64,000 bases of DNA, from positions 1-64,000 of the forward strand of contig NZ_FSRL01000001.1 of NCBI RefSeq assembly GCF_900142295.1. The letters are read 5' to 3'. This DNA is from Vannielia litorea (GTDB lineage Bacteria; Pseudomonadota; Alphaproteobacteria; Rhodobacterales; Rhodobacteraceae). This document shows, one piece after another, positions 1 to 64,000 of the stretch. Both the position numbers and the translations under genes were made by a program. Under the pieces are notes generated by a model. That model worked only from the letters and a program-made list of their open reading frames with translations. It had not been told where the DNA came from and ran no database searches. The stretch's first letter is position 1. Every line of letters starts with the position of its first letter.

Positions 1-92
1 CCCCGATCGCCATGGAAGACGGCCTCCGCTTCGCCATCCGCGAAGGCGGCCGCACCGTCGGCGCCGGCGTCGTCTCCAAGATCATCGAGTGA
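1..92 (+). CDS. tuf: Elongation factor Tu, C-terminal end (partial)
   Basis: The window opens inside a gene whose last 29 codons read [16 protein letters not shown] and then [13 protein letters not shown] before a TGA stop. This is the characteristic end of domain 3 of EF-Tu, the GTPase that delivers aminoacyl-tRNA to the ribosome. Only the C-terminus is present, so the GTPase domain lies outside the window. A strong intrinsic terminator follows 40 bases downstream, so this is the end of its transcription unit. Confidence 0.95.
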
Positions 93-134
93 TCTTGCGC
101 CCGGGCGTTTCGCCCGGCGGCTAAAAAGACAGCA

Positions 135-170
135 GGGGCCGCCTCGGCAGGAGGCGGCCCCGTTTTTTTT
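135..170 (+). terminator. Intrinsic terminator of tuf
   Basis: A perfect 11-bp stem (135-145 pairs with 151-161) with a 5-base loop is followed by eight T residues (163-170). A weaker GC hairpin (102-107 with 111-116) precedes it. The geometry is that of a rho-independent terminator for the upstream tuf gene. Confidence 0.93.
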
Positions 171-265
171 GCAGAACCGGGCAGGACAAGCGCCGATCCG
201 GCCCTATCTCCCTGCGCAAGGTGAACGGCACGGTTCACCATGCCAGCTCAGGGAGGCCAGCACAG

Positions 266-727
266 ATGTCGATTTCCTTCACGCTCAATGGAGAGGCGGT
301 CAGCGTGGACGCGCCCGAGGAGATGCCGCTCCTCTGGGTGATCCGCGACCGGCTCAAGCTCACCGGCACCAAGTTCGGCTGTGGCGTGGCCTCCTGCGGG
401 GCCTGCACGGTGCATATCGACGGCCAGCCGACCCGCTCCTGCCAGACCTGGATCTCGGATGTGGAAGGTGCCGAGGTGACCACCATCGAGGGCATCAACG
501 GCACGGTCGCCGAGGCGGTGCAGGCCGCATGGCGCGAGAACGACGTGGTGCAGTGCGGCTACTGCCAGTCGGGGCAGATGATGCAGGCCATCGGCCTGCT
601 GACCGAGAACGCGGCGCCGAGCGACGATGACATCGACGCGGCCATGGGCGGCAATGTCTGCCGCTGCGCCACCTACGTGAGGATCCGCGCCGCGATCCAC
701 GATGCCGCCAAGCGGATGGAGGGCTGA
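266..727 (+). CDS. (2Fe-2S)-binding small subunit of a xanthine dehydrogenase-family molybdenum hydroxylase (IorA type)
   Basis: 153 residues, the usual size of the iron-sulfur subunit that passes electrons from the molybdenum site. The plant-ferredoxin-type cluster ligands are Cys39, Cys44, Cys47 and Cys59 (motif CGVASCGACTVHIDG). The second, all-helical domain has Cys97, Cys100, Cys132 and Cys134 (CGYC and NVCRC). The chosen ATG has GGGAGG at 251-256; an earlier in-frame ATG at 221 would add 15 residues with no family character. The large subunit starts 3 bases after this stop, so the two are co-translated. The substrate cannot be read from the sequence; isoquinoline- or aldehyde-type oxidation is possible from the family. 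Confidence 0.92.
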   Translation: MSISFTLNGEAVSVDAPEEMPLLWVIRDRLKLTGTKFGCGVASCGACTVHIDGQPTRSCQTWISDVEGAEVTTIEGINGTVAEAVQAAWRENDVVQCGYCQSGQMMQAIGLLTENAAPSDDDIDAAMGGNVCRCATYVRIRAAIHDAAKRMEG

Positions 728-730
728 GCC

Positions 731-2881
731 ATGAAGGATTTCAAGACGTCTCGCCGTGGATTCCTCGCCGGAGCGACCGCCGGAGCCCTTGTCATCGGGT
801 TCGGCCCGAAGGGCGCATTGGCCGCGGGCCACGAGGGCACGCTGATGCCCAACCCTTTCGTCCGGATCGCGCCCGATGGCACGGTGACGGTGATCCTCAA
901 GCATTTCGAGATGGGGCAGGGCACCACCACCGGCCTCGCCACGCTGGTGGCGGAGGAGCTGGATGCCGATTGGGAGAAGGTCGACATCGCGTTCGCCCCG
1001 GCAGATGCCACGAAATACGCCAACACGCTCTTCGGGATGCAGGGCACCGGCGGCTCGACGGCCATGGCCAACAGCTACATGCAATACCGCCAGGCGGGGG
1101 CCGCAGCCCGGGCGATGCTGCTGGAGGCGGCCTCGATGGAATGGGCGGTGCGTGCCAGTGACATCGTGATCGAGAACGGCGTGGCCACGCATGGCAACTA
1201 CCGCGCGACCCTGGGCGAGATGGTGGCCCTTGTGAAGGCGGGAGCCGAGCCGCCGACCGATCCTATCCTGAAGGAGCCGAAGGACTTTCGGCTCATCGGA
1301 AGGGATCTGCTGCGCCGCAAGGACACGCCCGGCAAGACCGACGGCAGCGCGATCTTTGCGATGGACGTGGCGCCGGAGGGCACTATCCATGCGGTAATGG
1401 CGCGCGCGCCGCGCTTTGGCGGGACGGTCGCCAGCTTTGACGCCACCGCCGCCCTCGCGGTGCCCGGCGTGACCGCGGTGAAGCAGACGCCGAAGGGCAT
1501 TGCGGTTTTTGCCGAGGATACCTGGGCTGCGATCCGGGGCCGCGAGGCGCTGACAGTGGAGTGGGACTTCTCCGCCGCCGAGGGCCGCTCGACCGAGGAG
1601 ATGGAGGCCGAATACGCCGCCGCGCTCGATGGCGAGGGGCCGGTTGCCCGCAATGACGCGGGCGTGGAGGAGGCGCTGGCGTCGGGCACGGCGGTGGAGG
1701 CGGAGTTCGACTTCCCGTTCCTTGCCCATGCGCCGATGGAGCCCATGGTCTGCGTGGTGCAGGTCAAGGACGGCAAGGCGCATATCTGGGATGGCTCGCA
1801 GTTTCCGACCATCACCCAGATGGCAGTGGGCGCGGTGACCGGCGTGGGCGCGGAGAACACCACCATCGAGACGGTCTATGCCGGCGGCTCCTTCGGGCGC
1901 CGGGCCAACATGGACAGCGATTACCACGTGGAGGCCGCGATGGCCGCCGTTGCGCTCGGGACCGATCAGCCGGTGAAGCTGGTCTGGACCCGCGAGGACG
2001 ACGTGCAGGGCGGCTACTACCGGCCGATGGTCAAGCACCGGGTGAAGGCGGCGGTCGACGGCGAGGGCAAGCTCGCCGCCTGGCGCTCGCAGGTGGCCTC
2101 GAAGTCGATCTTCGCCGGCACGCCGATGGAGCAGATGATGGTGCACGAGGGCGTCGACCACGCCTCGGTGGAGGGGGTCAGCGACACGCCCTACAGCATT
2201 CCGGCGATGCATGTTTCGGTGCGCAACATGGAGACGCCGGTGCCGGTGCTCTGGTGGCGCTCGGTCGGCAACAGCCACACCGCCTATGCCATGGAAGTGG
2301 CCATGGACATGGCGGCGGAGGCGGCGGGCGCGGACCCTGTGGCCTTCCGCGAGGGGCTGCTCGGAGGCAACCCGCGCCTGCTGGGCGTGCTGAAGCTCGC
2401 CGCCGAGAAGGCAGGATGGGGCAGTGAGCTGCCCGAGGGCTGGGGCCGGGGCGTGGCGGCACACTTCTCGTTTCAGAGCTACGTGGCGCAGGTGGCGGAG
2501 GTTTCGACCGACGCCGACGGCCGGGTGAAGCTGGAGCGGATCGTGGCGGCGGTGGATTGCGGCGTGGCGGTCAACCCCGACGTGATCCGGGCCCAGATCG
2601 AAGGCGGCATCGGTTATGGCCTCGGCCATGCGATGCGCCAGAAGATCACCTTCGACGGCGGGGAAGTGGTGCAGAGCAACTTTCCCGATTATGAGCCGCT
2701 GCGGATCGGCGACATGCCGAAGATCGAGGTGCATATCGTGCCGTCCGCCGAGGCGCCCACGGGCATCGGCGAGCCGGGCCTGCCGCCTGCGGCACCTGCG
2801 GTGGCCAATGCGATCTATGCCGCGACGGGCAAGCGGATCTTCCGGCTGCCGATGGTGGATGCGGGCGTGGAGTTTGCCTGA
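731..2881 (+). CDS. Molybdopterin-binding large subunit, xanthine dehydrogenase family (IorB/aldehyde oxidoreductase type)
   Basis: 716 residues. The N-terminus carries a twin-arginine signal (SRRGFLAG at residues 7-14 followed by a hydrophobic stretch), so the folded complex should be exported to the periplasm together with its small subunit. Molybdenum-cofactor motifs are visible: GGSFGRR at 385-391 (variant of the GGGFGxR loop) and GIGEPGLPP at 678-686, where Glu681 is at the position of the family's catalytic base. The length is close to IorB-like proteins that contain cofactor domains only. No FAD subunit or cytochrome partner is encoded beside it, so the electron acceptor is unknown. 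Substrate is not predictable. Confidence 0.9.
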
Positions 2882-3020
2882 CCACCGGGGCCCGGCCGTG
2901 GCGCGCGTGGGGCACGGGCGGGCCCTGCCAGGGTGCGGCCGGGGCCAGGGGCGACGGGGGGTGACCCTCGGGTGTTGATTTGATGTTGCCCAGCGCCGCG
3001 GGGCGGGTAGCCTCGCGGAC

Positions 3021-3992
3021 ATGGATCATATCGAATTCGCCTATTGTCTGAACGGTTCCGACGCGGGAAAGCGGCTGGACAGCCAGGATCACATCGTCGA
3101 GCGGCTTAAGGCCGACGAACTGGCCTGGCTCCACCTGATCGCAGACCACCCCGACACCGACCCCTGGATGGAGGAGGTGCTGGACTTCGTCGAGGCGCCG
3201 ACCCGCGCGGCGCTCACCGCCAAGTCGACCCGCCCGCGCGCCTCGGTGCAGGAGGACGGGCTGGTGGTGATCCTGCGGGGCGTCAACCTGAACCCCGGCG
3301 AGGAGGTCGAAGACATGGTCTCGCTCCGGGTGTTCCTGAACCCGGCGCGGATCATCACCCTGTCGCGCCGCCCGCTGCGCACGCTGGCCGAGCTGCGCGA
3401 GCAGGTGGAGGCGGGCGAGGGGCCTCAGAGCGTGGGGGCCTTTCTGACCGGGATCGTCGAGCGCATGGGCGGGCGGATCGACGAGACGATCTTCGAGCTG
3501 GCCGAGCGGGTCGACGTGCTGGAGGACGAGGTGATCTCGGCGCCCGCGCCCGAGCAGCGGGCGCAGGTGGTGGACGAGCGCCAGGAGGTGATCGACCTGC
3601 GGCGCTACCTCGGGCCGCAGCGCGACGCGATCAGCCAGCTGGCCAGCGGCGGCCATGCGATGCTGTCGAAGCAAGACCGGCGGCGGCTGGCGGAGGCGCA
3701 TGACAAGCTGGTGCGCGCGGTGGAAGAGCTGGACGCCATGCGCGACCGGCTGATCGTGCTCAAGGAAGAGATCGACGCCGCGGTGCAGGACCGGCTGAAC
3801 CGCAACCTCTACCTGCTCTCGATCCTCTCCGCGATCTTCCTGCCGCTGGGCTTTTTGACCGGGCTGATGGGGATCAACCTGGGCGGCATGCCGGGGGCGG
3901 AGGGCGATTGGGCGTTCTGGATCTTCACCGGCGGGCTGGTGGTGGTGGGGATCGCGCAATTCTGGGTGCTGCGGCGGTTGAAGTGGATCTGA
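3021..3992 (+). CDS. zntB: ZntB/CorA-family divalent metal transporter
   Basis: 323 residues, typical of CorA-superfamily channels and transporters. A long, charged cytoplasmic domain with extended helices (residues about 100-250) is followed by two C-terminal transmembrane helices: the first begins LYLLSILSAIFLPLGFLTG and the second contains FWIFTGGLVVVGIAQF. The loop between them carries GINLGG in place of the GMN signature of CorA; GIN is common in ZntB zinc transporters. The protein would act in the inner membrane. It stands alone, 88 bases upstream of tRNA-Trp. The ion (Zn versus Mg) is inferred from the GIN variant only. Confidence 0.85.
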   Translation: MDHIEFAYCLNGSDAGKRLDSQDHIVERLKADELAWLHLIADHPDTDPWMEEVLDFVEAPTRAALTAKSTRPRASVQEDGLVVILRGVNLNPGEEVEDMVSLRVFLNPARIITLSRRPLRTLAELREQVEAGEGPQSVGAFLTGIVERMGGRIDETIFELAERVDVLEDEVISAPAPEQRAQVVDERQEVIDLRRYLGPQRDAISQLASGGHAMLSKQDRRRLAEAHDKLVRAVEELDAMRDRLIVLKEEIDAAVQDRLNRNLYLLSILSAIFLPLGFLTGLMGINLGGMPGAEGDWAFWIFTGGLVVVGIAQFWVLRRLKWI

Positions 3993-4079
3993 GCGCCGGG
4001 TTGCGCCCCCTTCACCGCAGGTGGCGCGATTTGCCTCTTGCCAAGTGCAGCCCGCTTTCATATTCACGGCACCGGCCTT

Positions 4080-4155
4080 AGGGGTATAGCTCAGTTGGTA
4101 GAGCGACGGTCTCCAAAACCGTAGGTCGCGGGTTCAAGCCCTGCTGCCCCTGCCA
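4080..4155 (+). tRNA. tRNA-Trp (CCA anticodon)
   Basis: 76 bases including an encoded CCA end. The acceptor strands AGGGGTA and TGCCCCT pair, the anticodon arm is ACGGT-CTCCAAA-ACCGT with anticodon CCA, and the T arm contains GGTTCAAGCC. It is complete. Its 3' 45 bases are repeated at 16593-16637, which makes this gene the integration target of the adjoining element; the left copy is the functional one. Confidence 0.97.
4111..4155 (+). repeat. attL core: 3' half of tRNA-Trp
   Basis: These 45 bases run from the anticodon loop to the CCA end of tRNA-Trp and are identical to 16593-16637. The integrase gene begins 59 bases away and reads toward this site. The arrangement is the standard one for tyrosine-recombinase integration into a tRNA, where the incoming att core restores the 3' part of the gene. 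Confidence 0.93.
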
Positions 4156-4213
4156 CTTCTTTTCATGGACCAAATGGACTTCTGCGGCGGACTCCCGTGG
4201 AGCGGTTGGGCGT

Positions 4214-5260
4214 TCAGTTGGGAATTTTTGTTCCGGCTTCGTGCGCCTCCCGCTTGCTGAGTGCTGATTCTGCCATGCGGGCATCACGGCTCAGATAGTG
4301 GGCGTCGAGGATAGCGGCGACGTCCCGAAGGCTATGCCCGGTGAAGGTCGCAATCTCGGCTTCGCTGCATCCGGCGAGTGCGAGCCGGGTGACGGCTGTG
4401 CCCCGCAGATCATGGAACGTGAGCCCCGTGACCTGCGCCTTCGCCAGCGTTTTGCGCCAACTGGCGCTGAAGCCATGACTCGTCCAAGTCGTGCCCTTGG
4501 TGGTGGTGAGGATCGTGACCGCGCTCTTGGTCTTCGCGGCTTCGTCCAGAGAGGCCTTCAGGGTGCCACTCACAGGGATCACCACCCGGCGGCCCGTCTT
4601 GCGCTGAGTGAGGCGGATATGGGTGCCGTCGTAGGCTTTCCAAGTCAGCCGCAGAAGGTCGCCTTGGCGCTGCCCGGTCCAGACCGCCAGAAGGTAGGCG
4701 AGGCGAATGCGGGCCGGGGCGATTTTGAAGAGGGCGGTTTCATCCGCCTCGGTCCAGATCGTATCGGACCGCTTGGAGCGATAGAGCTTGCCGGGACGGG
4801 CGCAGGGGTTGGTTACGATCATGCCCCGGTCGGCGGCCCATGCGAGGATCGCCGCGAAGGTGGCGAAGACGTAATCGGCTTGCCGACGCGAGTTGGCCGC
4901 CATCCGGTCACGCCATGCCAGAAACTCGCCGCGCGTGCGCCGGTCGGAAAGAGCGGCCAAGGGGAAGTCGCCAAATTCGGTTTCTATCTTGCGGACGTGC
5001 TTCACGTAATCCTTTCGGGTGCGTTCGGCCAGATCGGTGAACTTCGGCGAGTCCTGATAGGCGTTCAGAACAGATTGCAGCGTTCCCTTCGGCGTCTTCG
5101 CCTTCGCGGCAATCGCCACATTGTAGGCGTCCACAAACTCAGGATCGCCGGGCTTGCCGGGCAGCCGGGGGCCACCCTTCCATGCGTAGTAGTAAGTTAC
5201 CCGGCTGCCATCGGCGAGCCGTTTGGAAACCCTGTTTATACCTTTAAGACGGAGCCGCAT
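4214..5260 (-). CDS. int: Tyrosine recombinase integrase of the element
   Basis: 348 residues, normal for phage integrases. An N-terminal arm-type and SAM-like core-binding region (to about residue 160) precedes the catalytic domain. Catalytic residues can be followed: Arg198 in GQRQGD, Lys in QRKTGRR near 220, His283 and Arg286 in HDLRGT, His309 in TGHS, and the nucleophile Tyr322 in AHYLS. It should catalyse exchange between the element and the tRNA-Trp att site that lies 59 bases beyond its stop. It is the last gene of the leftward operon and its start overlaps the preceding 68-residue gene by 17 bases. Confidence 0.95.
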   Translation of the reverse strand: MRLRLKGINRVSKRLADGSRVTYYYAWKGGPRLPGKPGDPEFVDAYNVAIAAKAKTPKGTLQSVLNAYQDSPKFTDLAERTRKDYVKHVRKIETEFGDFPLAALSDRRTRGEFLAWRDRMAANSRRQADYVFATFAAILAWAADRGMIVTNPCARPGKLYRSKRSDTIWTEADETALFKIAPARIRLAYLLAVWTGQRQGDLLRLTWKAYDGTHIRLTQRKTGRRVVIPVSGTLKASLDEAAKTKSAVTILTTTKGTTWTSHGFSASWRKTLAKAQVTGLTFHDLRGTAVTRLALAGCSEAEIATFTGHSLRDVAAILDAHYLSRDARMAESALSKREAHEAGTKIPN

Positions 5261-5450
5261 CGCGCTTGGCCTTCCATGTGTCGAAGGGCGTTTCGGCCTG
5301 AGCCGACTCGCCGGATGGTGCCCCCACCATAACCCGGATCGTTCCCTCTCTTGTCACCTCCACAGTCCCGACGCTCAGCCCCGTGGAGCGGACGGCTTTC
5401 ACCGCCCGTTCCACATCGGCTTGCCGGAATGTAGAGGGAGTCCGGGGCAT
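5244..5450 (-). CDS. Small conserved protein preceding the integrase, unknown function
   Basis: 68 residues, overlapping the integrase start by 17 bases, so the two are probably translated together. The N-terminal part (TFRQADVERAVKAVRSTG) looks helical and is followed by a short strand-rich section (VGTVEVTREGTIRVMVG). From general knowledge, short proteins of this pattern often sit upstream of integrases in alphaproteobacterial prophages. An excision or integrase-assisting role is possible but nothing in the sequence proves it. Confidence 0.7.
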   Translation of the reverse strand: MPRTPSTFRQADVERAVKAVRSTGLSVGTVEVTREGTIRVMVGAPSGESAQAETPFDTWKAKRDAAPS

Positions 5451-5454
5451 TGCC

Positions 5455-5784
5455 TTAACCGTTCAGCCGCACGCGGACAGAGCTGGACGGGTTGGCGGCG
5501 GTCGTGACGGCGACGCCGATCTCCGCATTGGAGCCGGAGTCATCGTCGGCGGTCGCCAGTTTGCCGCTCGCATCCCAATAGACCGGATCGCCCACGGCGA
5601 GCACATCGGTCGCGGGCTTGGGCATCTCGAAGACACCTTCGGTGACGATGGTCAGCGTGTCACCGATCTCAGCGTCTCCGGCGGCAATGCCGAAGAGCGA
5701 GCCGACCAAAACGCCGTCGCCGGAGCTGGAGGCCGCTGCGGCCGTCAAGGTGATGTTCTCACCCGGTTGCACGTAGTTCTTCAT
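5455..5784 (-). CDS. DUF2190 head decoration/capsid-stabilising protein
   Basis: 109 residues beginning MKNYVQPGENITLTA, with a Shine-Dalgarno-like AAAGGAA upstream. The whole chain is predicted beta-rich, with the phrases GVLVGSLFGIAAGDAEIGD, GVFEMPK, VGDPVYWD and AEIGVAVT that are typical of the DUF2190 family found next to major capsid genes, where members decorate or cement the head. An upstream extension exists in frame but is arginine/proline-rich and lies inside the gpW gene, so it was rejected. It follows gpW by 1 base. Confidence 0.85.
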   Translation of the reverse strand: MKNYVQPGENITLTAAAASSSGDGVLVGSLFGIAAGDAEIGDTLTIVTEGVFEMPKPATDVLAVGDPVYWDASGKLATADDDSGSNAEIGVAVTTAANPSSSVRVRLNG

Positions 5785-5785
5785 C

Positions 5786-6007
5786 TCACGTTCCTTTCGA
5801 GGTCTTGAAGTGGAAGGCGGCAGGGGGCCGTTGAGCCAGCGCCGCGATCTCCGAGTCCAGGGCGGCGAGCGCCCGGGCCATCTCGGCGTCGGAGCGGTAT
5901 TCGACTTCCTCGCCGTTGGCGTCCCGGGCGCGGCGCACGCCACCCGCACGCGCTCTGAGAAGCGCGTCACGGGCAGCGGTCAGCTCTGCGGCGGTCAGGG
6001 CCATCAC
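5786..6007 (-). CDS. gpW-type head-tail joining (head-completion) protein
   Basis: 73 residues, close to the 68 of lambda gpW, with the family pattern: an N-terminal helix (LTAAELTAARDALLRARAG), a central hairpin (VRRARDANGEEVEYRS), a second helix (DAEMARALAALDSEIAALAQ) and a short basic tail. gpW closes the filled head and creates the surface on which a tail attaches. Its presence in an element with no tail genes suggests that heads are completed for docking of a tail made elsewhere. It overlaps the end of the capsid gene by 4 bases; a second ATG one codon later is an equal choice. Confidence 0.82.
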   Translation of the reverse strand: MMALTAAELTAARDALLRARAGGVRRARDANGEEVEYRSDAEMARALAALDSEIAALAQRPPAAFHFKTSKGT

Positions 6008-7782
6008 TCACCTTCGTTGAGGTAGGAGCCGCGCCAGTCCAGCCAGCCCGCGCCGAAGTCGAGCCAAGCGCGGAACTTGAGGCCCAGCGTGGACCACGCC
6101 TCGGCGCGCTGGATTTGCACGCCCTGCGCCGAGCTGAGGTAGCCATACTGGATCGCCGCCAGCCGGGCCGGATCGGTGAAGAGATACCAGCGCTCATCGG
6201 TGATACGCGGCTCCACCAGAAGCGAAAGCTTGGTGGCGAAGGCGTTCACGTCATCGACGGTGGCCGGGTAGATGTTGGCCAGCAGCCGCTCGGCCGCGCT
6301 CTCGCACTCCGGGCCGACCAGAAGGTATTTGGGCGAAGCGTTGATGAGCGTCTTGCCATCAAGGCCGGTGTAGCCGCGCATGGCCTTGCGAGCCGCTTCA
6401 ATCGTGGTCTGAGCCCCCTCGGAATTGAGGGAGAGGCCGCTACTGGCGATGTTGCCCCGGCTGGCGTCATGGACCGGCGTGCCGTCGCTCAGGTTGGGGT
6501 TGGCCGTGACCAACGCCACCAAGATTTCGTCTTCGGTCTGGGCTGCTGCCTCGCCGAAGGCGGCCGTCATGTCGCCGAGCATCCCAAGGTCATCGTTGAT
6601 GAGCAGCTTGCGCGAGACGGTAATGCCCCGGGCATAGGTGCTGAGCTGCATCGTCTCGCCGTTCTCTGCACGGCTGGTGGCGGTGATCTCGCCGGACTCG
6701 TCCAGCTCTTCCAGCCGCCCCATCTCGCCAAGGCGGATGCTGGTCGCGGTCTTGAAATTGGAGAGGCTGCGCTGGCGGCCGAGCTTCTTCAGAGGCGAGC
6801 TGGCAGCTTGGTAGCTCGTCTCAGCCGTCTTGCCCATGGCATTGCTGACCAGCAGCGCGAAGTCGGACGTGGTGTGCTCGGCCGCCCGGGTGAAGACCTC
6901 ATCCGGCGACATGCCACGGGTGGAGACGCCAGCCCGGTTCAGGCTTTCCCGGGCCACGTCGCTCATCGTGAGGGACATATACGGCCGGACCTCGGGCGCG
7001 GGCTCGCCACCCGCCATGCGGATGTGCAGCGCCTCGGCTTGCCGGTCGCGGATCACCGCCGGGTCATCGTTGGAGCTGTGAATGCGGATGGTCGGCTGCG
7101 AGCGGCGCTTCTCCTGCGTCGCGTCGAAGACGGCGGCCTTCGCGGCGGTCATGTCGGACCTGCCATCAATGAGCTGGTCGGCCAGCTCATCGCCGAGACC
7201 GGCCGAGCGGACCAGCCCCCGGATGTCGCTCCGGCGCTGCGCCTCGGCCGCTTCCGGCGTCTGGGTTTCGATCACTTCTTCGGGCATCTCGTTTCCTTTC
7301 TGCCTCAGTCGGGCCGACGGATCGGCCGGGTTGCTTGTCAGGGTGACTTCAGTAATCCGCCAGCTGGACGGGCTCTTGGCCCGGCCCTGCGGCGTGGACC
7401 TCTCGGTCCATCCCGAGGGACGGTAGCCGACGCTGACTCCGCTCAAGGTGCCATCCGCGACCCGCTGGCGGATCGGCGCAGCATCTTCGGCGGAGGTCAG
7501 CTCAAGGACGGCGACAACGGAAGTGCCCTCCAAGGCGATGGACTGGACCCGTCCAATCTGGTCGCGCACGGAGCTGGTGCGGTGACTGTCGAGAACGGGA
7601 AGACCTTCAGCGGCCGAGAGGTCCAGCGTCTCGGCCGTGAGGATTTCTTGGTAAGGGCCCCGGGAGTCTTGGCGCAGGACCGGGTTGGACGTGGCGATCA
7701 CGGCCGTAACGGTGCGGGTGTCCGGATCGTAGGAGTTGGGCCGCGTCGACGCGGCGCGGGTCATCTGGGCATCAAGAGGCAT
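6004..7782 (-). CDS. Prohead protease-major capsid protein fusion
   Basis: 592 residues. Residues 1 to about 170 form a prohead-protease domain: PYQEILTAETLD, a His in VLDSHRTSSVRDQIG and a Ser in DGTLSGVSVGY occupy the positions of the assemblin-like catalytic pair. A charged, helical linker (about 175-260; TPEAAEAQRRSDIRG) would act as scaffold or delta domain. The rest is an HK97-like major capsid domain ending SAQGVQIQRAEAW and FRAWLDFGAGWLDWRG. Fusions of this type are a recognised phage family. The ATG at 7782 has AAGGAG 9 bases upstream; the longer in-frame extension lies in the portal gene. It overlaps the portal stop by 11 bases. Confidence 0.9.
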   Translation of the reverse strand: MPLDAQMTRAASTRPNSYDPDTRTVTAVIATSNPVLRQDSRGPYQEILTAETLDLSAAEGLPVLDSHRTSSVRDQIGRVQSIALEGTSVVAVLELTSAEDAAPIRQRVADGTLSGVSVGYRPSGWTERSTPQGRAKSPSSWRITEVTLTSNPADPSARLRQKGNEMPEEVIETQTPEAAEAQRRSDIRGLVRSAGLGDELADQLIDGRSDMTAAKAAVFDATQEKRRSQPTIRIHSSNDDPAVIRDRQAEALHIRMAGGEPAPEVRPYMSLTMSDVARESLNRAGVSTRGMSPDEVFTRAAEHTTSDFALLVSNAMGKTAETSYQAASSPLKKLGRQRSLSNFKTATSIRLGEMGRLEELDESGEITATSRAENGETMQLSTYARGITVSRKLLINDDLGMLGDMTAAFGEAAAQTEDEILVALVTANPNLSDGTPVHDASRGNIASSGLSLNSEGAQTTIEAARKAMRGYTGLDGKTLINASPKYLLVGPECESAAERLLANIYPATVDDVNAFATKLSLLVEPRITDERWYLFTDPARLAAIQYGYLSSAQGVQIQRAEAWSTLGLKFRAWLDFGAGWLDWRGSYLNEGE

Positions 7783-9157
7783 CGGGGGACTCCTTGGAGC
7801 TGAAGGACAGGCCCAGCTCGGCTTCGCGGGCGCGGTCGGCCGCGATCTCCCGGTCCAGCTCATCGGCATTCCAGCCAAGCTCATTGATCGCCTGCGAACG
7901 GGACGTGAGGCCGAGCGCCAGAGCCTCGCCAACGGCCGCCATGTCCTTCTGAGGATCGACTTGCTGGTGGCGGGGCATGATCCACTCGGCGCGAAGGTCC
8001 GGCAAAACGTCCAGCCGCCCGGAGCTGACTTCCAAGGCGAGCCAACGCCGCCAGATGGGCCGAAGAAGCTGGGGCACCAGCACGCCGTATTGAGTTTGCT
8101 CCACCCGGGCGCGGAAGGGCAGCAGCCCGGCGCGAAGGGAGCTGTAGTTGGCGTTGGTGAGGTCGCCGCTGACCATGTGCTCCGGGAGGCCCAGAGCGGC
8201 CGCCAGAGCCAGCAGGTTCATCCGGACGAAGGCCGGAGCGTCCTTCAGCTGTTCCGGTCCGCTAAGACGAATATCTTCTCCGAAACCAAGACGATACAGG
8301 CCACCGGGAGTAATGCCTTCCTCTTGGAGTCGATCCACCCCTTCTGAAAACGGCGTTCCAACGCCGTTCTGGTCAGTGATAAACCCGGCAAACATCGCAG
8401 AGACCTTCGCGGAGACCAGCAGCGCATCTGTCAGCTGGTCCAGCTCGCTGGCGGGCAAGACGGCCGCTGCAAGCCAACTCAGGCCCCGGACTTGTCCGGC
8501 GGCGAGCGGCTGCATGACGTGGAGCACGTCGGCCGCATCCACCCGCACGGGAGGGGCATACTCAGCGAAGGTGGAGGTCGGCTTCTGCGGCAGAATCCAG
8601 TAGGCCACGCGCTGGCCCTCGGCGTTGAACTCCACGCCGTTGACGATCTCTCGGCCGTCGCCAAGGGTGGCGGTCTTGGACTCGTCCAGCAACTCAGGTG
8701 GAATGAGTTGCAGCCTGAGCCCGTCGGGCTCATCGCGCATGATGAGAATAGCTTCGCCGTCGACCATCAAGTGGCGGGCGACGCTGGACAGAAGCCCCCA
8801 AAAATCGGTGGTGCCGTAATGGTCGGCAAGCTCGGCCCACAGCTCGAATGCACCGCCGATCAGTTCCCGGGTGCCAGCATCATCGGTGCGGGTCGCGGGG
8901 CGAATGCCGGTGCCGACCAAGGCCGCGACGAAGTTGGCGACGGCATTGGAGACGAAGCCGTTGTTGGTGGCGAGATACCGGCACCGGCCCCGCGTGATCG
9001 AGGCAGCCGCGCTGACCTCAGGATTGATCGGGCCGCTGACGCCCAAGCCGCTCCCTCTCCGGCCACCCGTTGCAGCGTCGATAGAGCGCCGCCGGGTGGT
9101 CGGTGCGTCCCGCGAAATGATGCGCCGGACGAATTGAGGGAGGAAAGCGCTGGCCAT
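7772..9157 (-). CDS. Phage portal protein, lambda gpB family
   Basis: 461 residues. The N-terminal region (SIDAATGGRRGSGLGVSGPINPEVSA split by an arginine-rich start, then ITRGRCRYLATNNGFVSNAV) and the following VANFVAALVGTGIRP match the opening of lambda-type portals. The dodecameric portal forms the DNA entry vertex, nucleates head assembly and binds the terminase. The chosen ATG at 9157 overlaps the preceding stop (TGATG junction), which indicates translational coupling. Family and position, between terminase and capsid genes, agree. Confidence 0.92.
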   Translation of the reverse strand: MASAFLPQFVRRIISRDAPTTRRRSIDAATGGRRGSGLGVSGPINPEVSAAASITRGRCRYLATNNGFVSNAVANFVAALVGTGIRPATRTDDAGTRELIGGAFELWAELADHYGTTDFWGLLSSVARHLMVDGEAILIMRDEPDGLRLQLIPPELLDESKTATLGDGREIVNGVEFNAEGQRVAYWILPQKPTSTFAEYAPPVRVDAADVLHVMQPLAAGQVRGLSWLAAAVLPASELDQLTDALLVSAKVSAMFAGFITDQNGVGTPFSEGVDRLQEEGITPGGLYRLGFGEDIRLSGPEQLKDAPAFVRMNLLALAAALGLPEHMVSGDLTNANYSSLRAGLLPFRARVEQTQYGVLVPQLLRPIWRRWLALEVSSGRLDVLPDLRAEWIMPRHQQVDPQKDMAAVGEALALGLTSRSQAINELGWNADELDREIAADRAREAELGLSFSSKESPDAS

Positions 9158-9780
9158 CAGTTCATGGCTTCCCGGCGGGCCCGCCCATGGGGGTGCCAGC
9201 GGTCCAGAGCATCGGTGAGGTCGACGGCGATGCACGAGCGATGCAGGTATTGGCCGTGGTTGCCGTATTGCAGCGGCGTGCTGTGGAAGCCGTCAGGGTG
9301 CTTCGGGTCGACACGGTGGATGCGCCCTTCAAAGCGGAGGTCGCCGGTCTTCCCATGGATGAAGCTCCACAGCTCGAAGACCCAACCGCGCACATCAAGC
9401 TCATACTCAGCGATCACGTGCGCCGCAGGGCTGTGGACGGCACCTTTCGGGCGGCCACCCGACCAGCCGCGCAGCGCGAGCGCGGCGGCGAACATCGGAT
9501 CGGCCTTGGCGCCTTCGCCGCCACGGATTCCAAAGTCACGCAGACGCAGCAGCACATCGGCGGTCAGCATGTAATCCGGGGTCAGCAAGAAGGACTTCTT
9601 GCCGCGCTCTTCGCGGGCACTCGGCAGGAAATACCCGGCCCTCAGGAGCGCCCGGGTCTGGTCATAGGCGACCTGCCGGTCTTGCCCAGCCACCATGAGC
9701 GTATCGGTGATCTGAGCGCAGTCGATGAGGCCCTTGGGGCGGTGCGCAACCGTGGGCGGAATGTTCAGAATGGCAGCCAT
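9157..9780 (-). CDS. Unknown protein of the packaging operon
   Basis: 207 residues. A ribosome binding site (GAAAGGA) precedes the ATG, and its stop overlaps the portal start, so it belongs to the morphogenesis operon. The N-terminal 80 residues (LIDCAQITDTLMVAGQDRQ, YDQTRALLRAGYFLPS, SFLLTPDYMLTADVLLRL) resemble a winged-helix-like region. The C-terminal half (HVIAEYELDVRGWVFELW, GRIHRVDPKH) is mixed alpha/beta with several His residues. No family is recognised. It occupies the place where other phages keep a head-tail connector or an HNH/regulatory gene. Function is open. Confidence 0.75.
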   Translation of the reverse strand: MAAILNIPPTVAHRPKGLIDCAQITDTLMVAGQDRQVAYDQTRALLRAGYFLPSAREERGKKSFLLTPDYMLTADVLLRLRDFGIRGGEGAKADPMFAAALALRGWSGGRPKGAVHSPAAHVIAEYELDVRGWVFELWSFIHGKTGDLRFEGRIHRVDPKHPDGFHSTPLQYGNHGQYLHRSCIAVDLTDALDRWHPHGRARREAMN

Positions 9781-10020
9781 TCAATGGTCCTTTCGAGCAA
9801 AAGAGATACCCCGGATTAACGGCGAATCGGCTCCAGCAGCAAGGCAAAAAATGCTTAGGCTACCGTGGGTTGCCTATGTCTTGACGGGGTGTCGGGTGTT
9901 GCCGAATCGGCTCCGGTGAGTGTAGGAGTGGACCCGTCGCCGCATACAGCCATGCGGGACTCCTTGCCGGATGGGCCAGCGCCGGGTTGCACTGGCCCAT
10001 CCACTCGGAAGGGACCAAGC
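9781..10020. promoter_or_regulatory. Divergent control region between head genes and cargo genes
   Basis: 240 bases separate the leftward head operon from the rightward cargo genes. The 12-mer CGAATCGGCTCC occurs twice (9823-9834 and 9903-9914), 80 bases apart. The second copy lies in the palindrome GCCGAATCGGC. TTGACG at 9881-9886 could be a -35 box for the rightward genes, but its -10 partner is poor. Both flanking genes have usable ribosome binding sites, so bidirectional transcription from here is likely; the repeat as an operator is inference. Confidence 0.45.
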
Positions 10021-10263
10021 ATGAAGAACTCGAAAAAGCTGGGCCGGACACGGGCAGGCGGAGCCAAGGCGTCGCGTGTGAGGTCGTTCCGTGCCGAACT
10101 AGACTTAATTGTTGCTCGCTACGAGACGCGAACTGGCGTCGGTTTTCCGCAGAATCTGGGGAGGCCAGAGGTCAAGGAGAGGGTCGAGGAAGATCCGGCT
10201 TTCCGGGCGGCTCTCGCTGAGGTTCACAAAGCGGCGGAGTATTGGCTGCACGGACAGGCGTGA
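10021..10263 (+). CDS. Small basic protein upstream of the HEPN gene, unknown function
   Basis: 80 residues starting MKNSKKLGRTRAGGAK with GGAAGGGA 7-8 bases upstream. The first 25 residues are strongly basic. The rest (SFRAELDLIVARYETRTG, GRPEVKERVEEDPAFRAAL, EVHKAAEYWLHGQA) is helical and charged. It reads opposite to the surrounding phage operon and ends 77 bases before the HEPN-motif gene, so the two probably form one cargo unit. An antitoxin or partner role is conceivable but not shown. Confidence 0.65.
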   Translation: MKNSKKLGRTRAGGAKASRVRSFRAELDLIVARYETRTGVGFPQNLGRPEVKERVEEDPAFRAALAEVHKAAEYWLHGQA

Positions 10264-10339
10264 CTGCGCACGAAGGTTGATGCGTTCTGTCTGGTATGTC
10301 AGTCTTTCCCTAGGGATTTGGCCGTGCGGTAGATTTGAG

Positions 10340-11149
10340 ATGGCAATAGATGACGGGATGTTCTTTTTCCCAAGCGGCAAGGCCACTTGCACGAAGTCTT
10401 TTTACAATTTTCTAGAGGATTATGACGGCATTGTAAGTAGCGTTCTTTTCATTGCTATGATGGCAACCTCAGCCGACGAAAAACGTGTTCGAGCACACGA
10501 ATTTCTGCTGAAATATCGGAAAGCGATGGGTGAGGAAGGAAGCGAAGAGGAGATTGATCCTAGCTACTACGTGAAGGAATTCGTTAAGCACGATTTTGCA
10601 GTATGCCGAAGCATCATCTGCGGCTTTGCGGATGTGTTTCTTTGGTATCTGGTAGCCATCATTCAGGATTGTGGGCGACGGAGGCCGGAAATTCTGAACA
10701 CAAATGAAAAAATTTCGATTGAAGACATATTAGTCAGGGGAAGTAAGAGCGAGATCATTGAGTTTCTGCTAGATCGAAAAATAAACTCCTTGTCCTATGG
10801 AGGGCTCAAGGGGATTGAGGCTTTCGCCAACGAGACCCTTGGAATCAGCATATTTCAAGATCAAGAGTCGCGTGATGCAGCCAGATTACTAATAGAGTGC
10901 AGAAACGTTTATGCGCACAACCGTGGATTTGTGAACGAAATCTTTATTCGTCGCCTTGAAGGTAGTGGCTTAGAGTTACCTGAGATTGGGAGTAGGCTGA
11001 ATTTCAAGATTCACAAAATTATTGGACTCATCAACTTGTGTGTTCCGGCCTTGGTCCAATATGATCATTCGTTAGCAAAGAAATTTAAGATTCAAAAAAA
11101 GAAGATAAACACTTGGGGGAGCGCTTTTCCGAGGTTGTCTCCGGTTTAG
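10340..11149 (+). CDS. HEPN-motif protein, candidate defence ribonuclease carried as cargo
   Basis: 269 residues in strikingly AT-rich DNA: 23 of 60 bases at 10741-10800 are G or C, against roughly two thirds in the neighbours. The C-terminal helical region contains ECRNVYAHNRGFVNE, with Arg188 and His193 forming the R-N-x3-H (Rx4H) active-site motif of HEPN ribonucleases. A hydrophobic helix lies near residues 90-115 (IICGFADVFLWYLVAII). HEPN proteins commonly act in abortive-infection and toxin-antitoxin systems. The gene faces against the phage operon and sits between portal-side and terminase genes, a cargo position. ATG 10340 was chosen; ATG 10280 is a possible longer start. Function is inferred from the motif. 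Confidence 0.75.
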   Translation: MAIDDGMFFFPSGKATCTKSFYNFLEDYDGIVSSVLFIAMMATSADEKRVRAHEFLLKYRKAMGEEGSEEEIDPSYYVKEFVKHDFAVCRSIICGFADVFLWYLVAIIQDCGRRRPEILNTNEKISIEDILVRGSKSEIIEFLLDRKINSLSYGGLKGIEAFANETLGISIFQDQESRDAARLLIECRNVYAHNRGFVNEIFIRRLEGSGLELPEIGSRLNFKIHKIIGLINLCVPALVQYDHSLAKKFKIQKKKINTWGSAFPRLSPV

Positions 11150-11174
11150 GAGCGCTTGGCAGCCTCTATGCGTA

Positions 11175-12947
11175 TCATCTTCCCAACCAATTGCTCCGGA
11201 TCACCCTAGCCCGCTTCTCACCGCCCGTCACGCTCGCCAGATCGGCTTCCCTGCGCTCCACGTCCAGCCCCACCAGTCCCCGGGCCGCGTAGCTGTAGAC
11301 CAGCGTATCCAGCGCTTCGTTGCGCCGCCCGGAGATGACCTCCCATCGCCGGATCGGGTGGCCCCGGCTGAACTTCGTCACAAGCCTCTCGGCCCGGAGC
11401 TGGTCGAAGTAGTCGCCGCCCAGCTCATCGCTGAAGAGGATCGTGTCGCCATGGGCGAGCCGCTGGTGCAGCGCCAGCTTCACGCCGTCGATCCCGATGA
11501 GCGCCAGCCGGGTGCTGCGCGACGTGCTGAAGGCGAGGGACTGGCGGCCGAAGCCCGAGACGCCCTTTCCGGGCAGAATGCGCCGGGCCGAGCGGGGGCG
11601 GCAGAATGCGTAGACTTGATCCGCCCAGTTGCCGGAGTCGATCACGGCCGCATCCAGTGTCAGCACGCCGCCCGCCGGGTGCCGGAACTGGCGGCGCAGG
11701 GCATCGTCCACTTCCGCCCAAGTCTCGTTTTCGGTCGGGCTGCCCCAGATCACGTCATGGCCCAGGACCCGCAGATCATCGTCTTTCGTCCAGCCGGTGA
11801 AGGTGATTTCCACCCGGTCCTTTTGCACGTCCGCGCCCGCCGTCAGCACCAGCGCTTCGGGCGGCACATTGGAGAGGCTGAAAGGCCGCCGCAGCCCTTC
11901 GAGGTCGGTCGCGTCCAAGTCGTCGCCTTCGCCGCGCCACGGCTCGCCAAGCACGGTGTTGAGCCAAGGCTTCAGGGTGGTCGGGCTCCGCTTGGCCTGA
12001 AGGAACTCGGCCGCTAGACGCGTCCAAGAGGCGTTGGGGAGGGTGCTGGTCAGGCTGGTGAGCTTGTAGCCCCGGTGGCCCTCCACGTGCGGCGCTGTGG
12101 CCCGCCAGCGGCCCTCTGCCACCATCCGGGGCTTCTGCCGGTCTTCCACCACGCTCCCGCACTCCGGGCAGACCCAATGGGCCGTCTCCGGCTTCTCGGC
12201 GTCCCATCGAATGTCTTTCCAGAGGATTTCCCCGAAATCGCCACAGCCGGGGCAGGGGACTTCAAAGACTCGCTTGTCGCTCTGGTCATAGGCTCGAAGG
12301 ATGCGGCTCGTTTCGGCGTCGACCGGCGTTGAGGCGAGCACGATCTTGCGATTGCCGAAGGTCATGGTGCGGCGCATGGCCAGCTCCACCGGGTCGCCCT
12401 CTACACCCGCGCTCAGCTCATAGGCGTCGATCTCATCGGCGAAGAGGATGCGGGCCGTCCGGGCCCGGAGGTTGCGCGGGGCACGGGCAGAAACGATGGA
12501 GAGGCTGCCCCCGGCGAAGTGCCGGTGCATCAGCACATCGCGGCCAGAAGCGTCGGCCGTCAACGCCGCCCGGAGAGCGGGGGACTCGCCAAAGGTCGGC
12601 TCCACCACGCTGACCATCAGGTGCCGCGCATCGGCCTCGGCCGGGACAACGCAGAGCACCGGGCTCGGGTCGTTCTCCACGAAATGGCCGAGCGCCCCGA
12701 CCATCAGCTGAGTGGCCCCGACGCGAGCGCTCTTCAAGATCGAGACGCGCTCCACGGTATCGTCGCCGATGGAGTCGGCGATCTCGATTTGCGGCTTCCA
12801 GAGGCGCATCCGGCCGGGCTGAGCGGCGAGGCTGGACGGGAGGTAGATGCTGGATTGAATCCACTCGCTGAGCGCCAGCTTGGCGGGCGGCCGGAGGGCT
12901 GCCAGAGCGTCGCGGCGCAGCTGGCCAAATCTCGGGTCAACGGTCAT
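11175..12947 (-). CDS. terL: Terminase large subunit, GpA family
   Basis: 590 residues, the size of lambda-type GpA motors. The ATPase domain has the deviant Walker A SARVGATQ (about residue 75) and a Walker B ILFADEID (about 165). A Cys4 zinc ribbon is formed by CPGCG and CPECG (about 235-285). The C-terminal nuclease part includes GADVQKDRVEITFTGW. The enzyme cuts concatemeric DNA and drives it through the portal. The start at 12947 overlaps the end of the small-subunit gene by 11 bases, indicating coupled translation; an upstream in-frame extension is arginine-rich shadow sequence. GpA-type motors usually work at cos sites; no cos site was located. Confidence 0.95.
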   Translation of the reverse strand: MTVDPRFGQLRRDALAALRPPAKLALSEWIQSSIYLPSSLAAQPGRMRLWKPQIEIADSIGDDTVERVSILKSARVGATQLMVGALGHFVENDPSPVLCVVPAEADARHLMVSVVEPTFGESPALRAALTADASGRDVLMHRHFAGGSLSIVSARAPRNLRARTARILFADEIDAYELSAGVEGDPVELAMRRTMTFGNRKIVLASTPVDAETSRILRAYDQSDKRVFEVPCPGCGDFGEILWKDIRWDAEKPETAHWVCPECGSVVEDRQKPRMVAEGRWRATAPHVEGHRGYKLTSLTSTLPNASWTRLAAEFLQAKRSPTTLKPWLNTVLGEPWRGEGDDLDATDLEGLRRPFSLSNVPPEALVLTAGADVQKDRVEITFTGWTKDDDLRVLGHDVIWGSPTENETWAEVDDALRRQFRHPAGGVLTLDAAVIDSGNWADQVYAFCRPRSARRILPGKGVSGFGRQSLAFSTSRSTRLALIGIDGVKLALHQRLAHGDTILFSDELGGDYFDQLRAERLVTKFSRGHPIRRWEVISGRRNEALDTLVYSYAARGLVGLDVERREADLASVTGGEKRARVIRSNWLGR

Positions 12948-13431
12948 CTGCAATCGCCTCCATCGCGTCGCGGATTTCCGAGTCGAGCGCGGCCGTCTCT
13001 TTCCGGTCGAAGCCCAAGCGGCTGGCCACCCGGGACGGCACGGCGAGGATCGCCGCGCGAAGGTCCACCACGACAGAGCGCCACTCGTTGGCGACCTCCC
13101 GGGAGTCCAGAAGTTCCCCACGGGCGGCGGCGTTCTGAAGCGCGATCTTGTCGGCTTGCTCCCGGGCCAGCCGCACCTTCTCTTCCGCCAGTGCGTTGTC
13201 GGCGGCCTTCCCCTTGGCCAGCGAGCGGGCATGGTCGCAGTAGGCCGCCACCGATGCTCTCAGGGGATACCGCTTCTCAGGGGAGCGGGGCAGCACGCCA
13301 TCCCTCCCCAGCGCATGGACCCGGTTGGCGGTGAGGCCCAGCCAATCCCCCAGCTCGCCAGCCGTCACCAAATCCCCCTCAGGGGCACGGGCGGCCATGA
13401 GAATTGCGTCAATGTCTTCCAGAGTAGTCAC
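12937..13431 (-). CDS. terS: Terminase small subunit (Nu1-like DNA-packaging protein)
   Basis: 164 residues. Residues about 20-60 form a winged-helix reader of the Nu1 kind (LVTAGELGDWLGLTANRVH, then RDGVLPRSPEKRYPLRASV), followed by a long helical segment with LAEEKVRLAREQADKIALQN, the usual oligomerisation and TerL-contact part. The protein would recognise the packaging start of the element. It heads the packaging operon immediately upstream of terL. The promoter side (13432-13670) contains palindromic C4-N3-G4 sites described separately. Confidence 0.88.
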   Translation of the reverse strand: MTTLEDIDAILMAARAPEGDLVTAGELGDWLGLTANRVHALGRDGVLPRSPEKRYPLRASVAAYCDHARSLAKGKAADNALAEEKVRLAREQADKIALQNAAARGELLDSREVANEWRSVVVDLRAAILAVPSRVASRLGFDRKETAALDSEIRDAMEAIADDR

Positions 13432-13487
13432 AGAGGCCCTTTCCCACGGTGAATATCCCCCACAGGGGCAAAATCCCCCTGAGAGGG
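13375..13487. promoter_or_regulatory. C4-N3-G4 palindromes at the head of the packaging operon
   Basis: CCCCTCAGGGG (13375-13385, in the first codons of terS) and CCCCACAGGGG (13458-13468, upstream of it) share the form CCCC-WYA-GGGG. A degenerate third copy CCCCCTGAGAGGG lies at 13475-13487. The same 11-mer pattern, CCCCTTAGGGG, recurs at 14356-14366 inside the iteron block. Half sites TCTCAGGGG occur within terS near 13258 and 13275. The spacing and location suit binding of an element-encoded regulator or of TerS; which one is unknown. Confidence 0.5.
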
Positions 13488-13670
13488 TTTTTCCAAATCA
13501 AGATTGCCCCCACAGCCGAGAATCCCGGGGCTCCGCGCCCCCCGCAGAAGGCTGGTCCAGGAAGAACCTAAAGCGACGCGCTGTCGCGCGCCCTCTGATT
13601 GAACTGAATTGGTCATTGCAAGGCCGCATTCTCAGTCTCCGTTGCATTGGTGGAAATGAGTGGTGAACCG

Positions 13671-14282
13671 ATGACAATCTATCCAGAGAACGAACCCAGC
13701 CATAGCCTTCTGACCCGGCGCAATAGGGAGGGTTTGAAGTTCGAGTCTGAACAGCCAGTCACTCATGTCGCGGAGAAGCCTCCCACAGAACTGACCAAAG
13801 CCGCGAAGATCGTGATCGGCATCGTTGTCGTGCTTGGTTTGGGACTTTGGTTCGTTCGGGGCGACTCCCAGCGAACTGAGAGTGGCGAACATGACTACGC
13901 GACGTTTGCTGTTCCCGAGATGCCGGAGAGACAATGTGAAGAATTCTCGAATGCAATGTATCGGTTTGCGCAGCGTCGCGATCATGGAGCAAACGAGTGG
14001 GGAGTTCGCAGAGCTATCAAGAAGTCGCTGCCAATGCCGTGGTTCATGGATGACGTGGACGGCTTCTCGGGTAGGCGTGAAAGAGCTCGTTCCATAGCCT
14101 TTCGGCTTTACAACTCGAGTCTTACACCGGAGGAGGTCCGCTCTTCCGTCGAACAGGACTGCAAAGCAGTCTTTGCGAGCAGGGCCGAACGCCGCAAGCC
14201 ACCCGGTTCCAAATATTCCATCTCTGACCGGGACCGAAAGATCGTCATTGAAATGATGAACCGCGCGACCCGCGACCGCTGA
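13671..14282 (+). CDS. Single-pass membrane protein of unknown function (cargo)
   Basis: 203 residues from ATG 13671, which has GGTGA 4 bases upstream; ATG 13656 would add five residues. A soluble, acidic N-terminus of about 45 residues is followed by one transmembrane helix (AAKIVIGIVVVLGLGLWFV) and a charged C-terminal domain with two widely spaced Cys residues (RQCEEFSNAMYRFAQ and EQDCKAVFASR). The topology would place the C-terminal domain on one side of the inner membrane. It reads rightward, against the phage operon, and its GC content (31 of 60 at 13921-13980) is lower than that of terL or the primase. No family recognised. Confidence 0.7.
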   Translation: MTIYPENEPSHSLLTRRNREGLKFESEQPVTHVAEKPPTELTKAAKIVIGIVVVLGLGLWFVRGDSQRTESGEHDYATFAVPEMPERQCEEFSNAMYRFAQRRDHGANEWGVRRAIKKSLPMPWFMDDVDGFSGRRERARSIAFRLYNSSLTPEEVRSSVEQDCKAVFASRAERRKPPGSKYSISDRDRKIVIEMMNRATRDR

Positions 14283-14338
14283 ACTGAAGACGTCAGCTAG
14301 AGTAACTTGCAGTTGGCAGAAGTGAGTTGCATCGGCGG

Positions 14339-14452
14339 GACAGGACAACAGGACACCCCTTAGGGGTTGTGTCCTGTCCTGTCCTGTGGCCCGTCGCCGG
14401 TTTGCCGGAGGACATGTCCTGTAAATGTCCTGTCCTGTCCTGTTGTCCTGTC
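14339..14452. repeat. GTCCTGT iteron array, candidate replication origin of the element
   Basis: Within 114 bases the heptamer GTCCTGT occurs eight times on the plus strand (14371, 14376, 14381, 14416, 14427, 14432, 14437, 14445) and twice inverted (14340, 14348). The block is bounded by a perfect 17-bp inverted repeat (14339-14355 and 14436-14452). Inside are the palindrome AGGACATGTCCT (14409-14420) and ACCCCTTAGGGGT (14355-14367). It ends 3 bases from the stop of the primase-helicase gene. Satellite islands and small plasmids keep iterons next to their initiator gene, so an origin is the most economical reading. No strongly AT-rich unwinding stretch is obvious. Confidence 0.72.
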
Positions 14453-14454
14453 GG

Positions 14455-16416
14455 CTATACATCCTCGTCCCCCAGCAGCATCTCAGGCGCATCGGGCAAA
14501 TGGATTATCTCTCCCTCAGAGTGGAAGAGCTGTCGCCGGGCCAGCTCTTCCAACGCCCGCCGGAACGCCTTGCGCCGGTCGTCGGGCTTTTCAGCACCGG
14601 ACACGGCGTCACTGTCGACGCATGCCTTGCGCCAATCGGATTTGGTGACGCATTTGCCACCTTCCGAAAGTGCCTCCAAGATTTCCAGAGCGGCCTTGGC
14701 GCTGGCGGGCAGCCGGGTGGCGGTGTCCCGCACAACCGGGCCGCTCTCGTCATCGCAGATCGGCGCGGTGATCGGATCGCCATCGGCATCCGTGCCCAGC
14801 TGAATCTCCCCCACGCTGAAGGCCAAGCTCTGGTCGGTCGTGCCGTTCCGGTTCTTCGACGGCCGGACCTCCACCAGCCGTTTCTCGCGCCTCAGGTGCA
14901 GCGACACATCCAGAGCGCCGTTGAGGATGGAGTGCCCGCGCGGGAGCCCGTCGCCTGCCTTGGTGTCGTGGTGGATGAGAAGCACGGCCGCGCCCCATTG
15001 GGTCAGGGAGCGGGCGACAGAGACCACCTTGCCCATGGCCTTGGACTCGTTCTCCTCAAGGCCCGGAAAGGCGGCTGCCAGAGTGTCGATGATGATGAGC
15101 GACGGCCGGTGCTGCTTCACGGCTTGGCGCAGCGCCCGGCTGTCTTCGACACTGGCGAGGTTGGTGACGCCTTCGACCAGATGGAAGCCGTCGGCCTCGC
15201 CATGCTGGTCCCGGAGCGCTGTGACACGCTTCCTGAGGCCGAGCGCGTCTTCCGCTGCGACATAGAAGACGCCGCCCGCCTTGGTGCGCCGGTCGAAGGC
15301 TTCAACGCCTCGCGCAACGGCATAGCCAAGATAGGGCGCGATGACGGATTTGCCGGAGCCCGGAGCGCCGATGATCGCGCCCACGTCCCGCTCCGCCAGC
15401 AGGCCCTTGATGACATATTCGCGGGCAGGCATCTCGGCGCAGTCGCGCGGCTTCAGCAGCCTCAGGCCGCCCCTGCTGCGGGTCTGGCGGTTCTCTTCCA
15501 GAATCCGGTCAATCTCGGCCATGGTCCAAGCGGCCGTTTCCACATCCTCATCGGTCAGCATGGACGTGTCGCGCCAGCCGCGCCTCTCCGCCTCGGCGAT
15601 GATCGTTTTGCCGGTGACGCCGCCTTCCTTGTCGGCCGTGAAGGACGCCCACGCCTCATCGGTCTTGGTCGTGTCGTAGCTCGGGTGCTGGGCCGACCAG
15701 TCGTGCCAAGCCTCTTCGCCTTCGAGGCTGCCTTCTGTCTCCGCATGGAGGGCCATTCCGATCCGCAGCCAATCCTCCCGGCCGCCGAACTCGTCGCCGT
15801 CGTTGGGCAGCGCAGAGAGGGCAGAGAGGATCACGCTGAAGTCACGGCCACTGGGCTCGGCCTTGGCCTGTCCGGCGGGCTTCTGCTGCGGCAGGAAGGT
15901 CTTGGGCCACTCCGGGAGGTCATCGCCCAGAGAGCCGCTGGTGATGCTGTAGACGCCTTTCCCGTTGATCGCACCGGGCGCGATGACGAAGCCGCCTTCT
16001 GCCTTGACGTCTACGCCGTATGGAACGGGAGCACTATTGCCCATGCCTTCGGGGGGCCGGAAGTAGATGTGGCGGCCGCCGCTCGGCGTGGTGATCCAGA
16101 CCGGCGACATGGCGTCCACGTCGTTGAAGAGCGCCAGCGCTGCGAGCCCGTCCCTTTCACCCTTGCAGTCCACATCCATGACGGCGATCCCGTTGCGGCT
16201 TCCGGTCGGCAGCGCGGGCATGGCGTTGGGCCATTTCTTCCACCATCGCTCGATTTGGGCCGGGTCATCGCTGGCCTTGTCCTGCCACCCCTTGATGAGC
16301 GGCCGCTTGTTGGCCCCGGCCGGAAAGACCGTGAAGCCTTTGGCCACCAGCGCCAACGCGGCGTCGCGGTTAGAGGCTTGTTCAGCCCCGGTTTCTGGGG
16401 TATTATGATACCGCAT
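14455..16416 (-). CDS. Primase-helicase replication initiator (prim-pol plus RepA-like ATPase)
   Basis: 653 residues. Residues about 15-190 are an archaeo-eukaryotic-type primase/polymerase domain, with the metal-binding acidic pair in AVMDVDCKGE and the catalytic His strand SGGRHIYFR. A PriCT-2-like helical domain follows (GREDWLRIGMALHAETEG). A RecA-fold ATPase has Walker A GAPGSGKS at about 345-352 and Walker B SLIIIDTLAAAFPG. The last 100 residues look like a winged helix (SDWRKACVDS, RRQLFHSEGEIIHLP). Such proteins start replication of phages and satellites from adjacent iterons, which lie directly downstream here. It is the rightmost gene of the element. Confidence 0.93.
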   Translation of the reverse strand: MRYHNTPETGAEQASNRDAALALVAKGFTVFPAGANKRPLIKGWQDKASDDPAQIERWWKKWPNAMPALPTGSRNGIAVMDVDCKGERDGLAALALFNDVDAMSPVWITTPSGGRHIYFRPPEGMGNSAPVPYGVDVKAEGGFVIAPGAINGKGVYSITSGSLGDDLPEWPKTFLPQQKPAGQAKAEPSGRDFSVILSALSALPNDGDEFGGREDWLRIGMALHAETEGSLEGEEAWHDWSAQHPSYDTTKTDEAWASFTADKEGGVTGKTIIAEAERRGWRDTSMLTDEDVETAAWTMAEIDRILEENRQTRSRGGLRLLKPRDCAEMPAREYVIKGLLAERDVGAIIGAPGSGKSVIAPYLGYAVARGVEAFDRRTKAGGVFYVAAEDALGLRKRVTALRDQHGEADGFHLVEGVTNLASVEDSRALRQAVKQHRPSLIIIDTLAAAFPGLEENESKAMGKVVSVARSLTQWGAAVLLIHHDTKAGDGLPRGHSILNGALDVSLHLRREKRLVEVRPSKNRNGTTDQSLAFSVGEIQLGTDADGDPITAPICDDESGPVVRDTATRLPASAKAALEILEALSEGGKCVTKSDWRKACVDSDAVSGAEKPDDRRKAFRRALEELARRQLFHSEGEIIHLPDAPEMLLGDEDV

Positions 16417-16446
16417 TATGCATAGTCTCCAGCTTCCATGTTGCCT

Positions 16447-16477
16447 GCGCCGCCCCGGTTGGTCCCTGAGGCGGCGC
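16447..16477 (+). other. GC hairpin upstream of the primase-helicase gene
   Basis: GCGCCGCC (16447-16454) pairs with GGCGGCGC (16470-16477) and is followed by the pyrimidine run TTTCCTTTTC. On the plus strand this resembles an intrinsic terminator, although no plus-strand gene obviously feeds into it. On the minus strand it lies upstream of the primase-helicase start and could be a control element. The rest of 16417-16592 holds no credible gene. Confidence 0.4.
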
Positions 16478-16592
16478 TTTCCTTTTCAGGGCATTCTTGG
16501 TTGGCAGTTCCGACGTAACCCATTGGCGCATAAAGGAGCGAAATCAGGGCAGTTGGAAAAATTGCCGTTAGGTTTCAACGGAACGGCCCGGA

Positions 16593-16637
16593 CTCCAAAA
16601 CCGTAGGTCGCGGGTTCAAGCCCTGCTGCCCCTGCCA
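16593..16637 (+). repeat. attR: partial tRNA-Trp duplicate
   Basis: 45 bases identical to the anticodon-to-CCA half of the tRNA-Trp at 4111-4155. The 5' half of a tRNA is missing, so this is not a gene. It marks the right junction of the element; the following bases (GGCCACC...) are the original chromosomal flank leading to the ETF-QO gene. Confidence 0.93.
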
Positions 16638-16742
16638 GGCCACCTTTCCCGCAGTTCCGCGCCGCAGCGTCCCGATTGCCATGGGCCTGCCCCTCCGGTA
16701 ACCAAGTCCGGACGAACAATTGTTGCGCGGAGGATGAGCCCC

Positions 16743-18389
16743 ATGGCCGAGATCGAACGGGAATCGATGGACTACGACGTGGTGATCGTGGGGGCCGGTC
16801 CGGCGGGGCTTTCGGCGGCGATCCGGCTGAAGCAGCTCGATGCCGATCTGAACGTCGTGGTGCTGGAGAAGGGCTCGGAGGTGGGCGCGCATATCCTCTC
16901 CGGCGCGGTGCTGGACCCGTGCGGGCTCGATGCGCTGATCCCCGACTGGAAGGAGAAGGGCGCGCCGCTGAACGTGCCGGTGACGAAGGACAACTTCTAC
17001 ATCCTCGGCGAGGCGGGCAGCCTGCGGGTGCCCAACTTTCCGATGCCGCCGCTGATGAACAACCACGGCAACTACATCGTCTCCATGGGCAATGTCTGCC
17101 GCTGGATGGCGGAGCAGGCCGAGGCGCTGGGGGTGGAAGTGTTCCCCGGCATGGCCTGTTCGGAGCTGGTGTACGAGGGCGACCGGGTGAAGGGGGTTGT
17201 GGCCGGCGAGTTCGGCAGGAACCCCGATGGCACCCAGGGCGATGGCTACGAGCCGGGCATGGTGCTGAACGGCAAGTACGTGTTTCTCTCCGAGGGCGTG
17301 CGCGGCTCGCTCGCCAAGGAAGTGATTGGCAAATACGGGCTGGCCGAGGGGCATGAGCCGCAGAAGTACGGCCTTGGCATGAAGGAGATCTGGGAGATCG
17401 ACCCGGCCAAGCACCGCGAGGGCACGGTGACCCACACGATGGGCTGGCCGCTGGGCGGCAATGCCGGCGGCGGCTCCTTCATCTATCACCTTGAGAACAA
17501 TCAGGTTTACGTGGGCTTCGTGGTACATCTGAACTACCGCAACCCCTATGTCTTTCCCTACATGGAGTTCCAGCGGTTCAAGCATCACCCCATGGTGGCG
17601 GAGCTGCTGAAAGGCGGCAAGCGCGTGGCCTATGGCGCGCGGGCGATCAGCGAGGGCGGCTACCAGTCGATGCCCAGGATGGTGGCGCCCGGCGTGGCGC
17701 TGCTGGGCTGCTCGGTGGGCATGGTCAACGTGCCGCGGATCAAGGGCAACCACAACGCGATGCTCTCGGGCAAGGCGGCGGCGGAGGCCGCCTGGGAGGC
17801 GATTCAGGCCGGGCGCGAAGGCGACGAGCTTTCGGCCTACGAGGAAGAGGTGCGCGGCGGGGCCATCGGCGCGGACCTGAAGAAGGTGCGCAACGTGAAG
17901 CCGATGTGGAGCAAGTGGGGGCTCTGGCCGTCGCTGGGCCTGGGCGGGCTCGACATGTGGACGAACAACCTCTTCGGGTTCAGCCTGTTCGGCACCATGA
18001 AGCACGGCAAGACCGACGCCGAGGCGACCGGGCTGGCCGCGGATCACGCCCCGATCGACTACCCCAAGCCCGACGGCAAGCTGAGCTTCGACCGGCTGAC
18101 CAACGTCAGCTTCTCGATGACCAACCACGAGGAGAGCCAACCCTGCCACCTGAAGCTGAAGGACCCGGCGGTGCCGATCAGCTTTACCCTGCCGAAATAC
18201 GCCGAACCGGCGCAGCGCTACTGCCCGGCGGGGGTGTATGAGGTGGTGGAGAAGGACGGCAAGCCCGAGTTCGTCATCAACTTCCAGAACTGCGTGCATT
18301 GCAAGACCTGCGACATCAAGGACCCGCCGCAGAACATCAACTGGACTGTGCCTCAGGGCGGCGACGGGCCGAACTACCCGAACATGTAG
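16743..18389 (+). CDS. Electron transfer flavoprotein-ubiquinone oxidoreductase (ETF-QO)
   Basis: 548 residues, full length for the family. An N-terminal FAD-binding dinucleotide fold (VVIVGAGPAGLSAAIRLKQ, about residues 14-32) is followed by the substrate and quinone regions (GGNAGGGSFIYHLENN, YGARAISEGGYQSMP) and a C-terminal [4Fe-4S] domain with CPAGVYEVV and NCVHCKTCDIKDP. The enzyme, membrane-associated, passes electrons from reduced ETF (acyl-CoA and other dehydrogenases) to ubiquinone. ATG 16743 has GGAGG at 16729-16733; an ATG 9 bases earlier is too close to it. It is the first chromosomal gene after the element. Confidence 0.96.
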   Translation: MAEIERESMDYDVVIVGAGPAGLSAAIRLKQLDADLNVVVLEKGSEVGAHILSGAVLDPCGLDALIPDWKEKGAPLNVPVTKDNFYILGEAGSLRVPNFPMPPLMNNHGNYIVSMGNVCRWMAEQAEALGVEVFPGMACSELVYEGDRVKGVVAGEFGRNPDGTQGDGYEPGMVLNGKYVFLSEGVRGSLAKEVIGKYGLAEGHEPQKYGLGMKEIWEIDPAKHREGTVTHTMGWPLGGNAGGGSFIYHLENNQVYVGFVVHLNYRNPYVFPYMEFQRFKHHPMVAELLKGGKRVAYGARAISEGGYQSMPRMVAPGVALLGCSVGMVNVPRIKGNHNAMLSGKAAAEAAWEAIQAGREGDELSAYEEEVRGGAIGADLKKVRNVKPMWSKWGLWPSLGLGGLDMWTNNLFGFSLFGTMKHGKTDAEATGLAADHAPIDYPKPDGKLSFDRLTNVSFSMTNHEESQPCHLKLKDPAVPISFTLPKYAEPAQRYCPAGVYEVVEKDGKPEFVINFQNCVHCKTCDIKDPPQNINWTVPQGGDGPNYPNM

Positions 18390-18517
18390 GGGCTGCGTCA
18401 CGAAGGCGCGAGAATCCGCGTGACAAGGGCTGTCGCGCCGCGGGATCGTATTGTTTTGGCCAGCGCGGGAGACTACCCTGCGCCAACCCGCAAGAACAGA
18501 GGTTCGAGAGCCCCGTC

Positions 18518-20233
18518 ATGATCCCCACCCTTCTGCGTTCCGCCGCGGCCCTTGCGCTTGCGGTGAGCACCGCCCTCCCTGCCGTTGCTCAACAGGCTGA
18601 CCGGGGGCTCGCAGGCTCCTATCTCGCGGCCCGGGTGGCGAGCTTCAACAACGATTTCCGCGCGGCGGCCGACTACTACACCCGCGCCCTGGTGCGCGAC
18701 CGCGGCAATCCGCTGCTGCTGGAGAACGCCATTCTCGCCTTTGTCGGGCTGGCCGATTTCAGGGCGGCGGTGCCGATCGCGCAGCAGATGGTGGCGACCG
18801 TCGAGGAAAGCCAGATCGCGCAGCTGGTGCTGATTGCCGACCGGCTCCGCAAGAAGGAGTACCAGCCGGTGCTCGACGAGCTGGATGCGGGCGAGACGGT
18901 GGGGCCGCTGGTGGACGGGCTGGTGCGGGCCTGGTCGGAGCTGGCCCTGGGCAACATGGACAAGGCGCTGGAGGCCTTTGACGCCGCCGCCAGCGACACC
19001 GGGCTCAAGGCCTTCGGGCTTTATCACAAGGCGCTGGCCTTCGCGGTGGCGGGCGACTTCGAAGGGGCCGACAACATCTTCTCGGGGCGCGAGGCCGGGC
19101 CGCTGCGGCTGTCGCGCCGGGGCGTGATCGCCCATGCGCAGGTGCTGAGCCAGCTGGGCCGGAACCCCGACGCGGTGGAGCTGATGGACAAGGCCTTCAC
19201 CCGGGATCTGGACCCGGAGCTGAGCACCATTCGCGCGCAGCTGGAGGCGGGCGAGACCCTGCCCTTCACGGTGATCGGCTCGGCCGACGACGGGCTGGCC
19301 GAGGTGTTCCTCAGCGTTGCCGGCGCGCTCAACGGCGAGACGACCGACAGCTACACGCTGCTCTATTCGCGGACCTCCGAGTTCCTGCGCCCGGACGACA
19401 ACACCGAGGCCCTTCTGCTCTCGGCGGAGCTGCTCGACCAGATGCAGCAGTTCGAGCTGGCAACGCGGACCTATGACCGGGTGTCGCGCGACGACCCGGC
19501 CTTCCATGCCGCCGAGATGGGCCGCGCCGAGGCGCTGCGGCAGGACGGCAAGGTGGATGCCGCCACGGAGGTGCTGCGCCAACTGGCGCGGACCCGTCCC
19601 GAGATCCTGGGCGTGCACATCGCGCTGGGCGACATTCTGCGCGGCGAGGAAAAATGGGCCGAGAGCGAGGCCGCCTATGACAAGGCCATCGCGCTCTTCG
19701 AGGATGACCTGGAGACCCATTGGGTCGTCTACTACGCGCGGGGCATCACCCGCGAGCGGCTGAAGACCTGGGCCCTGGCGGAGGCCGACTTTCGCAAGGC
19801 GCTGGAGCTGCGGCCGAACCAGCCGCAGGTGCTGAACTACCTCGGCTATTCCTACGTGGAGATGGGCGAGAACCTCGTCGAGGCGCTCGACATGATCGAG
19901 CGCGCGGTGGCCGAGCGGCCCGACAGCGGCCATATCACCGACAGCCTCGGCTGGGTGCTCTACCGGCTGGGCCGTTACGACGAGGCGGTGGGCCACATGG
20001 AGCGTGCCGCGGAGCTGCTGCCCGTCGATCCCATCGTGAACGACCACCTGGGCGATGTGTACTGGGCCGTGGGGCGGCAATTGGAGGCGCGGTTCCAGTG
20101 GAAACGGGCGCTCAGCTTCGACCCGGAGGAGAGCGATGCGCTGCGCATCCGCCGCAAGCTGGAGCTGGGCCTCGACAGGGTGCTCGCGGAGGAGGGGGCC
20201 AAGCCGCTGACGGTCGTGAATGACGAAGGTTGA
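18518..20233 (+). CDS. Secreted TPR-repeat protein
   Basis: 571 residues with a signal peptide (MIPTLLRSAAALALAVSTALPAVAQQ). The mature chain is almost wholly tetratricopeptide repeats; clear examples are NNDFRAAADYYTRALVRDRGN near the start, AYDKAIALFEDDLETHW and WALAEADFRKALELRPNQP in the middle, and YDEAVGHMERAAELLPVDP near the end. TPR arrays mediate protein-protein contact, so a periplasmic scaffold is likely, but no partner is indicated. Its last 14 bases overlap the start of ispE, showing translational coupling. Confidence 0.88.
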   Translation: MIPTLLRSAAALALAVSTALPAVAQQADRGLAGSYLAARVASFNNDFRAAADYYTRALVRDRGNPLLLENAILAFVGLADFRAAVPIAQQMVATVEESQIAQLVLIADRLRKKEYQPVLDELDAGETVGPLVDGLVRAWSELALGNMDKALEAFDAAASDTGLKAFGLYHKALAFAVAGDFEGADNIFSGREAGPLRLSRRGVIAHAQVLSQLGRNPDAVELMDKAFTRDLDPELSTIRAQLEAGETLPFTVIGSADDGLAEVFLSVAGALNGETTDSYTLLYSRTSEFLRPDDNTEALLLSAELLDQMQQFELATRTYDRVSRDDPAFHAAEMGRAEALRQDGKVDAATEVLRQLARTRPEILGVHIALGDILRGEEKWAESEAAYDKAIALFEDDLETHWVVYYARGITRERLKTWALAEADFRKALELRPNQPQVLNYLGYSYVEMGENLVEALDMIERAVAERPDSGHITDSLGWVLYRLGRYDEAVGHMERAAELLPVDPIVNDHLGDVYWAVGRQLEARFQWKRALSFDPEESDALRIRRKLELGLDRVLAEEGAKPLTVVNDEG

Positions 20234-21077
20234 GGCCTTCGCCCCGGCCAAGATCAACCTCGCCCTCCACGTCACCGGCCGCCGCAGCGACGGGTATCAC
20301 ATGCTCGACAGCCTGGTGTGCTTTGCCGCGGTCGGCGACCACCTGAGCCTGCGGGACGCACCGGGCATGAGCCTTGGCGCATCGGGGCCGTTCGGTGCGA
20401 TCGTGCCGGCAGGGCCGGGCAACCTGGTGCTCCGGGCCGCGGAGCTGATGGAGGCCGAGGCGGCGCGGCAGGGCATTGCGGTGGGCGGTGTCTCGATCCA
20501 GCTCGAAAAGCACCTGCCGATGTCGGCCGGGCTCGGCGGCGGGTCGGCGGATGCCGCCGCGACCCTGCGGGGGCTTTCGGAGCTATGGGGGGTGCCGGTG
20601 CCGGGGCCGCATGCGCTGGCCATGGCGCTCGGGGCCGATGTGCCGGTGTGCCTCGATCCCGAGACCGCCTGGCGGATGCAGGGGATCGGCGAGGAGCTGA
20701 CGCGGCTGGAGCGGCTTCCGGCGCTGAACCTGCTGCTGGTCAACCCGGGCGTGCCGGTGGCGACGGCGGCGGTGTTCGGGCGGCTCGAGCGGGCCGACAA
20801 TGCGCCCATGCCGGAGATCCCGGCGGCGCCCACGCGGCGGGAGCTGGTGGATTGGCTGACGTGGCAGCGCAATGACCTCGAAGCGCCGGCCTGCTCGCTC
20901 GCGCCCGAGATCGGCGAGGTGCTCGACGAGCTCCGGGGACTGGAAGGCACTATGCTGGCGCGGATGTCGGGCTCGGGCGCCACCTGCTTTGCCATCTTCG
21001 AGGACAACGAGGCCCGCGACCGCGCGGCGGGCCTGCTGCGCGACGAACGCCCCGAGTGGTGGGTGGCGGAAGCCTAG
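20220..21077 (+). CDS. ispE: 4-diphosphocytidyl-2-C-methyl-D-erythritol kinase
   Basis: 285 residues of the GHMP kinase family. The N-terminus FAPAKINLALHVTGRR-SDGYH and the glycine-rich ATP loop LPMSAGLGGGSADAAATLRG (about residues 100-119) are diagnostic for IspE, which phosphorylates CDP-methylerythritol in the non-mevalonate isoprenoid pathway. The C-terminal GHMP loop SGSGATCFAIFED is present. The start overlaps the TPR gene by 14 bases. It converges with a polyprenyl diphosphate synthase gene on the other strand, so two steps of isoprenoid metabolism are neighbours. Confidence 0.95.
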   Translation: MTKVEAFAPAKINLALHVTGRRSDGYHMLDSLVCFAAVGDHLSLRDAPGMSLGASGPFGAIVPAGPGNLVLRAAELMEAEAARQGIAVGGVSIQLEKHLPMSAGLGGGSADAAATLRGLSELWGVPVPGPHALAMALGADVPVCLDPETAWRMQGIGEELTRLERLPALNLLLVNPGVPVATAAVFGRLERADNAPMPEIPAAPTRRELVDWLTWQRNDLEAPACSLAPEIGEVLDELRGLEGTMLARMSGSGATCFAIFEDNEARDRAAGLLRDERPEWWVAEA

Positions 21078-21098
21078 CCCCCGCGAAACCGGGCCGGC

Positions 21099-22109
21099 CT
21101 AGCGGATGCGGGCGACGACGTAATCGGCGAGATCGGTGAGCATGCTGCGCATGTCGCTTTCGGGCAGCGGGGCCAGGGCTGCCTTGGCGCGGTCGGCCCA
21201 GCGGGTCGCCTCGGTGCGTGTGGCCTCGAGCGTGCCGTGCCGGGCAAGCAGCGACAGAGCCGTCTCCAGGTCTCCCTCCTCCTGCTTGCCACGCTCGATG
21301 CAGCGCTTCCAGAATGCCCGCTCCTCGGCATCGGCGAGGGCCACGGCCTTGATGACCGGCAGGGTCAGCTTGCGCTCGCGGAAGTCGTCGCCCACGTTCT
21401 TGCCGGTGGCACCGGCATCGCCGGCGTAGTCGAGGTAGTCATCGACGATCTGGAAGGCGATGCCGAGCGCGTCGCCGTAGTCGAAGAGCGCTTGCGTCAC
21501 GGCGTCGGGGGCCCCGGCGATCACCGCACCGGCCTCGGTGGCCGCCGAGAAGAGCGCGGCGGTCTTGCCGCGGATGATCTTGAGATAGACGCACTCGTCG
21601 GTGGCGAGGTTCTGCGCCGCGGTGAGCTGCAGCACCTCGCCCTCGGCGATGGTTGCGGCCGCGTTGGACAGGATCGACAGAACCCGCAGGTTGCCCGGCT
21701 CGACCATGAGCTGGAAGGCGCGGGCGAAGAGGTAATCGCCCACCAGAACCGAGGACTTGTTGTCCCACAGCAGGTTGGCGGTGGGCCGGCCGCGGCGCTG
21801 GGCGCTCTCGTCGACCACATCGTCGTGCAACAGCGTGGCGGTATGGATGAATTCGACCGTCGCGGCGAGATGCAGATGGAACGGCCCGGCATAGTCGCAG
21901 AGGCGGGCCGCGGCGAGCACGAGCATGGGACGGAGCCGCTTGCCGCCGGCGTCGATCAGGTGGGCCGAGACCTCGGGGATGCGGGGGGCATGTTCGGAGG
22001 CCATGCGCTCGGCAATGAGCGCGTTCACTGCCTCCATTTCGCCGGCCAGCGCCTCTGCCAGCCGTTCGTGCGGCCTGGTCTGCGCGGCAGCCTCTGCTGT
22101 CTTCGGCAC
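21099..22109 (-). CDS. All-trans polyprenyl diphosphate synthase (ubiquinone side chain)
   Basis: 336 residues from GTG 22109, which has GAGAGG 6 bases upstream; GTG 22115 is the alternative. The two aspartate-rich metal sites are present: LLHDDVVDES and FQIVDDYLDYAGD. DAGGKRLRPMLVLAAA is the conserved KRxRP region. Members extend farnesyl diphosphate with isopentenyl diphosphate to the long chain of ubiquinone. Chain length (octa-, nona- or decaprenyl) cannot be read here, although related bacteria make Q10. The DUF2007 gene diverges from it. Confidence 0.92.
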   Translation of the reverse strand: MPKTAEAAAQTRPHERLAEALAGEMEAVNALIAERMASEHAPRIPEVSAHLIDAGGKRLRPMLVLAAARLCDYAGPFHLHLAATVEFIHTATLLHDDVVDESAQRRGRPTANLLWDNKSSVLVGDYLFARAFQLMVEPGNLRVLSILSNAAATIAEGEVLQLTAAQNLATDECVYLKIIRGKTAALFSAATEAGAVIAGAPDAVTQALFDYGDALGIAFQIVDDYLDYAGDAGATGKNVGDDFRERKLTLPVIKAVALADAEERAFWKRCIERGKQEEGDLETALSLLARHGTLEATRTEATRWADRAKAALAPLPESDMRSMLTDLADYVVARIR

Positions 22110-22167
22110 GTTCACCCTCTCGTCACCCCGCTCGACAGCCTCCCCGGCTGCGCTTAAGTCTCTGTAC

Positions 22168-22386
22168 ATGAAGGCCGTTCTGCGCACCACCGACCCGACA
22201 CAACTCGCATTCGCCAAGGCTCTGCTGGACGGCGAGGATATAGCTTGCTTCGAAATGGACGTCCACATGAGCGTGCTCGAGGGCTCCATCGGAATATTGC
22301 CGCGCCGGTTGATGGTGGCGGATGCCGACCACGCCGAGGCCGTGGAAGTGCTGCGGGACAATGGGGTGGATGGCGTTGTCGATTGA
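22168..22386 (+). CDS. DUF2007-family small protein
   Basis: 72 residues starting MKAVLRTTDPTQLAFAKALLDGEDI. The pattern of an N-terminal strand, a helix, the phrase SIGILPRRLMVADADHAEAVEVLRDNG and a short end matches DUF2007, small proteins with a predicted alpha/beta fold similar to PII-like signalling modules. The reading frame diverges from the polyprenyl synthase gene and overlaps the following methyltransferase gene by 17 bases, so the two are co-expressed. Function unknown. Confidence 0.8.
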   Translation: MKAVLRTTDPTQLAFAKALLDGEDIACFEMDVHMSVLEGSIGILPRRLMVADADHAEAVEVLRDNGVDGVVD

Positions 22387-23137
22387 GTCGCGGTGCGACG
22401 CCTTTCTTGGCGGGCGCGTGCGGGCGTGGCAACCGGTTGCGGGCTACCGGGCGGGGGTGGATGCGGTGCTGCTGGCGGCGGCGGTGCCGGCCCGGCCCGG
22501 AGAGACGGCGCTGGAGCTGGGGGCCGGGGCCGGGGTGGCAAGCCTGTGCCTGGCCTCGCGGGTGGCGGGCATGGTGCAGACGGCGGTCGAGCGCGATCCG
22601 GGCTACGCGCATCTGGCGGGCCGGAACGCGGCCCAGAACGGGGTGGCGCTGGAGATCGTGGAGGCCGACCTGGCGGCGCTGCCCGAAACGGTGAAGGCGC
22701 GGCGCTTCGACCATGTAATGTTCAACCCGCCCTATTTTGACCGCACCCGGGGCAGCGCCTCGCCGGATGTGGCGCGCGAGATGGCCGTGGGCGAGGAAAC
22801 GCCGATCGGCATATGGGTGGATGTGGCCGCCCGGAGGCTGGCGCCGGGGGGCTGGCTCACGGTGATTCACAAGGCCGAGCGGATGCCCGAGTTGCTCGGT
22901 GCGATCGTGGCGCGGGGCGGCTTTGGCGGGGCCGCGGTGCTGCCCCTTGCCGGGCGCACGGGGCGACCGGCGGGTCGGGTGATCGTGCAGGCGCGCAAGG
23001 GCGCGCGGGCCGAGGCCCGCCTGCTGGCACCGCTGGTGCTGCACGAGGGGCCGGTGCACGAGACGGATGCCGAGGACTACACCGCGGAAGTCTCGGCAAT
23101 TCTCCGCGAAGGGGCCGCCCTGAGGCGGCTATTGTGA
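22370..23137 (+). CDS. TrmN6-like tRNA/N6-adenine methyltransferase
   Basis: 255 residues. The SAM-binding motif I is ALELGAGAGVASLCLASR (about residues 47-64), and the catalytic NPPY-type motif is FDHVMFNPPYFDRTR (about 116-130), which is typical for methylation of adenine N6. The front part (RCDAFLGGRVRAWQPVAGYRAG) matches the TrmN6/YfiC family that modifies A37 of tRNA1-Val. GGGGTGG precedes the ATG inside the DUF2007 gene. The exact target is inferred from family resemblance. Confidence 0.83.
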   Translation: MALSIESRCDAFLGGRVRAWQPVAGYRAGVDAVLLAAAVPARPGETALELGAGAGVASLCLASRVAGMVQTAVERDPGYAHLAGRNAAQNGVALEIVEADLAALPETVKARRFDHVMFNPPYFDRTRGSASPDVAREMAVGEETPIGIWVDVAARRLAPGGWLTVIHKAERMPELLGAIVARGGFGGAAVLPLAGRTGRPAGRVIVQARKGARAEARLLAPLVLHEGPVHETDAEDYTAEVSAILREGAALRRLL

Positions 23138-23275
23138 CGGCTCTGTGAAGTATTAAACCTTTGGTAACGTTTGGGCTTGACCTTTAATCACATCCGATTT
23201 GAGCGGCCCACGTGACACGACTCAGTTTGTGTGCTGCAATCTCCGGACACAACCATCACAAGAGAGGAGATACTC

Positions 23276-23440
23276 ATGTCCGTGACTGCCCATCTTCAGG
23301 AGCTCCGTCGCAAACACCAGGTACTCTCGGCCGAGGTGGAAGAGGCGCAACGAAGCCCCGGGGTGAGTGACTTTGCCATCGCGGAGATGAAAAAGCAGAA
23401 GCTGAAGCTGAAGGAAGAGATCAGCCGGCTGGCGAACTGA
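23276..23440 (+). CDS. YdcH/DUF465 small coiled protein
   Basis: 54 residues with a strong ribosome binding site (AGAGAGGAGA at 23261-23270). The sequence is one helical hairpin: VTAHLQELRRKHQVLSAEVE, then FAIAEMKKQKLKLKEEISRL, the pattern of the YdcH family. Members are abundant small proteins of unknown function. Its last 20 bases overlap the 3' end of the convergent DMT transporter gene. Confidence 0.85.
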   Translation: MSVTAHLQELRRKHQVLSAEVEEAQRSPGVSDFAIAEMKKQKLKLKEEISRLAN

Positions 23441-24311
23441 GTTTTGGCGCGCGCGCGCTCGCACGGGCTGCGAGCACCGCGCCCAGCGTGATCAGGAGGG
23501 CAGAGGCGGCCAGCCACTCGGTCGGCTTTGCCACTCCCGCGAGCACCAGCACGAGGGTGGAGAGCAGCGGGGCCGCGTAGGAGGCGGTTCCGAGGAGCTG
23601 GATGTTTCCGCGCTTCACCCCGATATCCCAGACATAGAAGGCCAAGCCCACCGGCCCCAGACCGAGCGCCAGCATGCTGGCCCAGCCGAGCCCGTCATGT
23701 GGCCAGGCGGTTTCTTCCAGCGCGAGATGCGCCACGGCGGAGAGCAGGGCCGAGGCGAGGCAGAAGAGGGTGACGACCTCCGAGGGGGCCGCGCCGAGCC
23801 GCCGCGAGAGCACCGTGTAGCTCGACCAAGTGAGGGCGCAGGCGAAGGCAAGGGCGTAGCCCTTGGCCCATTCGGCCGAGAGCCCCGCGCCGCCCTTGGA
23901 AATCAGCAGGGCCGCCCCGACAAAACCGGTGATCGCCCCTAGCACATGCCCGGCCCGCAACCTCTCTCCCGGCAGGAGGCCGGACAGCAGCACGATCAGG
24001 AGCGGCCAGAGGTAGGCGACGAGCCCGGCCTGGGCGGGCGGGGCGACGCGCAGGGCGGAAAAATAGAAGAAGTGGTAGCCGAAGAGCCCGGCGGTGCCGA
24101 ACGCGATCACCTTCCAGCCGGGCGCGATCATGCGGGCAAAGCCGCCGGGCCGCGCCGCGCACCAGATCAACCCGATTGCCCCGCCGATGCTGAAGCAGAT
24201 GGCATTGAGCTGAAGCGGCGGCACCGGGCCGGATCCCACGGTGAAGAGCGCGAGCAGGGCCCACATCAGGATGGCGGTGAAGCCGATGGCGGTGGCGAGA
24301 GAGCGGGTCAT
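23421..24311 (-). CDS. DMT-superfamily (EamA) transporter
   Basis: 296 residues, almost entirely hydrophobic, with about ten transmembrane segments in two homologous EamA halves (first half from TAIGFTAILMWALLALFTVG, second from YALAFACALTWSSYTVLSRR). Members export amino acids and other metabolites through the inner membrane; aromatic amino-acid exporters of the YddG kind have this pattern. Its ATG overlaps the stop of the LysR gene by 4 bases, so regulator and exporter form one leftward operon. Substrate unknown. Confidence 0.9.
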   Translation of the reverse strand: MTRSLATAIGFTAILMWALLALFTVGSGPVPPLQLNAICFSIGGAIGLIWCAARPGGFARMIAPGWKVIAFGTAGLFGYHFFYFSALRVAPPAQAGLVAYLWPLLIVLLSGLLPGERLRAGHVLGAITGFVGAALLISKGGAGLSAEWAKGYALAFACALTWSSYTVLSRRLGAAPSEVVTLFCLASALLSAVAHLALEETAWPHDGLGWASMLALGLGPVGLAFYVWDIGVKRGNIQLLGTASYAAPLLSTLVLVLAGVAKPTEWLAASALLITLGAVLAARASARAPKLSSPAG

Positions 24312-25249
24312 GGCAACTCGGCGAAGTCGAGGAAGGTGAGCGAAAGGCCCGGGTCGGGGGTGTCGGCGATGCGGGCGAGGATCCAGGCAAGGAAGGCGGC
24401 GATCTGCGGGCGGGTTTCTTCGCCCGACCGGCAGAGCAGCCTGTAGCGGTGCGGAAGCCGGATGGCCAGTGGATAGGGCGCGACCAGCGCGCCCGAGGCC
24501 AGGTCGCCCTGCGCGATCGACCAGCGGCCCAGCACCACCCCGGTTCCGGAGACGGCGGCATCGGTGGCGTGGTCGGCATGAGAAAAGCGCGGGCCCCCCG
24601 GCGCGGGGGGCGTCAGGCCGGCGGCCCTGAAGTAGCGCGGCCAGTCGAGTGTATCGGGGCCGAAGGGGTAGTTGTCGGTGTGCACCAGGGGGGCGGTGAC
24701 GAGGCTCTCGGGCGTGGGGTGGGCGGCGGCGAGGGCGGGGCTCATCATCGGCGCGGCCCATTCGTCGCAGAGGCAGGTGTTGAAGAGGCCCGGATCGTCA
24801 CGGTCGGAGAAGCGGATGGCAAGGTCGATCCCGTCGGTCTCGAAGTCCATCCGGCGCAGGCTGGCGGAGAAGTTCAACTCGATGTCGGGATGCGCGCGGG
24901 CGAAGTCGGGCAGGCGGGGCGCGAGCCACTTGGCGGTGAAAGCGGGGCCGGCGGTGACGGTGAGGCGGGCCGGGTCGGTGGCACGGCGGGCGGCGGCCCA
25001 GCCACGGGTGAGGGCGGAAAACCCCTCGCGGGCACCGGGCACCAGCGCACGGCCCGCCTCGGTGAGTTCGACCGCGCGGTTGAGGCGGCGGAAGACCGGC
25101 GCGCCGAGGTGCTCTTCGAGCGACTTGATCTGCAGCGACAGCGCCTGCGGGGTGACGTGCAGCTCCTCGGCGGCGCGCGCGAACGACAGGTGCCGGGCCG
25201 CGGCCTCGAAGGCACGCAGCGCGGTGAGCGGGGGCAGGGCGGCGGGCAT
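24308..25249 (-). CDS. LysR-family regulator (GcvA type)
   Basis: 313 residues. The N-terminal winged helix-turn-helix reads ALRAFEAAARHLSFARAAEEL then HVTPQALSLQIKSLEEHLG, standard for LysR proteins. The effector-binding domain includes LTVTAGPAFTAKWLAPRLPDF, close to the GcvA subgroup. It probably controls the exporter gene that overlaps its end, and possibly the divergent 53-residue gene at 25360. The inducer is unknown. Confidence 0.92.
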   Translation of the reverse strand: MPAALPPLTALRAFEAAARHLSFARAAEELHVTPQALSLQIKSLEEHLGAPVFRRLNRAVELTEAGRALVPGAREGFSALTRGWAAARRATDPARLTVTAGPAFTAKWLAPRLPDFARAHPDIELNFSASLRRMDFETDGIDLAIRFSDRDDPGLFNTCLCDEWAAPMMSPALAAAHPTPESLVTAPLVHTDNYPFGPDTLDWPRYFRAAGLTPPAPGGPRFSHADHATDAAVSGTGVVLGRWSIAQGDLASGALVAPYPLAIRLPHRYRLLCRSGEETRPQIAAFLAWILARIADTPDPGLSLTFLDFAELP

Positions 25250-25359
25250 GGGTAAGAGAAACTTGTCTGAATTGCGAGGAAGTCTGGTTTGCGGGCTTGT
25301 TTTGCGGGGAGCATAGTCAGGGCAGTCTAGAAAGTCTTGCTCAAAAGGAGCGCTTCCCG

Positions 25360-25521
25360 ATGCTGAACCATGCCCCCTCTGCCGCCATTGCGGCCGCCAA
25401 TGCCCGTGCCCGTCAGCTCCGCGCCGAGGCCTTCACCGGCTTCTTTCGTGCGCTCTTCGGACAGCAAAAAGGGGCCGCGGATCGCTCCACGGCCCCCGAA
25501 TGCTGCGGCTGCGCGGCCTAG
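25360..25521 (+). CDS. Small protein of unknown function
   Basis: 53 residues beginning MLNHAPSAAIAAANARARQ, with AAAAGGAG upstream. A basic amphipathic stretch (ARQLRAEAFTGFFRALFGQQK) is followed by a short tail with CCGC. Short proteins with such an amphipathic stretch are common in Rhodobacteraceae, but no function is known. It diverges from the LysR gene and its last 4 bases overlap the end of phaB. Confidence 0.6.
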   Translation: MLNHAPSAAIAAANARARQLRAEAFTGFFRALFGQQKGAADRSTAPECCGCAA

Positions 25522-26240
25522 ACGAAGAACTGCGCGCCGTTGGCCGAGATGGTCGAGCCGTTGATGAAACCCGAGTCCTCGGAAGCGAGGAACAGCACGC
25601 AGCGGGCGATCTCCTCGGGCGTGCCGAGGCGGCCCGCCGGGATGCCCGCGATGATCTTGTCGCGCACGCTCTCGTCGATGGACATGACCATCTCGGTGGC
25701 GATGTAGCCGGGGCAGATCGCGTTGGCGGTGATGCCGGCGCGGGCGCCTTCCTGGGCCAGCGACTTGACGATGCCGAGGTCGCCCGCCTTGGTGGCGGCG
25801 TAGTTCACCTGGCCGGCCTGGCCCTTCTGGCCGTTGATCGAGGAAATCACGATCACCCGGCCGAACTTGCGCTCGCGCATGCCAGGCCAGCAGGGGTGGA
25901 CGGTGTTGAAGACGCCGGTGAGGTTGGTGCCGATCACCTCGTTCCACTGCTCCGGGGTCATCCGGTGGAACATGGCGTCACGGGTGATGCCGGCATTGGC
26001 GACAACGGTGTCGATCGGGCCGATCTCCTCGGTGATCTTGTCGATCCCGGCCTTGGAGGCGGCATAGTCGGCCACGTCCCACTTGTAGGTCTTGATGCCG
26101 GTGGCCTCGGTGAAGGCCTTGGCCTTCTCGTCGTTGCCGGCGTAGGTGGCGGCCACTTCGTAGCCTTCCGCCTTCAGGGCTTTCGATATGGCTTCGCCAA
26201 TTCCCCGGCTTCCGCCGGTGACGAGTGCAACGCGGGTCAT
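25518..26240 (-). CDS. phaB: Acetoacetyl-CoA reductase
   Basis: 240 residues, a classical short-chain dehydrogenase. The NADPH site is TGGSRGIGEAIS (residues 8-19), NAGIT is at about 87, and the catalytic Ser, Tyr and Lys lie in VIVISSINGQKGQAGQ and VNYAATKAGD. It reduces acetoacetyl-CoA to (R)-3-hydroxybutyryl-CoA for polyhydroxybutyrate. GGAGGAGG precedes the ATG. It lies 90 bases downstream of phaA in the same direction, the usual phaA-phaB order. Confidence 0.93.
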   Translation of the reverse strand: MTRVALVTGGSRGIGEAISKALKAEGYEVAATYAGNDEKAKAFTEATGIKTYKWDVADYAASKAGIDKITEEIGPIDTVVANAGITRDAMFHRMTPEQWNEVIGTNLTGVFNTVHPCWPGMRERKFGRVIVISSINGQKGQAGQVNYAATKAGDLGIVKSLAQEGARAGITANAICPGYIATEMVMSIDESVRDKIIAGIPAGRLGTPEEIARCVLFLASEDSGFINGSTISANGAQFFV

Positions 26241-26330
26241 ATGGGTCTCCTCCTCCGTGTTGGAGGCATTGTTACGTGAGGGTCGCTGGTCGCGCAACTA
26301 TATTGCGCGACCCTTCTGCGGTGCGGCGCG

Positions 26331-27506
26331 TTACGGCCGCTCGAGGCACATGGCCACGCCCATGCCGCCGCCGATGCAGAGCGTGGCGATGCCCTTCTTG
26401 GCGTCGCGGCGCTTCATCTCGAAGAGCAGGGTGTTGAGCACCCGGCAGCCCGAAGCGCCGATGGGGTGGCCGATGGCAATGGCGCCGCCGTTCACGTTGA
26501 CGATCGAGGGATCCCAGCCCATGTCCTTGTTCACGGCGCAGGCCTGGGCGGCGAAGGCCTCGTTGGCCTCCACCAGGTCGAGATCGGAGACCGACCAGCC
26601 GGCCTTGTCGAGCGCCTTGCGGGAGGCATAGATCGGGCCGACGCCCATCACCTTGGGGTCGAGACCGGCGGTGGCATAGGAGGCGATGCGGGCGAGCGGC
26701 TCGATGCCGCGCTTCTCGGCCTCCTCGGCGCTCATCAGCAGCACGGCTGCGGCGCCGTCGTTGAGGCCCGAGGCGTTGGCGGCGGTCACGGAACCGTCCT
26801 TGGTGAAGGCGGGGCGGAGCTTTTGCATCGCCTCGATGGTGGCGCCGTGGCGGATGTACTCGTCCTTGTCCACGACGATGTCGCCCTTGCGGGTGGAGAT
26901 GGTGTAGGCGGCGATCTCGTCATCGAACTTGCCGGCCTTCTGCGCGGCCTCGGCCTTGTTCTGGGAGGCGACGGCGAACTCGTCCTGCTGATCGCGGGAG
27001 ATCTGCCACTTCTCGGCGACGTTCTCGGCGGTCTGGCCCATGTGGTAGCCGTTGAAGGCATCCCAGAGGCCGTCGCGGATCATGGTGTCGATATACTGCA
27101 TGTCGCCCATCTTCTGGCCCTGGCGCAGGTTGGCGCAGTGGGGCGACATGGACATGTTCTCCTGGCCGCCGGCGGCGACGATGGAGGCATCGCCGAGCTG
27201 GATGTGCTGGGCGCCGAGCGCCACGGCGCGCAGGCCCGAGCCGCAGACCTGGTTGATGCTCCAAGCGGCGGATTCGATGGGCAGGCCGGCGTTGATGTGG
27301 GCCTGACGCGCGGGGTTCTGGCCCTGGCCGGCGGTGAGCACCTGGCCGAGGATGGTTTCGGACACATCCGCCTTGTCGATGCCCGCGCGGGCGACGATGG
27401 CCTCGAGCACGGCCTTGCCCAGATCATGGGCGGGGGTGTTGGCGAAGGCACCGAGGAAGGAGCCCACAGGGGTCCGCGCGGCGGAGGCGATAACGACGTT
27501 GGTCAT
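26331..27506 (-). CDS. phaA: Acetyl-CoA acetyltransferase (beta-ketothiolase)
   Basis: 391 residues, full length for biosynthetic thiolases. The acylated cysteine is in [15 protein letters not shown] (about residue 88), the catalytic His in GHPIGASG (about 348), and the second cysteine in [15 protein letters not shown] (about 378). It condenses two acetyl-CoA molecules to acetoacetyl-CoA, the substrate of the phaB product encoded next. No phaC synthase is in this window. Confidence 0.95.
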
Positions 27507-27800
27507 GAGACATCCTTTCCCGTTGACGTGGGCGAGGTGTCTTGTTGTCGCGAAGCGTCGTGACCCGACTCCACCCCGCCCGGATCACAGCCATGGGTAG
27601 AGAGTTGCGCAGGGCGGCGCAAGGGCCGGGTTGCTGCGCTGCGGCATTATGCTGCGGTGCGGCATGGCGGCGGCGCACGGTCGGGGGGACCGGGCCTCGG
27701 AGGAGCGCGGAACACATCGGTCGGGGCAGCGGGCCGACACACCCAGGCAATTTGGCTGCGAGCGGATGACCCAGGCGTGGCAGGCCGTGGGCGCCGGGGA
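27507..27800. promoter_or_regulatory. Region upstream of phaA with a TGC-rich dyad
   Basis: 294 bases hold no credible gene. TTGCGC (27605-27610) and GCGCAA (27617-27622) form a perfect inverted repeat with a 6-base spacer, followed by several GCTGC/TGCGG units up to about 27665. PhaR repressors of PHB genes are known to bind TGC-rich sequences, so this is a candidate PhaR target 100-160 bases upstream of phaA. The assignment is inference. Confidence 0.4.
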
Positions 27801-28643
27801 TCAGCCGGCGCGGCGCATGCCGCGCGGGAACTCGCGCCAGCTCGGCGAGGTGGTGGGCGCGCCGAAGTGGTAGCCTTGCAGGCAGTCCACCCCGATCTCG
27901 GAGAGCACCGCGGCATCCTCGGCGTTCTCGACGAACTCGGCCACGGTAAACATGTCGAAATGCCGGGCGATGGAGATCATCGCCTCGACGATCACCCGGT
28001 TGTCGGGGTCGCGGGCGATGCCCTTCACGAACTGGCCGTCGATCTTGAGGATATCGAAGAAGAAATCCCGGAAGTAGCGGAAGGCCGTGTAGCCGGCGCC
28101 GAAATCGTCCAGCGCGAAGGAGACGCCGCGGGTTTGCAGATCGAGCATGAAGACGGAGGTGATGTCGGGCATGACGATTGCGGAGGATTCGGTGATCTCG
28201 ATGATCAGACGCTCGGCCAGGGTGGGTGCCATGGCGAGCCCGCGCTCAAGCGTCTGCATCCAGCGGGGATAGCCGATGGAGCGGGCCGACATGTTGATGG
28301 CGAGCCGAAGGCCGGGAGCCTCGTGAAGGGCGGTGAGGCCCATCTCGAGGGCGAGACAGTCGATGATGCGACCGATCTCGTTGGTCTCGCAGGCGGAGAT
28401 GAACTCACGCGCGGGAATCACCCGCCCGGTATCGTCCAGCACCCGGATGAGCCCCTCGTAGAAGGCGGTTTTCTGGTGATCGGTGGCGCGGACGATGGGC
28501 TGGAAGGCGAGCAGCACATCCCGCCGGTCGAGCGCGGCGCGGACCATGGCGAGGATATCCGAGTCGCGCTGGCGCACGGCAGCGCCGAGGGGGGAGGATT
28601 CATCGGCCTCGAATCTGTGCCGCCGCGGTTCTGCTCCGGCCAT
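27801..28643 (-). CDS. EAL-domain protein, probable c-di-GMP phosphodiesterase
   Basis: 280 residues made of a single EAL domain with a short N-terminus and no sensor domain or membrane segment. The signature is YEGLIR (EGL in place of EAL). Metal and catalytic motifs are kept: AINMS, IEITES, LDDFGAGYTAFRYF, ILKIDGQFV, FVENAED and LQGYHFG. A cytoplasmic enzyme that hydrolyses c-di-GMP to pGpG is likely, since the key Asn, Glu, Asp-Asp, Lys and Glu residues remain. The Leu is preserved in EGL; activity is likely but not certain. Confidence 0.88.
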   Translation of the reverse strand: MAGAEPRRHRFEADESSPLGAAVRQRDSDILAMVRAALDRRDVLLAFQPIVRATDHQKTAFYEGLIRVLDDTGRVIPAREFISACETNEIGRIIDCLALEMGLTALHEAPGLRLAINMSARSIGYPRWMQTLERGLAMAPTLAERLIIEITESSAIVMPDITSVFMLDLQTRGVSFALDDFGAGYTAFRYFRDFFFDILKIDGQFVKGIARDPDNRVIVEAMISIARHFDMFTVAEFVENAEDAAVLSEIGVDCLQGYHFGAPTTSPSWREFPRGMRRAG

Positions 28644-28743
28644 CGCGCGCTCCGTTCTGTCAGGTATCGGCAGAATGCGGGTTGTTCCCTTAAGAAATGC
28701 TGAATATTCGTATTTTGTTCTAATTCGAGCGAAAGGGCGCGGA

Positions 28744-29325
28744 ATGGGTGAGCGGTGCGGCTGGGTCGGGCAGGATCAGATCTACATCGACTACCATGAC
28801 CAGGAATGGGGCGTGCCCGAATACGACGGTCGTGCGCTCTACGAGAAGCTCATGCTCGACGGGTTTCAGGCCGGGCTGAGCTGGATCACCATCCTGAAAA
28901 AGCGGGAGAATTTTCGCGCGGCCTTCGAGGGTTTCGAGCCCGCGCGGATTGCCGAATGGGGCGAGGGCGAGGTGGCGCGGTGCCTTGCCGATCCGGGCAT
29001 CGTGCGGCACCGGGGCAAGATCGAGGCGGCCATCGGCAACGCGCGGGGCTGGCTGGAGATCGAGGCGCGTGAGGGGTTTGCAGAGTATCTCTGGAGCTAC
29101 GTGGATGGCGCGCCGGTGCAGAACCGCTGGGGCTCGCTGAAGGAAGTGCCGGCGAAGACGCCGGTTTCGGAGGCGATCTCCAAAGACCTGAAGAAACAGG
29201 GCTTCCGCTTTGTCGGACCGACCATCGTTTATGCCTTCATGCAGGCGGTGGGCATGGTGAACGACCACGTGGCGACCTGCCCGCGCCATGCCGCCTGTGC
29301 CGCCCTGGGGCAAAGGCCTAGCTGA
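28744..29325 (+). CDS. tag: DNA-3-methyladenine glycosylase I
   Basis: 193 residues, matching the Tag family. The N-terminus MGERCGWVGQDQIYIDYHDQ then EWGVPEYDGRALYEKLML and the C-terminal CPRHAAC supply the Cys and His ligands of the structural zinc; GFQAGLSWITILKKRENF and FRFVGPTIVYAFMQAVG are family hallmarks. It excises 3-methyladenine from alkylated DNA. It stands alone, diverging from the EAL gene. Confidence 0.95.
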   Translation: MGERCGWVGQDQIYIDYHDQEWGVPEYDGRALYEKLMLDGFQAGLSWITILKKRENFRAAFEGFEPARIAEWGEGEVARCLADPGIVRHRGKIEAAIGNARGWLEIEAREGFAEYLWSYVDGAPVQNRWGSLKEVPAKTPVSEAISKDLKKQGFRFVGPTIVYAFMQAVGMVNDHVATCPRHAACAALGQRPS

Positions 29326-29350
29326 GACGTTTCAGCAAGAAAATGAGCGG

Positions 29351-29902
29351 TTAAGCGCCCTCTTCCACCAGAGCGGCGATGATGGCGCGGGCGCTGTCGC
29401 TGTTCCACTCTGCGTCGCCGGTGAGGCGGGCGACTTCGCGGCCTTCGGCGTCGAGGATCACGGTGACGGGCAGGCCGAGGATACCCATGTTGCGGGCGAG
29501 CTTCTGCTTGGGGTCGAGGTAGACGGGCAGGTTGGTGACCCCGATCTCGGAGAGGAACCGGTCGATCGCGCCTTCGGGGTTGCGCCCGGTTGCCACGGTG
29601 ATGACGCGGGCGCCGGTGCCGTCGAGCGCGGTTTGCAGCTCGGAGAGGGCGGGCATCTCCTTGCGGCAGGGCGCGCACCAGGTCGCCCAGAAGTTGACCA
29701 CGGTGACGGTGCCCTCGAACTCGGCCAGCGTCACCGCACCATCGGGGCCGGTGATGCTTTCGCCCGGCACGTCGCGGGGTTCGGCGTGGAGGGCCAGTTT
29801 TTTCATGCTGCCGTCGCGGAGCGCCTCGATGGCGGCGAGATCGCCCGCGTTTGCAGAGGTGGCCAGCGCCGTGTAGAGAACCGCGGCAATCAGTCTTCTC
29901 AT
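29351..29902 (-). CDS. Periplasmic TlpA/ResA-like thioredoxin
   Basis: 183 residues from ATG 29902, with AAGGAG 6 bases upstream. The first 20 residues ([20 protein letters not shown]) are a signal peptide. The thioredoxin fold has the redox pair in [20 protein letters not shown] (CAPC, about residue 75) and a cis-proline in [12 protein letters not shown]. TlpA-type proteins reduce periplasmic cysteines, for example in cytochrome c or copper-centre assembly. Its start is only 23 bases from the divergent argH start, so promoters must overlap coding DNA. Confidence 0.9.
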
Positions 29903-29925
29903 TTTCAACTCCTTCAGGCCCCGAC

Positions 29926-31326
29926 ATGACAGAGACCCAGAACAAAGCCGCCAATGCCATGTGGGGCGGGCGGTTCTCCGCCGGTGTGGACGCGATCATG
30001 GAGGCGATCAATGCCTCGATCGGGTTCGATCAGCGTATGGCGCAGCAGGACATCGCGGGGTCGCGCGCCCATGCCGCCATGCTGGCCGAGGCCGGCATCA
30101 TCTCGGATAGCGATGCCGAGGCGATCCGGGAAGGGCTGCTCACGGTGTTGTCAGAGATCGAAGGCGGAACGTTTCAGTTTTCGGCGGCGCTGGAGGACAT
30201 TCACATGAATGTCGAGGCGCGGCTGGTGGAGCTGATCGGCGAGCCGGGCAAGCGGTTGCACACCGGGCGGTCGCGCAATGACCAGGTGGCGACGGACTTC
30301 CGGCTCTGGGTGCGCGACCAGTGCGATGCGGCGGTGCCGGCGATCCGGGCGGTGCAGAAGGCGCTGCTGAGCCAGGCCGAGCGGGGCGCGGACTGGGTGA
30401 TGCCGGGCTACACCCATTTGCAGGTGGCCCAGCCGGTGACATGGGGCCACCACATGCTCGCCTATGTCGAGATGCTGGGGCGCGATGTGAGCCGGTTTCA
30501 GGATGCGCGGGCGCGGATGAACGAGTCGCCGCTGGGCGCGGCCGCGCTGGCGGGCACGAGCTTTCCCATCGACCGGGAGGCAACGGCGAAGGCGCTGGGC
30601 TTCGACCGGCCGATGGCCAACAGCCTCGACGCGGTGGCGGACCGGGACTTTGCGCTGGAGTTTCTCGGCGCGGCGAGCATCTGCGCGATGCACCTGAGCC
30701 GCTTGGCGGAGGAGCTGGTGATCTGGTCTTCGGCGCAGTTCCGCTTTGTCACGATGAGCGACACCTGGTCCACCGGCTCGTCGATCATGCCGCAAAAGAA
30801 GAACCCCGATGCCGCCGAGCTGATCCGCGGCAAGATCGGGAGGATCCTCGGGGCCAACCTCGGGCTGCTGACGGTGATGAAGGGCCTGCCGCTGACCTAT
30901 TCGAAGGACATGCAGGAGGACAAGGAGGGCGTGTTCGACGCCGCCGACACGCTGATGCTGGCGCTGGCCGCGATGGCGGGGATGGTGGAGACCATGAGCC
31001 CCAACCGCGAGAAGCTGGCCGAGGCGGCGGGCACCGGATTTTCGACCGCGACCGACCTTGCCGACTGGTGCGTGCGGGTGCTGAACCTGCCGTTCCGCGA
31101 CGCGCATCACGTGACCGGCGCGCTGGTGGCACTGGCCGAAAAGACCGGGCGCGACCTGCCGGAGCTGACGCTGGAAGAGATGAGATCGGTGAAGCCCGAG
31201 ATCACCGAGGATGTCTTCACGGTGTTGTCGGTGGACAATTCGGTGGCATCGCGCACATCCTACGGCGGAACGGCGCCGGCCAACGTGCGGGCGCAGATTG
31301 CCCGCTGGAAGGAAGCCCTGACGTGA
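29926..31326 (+). CDS. argH: Argininosuccinate lyase
   Basis: 466 residues. The fumarase/lyase-superfamily signature [19 protein letters not shown] is complete, as are [27 protein letters not shown] and [16 protein letters not shown]. It splits argininosuccinate to arginine and fumarate, the last step of arginine synthesis. GTGA overlap joins it to a string of three tiny lipoprotein genes and then lysA, so arginine and lysine end steps share a transcription unit. Confidence 0.96.
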
Positions 31327-31460
31327 GACTTGCCCTTGGCCTTGCTGCCCTGCTGACGCTCGCCGGCTGCGGTATCGACGGAGAGCCGGAGCCGCCTGTG
31401 GAGCCGGGTGTGCACATCAGCGGCACGGTGAAGGTGGGTATCGTCGGGGGCAGCGGATGA
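31323..31460 (+). CDS. Tiny lipoprotein 1 of the argH-lysA operon
   Basis: 45 residues from a GTG that overlaps the argH stop. Residues 1-16 form a lipoprotein signal with lipobox LAGC; the mature peptide is a proline/glutamate-rich stretch ([12 protein letters not shown]) then [17 protein letters not shown] short lipoprotein gene (lptM/lppL-like) upstream of lysA is known in proteobacteria, and this gene lies in that position, but it lacks a clear CGQKGPL motif. Too short for routine gene calling. It overlaps the next gene by 4 bases. Confidence 0.7.
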
Positions 31461-31663
31461 GCCGCCTGCTGGCCGCTGTCGCACTCGGAGCGCTGGCCGC
31501 CTGCGATGGCGGGTTGAAGGTGGGCGTGGACCTGCCGACCAAGGTGCAGGCCGGGGTGGCCGGGTCGAGCGACGGCGAGACCCAGCTGATCCAGCGAGTG
31601 ACGGACAACGAGCCCTACATCCTGATCGGAGCCGACGAGAATGACCGCACGCTCGCCTTTTGA
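31457..31663 (+). CDS. Tiny lipoprotein 2 of the argH-lysA operon
   Basis: 68 residues; ATG overlaps the preceding stop (ATGA). The signal [16 protein letters not shown] ends in the lipobox LAAC. The mature part (GLKVGVDLPTKVQAGVAG, then SDGETQLIQRVTDNEPYILIG) resembles that of lipoprotein 3 in its order of a short glycine strand, an acidic turn and a TRIT/RVTD-type strand. Function unknown; it would be anchored to a membrane by its N-terminal Cys. Confidence 0.72.
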   Translation: MSRLLAAVALGALAACDGGLKVGVDLPTKVQAGVAGSSDGETQLIQRVTDNEPYILIGADENDRTLAF

Positions 31664-31826
31664 GCTGGCGCTTCTGGGCGTGGCCCTTGTCTTGCTGTCG
31701 GCATGCGAGGCCAGCACCAACGAGCCGCCCTACCCGCCGGGCATCCACTTTACCGGCAAGGCGCAGATGGGCGTGGCCAAGGATGCCGATGGCAATATCC
31801 GCATGGTGACGCGGATCACCGACTGA
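31641..31826 (+). CDS. Tiny lipoprotein 3 of the argH-lysA operon
   Basis: 61 residues; its start lies 23 bases inside lipoprotein 2. The signal ends in lipobox LSAC (residue 22 is Cys). The mature part PPGIHFTGKAQMGVAKDADG then NIRMVTRITD shares G-(I/V)-H-(F/I)-(T/S)-G with lipoprotein 1 and the closing R-x-TD with lipoprotein 2, which suggests the three are paralogues. Function unknown. Confidence 0.72.
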   Translation: MTARSPFELALLGVALVLLSACEASTNEPPYPPGIHFTGKAQMGVAKDADGNIRMVTRITD

Positions 31827-31923
31827 CCTCCAGCGCCGTGGCGGGCCCGGGCTGGCGGCCTTTCTCACCGATTGAACTGAGCGCCGCAGGGCAGTAGGAA
31901 CGCGCGGAACGAGCGAGGGCGCG

Positions 31924-33222
31924 ATGGACCATTTTCTCTACCGTGACGGCGTGTTGCATGCCGAGGATGTTGCCATCCCGGCGATTGCGGCGGAGGTGGG
32001 CACGCCCTTCTACGTCTATTCCACGGCCACGCTGACGCGGCACTACAAGCTCTTCGAGGAGGCGCTCGAGGGGGTGCCGCATTGTATCTGCTTTGCCATG
32101 AAGAGCCTCGCCAACCAGGCGGTGCTCACGCTCCTGGGCAAGCTGGGCGCGGGGATGGACGTGGTTTCGGGCGGCGAATACGCCCGCGCGATCGCGGCGG
32201 GTATCCCCGGCGAGCGGATCGTGTTCTCGGGCGTCGGCAAGACCCGCGCCGAGATGGCGATGGCCCTGGAGAGCGGTATCCGGCAGTTCAACATCGAGAG
32301 CGAACCCGAGATGGAGGCGCTTTCGGAGGTTGCCTGCGCGATGGGCACCGAGGCCCCGGTGACGCTTCGGGTGAATCCGGATGTGGACGCCAGGACCCAT
32401 GAGAAGATCTCGACCGGCAAGAAGGGCGACAAGTTCGGCATCCCGATCTCGCGCGCGAAGGAGGTTTATGCCCATGCCGCCCGTCTGCCCGGCCTGCGGG
32501 TGGTGGGGATCGACGTGCATATCGGCAGCCAGCTCACCGACCTTGCGCCCTTCGAGACGGCCTTTCTCAAGGTGGTGGAGCTGACCCATGCGCTGCGCGC
32601 GGAGGGCCACCGGATCGAGCGGCTGGACCTTGGCGGGGGCCTCGGTATTCCCTACGAGCGGAGCAACTCCGCACCGCCGCTGCCCATCGAGTATGGCGCG
32701 ATGATCAAGCGGGTAACCGAGGGGCTCGACGTGGAAGTCGAGATCGAGCCGGGGCGGCTGATCTCCGGCAATGCGGGGCTGCTGGTGAGCTCGGTGATCT
32801 ACGAGAAGGACGGGGATGGTACCGACTTTCTCATCCTCGACGCGGCGATGAACGACCTGCTCCGGCCCGCGATGTATGGCGCGCACCACGATATCGTGCC
32901 TGTGATCGAGGCCGAGCCGGGGGCGGAACAGCGGACCTACGACATCGTCGGCCCGGTCTGCGAATCGGGCGATACCTTTGCCCGCAAGCGCACCATGCCG
33001 CCTGTGAAGCCGGACGAGCTGGTCGGCTTTCGCTCTGCCGGTGCCTATGGTGCCGTGATGTCGAGCGAATACAACTCGCGGCCGCTCATTCCGGAGGTGC
33101 TGGTGAGCGGAGATAACTTTGCTGTCATTCGCGAGCGACCGACCTTTGACGAAATGATTGCGCGCGATAAGGTTCCCTCGTGGGTGCAGGCCATGACGGC
33201 CGCGCCCGAGCCCGAATCCTGA
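31924..33222 (+). CDS. lysA: Diaminopimelate decarboxylase
   Basis: 432 residues. The PLP-binding lysine is in CICFAMKSLANQAVL (about residue 60); HIGSQLTDL, the phosphate-binding LGGGLGIPY and the dimer-interface PVCESGDTFA with its catalytic Cys are present. It converts meso-diaminopimelate to lysine. It is the last biosynthetic gene of the argH-lipoprotein-lysA run, and the DUF4175 gene begins 16 bases after it. Confidence 0.96.
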   Translation: MDHFLYRDGVLHAEDVAIPAIAAEVGTPFYVYSTATLTRHYKLFEEALEGVPHCICFAMKSLANQAVLTLLGKLGAGMDVVSGGEYARAIAAGIPGERIVFSGVGKTRAEMAMALESGIRQFNIESEPEMEALSEVACAMGTEAPVTLRVNPDVDARTHEKISTGKKGDKFGIPISRAKEVYAHAARLPGLRVVGIDVHIGSQLTDLAPFETAFLKVVELTHALRAEGHRIERLDLGGGLGIPYERSNSAPPLPIEYGAMIKRVTEGLDVEVEIEPGRLISGNAGLLVSSVIYEKDGDGTDFLILDAAMNDLLRPAMYGAHHDIVPVIEAEPGAEQRTYDIVGPVCESGDTFARKRTMPPVKPDELVGFRSAGAYGAVMSSEYNSRPLIPEVLVSGDNFAVIRERPTFDEMIARDKVPSWVQAMTAAPEPES

Positions 33223-33238
33223 CCGAAGCCGGAGGGTC

Positions 33239-35836
33239 ATGGACCCGAATGCCGCCCGCTCCCGCGCCCTGAAGCGCCTGATGCGACCCCTCCAGCTGAC
33301 GCGGATGGGGATGATCGCCGAACGGGTGGTGCGGAGCTTCTGGCCGGTCTGGACGCTGGTCTTTGCGCTCGCCGCCGCGCTGGCCTTCGGCGCGCATGAC
33401 GCCCTGCCGCCGGAAGGCGTTTGGGCCGTGGGCGGGCTCTGGATCGTCGCTTTCATCGTCGCACTGGGCCTCGGGTTTCGGGCCTATCACCGGCCTTCGG
33501 GCAAGGAGGTGGTGGCCCGGCTGGACGCCACGCTGCCGGGGCGGCCGATCAAGGCGCTGTCGGACAAGCAGGCGATCGGTGCGGGCGACTTTGGCTCCGA
33601 GGCGGTCTGGAACGCCCATGTGGAGCGGATGGCGGCGCGGATCGAAAGCGCGCGGGCCGTCCGGCCAGACTTGCGGCTCTCGGACCGCGACCCCTACGCA
33701 CTGCGTTACGCGGCGCTGGGCGCGCTGGTGACGGCGTTGCTCTTCGGGTCGCTCTGGCGGATCACCTCGCTCGATGATGCCGCCGGCGCCGGAGCGGGCG
33801 CCGCGTTGGCCGCCGGGCCGAGCTGGGAGGGCTGGATCGAGCCCCCGGCCTATACCGGAAAGCCTTCGCTCTACCTCAACGACATCGCGCAGGCGGAGTT
33901 CACCGTGCCGGAAGGCTCGGAGGTGACGATCCGGCTTTATGGCGAGGTCGGCGCGCTCTCGGTGCGCGAGACGGTCTCTGGCCTGGTGCCTGCGGCCCCG
34001 GCCGAAGAGGCCGCCCCCGCGCCGGCGGATGACGGGGTGCGCAGCTTTGCGGTCAACGGCTCCGGCGAGATCGAGATCGACGGGTCGGGCGGGCGGCAGT
34101 GGACCGTGCTGATCTCGCCCGACACCGTGCCCAGGGTCGAGCTGGTGGGCGAGATCGACAAGACGGCGATGGGCGAGCTGCAGCAGCGGTTCCGGGCCGA
34201 GGACGACTATGGCGTGGTTGCCGGGTCTGCCCGGATCACGCTGGACGAGGGCGCGCTGAACCGGCGCTATGGCCTGGTGGCCGAGCCGGAACCGCGCGAG
34301 CCGGTGGTGCTCGACCTGCCGATGACCATCTCGGGCGACCGCGCCGCCTTCGAGGAAACCCTGATCGACGATCTCAGCAAGCACGCCTGGGCCAACCTGC
34401 CGGTGGTGATGCAGATGACGGTCGAGGATGCCAATGGCCAGCAGGGCCGCAGCGAGGCCAGGGCGATGGTGCTGCCCGGGCGGCGCTTCTTCGACCCGGC
34501 GGCGGCGGCGCTGATCGAGCTGCGGCGCGACCTGCTCTGGAGCCGCGAGAACGCCGCGCGCACCGCGCAGGTCCTGCGGACGATCACCTGGAAGCCGGCC
34601 TCGGCCCTGGCGCAACCGCGCAACTACCTGCAGGTGCGGATGGTGCTGAAACGGCTGGAGGCCGAGGGGGCCGAACTGCCCGAGGCCACCCGCGACGAGC
34701 TGGTGGAGGCGCTGTGGGAGATCGCCGTGCGGATCGAGGAGGGCACGCTCTCCAATGCACTGGAGCGCTTGCGGCAGGCGCAGGAGCGCCTGAACGAGGC
34801 CATCCGCAACGGTGCCAGCGACGAGGAGATCGCCCAGCTGATGGACGAGCTGCGGGAGGCGATGCAGGAGTACATGCGCCAGCTCGCCCAGCAGCAGGAC
34901 CCGAACCAGCAGCAGCAAGGGGAGCAGGGCGAGAGCATCGAGCTCAGCCAGCAGGATTTGCAGGACATGCTCGACAAGCTCGAGGAGCTGATGCAGCAGG
35001 GCCGCACCGCCGAGGCGCAGGAGCTGCTGAACCAGCTCATGGAGATGATGCAGAACATGCAGGTCACCCAGGGCCAGGGCGGGCAGGGGCAGCAGAGCCC
35101 CGGCGAGCAGGCCATGGAGGGGTTGGCGGAGACTCTGCGCGACCAGCAGGGCCTCAGCGACGAGGCCTTCCGCGACCTTCAGGAGCAGTTCAACCCCAAC
35201 GCCCAGCAGGGCGAGAGCGGGCAGAACCAGGGCCGCAACGGCAACCAGGGCCGGGGCGAGAGCCACGAGCAGGGGCAGAACCAGCAAGGTCAGGGCGACA
35301 ACCCCGATGGCCGCCCCGGCGAGGGCAGCCAGCCGGACGAGCGCAGCCTGGCGCAGCGCCAGAACGAGCTGCGGCGGGAGCTGGAGCGTCAGCGCGGGCA
35401 ATTGCCGGGGGCGGGCACCGAGCAGGGCGACGCCGCCCGCCGCTCGCTCGAAGACGCGGGCCGGGCAATGGACCGCGCCGAGGAGAGCCTGCGGCAGGGC
35501 GACCTTGCCGATGCGATCGACAACCAGTCCCAGGCCATCGAGCGGCTGCGCGAAGGGATGCGCAACCTCGGCGAAGCCATGGCCGAAGAGCGGCGCCAGC
35601 AGCAGGGCGGGCAGGGCGAGAACGTGGGCCGGGCCGACCCCAACGGCCGCCGCGATCCGCTGGGCCGCGACCGGGGTTCGACCGGGCCGCTGGGCACCGA
35701 GGAGCACATGCTGCAGGGCGATGACGTGTACCGCCGCGCCCGCGACCTTCTCGACGAGATCCGCCGCCGCTCGTCGGATCAGGGCCGGCCGGACGTGGAG
35801 CTGGAATACCTCAAGCGGCTGCTGGAACGGTTCTGA
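33239..35836 (+). CDS. DUF4175/TIGR02302-family membrane protein with glutamine-rich coiled region
   Basis: 865 residues. Two transmembrane helices lie near the N-terminus (about 37-57 and 60-80) and a third at about 158-178. A beta-rich extracytoplasmic region follows (IEPPAYTGKPSLYLND onward, to about 430). Residues about 440-865 are helical and extremely rich in Gln, Glu and Gly (QQQDPNQQQQGEQGES and similar), with repeated LMDELREAMQEYMRQ-type helices. The order and length fit the TIGR02302 family found beside lysA in alphaproteobacteria. A structural envelope role is probable, function unproved. Confidence 0.85.
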   Translation: MDPNAARSRALKRLMRPLQLTRMGMIAERVVRSFWPVWTLVFALAAALAFGAHDALPPEGVWAVGGLWIVAFIVALGLGFRAYHRPSGKEVVARLDATLPGRPIKALSDKQAIGAGDFGSEAVWNAHVERMAARIESARAVRPDLRLSDRDPYALRYAALGALVTALLFGSLWRITSLDDAAGAGAGAALAAGPSWEGWIEPPAYTGKPSLYLNDIAQAEFTVPEGSEVTIRLYGEVGALSVRETVSGLVPAAPAEEAAPAPADDGVRSFAVNGSGEIEIDGSGGRQWTVLISPDTVPRVELVGEIDKTAMGELQQRFRAEDDYGVVAGSARITLDEGALNRRYGLVAEPEPREPVVLDLPMTISGDRAAFEETLIDDLSKHAWANLPVVMQMTVEDANGQQGRSEARAMVLPGRRFFDPAAAALIELRRDLLWSRENAARTAQVLRTITWKPASALAQPRNYLQVRMVLKRLEAEGAELPEATRDELVEALWEIAVRIEEGTLSNALERLRQAQERLNEAIRNGASDEEIAQLMDELREAMQEYMRQLAQQQDPNQQQQGEQGESIELSQQDLQDMLDKLEELMQQGRTAEAQELLNQLMEMMQNMQVTQGQGGQGQQSPGEQAMEGLAETLRDQQGLSDEAFRDLQEQFNPNAQQGESGQNQGRNGNQGRGESHEQGQNQQGQGDNPDGRPGEGSQPDERSLAQRQNELRRELERQRGQLPGAGTEQGDAARRSLEDAGRAMDRAEESLRQGDLADAIDNQSQAIERLREGMRNLGEAMAEERRQQQGGQGENVGRADPNGRRDPLGRDRGSTGPLGTEEHMLQGDDVYRRARDLLDEIRRRSSDQGRPDVELEYLKRLLERF

Positions 35837-35908
35837 CCCTGACGCGTGCCTGACGGCACCCTGCAGGGCAGGCGATTCAGTGAACTGTGGACCGGTGGTG
35901 CGCCGGGA

Positions 35909-36859
35909 TCACTCGCCGCCGGCGCCGCGCAGGGTGGCGTCGAGCCAGAGGCGGCCCTTGTTGACAGCGGTAACGTAAGAGGTGATCGGCTCCTCGAGCG
36001 CGGGCACCGCGGCGGCAAGGCGCGGACCCTGCGTGTAGAGCAGGGCGGCCAGCACCGCGAGCGTGGCCACCAGCCCGAAACCGACGCGGAATCCGCGCTT
36101 TGCGCGCTCCTTCTCCGCGGCCTCCGCGGCGGCGCCGGCCTCTTCGGCGGTGCGGCTCGGGTCGGCGCTGGCGCGCAGGGTGGAATTGATCTCTTCGATA
36201 TCGGGCAGCATCTCGCTGCGCTGGGCGGCGCGCCCCGAGAGCGCGGCGACGGCTGTTGCAGGGTGTTCGCCGCGCATCCGGGCCTTGTGGGTCTCGGTGG
36301 CCACCTGGCGCTCGTCGGGTTCGGGGAGGGCCTCCGGCTCCGGCTCCGGCTGAGGCTCGGGGAGAGGCTCGGCCACCCGGGTCGTCTGGGGCGCGGGAGC
36401 GGGCTCGGGCTGCGGCTCGGGCGCGGATTGAGGCTCGGCTGCGGGTGCGGGCTGCGGCTCGGGCGCGGATTGAGGCTCGGCTGCGGGTGCGGGCTTCGGC
36501 GGAGGCGGGGCCTCGGCGGCGCGCGCGGCCTTTTCGCGCTCGGCTTCCTCGCGCAGCACGTCCATCACGGCGGCATCGAGAGCGCGGCGTGGCAGGCGGT
36601 CGGTGGCGGGCTCGGGCGACGGCTCGGGCGGTTGTTCGGGCGCCGGATCGGGCATGCCGGTCGCGATCTTGGTTGTTTCGCGGCGGGGGCCGGGCTGGCC
36701 GGCCATGCGGGCTGCCGCGCTGTGGCGCTCTGCCGCGCCCTCCGGCATCTGGAACCAGCCGTGGCCGCAGTTGGAACACTGCACATCGCGCCCGGCCTCG
36801 GGAATGACATTGTCATCCACGGCGTATTGCGCACCGCAATTCGGGCATACAAGCCGCAT
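35909..36859 (-). CDS. Zinc-ribbon (MJ0042-type) membrane protein
   Basis: 316 residues. The N-terminus MRLVCPNCGAQYAVDDNVIP then VQCSNCGHGWFQ is an MJ0042-type zinc ribbon with two CxxC pairs. Residues about 60-185 are a proline/glutamate-rich linker that includes two tandem 14-residue units (PAPAAEPQSAPEPQ). One transmembrane helix lies near 255-275 (VGFGLVATLAVLAALLYTQ), leaving a short distal tail of about 40 residues. Similar proteins lie upstream of and divergent to ftsE in alphaproteobacteria. Function unknown. Confidence 0.82.
   Translation of the reverse strand: MRLVCPNCGAQYAVDDNVIPEAGRDVQCSNCGHGWFQMPEGAAERHSAAARMAGQPGPRRETTKIATGMPDPAPEQPPEPSPEPATDRLPRRALDAAVMDVLREEAEREKAARAAEAPPPPKPAPAAEPQSAPEPQPAPAAEPQSAPEPQPEPAPAPQTTRVAEPLPEPQPEPEPEALPEPDERQVATETHKARMRGEHPATAVAALSGRAAQRSEMLPDIEEINSTLRASADPSRTAEEAGAAAEAAEKERAKRGFRVGFGLVATLAVLAALLYTQGPRLAAAVPALEEPITSYVTAVNKGRLWLDATLRGAGGE
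36408..36491. repeat. Two tandem 42-bp coding repeats in the zinc-ribbon protein
   Basis: The 42-base unit starting at 36408 is repeated at 36450, encoding two copies of PAPAAEPQSAPEPQ in the linker. The identity at DNA level points to a recent duplication within a flexible spacer. Confidence 0.8.
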
Positions 36860-37031
36860 CCGTGCCCCCTCGATCTCAACCTGTTTCGGTCGTGTGCCTC
36901 TGTTCTTTGGCACGCAAACTATCACCCAAGCCCTCGGAAGCAAAGAAATTGCGCCGGGCCCGGGGGTGCGGCAATTGCAAGTGAGGCATTGCTGCGGCAA
37001 AAGGAGCCGCAGCATTGGGCGGGGGCAGAGA

Positions 37032-37709
37032 GTGATCGAGCTGGAGAATGTGGCCTACAGCTACGGCGGCGGCGAACTTCTGAGCGAGATCTCGCTCCGG
37101 CTTGCGCCCGGCTCGTTCCATTTTCTGACCGGGCCATCGGGCGCGGGCAAGACGACTTTTCTAAAGCTCTGCTATCTCGAACTGGCCCCGACGGCCGGGC
37201 GGGTGCAGCTTTTCGGCAAGCCGGCCACCGGGTTCAGCCGCGACGAGGTGGCCCGTGCCCGCCAGCGGATCGGCGTGGTGCACCAGGATTGCCAGTTTCT
37301 CGACCATCTGCCGCTCGCCGAGAACATCGCGCTGCCGCTCACCGTGGCGGGGCGCAACGTGGAGCAGGAGAAGGGCAACATTGCCGAGCTGCTGCGCTGG
37401 GTCGGGCTGGAGAAGCACGCCGAGGCCCTGCCGCCCTCGCTTTCGGGCGGAGAGCGGCAGAGGGCGGCGCTGGCGCGGGCGGTGGTGATGTCGCCCGACA
37501 TCGTGCTGGCCGACGAGCCCACCGGCAACGTCGACTGGGAGATGGGGCAGCGGTTGCTCCAGCTGCTGGTGGAGCTGAACAAGATGGGCAAGACCATCCT
37601 GATCGCCACCCATGACCTCAACCTGATCCGCACCGCCAAGAGCAAGGTCGCCGCGCGGGTGCTGCGGATCTCCAAGCGGCGGTTGCAGCTGGCGGGGGCG
37701 GACTTGTGA
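37032..37709 (+). CDS. ftsE: Cell-division ATP-binding protein FtsE
   Basis: 225 residues from GTG 37032. ABC ATPase motifs are complete: Walker A GPSGAGKTTFLKL, Q-loop VVHQDCQFL, signature LSGGERQRAALARA, Walker B DIVLADEPTGNVD and the H-loop IATHDLNLI. FtsE drives FtsX at the division septum to activate peptidoglycan hydrolases. The gene overlaps ftsX by 4 bases (GTGA). GCAGAGA lies upstream; the reading frame continues far upstream without plausible starts. Confidence 0.95.
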   Translation: MIELENVAYSYGGGELLSEISLRLAPGSFHFLTGPSGAGKTTFLKLCYLELAPTAGRVQLFGKPATGFSRDEVARARQRIGVVHQDCQFLDHLPLAENIALPLTVAGRNVEQEKGNIAELLRWVGLEKHAEALPPSLSGGERQRAALARAVVMSPDIVLADEPTGNVDWEMGQRLLQLLVELNKMGKTILIATHDLNLIRTAKSKVAARVLRISKRRLQLAGADL

Positions 37710-38650
37710 GCGGGCTGGGTGGACGGCTGTTGGCGCCGGTTGCGGCGCTGCGCCAACGCGCGCGCCGGGCGCTGGCGTTGTTGCAGGGTGACAGCCAGGC
37801 GGATCGGGTGGTGCCCCCGACCGGCTTTACCGCGAAGCTGACGCTCTTCACGGCGGGTGCGATGGCCTTTCTGGCCGTGTTCGCCCTCGCCCTGTCGCTG
37901 GCGACAGGCCGGGTGGCGAGCCGGTGGAGCGAGGAACTGGCGCGCTCGGCCACGCTGCGGATCTCGGCCCCCGCAGACCAGCGCGAGGCGCAGGCCGCGC
38001 GGGCGCTGGAAGTGCTGGAGAGCACGCCGGGCATTGCCTCGGCCCGCATGCTCTCGGACGACGAACAGCGCGCGTTGCTCGCGCCCTGGCTCGGGGTGGA
38101 CCTGCCGTTGGAAAACCTGCCGGTGCCGGTGCTGATCGAGGTGATCGAGGGCGAGGGGCTCGACGTGGCGGGGTTGAAGGCACGATTGGCGGGCGAAGTG
38201 CCGGGCGCCGTCTATGACGACCATGCGCGCTGGCGGACGCCGCTGGTGCGCGCGGCCTCGCGGTTGCGGTGGCTGGGCCTCGTCGCGCTGGGGCTGATCG
38301 CGGCCTCGATGGCGGCGATGATCACCCTGGCCGCGGGCTCGGCGCTGGCGGCCAATGCCCGGCTCATCGCCACGCTGCGCCTCGTGGGGGCGCGCGACTC
38401 CTACATCGCCCGCGCCTTCGTGCGCCGCTTCACCCAGCGGGCGCTCGTGGGCGCGGCGGTTGGCACGTCGGTGGCGATGCTGGCGCTGGCTCTCCTGCCG
38501 AAGGCCGAAACGGCGGGAGGTTTTCTGACCGGGCTCGGGTTTACCGGGGCGGGCTGGCTCCTGCCCCTGCTGGTGCCGTTGCTGGCGGCCGTTACCGCGT
38601 TCTGGGCGACTCGCGCCGCCGCCCTGCGCACATTGAGGCAGGTGACATGA
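37706..38650 (+). CDS. ftsX: Cell-division protein FtsX
   Basis: 314 residues with four transmembrane segments: one near 50-70 (LFTAGAMAFLAVFALALSLA), then a periplasmic domain, then three in the C-terminal half (LGLVALGLIAASMAAMITLA, LVGAAVGTSVAMLALALLP, GWLLPLLVPLLAAVTAF). GARDSYIARAFVRRFTQRA is the conserved cytoplasmic loop. With FtsE it controls septal cell-wall hydrolysis. Start and stop overlap ftsE and plsC by 4 bases each. Confidence 0.93.
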   Translation: MSGLGGRLLAPVAALRQRARRALALLQGDSQADRVVPPTGFTAKLTLFTAGAMAFLAVFALALSLATGRVASRWSEELARSATLRISAPADQREAQAARALEVLESTPGIASARMLSDDEQRALLAPWLGVDLPLENLPVPVLIEVIEGEGLDVAGLKARLAGEVPGAVYDDHARWRTPLVRAASRLRWLGLVALGLIAASMAAMITLAAGSALAANARLIATLRLVGARDSYIARAFVRRFTQRALVGAAVGTSVAMLALALLPKAETAGGFLTGLGFTGAGWLLPLLVPLLAAVTAFWATRAAALRTLRQVT

Positions 38651-39399
38651 AGGCTGTGCAGTGGATCCGGTCATTGATCTTTGTCGGGCAGATGTACCTG
38701 GCGATGGCGGTGCTGGCGGTGTTCTTCACGCCCTGGATGCTGGTGGACCGGCGCGGCGCCTTTGCCGGGGTGCACACCTATTGCCGCTGGGTCCGCTGGT
38801 CGGCCAGGTGGATGGTGGGGCTGCGCAGCGAGGTGCGCGGCGAGGTGCCCTCGGGCGAGGTTCTGGTGGCCTCAAAGCACCAGTCGTTTCTCGACATCAT
38901 CATCCTGGTCTCGGTGCTGCCGCGTCCGAAGTTCATCATGAAGCGGGAGCTGATGTTCGCGCCGATCCTGGGGCAATACGCGCTGCGCATCGGCTGCGTG
39001 CCGGTGAACCGGGGCAAGCGGGCGCAGGCGATCCAGAAAATGGTGGCCGATGTGGCCAGCGGGGCGCAGCGGCCCGGCCAGCTCATCATCTATCCGCAGG
39101 GCACCCGCGTCGCGCCCGGCGCGGACATGCCCTACAAGGTGGGCAGCGCCGTGCTCTACCGCGAGCTGGGCCAGACCTGCGTGCCGGCGGCAACCAACGT
39201 GGGCGTGTTCTGGCCGCGCAAGGGGATCTACCGCAAGCCGGGGCTGGCGGTGATCGAGTTTCTGCCGCCGATCCCGCCGGGGCTGGAGCCCCAGGCCTTC
39301 ATGGCGCGGTTGAAGACAGAGGTCGAGACGGCCTCGGATGCGCTGATGCTGGAGGCGGGCTTCGACGCCCCGGCCGCGCGGGCAGGGCGCAAGGGATGA
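38647..39399 (+). CDS. plsC: 1-acyl-sn-glycerol-3-phosphate acyltransferase (PlsC family)
   Basis: 250 residues with an N-terminal membrane helix (SLIFVGQMYLAMAVLAVFF). The acyltransferase block I reads SKHQSFLDIIILVSVL (the NHxxxxD motif with Lys in place of Asn), and block III is IIYPQGTRVAPGA (PQGT for the usual PEGT). FIMKRELMFAPILGQYALR is the family's second block. It acylates lysophosphatidic acid in phospholipid synthesis. ATGA overlaps couple it to ftsX and to the following gene. Confidence 0.9.
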   Translation: MKAVQWIRSLIFVGQMYLAMAVLAVFFTPWMLVDRRGAFAGVHTYCRWVRWSARWMVGLRSEVRGEVPSGEVLVASKHQSFLDIIILVSVLPRPKFIMKRELMFAPILGQYALRIGCVPVNRGKRAQAIQKMVADVASGAQRPGQLIIYPQGTRVAPGADMPYKVGSAVLYRELGQTCVPAATNVGVFWPRKGIYRKPGLAVIEFLPPIPPGLEPQAFMARLKTEVETASDALMLEAGFDAPAARAGRKG

Positions 39400-40001
39400 C
39401 AGGCGTCGTGACCGATGTGGCCGAGCTGGAAGCCCTTTACGGCACGCCGGGCCGGCGCTCGCTCGACAAGGTGGCCGACCGGCTGACGCCCCTCTACGCC
39501 AAGTGGATCATGGCTTCGCGCTTCTGCGTGCTGAGCACTGTGGGGCCGGAGGGCACCGACGGTTCGCCGCGCGGTGACGATGGCCCGGTCGTGGCGGCGC
39601 TCGACGAACGGACGATCGCGCTGCCCGACTGGTTGGGCAACAACCGGATGGACAGCCTGCGCAACATCGTCCGCGACGGGCGGGTGAGCCTGATGTTCAT
39701 GGTGCCCGGATCGCAGAACGTGGTGCGGGTGAACGGGCACGCGGTGATCTCGATCGAAGAGAGCCTCCGGGCACGGTTCGAGAAGGCGGGCAGGCAGCCG
39801 CGCTCGGTGGTCGTGGTGTCGGTGGGCGAGGTCTACTTTCAGTGCGCCAAGGCGATCATGCGCTCGCGCATCTGGAGTGGCGAAGACGAGAGCGGCGGGA
39901 TTCCGACGGCGGGCGAGATGGTGCGCGAGGCCGATGCGGGCTTCGATGCCGAGGGCTATGACGACGGCTACGCGGAATATGCCGGTCCGCGGATGTGGTA
40001 A
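39396..40001 (+). CDS. Pyridoxamine-5'-phosphate-oxidase-like FMN-binding protein
   Basis: 201 residues of split-barrel PNPOx-like fold: ASRFCVLSTVGPEGTDGSPR, RTIALPDWLGNNRMDSLRNI, VSLMFMVPGSQNVVRVNG and VGEVYFQCAKAIMRSRIW are the segments typical of the MSMEG_1061-like subgroup. Members bind FMN or related cofactors; a specific reaction cannot be named. Its start overlaps plsC by 4 bases, so it ends the ftsE-ftsX-plsC run. Confidence 0.82.
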   Translation: MTGVVTDVAELEALYGTPGRRSLDKVADRLTPLYAKWIMASRFCVLSTVGPEGTDGSPRGDDGPVVAALDERTIALPDWLGNNRMDSLRNIVRDGRVSLMFMVPGSQNVVRVNGHAVISIEESLRARFEKAGRQPRSVVVVSVGEVYFQCAKAIMRSRIWSGEDESGGIPTAGEMVREADAGFDAEGYDDGYAEYAGPRMW

Positions 40002-40068
40002 GGCCGGGGTGATGGGTTGCACCCCCTTGCCTGCCTTGGCCAGGGAAGGGGTGCGGTGACCCAGCTCG

Positions 40069-41031
40069 TCAGGCGGCCAGCCCCTTGGACCCCATCTTCA
40101 GGAACTTGTCGCGGCGGTCCTTGCGGAGTTGCTTGCGATCCTTGCCGTCGAGATCCGCCAGCAGGGTCTGCACCGCCGAGCCCACGCGCTTGATCACCTC
40201 GGCGCGGTGACGCTGGGCGCCGCCGACGGGCTCCTTGACGATGTGGTCGCAGATGCCGAGCTGCTTGAGATCCTGCGCGGTGAGCCGCAGCGCCTCGGCC
40301 GCCTCGCGCATCTTTTCGGCGTCCTTCCAGAGGATCGAGGCGCAGCCCTCGGGGGAGATCACCGAATAGATCGAGTGTTCGAGCATCGCCAGCCGGTTGG
40401 CCGAGGCAAAGGCCACGGCACCGCCGGAGCCGCCCTCGCCGATCACCACCGACACCATCGGCACGCCGAGGTTGAGGCATTTCTCGGTCGAGCGGGCGAT
40501 GGCCTCGGACTGGCCGCGCTCCTCGGCGCCCTTGCCGGGGTAGGCGCCGGGCGTATCCACCAGCGTGACCACGGGCAGGCCGAAGCGGTCGGCGAGGTCC
40601 ATCAGGCGGATCGCCTTGCGGTAGCCCTCGGGGCGGGCCATGCCGAAGTTGCGCTCGATCCGGGTCTTGGTGTCATGGCCCTTCTCGTGGCCGATCACCA
40701 TCACGGGGCGGCCTTCGAGCCGGGCCATGCCGCCCATGACGGCGTGGTCGTCGGCGAAGTTCCTGTCACCGGCCAGCGGCGTGTATTCGGTGAAGAGGGC
40801 TTCGATGTAATCCTTGCAATGCGGCCTGTCGGGGTGACGCGCGACCTGGCACTTGCGCCAGGCGGAGAGGTCGCCATAGAGGTCGGCCAGCAGGTCGGAG
40901 GCCTTCTTGTCGAGACCCTTGGCCTCGTCCTCGACCTTCATCTCGGGGTTCGAGCGCGCCATGGCGCGCAGCTCTTCGGCCTTGCCCTCGATCTCGGCAA
41001 GCGGCTTTTCGAATTCAAGGTAGTTGGTCAT
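40069..41031 (-). CDS. accA: Acetyl-CoA carboxylase carboxyltransferase subunit alpha
   Basis: 320 residues, full length. [75 protein letters not shown] and the oxyanion-forming [12 protein letters not shown] mark AccA. With AccD it transfers carboxyl from biotin to acetyl-CoA to give malonyl-CoA for fatty-acid synthesis. It stands alone on the minus strand and converges with the PNPOx-like gene. Confidence 0.95.
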
Positions 41032-41149
41032 CTATCCTCGCAGAGTGGCTGCCCCCCTCATATGGCGCAGCCACGCGGGGCTTGCAACAAAGCAAGATTT
41101 GTCAGGCGGGGCCGTGTTAGGCCGGGTTCAGCACAGGGGAGGCGCGGCG

Positions 41150-41980
41150 GTGGATTACCAGAGACGGATCGACAGGGTGATGAGCCACATCCAGACCAAC
41201 CTCGACGGCGACCTGAGCCTCGACGTGCTGGCGGAGGTTGCGGCCTTCTCGCGGTTTCACTTTCACCGGGTCTATGTGCGCTTCGCCGGGGAGACAGTGG
41301 CCGAGACGGTGCGGCGGACCCGGCTGAACCGGGCCGCGGTGGCGCTGGCGATGAGCGAGATGCCGCTCGAGCGGGTGGCCGCCGTCAGCGGCTACCCCAA
41401 CCCGCAGAGCTTTGCCCGCGCCTACCGCGCGGGCTTTGGAGAAACACCCACAGACACCCGGCGCGCGCGGATCATCCCGCCGCCGATGCTGCCGCAACGA
41501 CAGGGAGAAACGGCGATGTATGACGTTGAAACGAGACAGGAGCCGGGCTTCAGCGCGGCGGGGCTGTTCCACCAGGGGGCCTATCAGCAGATCGGGCAGA
41601 GCTTCGAGAGGCTGATCGGACAGTTGATCGGCGCCGGGATGATGGGGCAGCTCGGCGACCTGATCGCGCTCTACTACGACGATCCGTCCTCGGTGCCGGT
41701 CAACGAGTTGCGCAGCCATGCCGGGGTGATCCTGCCCGATGGGGCGAAGCTGCCGGAGGGGCTGGAGCCGATCGTGATGCAGCCCGGCGAGGTGGCCGTG
41801 CTCACCTACAAGGGGCCCTACACGGGGCTGCCGACGGCCTGGAGCTACATGTATGGCGAGGGGCTGCCGAGGCTGGGGCGCGACCCGAAGGATGCCGCGC
41901 CCTATGAGCGGTATCTCAATTCGCCGATGGACACCGACCCCTCGGAGCTGCTGACCGAGGTGGTGGTGCCGCTGGCCTAG
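41150..41980 (+). CDS. AraC-type regulator with GyrI-like effector domain
   Basis: 276 residues from GTG 41150, with GGGGAGG 7 bases upstream. Residues 1-105 hold the two AraC helix-turn-helices (LDVLAEVAAFSRFHFHRVY and LERVAAVSGYPNPQSFARAYR). Residues about 120-276 are a GyrI/BmrR-like ligand domain (VETRQEPGFSAAGLFHQGAY, MQPGEVAVLTYKGPYTGLP). This Rob/SoxS-like fusion binds small molecules directly. Its end overlaps mcl1 on the other strand by 4 bases. Target genes are unknown. Confidence 0.9.
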   Translation: MDYQRRIDRVMSHIQTNLDGDLSLDVLAEVAAFSRFHFHRVYVRFAGETVAETVRRTRLNRAAVALAMSEMPLERVAAVSGYPNPQSFARAYRAGFGETPTDTRRARIIPPPMLPQRQGETAMYDVETRQEPGFSAAGLFHQGAYQQIGQSFERLIGQLIGAGMMGQLGDLIALYYDDPSSVPVNELRSHAGVILPDGAKLPEGLEPIVMQPGEVAVLTYKGPYTGLPTAWSYMYGEGLPRLGRDPKDAAPYERYLNSPMDTDPSELLTEVVVPLA

Positions 41981-42933
41981 CCGGCGATCAGCTCGGACTG
42001 CTTCACGATCACCTCGGCCTGCTTGATCGAGGCGATATCCACCAGCCGGCCCTTGTAGACGGTTGCGCCGGCACCGTCCTTCTTGGCTTGCTCCATGGCC
42101 GCTAGGATCTCGCGGGCCTCGGCCACGGCCTCCTCGGAGGGGGTGAAAACCTCGTTGGCCAAGGCCACCTGCTTGGGGTGGATCGCCCATTTGCCGACCA
42201 TGCCGAGGGTGGCCGAGCGGCGGGCCTGGGCGCGGTAGCCCTCGTCGTCGGAAAAGTCGCCGAAGGGGCCGTCGACCGGGAGCACGCCGTGGGTGCGGCA
42301 GGCGGCGACAATGGCGGCTTGCGCCCAGTGCCAGGGGTCGGAGTAATGCCGCGTGTCGCCGTGGAGCATGTAGTAGTTCTCCTGGGTGCCGCCGATGCCG
42401 GTGGTCTGCATGCCCATGGAGGCGGCAAAGTCGGCGGCGCCGAGGGACATGGCCTCCATGCGGGGGCTGGCGGCGGCGATCTCCTCGACATGGGCGATGC
42501 CCGCGGCGCTCTCGATGATGACCTCGAAGCCGATCCGCTTCTTTCGGCCCTTGGCGGCCTCGACGGCGGTGACGAGGGCGTCCACCGCGTAGATGTCGCC
42601 CGCGCAGCCGACCTTGGGGATCATTATCTGGTCGAGCCGTTCGGAGGCGTTTTCAAGCAGGTCGACGACGTCGCGGTACCACCAGGGTGTGTCGAGCCCG
42701 TTGATGCGGACGGAGAGGCGCTTGGCGCCCCAGTCGATGTCGCCGATGGCGGCGATGATGTTGGCGCGGGCTTGCGGCTTGTCGTCGGGCGCCACGGAGT
42801 CCTCGAGATCGAGGTTGATCACGTCGGCCGCCGAACCCGCCATCTTCTCGAAGATCGCCGGGCGCGAACCGGGGCCGAAGAGCTGGCAGCGGTTGGGGCG
42901 TGCGGGCGGCGTGGGCTGGAGGCGGAAGGACAT
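41977..42933 (-). CDS. mcl1: L-malyl-CoA/beta-methylmalyl-CoA lyase
   Basis: 318 residues, the length of Rhodobacter Mcl1. The citrate-lyase-beta fold has RCQLFGPGSRPAIFEKMAGS, the metal-binding Glu/Asp in DVINLDLEDSVAPDD, GFEVIIESAAGIAHVEEI, and the conserved C-terminal GKWAIHPKQVALANE. It cleaves malyl-CoA and beta-methylmalyl-CoA to glyoxylate plus acetyl-CoA or propionyl-CoA in the ethylmalonyl-CoA pathway of acetate assimilation. TTGGAG precedes the ATG. It is a single gene; other pathway enzymes are not in the window. Confidence 0.92.
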   Translation of the reverse strand: MSFRLQPTPPARPNRCQLFGPGSRPAIFEKMAGSAADVINLDLEDSVAPDDKPQARANIIAAIGDIDWGAKRLSVRINGLDTPWWYRDVVDLLENASERLDQIMIPKVGCAGDIYAVDALVTAVEAAKGRKKRIGFEVIIESAAGIAHVEEIAAASPRMEAMSLGAADFAASMGMQTTGIGGTQENYYMLHGDTRHYSDPWHWAQAAIVAACRTHGVLPVDGPFGDFSDDEGYRAQARRSATLGMVGKWAIHPKQVALANEVFTPSEEAVAEAREILAAMEQAKKDGAGATVYKGRLVDIASIKQAEVIVKQSELIAG

Positions 42934-43104
42934 CGGCGGATCTCCAAGTAAGGATATTTCGTGTACGTTGCCGTGGGTGGTAGATTATTGCGCCGAAATC
43001 TTCAAGCCCGTTTGCGCCGCAGTGCAGCGATTCAGATTTGCGCGTGACGCCACGCCCATTTGCAGTGCGTTGCGCGAGAATGTTGCGCAGGAGCGTGGCG
43101 ACGC

Positions 43105-43159
43105 GAGAAATTCGTGCGGACACAGCTGTGCGACCGCCGCAGAACGGCACGAATTTCTC
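43105..43159. promoter_or_regulatory. 13-bp inverted repeat upstream of dgcN, candidate operator
   Basis: GAGAAATTCGTGC (43105-43117) and GCACGAATTTCTC (43147-43159) form a perfect inverted repeat with a 29-base spacer that holds the palindrome CACAGCTGTG (43121-43130). It lies 43-97 bases upstream of dgcN. No T-run follows, so a terminator is unlikely. It could be the binding site of a DgcR-like regulator; none is encoded next to it. Confidence 0.5.
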
Positions 43160-43201
43160 TGCCGTGCCGGGTAACATCGCGCCAAACAAGGAGATTCCCC
43201 G

Positions 43202-44209
43202 ATGATCGAGACCCCGTACCTGCTGTTTCTCGGCGACGCGCCCGATGCCCTTGCCGCCAAGGTGGCACAGGGGATCAAGGACTGGCGGCCCCAGAACGCG
43301 GTGGGCCAGCTGAGCCTGCCGGGCTGCAAGGCCGACATGAAGCTGACCGAAATGACCATCGAGCAGGCGCTCGACGCCGGGGCCAGGACGCTGGTGATCG
43401 GCGTGGCCAACCGGGGCGGCACCATTGCGCCCTCCTGGATGGCGGTGCTGGAGAAGGCGCTGATCGCCGGGCTCGACCTGGCCTCGGGCCTGCACAACCT
43501 CCTGAAGAACGAACCGACGCTGGTGGCGCTGGCAAAGGAGCACGGGCGGACGTTGCACGACGTGCGCATCCCGAGTGTGACATACCCGATCGCCAGCGGG
43601 GAGCCGCGCAGGGGCATGCGCCTGCTGGCGGTGGGCACCGATTGCTCGGTGGGCAAGATGTATACCACCATCGCGATGGACGCCGAGGCGAAGGCGCGGG
43701 GCATGAAGTCGAGCTTCCGGGCGACCGGGCAGACCGGCATCCTGATCACCGGCAACGGCGTGCCGCTGGATGCGGTGATCGCGGATTTCATGGCCGGCTC
43801 CATCGAGTGGCTCACGCCCGACAACGACCCCGACCATTGGGACATGATCGAGGGGCAGGGCAGCCTGTTTCACCCCAGCTACTCGGGCGTCACCCTGGCC
43901 CTGATCCACGGCGGCGCGCCCGACGCGCTGGTGCTGTGCCACGAGCCGACGCGGGCCCACATGCGCGGCCTGCCGGGCTACCAGCTGCCGACCCTGGAGG
44001 CGGTGCGGGATACGGCGCTGACCATGGCGCGGGTGGTGAACCCGGGCTGCGAGGTGATCGGGATCTCGATCAACACCCAGCATCTCGGGGAAGAAGAGGC
44101 GCTGGCCTACATGGCCGAGGTCGAGGAGCGAATGGGGCTGCCCACGGTCGATCCGTTCCGCCAGGGCGCGGGGCGGCTGGTGGATGCGCTGCCGGCGCCG
44201 AAGGGCTGA
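43202..44209 (+). CDS. dgcN: DgcN, D-glutamate N-acetyltransferase (DUF1611)
   Basis: 335 residues of the DUF1611 family. A Rossmann-like N-terminal part (TPYLLFLGDAPDALAAKVAQ) precedes a P-loop domain with GTDCSVGKM at residues 145-153, then EGQGSLFHPSYSGVTLALIH and VLCHEPTRAHMRGLPGY. DgcN N-acetylates D-glutamate in the DgcN-DgcA catabolic route. AAGGAG lies 8 bases before the ATG. The next gene is dgcA; a hairpin without a T-run (44216-44223 with 44227-44234) separates them. The identity rests on the DUF1611-dgcA pairing as much as on sequence. Confidence 0.87.
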   Translation: MIETPYLLFLGDAPDALAAKVAQGIKDWRPQNAVGQLSLPGCKADMKLTEMTIEQALDAGARTLVIGVANRGGTIAPSWMAVLEKALIAGLDLASGLHNLLKNEPTLVALAKEHGRTLHDVRIPSVTYPIASGEPRRGMRLLAVGTDCSVGKMYTTIAMDAEAKARGMKSSFRATGQTGILITGNGVPLDAVIADFMAGSIEWLTPDNDPDHWDMIEGQGSLFHPSYSGVTLALIHGGAPDALVLCHEPTRAHMRGLPGYQLPTLEAVRDTALTMARVVNPGCEVIGISINTQHLGEEEALAYMAEVEERMGLPTVDPFRQGAGRLVDALPAPKG

Positions 44210-44281
44210 CCGGGTGGTGGGCAGATTGCCCACCCCAGGGGGCCGCGCTAGGCTTGGCTGACGGGATATTCGGAGAGGTTC

Positions 44282-45247
44282 ATGGAAATAACGGCGAAGA
44301 CCGAGCAGTTTGCGTTGGCCAAGCCCTTCACCATTTCGCGCGGCACCAAGGTGGCCGCCGATGTGGTGACGGTGGAAATCCGCGACGGCGGGGCGATCGG
44401 GCGGGGCGAATGCGTGCCCTATGCCCGCTACGGCGAGAGCCTCTCGAGCGTGATGGATCAGATCAGGGGCCTGCCTGAAAAGGTTTCACGCGCGGATCTG
44501 ATGCGGCTCCTGCCAAGCGGCGCGGCGCGGAACGCGGTGGACTGTGCGCTTTGGGATCTGGAGGCCAAGCAGCGGGGCGAGCGGGTCTGGGCGCTGGCGA
44601 GCCTCAAGGAGCCGGGGCCGGAGATCTGCGCCTACACGCTGTCGCTGGGCGAGCCCGACGCGATGGAGTTGGCGGCGCGGGAGAATGCGCATCGCCCGCT
44701 GTTGAAGATCAAGCTGGGCACGCCGGAGGACATGCCCCGGCTCGAAGCCGTGCGCCGGGGCGCGCCGCGCTCGCGGCTGATCGTGGATGCCAACGAGGGG
44801 TGGAGTGCCGAGATATACTCCGACCTCGCGCCGCACCTGCTGCGGCTCGGCGTGGCGCTGGTGGAGCAGCCGGTGCCGGCCGATCAGGACGAGAGCCTTG
44901 TGGGGCTCATCAAGCCGGTGCCGGTGTGCGCCGACGAGAGCTGCCATGATCGCGCGAGCCTTAAGAAGCTGAAGGGCAAGTACGATGTCATCAACATCAA
45001 GCTCGACAAGACGGGCGGGCTGACCGAGGCGTTGGCGCTGAAGCGGGCGGCAATGGAAGAGGGCTATGGCATCATGGTGGGCTGCATGGTGGGCACCTCG
45101 CTGGGCATGGCGCCTGCGGTGCTGGTGGCCCAGGGCGCGGGCTTCACCGACCTCGACGGGCCGCTCTTGCTTAAGGAAGACCGGATGCCGCCGCTGGCCT
45201 ATGACGGCCACGGCGTGCACCCGAGCCAGGCGGCGCTCTGGGGGTGA
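44282..45247 (+). CDS. dgcA: DgcA, N-acetyl-D-glutamate racemase (enolase superfamily)
   Basis: 321 residues of the muconate-lactonising/dipeptide-epimerase group. The KxK acid-base pair is Lys142 and Lys144 in LLKIKLG; metal ligands lie in VDANEGW, LVEQPVP and CADESC; the opposite lysine is in INIKLDKTGG. Such proteins are often annotated as dipeptide epimerases, but the pairing with the DUF1611 gene marks it as DgcA, which racemises N-acetyl-D-glutamate to the L form. It is 73 bases downstream of dgcN. Confidence 0.87.
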   Translation: MEITAKTEQFALAKPFTISRGTKVAADVVTVEIRDGGAIGRGECVPYARYGESLSSVMDQIRGLPEKVSRADLMRLLPSGAARNAVDCALWDLEAKQRGERVWALASLKEPGPEICAYTLSLGEPDAMELAARENAHRPLLKIKLGTPEDMPRLEAVRRGAPRSRLIVDANEGWSAEIYSDLAPHLLRLGVALVEQPVPADQDESLVGLIKPVPVCADESCHDRASLKKLKGKYDVINIKLDKTGGLTEALALKRAAMEEGYGIMVGCMVGTSLGMAPAVLVAQGAGFTDLDGPLLLKEDRMPPLAYDGHGVHPSQAALWG

Positions 45248-45429
45248 CGCGAGCGGGCGGCGCTGTGCCCGAAGGTCGGTGCCACCTCGGGATGACGGCT
45301 GCGGCGCAGGGATCAGCGGGCTGTAGAGACGGGATGGATCTGCGCGGCGTGGCGAGTTTCAGCGGCCCACCGGCTTGACGGCGGTCGCGCCGCACAGGAT
45401 GAAGCGCCGAGTGGCAAAGGAGAATGCAC

Positions 45430-46284
45430 ATGAGCCGGATCGTCTATGTGAACGGGGAGTATCTGCCGGAGGAAGAGGCGAAGGTTTCGGTCTTCGACCG
45501 GGGGTTTCTCTTTGCCGACGGCGTCTACGAGGTGACAACCGTTCTGGGCGGCAAGCTGGTGGATTTCGCCGGCCATGCCAAGCGGCTGTGGCGGTCTATG
45601 GGCGAGCTGGAGATGACCCCGCCCTGCACGGAGGAGGAGCTGCTGGCGATTCATCGTGAGCTGATCGCGCGCAACGGGCTGGAGGAGGGGATGATCTACC
45701 TCCAGGTGACGCGCGGCGCGGCGGACCGCGACTTTGCCTTTCCGCCCGAGGGCACCGCGCCGACGTTGGTGCTGTTTCACCAGGAGAAGGTGATTGCCGA
45801 GAGCCCGGCGGCGGAGAAGGGGATCCGTGTCATCTCGATTCCCGACGCGCGCTGGGGGCGGCGTGACATCAAGACGGTGCAGCTGCTCTACCCCTCCATG
45901 GGCAAGATGATGGCCAAAAAGGCCGGGGTGGATGACGCCTGGATGGTGGAAGAGGGCATGGTGACCGAGGGCACCTCGAACAACGCCTATATCGTCAAGG
46001 GCGGGGTGATCGTGACCCGGCAGCTCGGCACCGAGATCCTGCACGGGATCACCCGCGCCGCCGTGCTGCGGTTTGCCCGCGAGGCACAGATGACGGTGGA
46101 GGAGCGGCCGTTCACGGTTCAGGAGGCGCAGGCGGCGGACGAGGCCTTCATCACCTCGGCCTCGGCCTTCGTGATGCCGGTTGTGGAGATCGACGGTGCC
46201 CGGCTGGGCACCGGCACGCCGGGGCCTGTGGCGACACGGTTGCGCGAGATCTACATCGAGGAAATGCGAAAGGCAGCCGTCTAG
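45430..46284 (+). CDS. dat: D-amino acid aminotransferase
   Basis: 284 residues, class IV fold. MSRIVYVNGEYLPEEEAKVS and FDRGFLFADGVYEVT are hallmarks of D-alanine aminotransferase; the PLP lysine is Lys148 in RRDIKTVQLL, with EGTSNNAYIV contributing cofactor contacts. The start at 45430 has AAAGGAG 7 bases upstream; ATG 45424 is too close. It exchanges D-alanine and 2-oxoglutarate for pyruvate and D-glutamate, the substrate of the preceding dgcN-dgcA pair. The link is inferred from adjacency; a gap of 183 bases may hold its own promoter. Confidence 0.86.
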   Translation: MSRIVYVNGEYLPEEEAKVSVFDRGFLFADGVYEVTTVLGGKLVDFAGHAKRLWRSMGELEMTPPCTEEELLAIHRELIARNGLEEGMIYLQVTRGAADRDFAFPPEGTAPTLVLFHQEKVIAESPAAEKGIRVISIPDARWGRRDIKTVQLLYPSMGKMMAKKAGVDDAWMVEEGMVTEGTSNNAYIVKGGVIVTRQLGTEILHGITRAAVLRFAREAQMTVEERPFTVQEAQAADEAFITSASAFVMPVVEIDGARLGTGTPGPVATRLREIYIEEMRKAAV

Positions 46285-46395
46285 GGCGGCAGCTGGCCTG
46301 GGCCGGGCCCGGGGCGGCCCGGGCTTTGGCCTTGCACTCCGGGGTGGCTTGCGGGCACGATGTGGCCAGATTTGAGAACCGGGAGATTTTGGGAC

Positions 46396-48915
46396 GTGCG
46401 CAAGCTCTGGGGCGGGGCAGTTCTGGTCGGGGGCGTGCTGGCGCTGGGGCTCTATGCGGGCGCAAGGCCGGCCCATTCCATCGAGGACCGCGTGAGCGAA
46501 CAGGCGGCGGCTGCCGTGCAGGGCGCTGTCCACGGGCTGCGGGCAGAGGTGCGCGGGCGCGATATCGTGCTGGGCGGATTGGCTGATGGCGATGCGGAGC
46601 ACGCCCGCGTCATGGCCGCGCTGGATGCCGTGCCGGGGCGCCGGGTGGTGCGCTCGGAGGCCGAGATTCTCGCGGTGGCGGACCCCTACACCCTGAGCGG
46701 CGCCTTCGGTCCGGGTGGGCCGGTCTGGACGGGCCATGTGCCGAGCGAGGCGGCGCGGGCCGAGCTTGCGGGCGCCATCGGGGAGTCTGCCGCGGCCGGG
46801 CTGACGCTGGCGGCCGGTGCCCCGACGGGCTGGGCGGAGGCGACGGCGGCGGCCCTGGAAGCCCGCAGGACCCTGGTGCGCGGCGCGGTCAAGCTGGAAG
46901 GGCAGGCGATTGCGCTCTCGGGCGTGGTGCCGACGCCGAGAGAACAGGCCGCTGCGGAGGCTGCCTTGACCGTGCTTCCGGAGGGCTGGACCGCCGAGCT
47001 GGATCTGACCACGCTGGACGACGGCAAGCCCTTTGCGCTGGATATCGAGGCGGTCGACGGCAACGTCACCTGGCAGGGCGGCAAGCTGCCGCGCTCGGTG
47101 GATCCGCTGGACCTCGACACTGCCTATGGTGCGCCGGTGGCGGGCGACATCACCGTGGCCCAGATCGGCGAAGAGGAGCAGGATTTTGCCGGAGCCGCCC
47201 AGGCGGGCCTCGCTGCGCTGGCGCAGCTGATGCAGGGGCGGCTGCGGATCGAAGGGCAGACGCTGGCCCTCACGGGCCTTGCCGCCGACCCCACGGCGGC
47301 CGCCGCCGCGCGGGCCGAGCTGGCGGGGCTGCCCGAGGGCTTTTCGCCGCTTGTCGAGCTGGAGCTGAACGATGATGGCAAGCCCTTTGCGCTGACGTTA
47401 AAAAAGTCCGCCAGCGGGTTGCAGGCCGGGGGCAAGCTGCCCGCGGCGATGGCTGGAGATGATCTTGCGGCGCTGGCCGGGCAGGCGCTGCGGGGCGACG
47501 TGACGGTGGCGCGGATCGGGGCGGAGAACGAGGTGTTCACCACCGCCGCACGGGCCGCGCTGCGGGCTGTCGCGCCGATGAAGACGGCGGATGTGACGGT
47601 GAGCGAGGGCGGGCTCGACTTCGTGGCGCTTGCGCCCACGCCGGCCGAGGCCGCTGAGGCCGAGGCGGCGCTGATGCCTGTGACCGGCCAGGTGCCGGTT
47701 TCGGTGCAGATCGAAGTGGAGGACGACGGCGCGCCCTTTGCCCTCGTGGTCGAGAAATCGCCCGACGGACAGTGGACTGCCAGCGGCAAGGTGCCCAACG
47801 TGCTGGAGGGCTTCGACTATGCCGCTGCGGCCGGGGTGGAGACATTGGCCGCCGAGGGGCTGGCGGTGGCCCGGATCGGGGGCGAGGCCCATGGCTTTGC
47901 CGATGCCGTGCCGCCGGGCCTTGCGGCACTGGCCGCGCTGAACTTCGGCAAGCTGACGGTCCGGGAGGGATCTGTGGCGCTGGCGGGCGAGGCCGATGAC
48001 CCGGAGGTGGCGGCGGAGGCCGAGGCCGCGCTGACCGCGCTGCCCGAGGGGTTTGCGCCGTCGATGGCGCTGGACCTCGTGGATGACGGCACGCCGCCGG
48101 CCTTCAGCTTTGAATACACGGTGGCCGGGGGCGGGAGCCTTGCGGGAAAGCTGCCTGCGGGCATGACTCCGCCGGAGATTGCCGAACTGGCCGGGCTGGC
48201 ACAGCTCGAGGGCACGCCGGGCCAGTCGCGCGACGACGAGACCGGCGCCGAGGCGATGCGGGCGGCGCTCGGCGCGCTGGGCCCGTGGATGGGCGAGATC
48301 GAGGCGCTGGACCTGGTGCTGACAGAGGATGGCCGCGTGAGTGCCGAGATCACCGCGAGCCCGGGCGTGGATGGCGAGCTGATGCGCGCCCGGCTTGCCG
48401 AGGCGCTGGGCGGTGGCGTGACCCTGGTGGTGGCCGAGGCCGAGGGCCCGGAGGGCGCGCTGCGCGACAACCCGGCAACCGGCGGGCAGCAGCGGCTCTC
48501 GGGTGGCGTCTGGCTGCCGGTGATCGAGGACATCGACACCACGGTGGCCGGCTGCAACGCCGCGACGGCGGCGGCGCTGGAGGGCGAGCGGATCGGCTTT
48601 GTCACCGGCGCGTTCCGGCTCGATGCGGCCTCGTTCAGGGCGGTGAACAACGTGGCGGCGGTGGCGCTGGCCTGTGCCGGGGCCGGGCTCACGCTGGAGC
48701 TGGGCGGGCACACCGATGCCACCGGCAATGCCGAGAGCAACAAGGCGCTGAGCCAGCGGCGGGCCGAGGTGGTGGCGGCGGCGCTCGCTGCGCGCGGGGT
48801 GCCCGAGGCGGCGCTTGCGCCCGTGGGCTATGGCCCCGATCAGCCGGTCGCCGGCAACGACACCGAAGAGGGCCGGGCGCAGAACCGCCGCACCACCCTC
48901 GACTGGCGCGAATAG
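46396..48915 (+). CDS. OmpA-family outer-membrane protein with four long repeats
   Basis: 839 residues from GTG 46396; an ATG at 46360 would add 12 residues before the signal. The start VRKLWGGAVLVGGVLALGLY is a signal or anchor. Four repeats begin at residues 208, 326, 443 and 563 with DDGxPFAL-like phrases (118, 117 and 120 residues apart) and contain BON-like strands such as LRIEGQTLALTGLAADP. The C-terminal 120 residues are an OmpA peptidoglycan-binding domain (LELGGHTDATGNAESNKALS, GYGPDQPVAGND). The following gene starts 12 bases later. Confidence 0.88.
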   Translation: MRKLWGGAVLVGGVLALGLYAGARPAHSIEDRVSEQAAAAVQGAVHGLRAEVRGRDIVLGGLADGDAEHARVMAALDAVPGRRVVRSEAEILAVADPYTLSGAFGPGGPVWTGHVPSEAARAELAGAIGESAAAGLTLAAGAPTGWAEATAAALEARRTLVRGAVKLEGQAIALSGVVPTPREQAAAEAALTVLPEGWTAELDLTTLDDGKPFALDIEAVDGNVTWQGGKLPRSVDPLDLDTAYGAPVAGDITVAQIGEEEQDFAGAAQAGLAALAQLMQGRLRIEGQTLALTGLAADPTAAAAARAELAGLPEGFSPLVELELNDDGKPFALTLKKSASGLQAGGKLPAAMAGDDLAALAGQALRGDVTVARIGAENEVFTTAARAALRAVAPMKTADVTVSEGGLDFVALAPTPAEAAEAEAALMPVTGQVPVSVQIEVEDDGAPFALVVEKSPDGQWTASGKVPNVLEGFDYAAAAGVETLAAEGLAVARIGGEAHGFADAVPPGLAALAALNFGKLTVREGSVALAGEADDPEVAAEAEAALTALPEGFAPSMALDLVDDGTPPAFSFEYTVAGGGSLAGKLPAGMTPPEIAELAGLAQLEGTPGQSRDDETGAEAMRAALGALGPWMGEIEALDLVLTEDGRVSAEITASPGVDGELMRARLAEALGGGVTLVVAEAEGPEGALRDNPATGGQQRLSGGVWLPVIEDIDTTVAGCNAATAAALEGERIGFVTGAFRLDAASFRAVNNVAAVALACAGAGLTLELGGHTDATGNAESNKALSQRRAEVVAAALAARGVPEAALAPVGYGPDQPVAGNDTEEGRAQNRRTTLDWRE

Positions 48916-48927
48916 GAAGGACGCGAG

Positions 48928-49662
48928 ATGTTTCAGAACTGGGGCTTCCTGCTCACCGAAATCTGGTTTCTGCTGATCCTCGCCGCGCTGGTGGGGCTGC
49001 TGGCCGGGTGGATCTTCTGGGGCAAGTCCGAGGTGGCGGACGAGGCGGTTGGCGAGGAGGGGGTCGACCGGGTCGCCTTCGACCAGGCCCGCGCCAACGA
49101 ACACCGCCTGAGGGGCGAGCGCGACGAGCTGCTCCTGCGGCTCGACCGCTGCCGCTCGGACGGCGAGAAGAAGGACGCCCGGATGAAGGAAATGGAGGGC
49201 GAGCTCGACGAGCTGCGCGGCAAGGCGGCCTTTACCGCCCCGCTCGCGGCCTTCGAGGCGGAAGATGACGAGATCCGCGCCTTCGACGAGACCTCCGGCA
49301 CCCCCGCCGCGCCGGTCAGCGGGACCACGCCCGATTTTGATGGTGACGGCACTCGGGAAGGGGCCGGTGAAGGCACCGCGCCGGCGACACTGGACGGGCC
49401 GCGCGACGGCGGGCCGGACGATCTGAAGAAGATCAAGGGGGTCGGCAAGAAGCTGGAAGCCCTGCTGCATTCGATGGGCTTTTACCATTTCGACCAGATC
49501 GCGAGTTGGACCGCCGATGAGGAGGCATGGGTCAATGCCAACCTCGTGGGCTTCAAGGGCCGGGTGAGCCGCGACAACTGGGTCGAGCAGGCAAAGCTGC
49601 TGGCCTCCGGGTCGGAGACCGCGTTTTCGCAGAAGGTCGACAAGGGCGGCGTTTACGACTGA
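48928..49662 (+). CDS. Membrane-anchored helix-hairpin-helix protein
   Basis: 244 residues. An N-terminal transmembrane helix (IWFLLILAALVGLLAGWIFW) is followed by a coiled-coil-like charged section (ANEHRLRGERDELLLRLDRC), a low-complexity linker, and a C-terminal helix-hairpin-helix domain (PDDLKKIKGVGKKLEALLHS then MGFYHFDQIASWTADEEAW). HHH motifs bind DNA or occur in proteins that contact ribosome or NADH-dehydrogenase subunits. It is 12 bases after the OmpA gene, so an envelope-linked role is plausible. Function unknown. Confidence 0.8.
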   Translation: MFQNWGFLLTEIWFLLILAALVGLLAGWIFWGKSEVADEAVGEEGVDRVAFDQARANEHRLRGERDELLLRLDRCRSDGEKKDARMKEMEGELDELRGKAAFTAPLAAFEAEDDEIRAFDETSGTPAAPVSGTTPDFDGDGTREGAGEGTAPATLDGPRDGGPDDLKKIKGVGKKLEALLHSMGFYHFDQIASWTADEEAWVNANLVGFKGRVSRDNWVEQAKLLASGSETAFSQKVDKGGVYD

Positions 49663-49689
49663 GCGTGACGCCCGGCGGTCACGTTGGAC

Positions 49690-49739
49690 GCGGGGGGCCA
49701 GCCCCCCGCACCCCCCGAGGTATTTGGACCAAGAAGAGG
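49690..49739. repeat. Intergenic hairpin with the CCCCCCGAGGTATTTGGACC segment
   Basis: GCGGGGGG (49690-49697) pairs with CCCCCCGC (49702-49709). It is directly followed by CCCCCCGAGGTATTTGGACC and AAGAAGAG. From general knowledge, similar GC-hairpin plus TATTT..GACCAAGAAGA segments recur between genes in Rhodobacteraceae genomes, so this is probably a REP-like repeat or shared transcription end. Only one copy is in this window. Confidence 0.6.
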
Positions 49740-49822
49740 GACAGGGGCGGGGACAATTTTAGGCGATTTGTCCCTGGTCCTGCTCCGGTCGTCGCACCGG
49801 CGGTGCCGGTTGCGAGGCGCCA

Positions 49823-50134
49823 TCAGCCCTTGGTGACGTTTTCCTCGAAGGCCAGCTTGAAGGCCTCCTGCTGGGTGTCGCTCGCCTCGGTCTGGTTTTG
49901 CGCTTTCCACTCTTCGTAGGGCATGCCGTAGAACAGCTCGCGCGCCTCCTCCTTGCTCATCGGGATGCCGCGCTCGGCGGCGGCTTCCTGCATCCAGCGG
50001 GAGAGACAGTTGCGGCAGAAGCCGGCGAGGTTCATCAGGTCGATGTTCTGAACCTCGGGGCGTTTCTCCATCAGGTGTGCGCGCAGGGTCCGGAAGGCGG
50101 CGGCTTCGAGTTGGGTGCGGGTGGCGTCGTCCAT
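49823..50134 (-). CDS. DUF1244-family protein
   Basis: 103 residues. The sequence is helical with the conserved centre MNLAGFCRNCLSRWMQEAAA (a CxxC pair) and GIPMSKEEARELFYGMPYEE, matching DUF1244. Function unknown; the CxxC could bind a metal. ATG 50134 has AAAGGAG upstream. An in-frame extension to 50662 is a shadow. Confidence 0.85.
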   Translation of the reverse strand: MDDATRTQLEAAAFRTLRAHLMEKRPEVQNIDLMNLAGFCRNCLSRWMQEAAAERGIPMSKEEARELFYGMPYEEWKAQNQTEASDTQQEAFKLAFEENVTKG

Positions 50135-50333
50135 GGCGGTTCTCCTTTGGGGGTAGAGAATGGGGGTGTGGGCGCGGGAGGCAAGGGGAAGCGGTGATCG
50201 GGCGGGAAACGGAAGCGCGAACCTGCGCGCCGGCCGAGGCCGGGCGGCGGCCTCGCCAGGGCGCGCCGCAAATGCTATCGCGGTCGGACCGGACGGACGA
50301 CCGGGCCGGGCAGGACTATCGGGAGCAAAGATC

Positions 50334-51386
50334 ATGGCGAAATCCGCTGCACAGCAGCCTGTCGGGGTGGCCCTCATCGGGGCCGGCATGATCGCGGAGA
50401 CCCATGTGACCGCCCTCTCGGCGGCGAGACACGCGGTGCGTCTTGCGGCCGTGGTCTCGCGCAGGCCGGACCGGGCGACCCATCTCGCCGCGCTCTGCGA
50501 GGGTGATCCGCCCCTGTTCACGGCCGATCTTGCCGCGGTTGCCGCGGACCCCGCCATTCCGGTGGCGATCGTCGCCACGCCTCCGAGCGTGCGCAGGGAG
50601 GTGATCGAGACCCTTGCGCAGGCGGGCACCCACGTTCTGCTCGAGAAACCGGTCGGGCGCACGCTGGAGGAGGCGATCGAAGTCGTCGAGATCTGCGAGC
50701 GCGCAGGCGTGACGCTGGGGGTGGTGTTTCAGCACCGGGTGCGGGCGCCCTCGATCGCGGCGGCCCGCCATGTGGCCGAGGGGGCGCTGGGCCGGCTTGG
50801 CATGGTTGAGATCGCGGTGCCGCTCTGGCGCGACCAGTCCTATTACGATGAGTTGGGGCGGGGCACCTATGCGCGCGATGGCGGCGGGGTAATGCTGACC
50901 AACGCGATCCATTCGATCGACCTTGCGCTCAGCCTGACCGGCCCGGTGGCCAGCGTTCAGGCGATGACTGCCACCTCGCCCCTGCACCGGATGGAAGCCG
51001 AGGACCTTGCCGTGGCCGGGCTGCGGTTTTCCTGCGGGGCGGTGGGCTCGTTCGTGGCCACCACCGCGGCGTTTCCGCACCGAACCGAGGTGATCCGGCT
51101 CCACTTCGAGAACGGGAGCCTGCGGATCGACAGGAATGGCCTCGAGATCAGCTGGCGCGACGGGCGGTCCAGCGTGGAGGCCGGGGCCAGGGTCGAGAGC
51201 GGGGACCGCCCGCTGGCCGGTGGAAAGCACGCGTGGCACCAGGCGGTGATCGAGGATTTCGTCTCGGCGGTCGGGGAAGGGCGCAAACCGATGGTGAGCG
51301 GACGCGAGGCGCTGGATTCGCACCGGCTGATCGACGCCATCGAGACCTCGTCGCGCACCGGCCGCCCATGTGAGCTGGCCTCCTGA
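50334..51386 (+). CDS. Gfo/Idh/MocA-family oxidoreductase
   Basis: 350 residues. The N-terminal Rossmann fold binds NAD(P) (VGVALIGAGMIAETHVTAL), the EKP motif is in HVLLEKPVGRTLEEAIE, and the C-terminal half has GGGVMLTNAIHSIDLALSL with the catalytic His region. Members oxidise or reduce sugars, inositols and related compounds. GGGAG precedes the ATG. It stands alone, so the substrate cannot be guessed. Confidence 0.88.
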   Translation: MAKSAAQQPVGVALIGAGMIAETHVTALSAARHAVRLAAVVSRRPDRATHLAALCEGDPPLFTADLAAVAADPAIPVAIVATPPSVRREVIETLAQAGTHVLLEKPVGRTLEEAIEVVEICERAGVTLGVVFQHRVRAPSIAAARHVAEGALGRLGMVEIAVPLWRDQSYYDELGRGTYARDGGGVMLTNAIHSIDLALSLTGPVASVQAMTATSPLHRMEAEDLAVAGLRFSCGAVGSFVATTAAFPHRTEVIRLHFENGSLRIDRNGLEISWRDGRSSVEAGARVESGDRPLAGGKHAWHQAVIEDFVSAVGEGRKPMVSGREALDSHRLIDAIETSSRTGRPCELAS

Positions 51387-51393
51387 TCCGCCG

Positions 51394-52137
51394 TTACTGG
51401 CCGCAGTTCGCCAGCGCCTCTTCCAGCATTGGTGCCAGCCGTTCGGCCCAGGCGTCTTGCTGGGCGTCGGTTTGGATCAGGTCCTGCCGCAGTTCGATCA
51501 GAACGTTGGGCCGGCCTTGCTGAAGCGCGTGACGGTCCACCGCATCGCCGGGGAGGTGGCCGCCGTAGGGCTCATTGTCGCCCACGACGAGATCGGGTTC
51601 GCGGCGCAGGCGGGCGATGAGGGCCTGGGCAAGGGTCGGGTCCAGGTGCGAGTGGAGCACGCCGACCTGCCAGGGCCGGGCCGGCCGGCCCTTCAGCCTG
51701 GGCGTGAAGCTGTGCACCGAGCAGAGCACCGGCGCCTCGCGGGCGGCGAGCAGCTCGGCCAGCGCGTCATGGTAGGGGCGGTAGCAGAGCGCCTTGCGGC
51801 GCTCCAGCTCCTCGGGGCCGGCGTGGCGGTTGCCGGGGATGATGGTGCCGTCATAGAGCTTCATCAGCAGGGTCGGATCATCCTCGCCGCGGTTGGGGTC
51901 GATCACCAGCCGGGAGAAGTTGGAGCAGATCGCGGGGCCGCCCAGCCGCTCGGCGAGACCGAGGGCCACGCCCGCCGCGCCCGGATCGAAGGCGATGTGG
52001 CGGGCCATCTCGGCAGCGGGCAGGCCAAGGGTGCCGCCGTTCACCGCATCGGGAACGAAGTTCGTTGCGTGGTCACAGGTTACGCACCAGCGCCCGGGAC
52101 GGTCCTGCCCGTGCAGGGTGAAGGGGTGATATGTCAT
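51394..52137 (-). CDS. N-formylglutamate amidohydrolase
   Basis: 247 residues. The family pattern is clear: VTCDHATNFVPDAVNGGTLG, NFSRLVIDPNRGEDDPTLLM, DGTIIPGNRH, CSVHSFTPRLKGRP and VGDNEPYGGHLPGDAVDRHA, the last holding metal-binding residues. It hydrolyses N-formyl-L-glutamate to glutamate and formate, as in histidine degradation. ATG 52137 (MTYHPFTL) was chosen; ATG 52161 gives eight more residues and neither has a clear ribosome binding site. No hut genes are nearby. Confidence 0.85.
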   Translation of the reverse strand: MTYHPFTLHGQDRPGRWCVTCDHATNFVPDAVNGGTLGLPAAEMARHIAFDPGAAGVALGLAERLGGPAICSNFSRLVIDPNRGEDDPTLLMKLYDGTIIPGNRHAGPEELERRKALCYRPYHDALAELLAAREAPVLCSVHSFTPRLKGRPARPWQVGVLHSHLDPTLAQALIARLRREPDLVVGDNEPYGGHLPGDAVDRHALQQGRPNVLIELRQDLIQTDAQQDAWAERLAPMLEEALANCGQ

Positions 52138-52285
52138 GTCGGTGTTTTGATTTCGGATCATGCTCTGATACGCAGGAGGGACAGAGGATGCCAGAGCAAC
52201 CGTGGTGCCCTCTTCCCGTTGCGCGGGTTTAGCGCTAACAGGGGTCTGACAAGTCCGAGCGGACCGGGATGAGGAGAGCCACGAG

Positions 52286-53731
52286 ATGAAACGCAATCGC
52301 AACGTGAAGATCGTGGCCACGCTGGGGCCGGCCTCGGATACCTACGAGATGATCCGGGCCCTCCACGAAGCGGGGGCAGATGTCTTCCGGCTCAACATGA
52401 GCCATGGCTCCCATGAGGAGATTCGCGCTCGTCACGGGATGATCCGGCAGGTGGAGAAGGACGTGGGCCGCCCGATTGCCATTCTGGCCGACCTGCAGGG
52501 GCCGAAGCTGCGGGTGGGCACCTTTGCGGGCGACAGCGAGGAACTGGTGGAGGGCGCGAGCTTCAGGCTCGATCTGGACCCCACCGACGGCGATGCCAGC
52601 CGTGTCTGCCTGCCTCACAAGGAGATCTTCGACGCGCTCGAGCCCGGCTCCAGCCTGCTGGTGAATGACGGAAAGATCCGGCTGAAGGTCACCGAATGCG
52701 GCAGCGACTATGCCGATTGCGAGGTGATCGCGGGCGGCACCATCTCCAACCGCAAGGGCGTGAACGTGCCCGACGTGGTGCTGCCGTTGGCGGCGCTCAG
52801 CGAGAAGGATCTGAAGGACCTAGAGTTCGTCTGCGCCCTGGGTGTGGACTGGCTGGCGCTCAGCTTCGTGCAGCGCCCCGAGGATGTGACCCAGGCGCGG
52901 GAACTGGCCAAGGGCCGCGCCGCGATCATGTCGAAGATCGAGAAACCGGCGGCGGTGAAGGCCTTCGACTCGATTCTTGCGGTCAGCGACGGAATCATGG
53001 TGGCGCGTGGCGACCTCGGCGTGGAACTGCCGGTGCATGCCGTGCCGCCGATCCAGAAGCGGCTGGTGCGCACCACCCGCTCGGCGGCCAAGCCGGTGAT
53101 CGTGGCGACCCAGATGCTCGAGAGCATGATCGAGAGCCCGATGCCGACACGGGCCGAGGTTTCGGACGTGTCGAACGCGATCTACGAGGGCACGGATGCG
53201 ATCATGCTCAGTGCGGAGAGCGCGGCGGGGCAATACCCGATCGAAGCGGTGAAGACGATGAACGCCGTGGCGGTGGAGGTGGAGGGCGACCCCACCTATC
53301 GTGACGTGATCGAGGCCGCGAGGCGAATCGAGCGCTCCAGCGTGGCAGATGGGATCGTGTCTGCGGCCCGCGAGATTGCCGAGGCGACCGACATCAAGGC
53401 CATCGCATGCTTTACCCAGACCGGCACCACCGCGAGCCTGGTGGCCCGCGAGCGGCCGCAGGTGCCGATTCTCGCGCTGACAAACCACATCGGCACCGCG
53501 CGCCGCCTTGCCCTGACCTGGGGTGTGACCTGTGCCGTGACCGCCCGTCTCGAGCGGTTCAAGCAGGCCGTGGTCAGCGGTGCGCGCGCCGCGCGCGAGC
53601 TGGGCATGGCCACCGAGGACGATCAGATCGTGGTGACCGCCGGTGTGCCCTTCAACGTGCCGGGCTCGACCAACATCCTGCGCGTCGCGCCCTGTGCCGA
53701 ACGGCTGATTTACGCCTCGGACCCGGAATAG
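52286..53731 (+). CDS. pyk: Pyruvate kinase
   Basis: 481 residues. MKRNRNVKIVATLGPASDTY begins the TIM barrel with RLNMSHGSHEE, PIAILADLQGPKLRVGTF, the active-site lysine strand AIMSKIEKPAAVKAFDSIL, metal-binding MVARGDLGVELPVHAVPPIQ and ATQMLESMIESPMPTRAEV. It makes ATP and pyruvate from phosphoenolpyruvate. It diverges from the amidohydrolase gene. The 220 bases after it hold no evident gene. Confidence 0.96.
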   Translation: MKRNRNVKIVATLGPASDTYEMIRALHEAGADVFRLNMSHGSHEEIRARHGMIRQVEKDVGRPIAILADLQGPKLRVGTFAGDSEELVEGASFRLDLDPTDGDASRVCLPHKEIFDALEPGSSLLVNDGKIRLKVTECGSDYADCEVIAGGTISNRKGVNVPDVVLPLAALSEKDLKDLEFVCALGVDWLALSFVQRPEDVTQARELAKGRAAIMSKIEKPAAVKAFDSILAVSDGIMVARGDLGVELPVHAVPPIQKRLVRTTRSAAKPVIVATQMLESMIESPMPTRAEVSDVSNAIYEGTDAIMLSAESAAGQYPIEAVKTMNAVAVEVEGDPTYRDVIEAARRIERSSVADGIVSAAREIAEATDIKAIACFTQTGTTASLVARERPQVPILALTNHIGTARRLALTWGVTCAVTARLERFKQAVVSGARAARELGMATEDDQIVVTAGVPFNVPGSTNILRVAPCAERLIYASDPE

Positions 53732-53950
53732 GGCGCCCCTCGGACGACGGGCGTTTGAGCGACGGGTGCTTTGTGTCTGCCGGTGGCTGTCGGTCTCGGC
53801 TTGCAGTCGGTCCGTCCGCGCCAGACGCAGCACGGCCACTGCCCCTGACGATCTTCGGGCTGTCTTTCCAGACACGTTGATTTTGGCCGCGCCGCCCGGA
53901 ATACTTGCCGTCGGGGCAAGGCAGGGTGCGGGCAGGTTAGGAGTGGCAGG

Positions 53951-54181
53951 GTGAATATCGACACGGATGTGATCTTCGTCATTGGTCTGGTGGTGGGGCT
54001 TCTCTCCATCCCGGCACTGATCGGCGCATTCTCGGAAAGCCGGCCGCCGCGCGCGGCGGCGATCCTGGTACTCATCGCGGCGGGGCTGATCTCGATTGCC
54101 GTGATCCGCAAGCCGGGTGGCTACACGCTGAGCAGCGCGCCGGACGTCTTCATGAAGGTCATCTCGGGGATCGTGAACTAG
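53951..54181 (+). CDS. Small two-helix membrane protein
   Basis: 76 residues from GTG 53951, with AGGAG 8 bases upstream. Two transmembrane helices (VIFVIGLVVGLLSIPALIGA and AAAILVLIAAGLISIAVI) flank a short basic loop (SESRPPRA), and a polar tail follows. No family recognised. Its last 4 bases overlap the end of the convergent hydrolase gene. Confidence 0.72.
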   Translation: MNIDTDVIFVIGLVVGLLSIPALIGAFSESRPPRAAAILVLIAAGLISIAVIRKPGGYTLSSAPDVFMKVISGIVN

Positions 54182-54870
54182 AAGACGGCCGAGAAGAGCT
54201 GTGCCGTCGCCGCCCAGGCGCGTTCCGTGGCGCGGGCGTCATACTGCTTGCCGCCGGCCTTGTCCTGCGCCCTGGGGTTGGTGAAGGCATGGCCCACACC
54301 GCCCATCGCAAGGATCTGCCAGTCGGCCCCGGCTGCGTCGAGTTCGGCGGCGAGGGCGAAGGTTTGCTCGGGTGTGGCCAGCGGATCATCCCAGCCGTGC
54401 AGGGCGAGGACGGAGGCGGGGATCTTTTGGGCGGTCGGCCAGCCGGGTCGGTCGAAGAGGCCGTGAAAGCTGGCGACTCCCCTGACATCGGCATGGCCCA
54501 TCCGGGCAAGGTCGAGCACGCATTTGCCGCCGAAGCAGAAGCCGATGGCCCCGTGGGCGCCATTGGTCACGCCGGAGCCGCGCATCCAGTCGAGCGCGGC
54601 TTCGATGCGGCGGCGCAGCTCGGAGCGGTCGGCGTTGAGCGCGTTCATCATCTCGCGGCAGTCCTCGGGGCCTTCGGGCGCGCGGCCGTAGGTGTCGGCC
54701 ACGAAGGCGGCATAGCCCAGGTTTGCGAGCCGCTCGGCGGCTTCCATCTCGACCGGGCCGCGCCAGGCGATCGAGTGGAAGACGAGAACGCCGGGGCGCG
54801 TGCCGGACCGGGCCGGATCGGTGACGATGGTGCCTTGAAACCCCTCGTAGGTCTGATCGACATGCTGCAT
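54178..54870 (-). CDS. Dienelactone hydrolase-family protein
   Basis: 230 residues, alpha/beta hydrolase. The nucleophilic Cys is in GAIGFCFGGKCVLDLAR; the Asp and His are in ALHGWDDPLATPEQ and MGGVGHAFTNPRA. Cys as nucleophile is characteristic of dienelactone hydrolases, which open lactones in aromatic degradation, though many family members have other roles. GGAGG precedes ATG 54870. Confidence 0.88.
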   Translation of the reverse strand: MQHVDQTYEGFQGTIVTDPARSGTRPGVLVFHSIAWRGPVEMEAAERLANLGYAAFVADTYGRAPEGPEDCREMMNALNADRSELRRRIEAALDWMRGSGVTNGAHGAIGFCFGGKCVLDLARMGHADVRGVASFHGLFDRPGWPTAQKIPASVLALHGWDDPLATPEQTFALAAELDAAGADWQILAMGGVGHAFTNPRAQDKAGGKQYDARATERAWAATAQLFSAVF

Positions 54871-54940
54871 GAGGTTGCCTCCTCGAATCGTGCCTGCCCG
54901 GCGCATGGTGCGCAGAAGCCGCGGCCTGGCACAAACCCCC

Positions 54941-54969
54941 TTGCCAGACAGGGGATTCGCCCCTATACG
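54941..54969 (+). promoter_or_regulatory. Putative sigma70 promoter of rpmI-rplT
   Basis: TTGCCA (54941-54946) and TATACG (54964-54969) are separated by 17 bases, close to the consensus. Transcription would start about 70 bases before the rpmI ATG. Confidence 0.6.
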
Positions 54970-55046
54970 CCACCTCTCATCCGCGCGGACGGGCCGACAG
55001 TGGCATGCCTATCTGCGCCAATACGACCAACTCATGGAGATGGCAA

Positions 55047-55247
55047 ATGCCCAAGATGAAGACGAAATCGAGCGCCAAGAAGCGCTTCAAGGTGACGGCC
55101 ACGGGCCGCATCAAGGCTGCCCAGGCGGGCAAGCGTCACGGCATGATCAAGCGGACGACCAAGTTCATCCGCACGGCCCGCGGCACCACGGTGCTGTGCG
55201 ACGCTGACGAGAAGATCGTCAAAAAATACATGCCCTACGCCCGCTGA
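55047..55247 (+). CDS. rpmI: 50S ribosomal protein L35
   Basis: 66 residues: [20 protein letters not shown] and [16 protein letters not shown] are diagnostic for L35. The basic protein belongs to the large ribosomal subunit. It precedes rplT by 12 bases in the usual rpmI-rplT order; infC is not adjacent. Confidence 0.97.
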
Positions 55248-55259
55248 GGAGTTACCCAG

Positions 55260-55622
55260 ATGTCCCGAGTCAAAGGTGGAACGACCACCCACGCCCGCCA
55301 CAAGAAGGTTCTGAAGGCCGCCAAGGGTTACTATGGCAGCCGTTCGCGGAACTTCCGCACCGCAACCCAGGCCGTCGACAAGGCCAACCAGTACGCGACC
55401 CGCGACCGCAAGAACCGCAAGCGCCAGTTCCGCGCGCTGTGGATCCAGCGGATCAACGCCGCCGTGCGCGCCCATGACGAGGCCCTGACCTACTCGCGCT
55501 TCATCAACGGCCTGGCGCTCGCCGGGATCGAGGTGGACCGCAAGGTGCTGGCCGACCTCGCCATTCACGAGCCCGATGCCTTTGGCGGCATCGTCGAGAA
55601 GGCGAAAGCCGCGCTGGCTTGA
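55260..55622 (+). CDS. rplT: 50S ribosomal protein L20
   Basis: 120 residues: [20 protein letters not shown], then [20 protein letters not shown], then the [20 protein letters not shown] region, standard for L20, an early-binding 50S protein. An intrinsic terminator follows after 23 bases. Confidence 0.97.
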
Positions 55623-55645
55623 GGCCGGTTGCACAGAGATCGCAG

Positions 55646-55671
55646 GGGCCGTCCTTCGGGGCGGCCCTTTT
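55646..55671 (+). terminator. Intrinsic terminator of rpmI-rplT
   Basis: GGGCCGTCC and GGGCGGCCC form a 9-bp stem (one GT pair) around a TTCG tetraloop, followed by four T residues. Confidence 0.88.
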
Positions 55672-55765
55672 GCTTTGGGGCAGTGCCCGGGCGGGCTGAC
55701 GCATCCCGCCTTGCACCCTTGAGCGCCGCGCTATAGTCCATGCGCCGAAGCCAAGGAGGCCAGGC

Positions 55766-56836
55766 ATGGACGAGCTGCGCGGGAAGTACATCGAGGCAAT
55801 CGCAGGGGCGGCCGACGAGGCCGCGCTCGAGGAGTTGCGCCTGGCTGCCGTGGGCAAGAAGGGCGAGGTGAGCCTCAAGATGCGCGAGCTGGGCAAGATG
55901 AGCCCGGAAGAGCGCCAGGTGGCCGGCCCGGCCCTGAACGCGCTGAAGGACGAGATCAACGCGGCCCTCGCTGCCCGCAAGGCCGCGCTGGGCGACGCAG
56001 CGCTGGATGAGCGGCTGAAGAGCGAATGGCTCGACGTGACGCTGCCTTCGCGGCCGCGCCGCCAGGGCACGATCCATCCGGTCAGCCAGGTGACCGAGGA
56101 GGTCACGGCCATTTTCGCCGACATGGGATTTCGCGTGGCCGAAGGCCCGCAGATCGAGACCGACTGGTACAACTTCGATGCGCTGAACATCCCCGGCCAT
56201 CACCCGGCCCGCGCGGAAATGGACACCTTCTACATGGCCCGCCAGGAGGGCGACAACCGCCCGCCGCATGTGCTGCGCACCCATACGAGCCCGGTGCAGA
56301 TCCGGTCGATGGAGGCAGGCGGCGCGCCGACGCGGATCATCTGCCCGGGGCGGGTCTATCGCGCCGACTACGACCAGACCCATACGCCGATGTTTCACCA
56401 GGTCGAGGGCCTCGCCATCGACCGCGATATCTCGATGGCCAACCTGAAGTGGGTGCTCGAGGAGTTCTTCACCGCCTTTTTCGGCACCAGCGTGAAGACC
56501 CGCTTCCGGGCCAGCCACTTTCCCTTCACCGAGCCTTCGGCGGAGGTGGATATCCAGTGCAGCTTCGAAGGCGGCACGGTGAAGGTGGGCGAGGGCGACG
56601 ACTGGCTGGAGGTGCTGGGCAGCGGCATGGTCCACCCCGACGTGCTGCGCGCGGGCAAGATCGACCCTGACGAATGGCAGGGCTTTGCCTTCGGCATGGG
56701 GATCGACAGGATTGCCATGCTGAAATATGGCATCCCCGACCTGCGGGCCTTCTTCGAGAGTGACCTGCGCTGGCTGCGGCACTACGGATTTGCCGCGCTG
56801 GACGTGCCGACGCTGCACGCGGGCGTCTCGCGGTAG
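55766..56836 (+). CDS. pheS: Phenylalanyl-tRNA synthetase alpha subunit
   Basis: 356 residues. An N-terminal coiled-coil (about 1-85) precedes the class II core: [74 protein letters not shown] and [18 protein letters not shown]. With PheT it charges tRNA-Phe. The partner pheT begins 1.1 kb downstream, interrupted by two small opposite-strand genes. Confidence 0.96.
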
Positions 56837-56961
56837 AGCGCGCGGCGGGGCCTGACACCCGGCGCCGACGAAAGAGGGCGCGGCGATATCCAGCCCCCTG
56901 GAACACCGCCGCGCCCGCGCTTTTGCCCCCACCCGAAACTCTGTTCAGGCGGTTGGTCTCC

Positions 56962-57153
56962 CTATTCGGGGAGAACCCCCTTCACGAAGGCGACCGACCC
57001 CTGGTCGATCACGTCCATGATGGTCCCGCGCGCCAGGGCCACGGCCTTGGCGTCGAGCACCGGCACGGCGATGACGGCCGCGGCGGTGAGTGTCAGCACG
57101 ACGAGCACGGGGAAACGTGCGCCGCCTGCAACGGTCTTGAGGAAGGTTTGCAT
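56962..57153 (-). CDS. Small membrane protein between pheS and pheT
   Basis: 63 residues from ATG 57153, with GAGGAC 9 bases upstream. It starts MQTFLKTVAGGARFPVLVVL, has one hydrophobic segment (FPVLVVLTLTAAAVIAVPVL) and ends DQGSVAFVKGVLPE. No family recognised. It reads against pheS and pheT. Confidence 0.6.
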   Translation of the reverse strand: MQTFLKTVAGGARFPVLVVLTLTAAAVIAVPVLDAKAVALARGTIMDVIDQGSVAFVKGVLPE

Positions 57154-57339
57154 CTGCTCGTCCTCGCACTTGTCGTGTGCCGGTGTTCCGGCTTCCACGG
57201 TCTCTGAATGCGCCCCGGTTTTTCGGGTGTCGCAGCGTCATCTAGCCGCCGAAAAGGGGCGAGATCAGGGCAAGTTCTAGGTAAAATTTCGGAAACAGAA
57301 CGGACCAACGGCGCAGATTGTTTCCTGTCCAGAAAACGG

Positions 57340-57391
57340 CCGCCCCGCTCCGAGGCCGGAAACGAGGGGAATCGGCCTTGGAGCGGGGCGG
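57340..57391 (-). terminator. Intrinsic terminator of the 88-residue gene
   Basis: A 19-base arm (57340-57358) pairs with 57373-57391 with a single G-T-type mismatch, leaving a 14-base loop. On the minus strand the stem is followed by GTTTTCT. It begins 10 bases after the stop of the gene at 57402-57668, so it terminates that leftward transcript. Confidence 0.8.
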
Positions 57392-57401
57392 AGAGGCACG
57401 C

Positions 57402-57668
57402 CTAGTTGGTGGCGGCTTCGTTCTTTGCGGCTGCGCCTTCGGCGCGCAGGCCGGGAATGAGGTCTGCCACCGGCGTGTTCCACAGGCGCGCCGGGTTCAT
57501 CCGGCACAGCGCACGGTTCAGCTCGATGTTGTCGGTCAGCTGGTGGCAGGTGGTGCCGCCGGCGCCATCCGGCGTGTTCGAAATGAACCCGAGCCCGATG
57601 AGCACGAGCACTGCAATGGCAAGTGGGCGGAGGAATCCTCCGAGGGAGTCGAGAACGGACGACAGCAT
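57402..57668 (-). CDS. Small membrane protein of unknown function
   Basis: 88 residues from ATG 57668. One transmembrane helix lies near 13-30 (PLAIAVLVLIGLGFISN), followed by a region with two Cys (GGTTCHQLTDNIELNRALCR) that may form a disulfide, and a charged end. A strong terminator just beyond its stop supports it as a real transcription unit. No family recognised. Confidence 0.65.
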   Translation of the reverse strand: MLSSVLDSLGGFLRPLAIAVLVLIGLGFISNTPDGAGGTTCHQLTDNIELNRALCRMNPARLWNTPVADLIPGLRAEGAAAKNEAATN

Positions 57669-57928
57669 TGGAACCCCCAAGTATCCGTCTGTGAATCGGC
57701 CCCCACCGGTTCACGCCCTTGATAGGGCGCAATTATGGCGAAATTTGGGCAAAGGCGGCGGGTTTGTGTTGAATGCCGCTGTCTCGGGCCGCCCGGCCAG
57801 GGCATGGAGAGACCGCCGGACGCGCTTTTTTGAGGCCACGCCCCCGTGCCACGGCCCGCCCGCGCCGGTCTTCCCCCTCTGCATCCGATGCGTTAAACCG
57901 CGCCGGCAAGCCCTGAGAGGACGACCCG

Positions 57929-60322
57929 ATGAAATTCACCCTGAGCTGGCTCAAGGAGCACCTGGAGACGGATGCGAGCCTTGATGACATTCTCGATGCG
58001 CTGACCGACCTCGGCCTCGAGGTGGAGGGAGTCGAGAACCCCGCCGCGAAGCTCTCGGCCTTTACCATCGGCAAGGTGCTCGCCGCCGAAAAGCACCCGG
58101 ATGCCGACCGGTTGAAGGTGTGCAAGGTGATGACCGACGAGGGCGAGACCCAGATCATCTGCGGAGCGCCCAACGCGCGGGCCGGGATCACCGTGGTTGT
58201 GGCCAAGCCGGGCACCTATGTGCCGGGCATCGACACCACGATCCAGGTCGGCAAGATCCGGGGCATCGAGAGCCACGGGATGATGGCCTCCGAGCGGGAG
58301 ATGGAGCTCTCGGACGAGCACGACGGGATCATCGAGCTGGAGAGCGGCGAGGTGGGCGAGCGGTTCACCGACTGGCTCGCGGCCAACCGGCCCGACACGG
58401 TGGACCCGGTGATCGAGATCGTCATCACCCCGAACCGCCCCGATGCGCTGGGCGTGCATGGCATTGCGCGCGACCTCGCGGCACGCGGGCTGGGCAGGCT
58501 GAAGCCGCTGAAGGCCCATAGCATCGAAGGCAGGTTCGAGAGCCCCGTGAAGGTGAGGATCGCCGAGGATGCGGCGGATGGCTGCCACGTGTTCCAGGGC
58601 CGCTACATCCGGGGCGTGAAGAACGGGCCGAGCCCGGCCTGGCTTCAGAAGAAGCTGCGCGCCATCGGGCTGCGGCCGATCTCGGCGCTGGTCGATATCA
58701 CCAACTACTTCACCCATGACCGCAACCGCCCGCTGCACGTGTTCGACGGCGGCAGGGTGAAGGGCGACCTGCTGATCCATCGCGCCAAGGGCGGCGAGGC
58801 GCTGCTTGCGCTGGATGGCAAGACCTATGCGATGCCCGAGGGGGCGCTGGTGTTCTCGGATGACAACGGCGTGGAAAGTGTTGGCGGGATCATGGGCGGC
58901 GAGGAGGCGGGCTGCACCGAGGAGACGGTGGATGTGATCCTCGAGGCCGCCTACTGGGATTTTGTCCAGATCGCGCTGACCGGGCGCGCGCTGAAGATCA
59001 ACTCGGACGCGCGGTATCGCAACGAGCGCGGCATTGATCCGGGCTACAACCGGCAGGCGGTGGATGATGCCACGGCGATGATCCTCGAGCTCTGCGGCGG
59101 CGAACCCTCGGAGCTGATCGAGGCCGGGCAGGTGCCCGATGTGAGCCGCGCCTACAGGCTCGATGCCGCGCGATGCTCGTCGCTCGTGGGCATGGACATT
59201 CCGGAGGCGACCCAGAGGGCCACGCTGGAGGCGCTGGGCTTCGTCATGGAAGGCGACATGGCGAATGTGCCCTCCTGGCGGCCCGACGTGAAGGGCGAGG
59301 CGGACCTGGTGGAAGAGGTGGCGCGGATCGCCTCGCTGACCGGTCTGGTCGGCAAGCCGATGCCGCGTGTCACCCCCGGCGTGCCCAAGCCGATCCTCAC
59401 CGAGAGCCAGCAGCGCGAGCGGATCGCGCGGCGGACCCTTGCGGCGCTGGGCTACAACGAATGTGTGACCTACAGCTTCATCGACGAGGCGACGGCGAAG
59501 CTCTTCAGCGGCGGCGATGAGGCCACCAGGCTGGAGAACCCCATTTCCAGCGAGATGAGCCACATGCGGCCGGCGCTCCTGCCGGGTCTGTTGCAGGCCG
59601 CCGCCCGAAACCAGGCGCGTGGGTTCAATGACATGGCGCTCTTCGAGGTCGGTGCGGCCTTTCACGGCGGCGAGCCGGGCGAGCAGCACATGCTGGCGAC
59701 CGGCCTGCTGGTGGGTGCGACCGGCCCGCGCGACAGTTTTGCGACGCGCCGCGACGTGGACCTGTATGACGCCAAGGCCGATTGCGAGGCCGTGCTGGCT
59801 GCGTTGGGCGCGCCCGATCGTGTGCAGTTTCGCCGCGAGGCCAATGACTGGTGGCATCCGGGTCGGTCCTCGGTGATGGCGCTCGGCCCCAATGTGCTGG
59901 CCGTGTTTGGCGAGATTCACCCGAGGATCCTGCGCGAGATGGATGTGAAGGGCCCTGCCGTGGGCTTTACCATCTGGCCCCAGGCGGTGCCGGAGAAGAA
60001 GGCCAAGGGCGCCTCGCGCGGAGCCGTGGTGATGGCCGATCTCCAGGCCGTAGAGCGCGACTTTGCCTTCGTGGTCAACGCCGACGTGGCCGCGATGGAC
60101 CTGATGAACGCCGCGCGCGGGGCCGACAAGGCGCTGATTGCCGATGTGCGGCTCTTCGACCAGTTCATCGGGGGTGCGCTGGGCGAGGGCAAGAAGAGCC
60201 TGGCCATCACGGTGCGGATGCAGCCCACCGAAAAGACGTTGACCGATGAGGATATCGCCGGTGTGGCGGCCAGGGTCGTCGAGAAGGTGACCAAGGCCAC
60301 CGGCGGTGTGCTGCGCGGGTGA
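57929..60322 (+). CDS. pheT: Phenylalanyl-tRNA synthetase beta subunit
   Basis: 797 residues, the expected length. The N-terminal EMAP-like tRNA-binding domain has KHPDADRLKVCKVMTDEGET and GIESHGMMASEREMELS. B3/B4 editing domain follows with RPISALVDITNYFTHDRNRP and VESVGGIMGGEEAG. The B5 domain, core-like region (NPISSEMSHMRPALLPGLLQ) and C-terminal anticodon-binding FDX-ACB (AVERDFAFVVNADVAAMDLM) complete it. Its stop overlaps the next gene by 4 bases. Confidence 0.96.
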   Translation: MKFTLSWLKEHLETDASLDDILDALTDLGLEVEGVENPAAKLSAFTIGKVLAAEKHPDADRLKVCKVMTDEGETQIICGAPNARAGITVVVAKPGTYVPGIDTTIQVGKIRGIESHGMMASEREMELSDEHDGIIELESGEVGERFTDWLAANRPDTVDPVIEIVITPNRPDALGVHGIARDLAARGLGRLKPLKAHSIEGRFESPVKVRIAEDAADGCHVFQGRYIRGVKNGPSPAWLQKKLRAIGLRPISALVDITNYFTHDRNRPLHVFDGGRVKGDLLIHRAKGGEALLALDGKTYAMPEGALVFSDDNGVESVGGIMGGEEAGCTEETVDVILEAAYWDFVQIALTGRALKINSDARYRNERGIDPGYNRQAVDDATAMILELCGGEPSELIEAGQVPDVSRAYRLDAARCSSLVGMDIPEATQRATLEALGFVMEGDMANVPSWRPDVKGEADLVEEVARIASLTGLVGKPMPRVTPGVPKPILTESQQRERIARRTLAALGYNECVTYSFIDEATAKLFSGGDEATRLENPISSEMSHMRPALLPGLLQAAARNQARGFNDMALFEVGAAFHGGEPGEQHMLATGLLVGATGPRDSFATRRDVDLYDAKADCEAVLAALGAPDRVQFRREANDWWHPGRSSVMALGPNVLAVFGEIHPRILREMDVKGPAVGFTIWPQAVPEKKAKGASRGAVVMADLQAVERDFAFVVNADVAAMDLMNAARGADKALIADVRLFDQFIGGALGEGKKSLAITVRMQPTEKTLTDEDIAGVAARVVEKVTKATGGVLRG

Positions 60323-60825
60323 CCCGCTGGCGCTGGGCTGTGGTGGCCGCGGTGGTGGCCGCCAACATCCTGGCGTTCCTGCCGCTGCTGCGCCGCGAGA
60401 CGCAGGTGACGTGCCAGCCCGAGATGGCGCTGCCCGAGGGCCTGCTGGCCGGGGTGGCGCCGGACGGATTGGTGCATGAGCTGGTCGGCCTGGATGCGAC
60501 CTGGCACCTCTCGGGGCCGCAGAGCCTTTCCAACGACGGCATCGAGACCGCCGACGGCGTGAAGCCGTGGCGCGCCGAGCACGTCAGGCACCTGTGCACC
60601 GAAGGCCTGCCCTGCGCCCTCAAGATCGAGACCGACGACCGGTTTGCCCTGCTCTGGGTCGAGGCCTCCGAGCCCGGCTACTCGGGCGCGATGGTGGTGC
60701 AGGATGCACCCGACCGCCGCCTGACGCTCTCGGCCGCGGCGGAAGAGACCGCCGAGGGAGCCGCTTGCGGGGTGCTGGCTGCCTGGTTCGCCTTTGTCCG
60801 AACCGAGCGCTTGCTTCCGGACTGA
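60319..60825 (+). CDS. Membrane-anchored protein of unknown function downstream of pheT
   Basis: 168 residues from a GTG that overlaps the pheT stop (GTGA), so it is probably translated from the same message. The N-terminus (WRWAVVAAVVAANILAFLPLL) is a single membrane anchor or signal; the rest is an exported domain with four Cys (VTCQPEMALPEG, RHLCTEGLPCALKIE, AACGVLAAWF). No family recognised. Confidence 0.75.
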   Translation: MTRWRWAVVAAVVAANILAFLPLLRRETQVTCQPEMALPEGLLAGVAPDGLVHELVGLDATWHLSGPQSLSNDGIETADGVKPWRAEHVRHLCTEGLPCALKIETDDRFALLWVEASEPGYSGAMVVQDAPDRRLTLSAAAEETAEGAACGVLAAWFAFVRTERLLPD

Positions 60826-60904
60826 TTGAAAATAGTATGCCGTCATCATGAAACCGGCGTCGTTGCCGGAGCATTGTACCCCAGAGGTTCGAAGGAGGAG
60901 GTGT

Positions 60905-61393
60905 ATGGTCCGGACATCGTTGGCAACGGTCTGCGCGTTGGTGCTGTCGTGGCCAGCCGTGGCCTGCGACATTTCGCTGCCGCTGGGCGAAGGCATGTTC
61001 GATGACCTCGATGCGCCGCTCGATCAGCTGACGGGCCTGCCGGACAACGCCGGTGCATTCGAGTATCTCAACGAACGCTATCTCGACACCATCCACCTGA
61101 CCCACAACGGCAAGACCTTTGCCTGGACGGCAAAGAACACGGCCGCAACCTGCGCGCGGCCGGGGCAGGGCAGGACGTGCCGAGTGGTTGCGGATACCGA
61201 GACGCGGTTTGGCAAGATCTCCCTTGCCAAGGAGGATACGGGCGCCGTGACGCTCTACCGCTACAGGCTGCTGATGGTTGACGGGCGGCGCCATGTGCGC
61301 CTTTTCCCGAGGCCGGCGGCAACCCGGTTGATCGCCGCCTGCAATCTCATGAAATCGGTCGATGCCTTTCGGCGCACGTGGATGCACCGATAG
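60905..61393 (+). CDS. Secreted protein of unknown function
   Basis: 162 residues with an excellent ribosome binding site (GAAGGAGGAGG, 60891-60901). A signal peptide ends near MVRTSLATVCALVLSWPAVA. The mature domain is mixed alpha/beta with four Cys (CDISLPLGEG, TAATCARPGQGRTCRVV, IAACNLMKS), which may form disulfides in the periplasm. No family recognised. Upstream, GAAAATAGTATGC lies near 60828, but no clear promoter is assigned. Confidence 0.75.
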   Translation: MVRTSLATVCALVLSWPAVACDISLPLGEGMFDDLDAPLDQLTGLPDNAGAFEYLNERYLDTIHLTHNGKTFAWTAKNTAATCARPGQGRTCRVVADTETRFGKISLAKEDTGAVTLYRYRLLMVDGRRHVRLFPRPAATRLIAACNLMKSVDAFRRTWMHR

Positions 61394-61414
61394 CGGGGCA
61401 CCCAACCGGCTGGT

Positions 61415-62116
61415 TCAACCCTCGCGCGGCGGCACGTTCAGGCCGGCCTGCACGGCGGGGCGGGCCTTGAAGCGCTCGATATAGGCGGTGACCCGTTCGA
61501 GCTGGGGCAGGCCGACGAGCTCCTCGGCGCCGTAGAACTCCAGCCCCATCAGCCAGGGCACGATCGCCATGTCGGCGATGGAGTAGTCACCGGCGACCCA
61601 GTCCTTGCCCTCGAGCGCGCCCTCGAGCACGCCGAGCAGGCGCCTTGCCTCGTTGATGTAGCGCTCGCGGGGGCGCGGATCCTCGATCTCGGAGCCGGCG
61701 AACTTGACGAAGAAGCCGAGCTGGCCAAGCATCGGGCCGAGCCCGCCCATCTGCCACATCAGCCATTGGGTCACGACATGCTTTTCGGCCGCTGTGGTGC
61801 CGTGAAACCTGCCTGTCTTTTCGGCGAGATAGATCAGGATCGCTCCGCTCTCCCAGAGCGCCAGCGGCTTGCCGCCCGGGCCGTCGGGGTCGATGATTGC
61901 AGGGATCTTGTTGTTGGGGTTGAGGCTCAGAAACTCGGGGCTCTTCACGTCCTTGTCGGACACGGTCACCCGGTGCGCCTCGTAGGGCAGGCCCATCTCC
62001 TCCAGCGCGACGCCGATCTTGCGGCCGTTCGGGGTGGGAAAAGAGAAGAGCTGAAGCTTGGTGGGGTCTTCCACCGGCCAGCGGCTGGTGACGAAGAACT
62101 CGGATAGGTCAGTCAT
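61415..62116 (-). CDS. Glutathione S-transferase family protein (YfcG/Nu-like)
   Basis: 233 residues. The thioredoxin-like N-domain has LQLFSFPTPNGRKIGVALEE and LNPNNKIPAIIDPDGPGGKP then LALWESGAILIYLAEKTG, the YfcG pattern. The helical C-domain includes DWVAGDYSIADMAIVPWLMG. Nu-class GSTs act as disulfide reductases or peroxidases with glutathione. It diverges from mscL. Confidence 0.92.
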   Translation of the reverse strand: MTDLSEFFVTSRWPVEDPTKLQLFSFPTPNGRKIGVALEEMGLPYEAHRVTVSDKDVKSPEFLSLNPNNKIPAIIDPDGPGGKPLALWESGAILIYLAEKTGRFHGTTAAEKHVVTQWLMWQMGGLGPMLGQLGFFVKFAGSEIEDPRPRERYINEARRLLGVLEGALEGKDWVAGDYSIADMAIVPWLMGLEFYGAEELVGLPQLERVTAYIERFKARPAVQAGLNVPPREG

Positions 62117-62268
62117 AGGTCGGGTCCCTGATTGGTCTGGTCGTCGCTACGTAGCCTGCGCGTTATCGAAAAAAAGCTACAAAATTGCAGAGGAATGGTT
62201 AAAAGCTGCACAGCCGCGGAGAGGGCGTGCGACCTCTGGGCGCAAGAGCAAGACAAGGGACAGTACAC

Positions 62269-62694
62269 ATGATTAACGAATTCAAGGACTTCATTGCCAA
62301 GGGCAATGTGATGGACATGGCTGTGGGTATCATCATCGGTGCCGCCTTCACTGCCATCGTGACCTCGCTGGTGGGTGACCTCATCAACCCGATCATCGGC
62401 CTGTTCACTGGCGGTATCGACTTCTCGGGTTGGTTCTACATCCTGGGCGAAGGCGACTGCGCCTCGGTCGAAGCCTGCCAGGAGGCCGGTGTGGCTGTTT
62501 TTGCCATTGGCAACTTCCTGATGGCGGTCATCAACTTTCTCATCATCGCCTTCGTGGTGTTCATGCTGGTGAAGATGGTCAACCGGGTGAAGGCCGCTGC
62601 CGAGAAGCCCGAGGAAGTGGCCCCCGAAGTGAAGAGCGGCCCCTCGGAGCTGGACGTGCTGCTCGAGATCCGCGACGCCTTGAAGAAGGCCTGA
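62269..62694 (+). CDS. mscL: Large-conductance mechanosensitive channel MscL
   Basis: 141 residues. [20 protein letters not shown] then [20 protein letters not shown] is the amphipathic start and TM1 of MscL; TM2 is [20 protein letters not shown], and a cytoplasmic helix ends [15 protein letters not shown]. The channel releases solutes under hypo-osmotic stress. AAGGGA precedes the ATG and a terminator follows. Confidence 0.96.
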
Positions 62695-62715
62695 TCACGG
62701 CTGAAATCACGGGAA

Positions 62716-62741
62716 AGGGCGCCCGCTGCGGCGCCTTTTTT
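62716..62741 (+). terminator. Intrinsic terminator of mscL
   Basis: GGCGCC (62718-62723) pairs with GGCGCC (62730-62735) and is followed by six T residues (62736-62741). Confidence 0.88.
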
Positions 62742-62853
62742 CATGTCCGGTCGCGCGGTGTGCAATGGTATGCCGTGGGGCGGTTTTGCCGCAGGCTTGC
62801 CCTCTGCGTTTGATGTTAACCATGGGTCAGCCACGGATGAAGGAGGACGAACC

Positions 62854-63540
62854 ATGAGGGCACAAGAGAAGGCAAGGCCGGTGCTTATCCTGCTCGGACC
62901 GCCGGGCGCGGGCAAGGGGACCCAGGCACGCAGGCTCGAAGAGCGCCATGGCCTTGTGCAGCTCTCGACCGGCGACATGCTGCGCGCGGCGGTGGCCGCC
63001 GGCACCGAGGCCGGCCGCGCGGCGAAGGCCGTGATGGAAGTGGGCGGTTTGGTCAGCGACGAGATCGTGCTGGATATCCTAGCCGACCGGCTGACCGAGG
63101 CTGATGTGCAGGAGGGCGTGATTCTCGACGGCTTCCCGAGGACCACGGTGCAGGCCGAGGCGCTCGATGTGATGCTGGCCGAGCATGGCGAGCGGGTGAC
63201 GGGGGCAATCTCGATGGATGTCGATGACGCCGCCATGGTGAGCCGGATCGCCGGACGCTTCACCTGCGGTGCCTGCGGCGAGGGCTACCATGACAGTTTC
63301 AAGCCGACCGTCGTGGAAGGCGTTTGCGATGCCTGCGGCGGAACCGAGATGAAGCGCCGCGCCGATGACAAGGCCGAGACAGTCGCGGCGCGGCTGGAGG
63401 CCTATCACGCGCAAACCGCGCCGCTGATCGACTACTACGCGGAAAGGCGGCTGCTCGACCGGGTCGATGCCATGGGCGAGATCGACGCGGTGACGGCGGC
63501 GCTTTCGGCCAAGGTCGAGCGGATGCGCGAACCGGCCTGA
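62854..63540 (+). CDS. adk: Adenylate kinase with zinc-finger lid
   Basis: 228 residues, long-type Adk. The P-loop is GPPGAGKGTQARRLEE, the AMP site DGFPRTTVQAE, and the lid has the four Cys FTCGACGEGYHDSF and VCDACGGTEMKRRADD of zinc-binding lids. It balances ATP, ADP and AMP. AAGGAGG lies 7 bases before the ATG. It is separate from ribosomal-protein genes and may be a second copy if another adk is located elsewhere. Confidence 0.95.
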   Translation: MRAQEKARPVLILLGPPGAGKGTQARRLEERHGLVQLSTGDMLRAAVAAGTEAGRAAKAVMEVGGLVSDEIVLDILADRLTEADVQEGVILDGFPRTTVQAEALDVMLAEHGERVTGAISMDVDDAAMVSRIAGRFTCGACGEGYHDSFKPTVVEGVCDACGGTEMKRRADDKAETVAARLEAYHAQTAPLIDYYAERRLLDRVDAMGEIDAVTAALSAKVERMREPA

Positions 63541-63561
63541 CCTGGCCAAACCGGCAAGAAA

Positions 63562-63590
63562 AGGGGGCGGCACCTTGCGGGGCCGCCCCT
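63562..63590. terminator. Bidirectional terminator between adk and the DUF1127 gene
   Basis: GGGGCGGC (63564-63571) pairs with GCCGCCCC (63582-63589). On the minus strand it is followed by TTTTCTT, so it ends the leftward DUF1127 transcript; it can also end adk transcription, though without a plus-strand T-run. Confidence 0.7.
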
Positions 63591-63618
63591 AGTCATTGCC
63601 ATTTCTGGCAGGGAGAGT

Positions 63619-63813
63619 TCAGAGAGCCTCGAGGTCGCTGCGGCACAGGCCGATATCGTCCAGCTCGCGGTCGGTGAGCTTGGAGAGGGCGTTGCGGGTC
63701 ACGCGACGGTCGTTCCACTCGGCGATGATGGCGGTGGGACGGGTGAGGAAACGGGTGATCCTGCCGGCGAGGGTGCTGCCGGAGGCGCGGGTGGTCGGAT
63801 CGAAGTAAGCCAT
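63619..63813 (-). CDS. DUF1127 (YjiS-like) small protein
   Basis: 64 residues starting MAYFDPTTRASGSTLAGRIT. The C-terminal half WNDRRVTRNALSKLTDREL then DDIGLCRSDLEAL is the DUF1127 signature. Family members are small, abundant, often stress-induced proteins linked to phosphate, carbon or RNA metabolism. AAAGGA precedes ATG 63813. The 187 bases upstream hold no further gene. Confidence 0.9.
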   Translation of the reverse strand: MAYFDPTTRASGSTLAGRITRFLTRPTAIIAEWNDRRVTRNALSKLTDRELDDIGLCRSDLEAL

Positions 63814-64000
63814 CGGAATAGTCCTTTGTGGCGCGGATACGGGGGAGGGCGGCTTCAGGGGCCGCTGCATTCTGAGGCTCAATTAGAAGCGGGATGCACA
63901 TTAAACAAGCGCCGTGAAAACATGCCCGATATGCATTGTGTGCATAGGTCATGTATCCACTAACCTGCTGTAAAGAAGTGTGAAATTCCAGTGACGCTCC

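Follow-up and report, generated by a model that had tools for sequence, protein, structure and literature searches.

Is the compact island inserted at a tRNA-Trp gene of Vannielia litorea a phage satellite that makes its own heads, or is it the remnant of a prophage? The island lies within the window, a stretch of 64,000 nucleotides, and a preliminary description of this DNA had likened it to the capsid-forming phage-inducible islands (cfPICIs, also written cf-PICIs). We consider it probable, at roughly 0.8, that the element is a phage satellite which forms its own capsids and borrows its tails, and that it belongs to a large family centred on the Rhodobacterales; the use of a helper's tails is what we infer from the gene content of the element and its relatives.

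Boundaries and gene content of the element

The element measures 12,482 bp from repeat to repeat (window 4107–16637), at a GC content of 0.63. Its features are the following.

4080–4155, plus strand: tRNA-Trp, intact (ARAGORN); its 3′ 49 nt (4107–4155) form one attachment-site repeat
4214–5260, minus strand: tyrosine integrase (PF00589, 54 bits; phrog_1, E 2e-42)
5244–5450, minus strand: orf68, a small gene adjoining the integrase
5455–5784, minus strand: DUF2190 or cement (head decoration) protein (PF09956, 93 bits, and phrog_122; scanned as 5455–5736)
5786–6007, minus strand: gpW-type head-tail adaptor (Ad1), after the capsid gene (phrog_2545, E 6e-13)
6004–7773, minus strand: fused prohead protease and major capsid protein (PF25209, 138 bits; phrog_4523, 'major head and protease', E 4e-150)
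7772–9157, minus strand: portal protein (PF05136, 256 bits)
9157–9780, minus strand: orf207, MerR-type winged-helix protein
10358–11149, plus strand: hyp263, low-GC gene (0.44) in the putative cargo slot between TerL and portal
11175–12947, minus strand: terminase large subunit (TerL), lambda GpA type (GpA_ATPase, 255 bits; GpA_nuclease, 240 bits; scanned as 11175–13127)
12937–13431, minus strand: terminase small subunit (TerS; phrog_57, E 5e-21)
13525–13569, minus strand: putative packaging site resembling cos, with a cosQ-like part followed by a cosN-like one, ~100 nt upstream of terS
13671–14282, plus strand: hyp203, between TerS and primase (GC 0.55; no Pfam or PHROG match)
14455–16416, minus strand: primase-polymerase/helicase replication protein (Prim-Pol, PriCT_2 and AAA_25, above their cut-offs)
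16589–16637, plus strand: second attachment repeat, 49 nt, 98% identical to the 3′ part of tRNA-Trp

The attachment repeats are 49 nt long with one mismatch, and the 45-bp direct repeats of tRNA-Trp reported in the preliminary description are their exact stretch of 45 nt, which begins at 4111. The element is thus integrated and carries both an integrase and attachment repeats, which is what generically marks a satellite. The tRNA-Trp site is empty of any such element in five of the seven genomes of the genus. In four of these the next gene follows ~100 bp past the tRNA, as it does beyond the right repeat of the window, and in the fifth (G006) it follows after ~525 bp, with no second tRNA copy. 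The two occupied sites are those of the window's own genome and of G005.

Transcription on the minus strand proceeds through the primase-helicase, TerS, TerL, orf207, portal, protease-capsid, gpW, DUF2190, orf68 and integrase genes, in this order. TerS, TerL, portal, protease and capsid are all five the element's own, and the portal, the protease-capsid fusion, the cement protein and the gpW adaptor make up its head module. HMM searches recovered every gene named in the preliminary description, from which orf207 and orf68 had been left out. The genes had also been called intact and compactly overlapped; they are intact, and several adjoining ones overlap by a few bases, but two plus-strand genes of lower GC (hyp263 and hyp203) break up the module.

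The capsid fusion matches PF25209 and Mu gpT, and no match to PF05065 was found in it at E 0.1; its match to the protease family PF04586, at 18.8 bits, is below the cut-off of 21. The start of the portal was set by its relatives (the full ORF reaches 9235), and the gene overlaps orf207. We regard orf207 as a candidate regulator of the head operon; a head or scaffold role for it was dropped in favour of the MerR-type fold. The small orf68 is possibly a recombination directionality or DNA-binding factor. ORFs at its position in other loci are homologous to it in 8 of 49 cases and of several other kinds in the remainder, and because these kinds are unrelated a role of orf68 in head closure was judged unlikely. 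In some relatives, a small HTH-like gene lies beside the integrase.

Pfam and PHROG scans of the element matched no tail, baseplate, holin or endolysin family, in line with the preliminary description, which had found no tail, baseplate or lysis gene. The same scans recognised no head-closure or neck protein, the gpW adaptor being present, and no HNH gene. Stl/AlpA-type PICI regulators gave no match among the general Pfam and PHROG families scanned.

Relatives in the same and other genomes

The preliminary description had proposed that related genomes be searched for the same head module. Many modules of the same layout were found, and the window's genome itself holds a second element (C1:1950090-1962198; 12,108 bp; 21-bp repeat at tRNA-Glu), which, like the cos-like site, was absent from the earlier account. 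Its gene order is that of the window element; the capsids are 61–64% identical, and TerL and primase 46%. The G005 copy, which occupies the same tRNA as the window element, shares with it 97% identity in the integrase, 79% in DUF2190, 75% in gpW and 44% in the capsid. As the integrase is so similar and the capsid so divergent, heads and integration modules are exchanged. This copy is partly decayed: a 261-aa piece of the primase remains, and an exact second repeat was not found.

For the family survey, named genomes were scanned with a nine-row capsid alignment, and of the 235 matching loci the best 80 went into the analysis. By title they are mostly from the Rhodobacterales, with some from other Alphaproteobacteria. 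The uniformity of these 80 loci is partly selected, because they were picked by similarity to satellite capsids. Among the best 80 of the 235 loci, several of them cut by contig ends, the capsid is present in 80, DUF2190 in 78, the portal in 75, gpW in 73, and TerL and TerS in 59 each. A primase matched to the window's in 37 loci, and L034, when read by HMM, has a VapE-like protein in place of the primase. The gpW gene follows the capsid gene in all 73 loci that have both. In the tailed relatives, a small gene lies between TerL and portal in 14 of 14, and in several of them it is gpW or an adaptor by annotation or match; the 14 are those with this stretch in view, Shewanella 1/44, L048 and the unannotated L218 being left out.

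A tyrosine recombinase was found within 2.5 kb downstream in 58 of the 70 loci with 2.5 kb available, and none was found in the other 12. Three of the integrase calls are weak: L114 and L066 rest on a weak profile match, and L100 on a weak profile match plus similarity to another integrase group. In all loci with an integrase, the gap between DUF2190 and the integrase has a median of 257 bp and a maximum of 1167 bp, and the largest ORF within it has 193 aa (63 loci); by these sizes, the relatives have no room there for a tail module. We give this argument more weight than a BLAST screen for tail genes against three tailed-phage references. The screen flagged five of five tailed prophages (L044, L045, L047–L049), but it is not fully sensitive, because it missed the tape-measure gene of L243. 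It gave one weak tail-like match, at the edge of L056 (E 7e-4). For the twelve loci without an integrase, one downstream gene from each of ten (L063 and L086 left out) showed no tail match.

These sizes also bear on the idea that the element is a minimal phage sufficient to itself, with tail proteins that escape recognition. Such a phage could hide its tail genes among orf68, hyp263 and hyp203, which are without assigned function, or in the ~2-kb slot between TerL and portal. We consider this very unlikely, given that the largest ORF between DUF2190 and integrase has 193 aa, that the slot genes vary between loci and that no lysis gene was recognised. The largest ORF in the slot has 634 aa (58 loci). 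In L100 and L114 the terminase genes are on the strand opposite to the portal, so their large slot genes may be replication genes.

An exact flanking repeat of at least 18 bp, shared by the integrase side and the far side, was found in 24 of 51 loci, whereas the control stretch gave 0 of 46, with a longest repeat of 15. Among the other 27 loci, 23 have a repeat of 13–17 bp, which singly is hardly above chance, and four have none. The elements with repeats of at least 18 bp are 10,199–13,090 bp long (median 11,942), and this narrow range fits a fixed small head, though short of proof. The tRNAs at the family's sites include Phe, Ser, Cys, Glu, Met, Arg, Lys, Thr, Val, Tyr and Pro.

A search with the window capsid at E <= 1e-70 matched 47 of 394 genomes of the bacterial family and 6 of 385 genomes of a sample of the class, four of them outside the family and one of these being the genome of L243. 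The neighbourhoods were read for 20 of the 47 genomes, and one, G147 (L244), showed tail fragments. Cultured relatives with elements that were read include Wenxinia marina and Sinirhodobacter ferrireducens. In IMG/VR, relatives are encoded on 373 stretches, of which 80 were kept. One record of 12,203 bp has a capsid identical to the window's and is apparently the same element, which therefore has already been catalogued as a virus.

L086 is a contig of 12,094 bp from Falsigemmobacter faecalis with identical 45-nt ends. Its head module is followed by RepL (PF05732, above the cut-off) and a primase, no integrase was found in it, and by its sequence it looks like a circular satellite-plasmid. When 88 contigs that might be whole, including a few truncated by the flank limit, were compared end to end, an overlap was seen only in L086 and L211, both of 12,094 bp with the same ends.

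Putative packaging site, cargo slot and descent

In the regions upstream of terS, 10-mers are common to as many as 27 of 56, and in shuffles to at most 4. The shared signal is a pair of motifs, GGGTCCYTCC and then GCGGGG 22–35 nt on (start to start), here called cosQ-like and cosN-like. When up to 2 mismatches of 16 are allowed, the pair is present in 56 of 59 terS-upstream regions versus 40 of 1180 block shuffles. Of the 59 regions, 55 belong to the 80 named loci and one each to the window, the second element, L033 and L038; L033 is apparently from the same genome as L057, L038 is G005, and near-copies were left in. Scored against this pattern, the window's site and lambda each show 2 mismatches of 16. 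The same layout is seen at the joined ends of lambda (lambda record) and in Paracoccus phage Pben1, and the pair is absent from RcKvothe (5 mismatches). We regard the window's site as a putative packaging site like the lambda-type cos.

In the slot between TerL and portal, conserved motifs are weak, with 10-mers common to at most 8 of 57 loci. The slot has a median length of 1981 bp (58 loci) and holds genes varied in size and kind: a GmrSD/SspE-like nuclease in L034, an AbiU-like gene and an HNH gene (HNH_2) in L126, and DUF2971 in L104 and also, just below the cut-off, in L068. No defence match was obtained for the remaining slot genes scanned, the window's included; for hyp263, PADLOC and Pfam were used. 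The slot probably carries exchangeable cargo, with anti-phage genes in some relatives.

In the capsid tree, 77 satellite rows are split from 15 tailed-phage rows with an SH-aLRT support of 99. With 15 loci added, the division is 92 versus 15 at a support of 100. The added rows represent 15 of 16 extra loci (L232 gave no row), most of them near the edge of the similarity range. A clean split is favoured in this tree, because the loci were selected by similarity to satellites. The BLAST screen flags no tail gene in 14 of the 16 extra loci. In L243, DUF2190 is followed by genes for a tape-measure and a minor tail protein; L244 adjoins broken pieces of tail genes. L243 falls within the satellite side, next to a subgroup of 12 rows; since this side stays one branch with L243 inside, a single origin seems likely; L243 either branched off early and retained its tail genes or acquired them. 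Among the 30 capsid matches to phages listed, of 189, the best are 34% identity over 59% and 31% over 98% of the length.

The dN/dS of terminase and head genes is 0.045–0.270 in 30 comparisons between six close pairs of relatives. Between the window and five relatives it is 0.113–0.471 (27 comparisons), with synonymous sites near saturation. From the close pairs, the head genes are evidently under purifying selection. No internal stop occurs in the capsid matches that the family survey lists. The capsid is in two ORFs in 6 of the 80 loci; in L124 these are overlapping protease and capsid genes, and the other five are perhaps frameshifts.

These data weigh on the reading of the element as a decayed or domesticated prophage, left without its tail and lysis genes and no longer mobile. 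Damage does occur in L244, in the G005 copy and in the six split-capsid loci, and a survey of Rhodobacteraceae prophages described a bimodal length distribution whose 10–15 kb peak it ascribed to degradation (PMC8224337). The preliminary description had named decay in related copies as evidence against a working satellite; the window's genes are intact, and the damaged copies are G005 and 6 of 80 by their split capsids. Against decay, the gene set and order are constant over many genera and more than one type of integrase, purifying selection acts on the head genes of close pairs, and the cos-like site is kept. Flanking repeats, unoccupied sites and a capsid clade of its own likewise speak against this reading, and we consider the decayed prophage unlikely.

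Known systems and the source of tails

The published texts compared were PMC11389934, PMC10690885, PMC13230959, PMC10803314, PMC8224337 and PMC13345588. According to these, cfPICIs carry genes for HNH, terminases, portal, protease, capsid and connectors (PMC10690885) and reportedly occur for the most part in enterobacteria, pasteurellas and firmicutes. Like them, the window element is a small integrated island that encodes terminases, portal, protease, capsid and adaptor itself and has no tail genes (PMC10690885, PMC11389934, PMC13230959). It differs in its PF25209 fusion, which takes the place of PF05065, in the absence of a recognised HNH gene, and in having gpW as its sole recognised connector, behind the capsid gene.

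Could the element nevertheless descend from the published cfPICI lineages? The logic is the same, with integrase, terminases, portal, protease, capsid and adaptor and no tail. The capsid belongs to PF25209/Mu gpT without PF05065, whereas the cfPICI capsids in a published tree (n = 900) are PF05065 (PMC13230959) and are said to form three clades (PMC11389934); no HNH gene was recognised either. We judge such a descent highly improbable. Of the resemblance to cfPICIs drawn in the preliminary description, the logic (own head and packaging, no recognised tail or lysis gene, tRNA integration) stands, supported by the many relatives of like layout, and the lineage most probably does not. As the strategy is common to both and the PF05065 capsid is absent, we do not file the element as a cfPICI, although it would work like one.

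Other satellites offer partial parallels. The capsid-encoding satellite plasmids of Vibrio crassostreae, cf-PISP TG54 and PISP TG93, parallel L086, but they are described with ParA/RepA genes in the place of RepL (PMC13230959). The TG93 capsid is PF03864, so that a capsid other than PF05065 has already been reported in such an element; that of TG54 is PF05065 and clusters with gammaproteobacterial cfPICIs, unlike the present family (PMC13230959). MulchRoom and MiniFlayer of Streptomyces have their own terminases, portal and capsid, and a helper tail has been suggested for MulchRoom. As described, they differ in having no replication genes, direct terminal repeats and a low GC, and their authors find no significant homology to cfPICIs (PMC10690885). 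The literature matches listed include none that describes satellites of this type in the Rhodobacterales or Alphaproteobacteria, although this does not prove their absence.

Among tailed phages, Rhodobacter RcKvothe, Paracoccus Pben1 and Microcystis yong2 have homologous TerL, portal, protease-capsid and DUF2190 genes and a gpW-type gene. Unlike the window element, they have the gpW-type gene between TerL and portal and tail and lysis genes after the head genes, and their capsids are 29–34% identical to the window's.

It would appear that another capsid family, PF25209, has given rise to a large separate radiation of satellites that make their heads and borrow their tails. If so, the strategy would have evolved again, with the shift of gpW behind the capsid gene as its mark. 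Part of the 10–15 kb peak of roseobacter prophages, 22 regions of which were identified as gene-transfer agents (GTAs), may be such satellites, which we offer as a suggestion (PMC8224337).

On the satellite reading, the element would excise upon entry or induction of a tailed helper phage, and would replicate by its own primase-helicase. The head operon would then be switched on, with orf207 as the candidate switch, a small head would be assembled and ~12.5 kb of DNA packaged from cos. The portal/gpW end would take the helper's neck and tail, and lysis by the helper would release the satellite particles. The defined cos-like site, the candidate regulator and the cargo slot are now open to testing. 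The choice of tail could decide which species swap cargo, defence genes included.

A resident helper is not required, because a cfPICI studied in E. coli was moved by phages foreign to its strain, as reported (PMC11389934). A tail portion of the same element elsewhere in the genome, which the preliminary description had named as evidence against its reading, was not found with the families searched, which revealed the GTA only. PF05136 in the window's genome (G000) hits only the two satellites, PF04860 and PF17289 hit only the GTA locus, PF10145 is found in none of the seven genus genomes, and the search for PF06074 was uninformative because it was silent even in controls. In all, the few portal, terminase and tail families searched revealed in this genome only the GTA, at ~1251–1262 kb, and the two satellites.

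A GTA is present in all seven genomes of the genus, and the element is itself a chromosomal head module; it might therefore be asked whether it is a GTA-like system of the host. It shares with the Rhodobacterales GTA a head-forming locus and the host. The GTA, however, lies at a different locus, where it has a tail gene (GTA_TIM) and other portal and terminase families, and it is not known to carry mobility genes. The element is set apart by its integrase, repeats, replication gene and cos-like site and by its patchy distribution, and we find the GTA-like reading scarcely credible. A different question is whether the host GTA could act as tail donor, so that satellite heads closed by portal and gpW would be fitted with GTA tails and released through the lysis linked to the GTA. 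The only tail-bearing locus that the few families searched revealed in the window's genome is indeed the GTA. We hold this to be quite improbable all the same; the GTA portal is of another family, which makes a ready-made fit of the satellite heads less likely.

Relatives carrying tail genes or a split capsid gene

In two relatives of the satellite, tail genes or pieces of them were observed next to the head genes. At L243 (G722:C6, 9086-12240), DUF2190 is followed by tape-measure and minor tail genes, and this locus is possibly an intermediate between a tailed phage and a satellite. At L244 (G147:C1, 9326-13018), satellite head genes adjoin the broken remains of a tailed prophage's tail genes, and the start of the portal ORF resembles a tape-measure gene. 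In Wenxinia marina (L034/L124), a pair of overlapping ORFs, one for the protease and one for the capsid, takes the place of the single fused gene, and the cargo is a GmrSD/SspE-like nuclease. The tailed Paracoccus phage Pben1 (L052) shares the cos-like layout of the satellites, about 100 nt upstream of terS, which, judged from sequence, would make cross-packaging between them conceivable.

Integrases and tandem elements

We found an alternative, DUF6538-type integrase at L058 (12489-13754) and 13 more loci, the type being a Pfam reading for L058 only among these 14; it lies on the strand opposite the head genes in L058 and the majority of the others. An extra primase or integrase gene immediately adjoins the element at three loci (L064, 13723-15766; L074, 1728-2699; L239, 17709-18719), which suggests elements in tandem at a single site.

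Integration sites and a plasmid-like relative

The following relative was recorded:

NZ_RRAZ01000057.1, 1-12094 (L086): head module, terminases and RepL

Its ends are 45 nt identical to each other and no integrase was found in 1-12094; it looks like a circular satellite-plasmid.

In the genus genome G006, the distance from tRNA-Trp to the next gene is about 525 bp (L227, 116-641), and a second tRNA copy is absent from this stretch; in four further genomes of the genus the corresponding distance is only about 100 bp. The Vannielia litorea genome itself carries another satellite of the same family:

G000:C1:1950090-1962198: diverged second satellite at a tRNA-Glu site, spanning L031 from 14091 and L032 to about 6300
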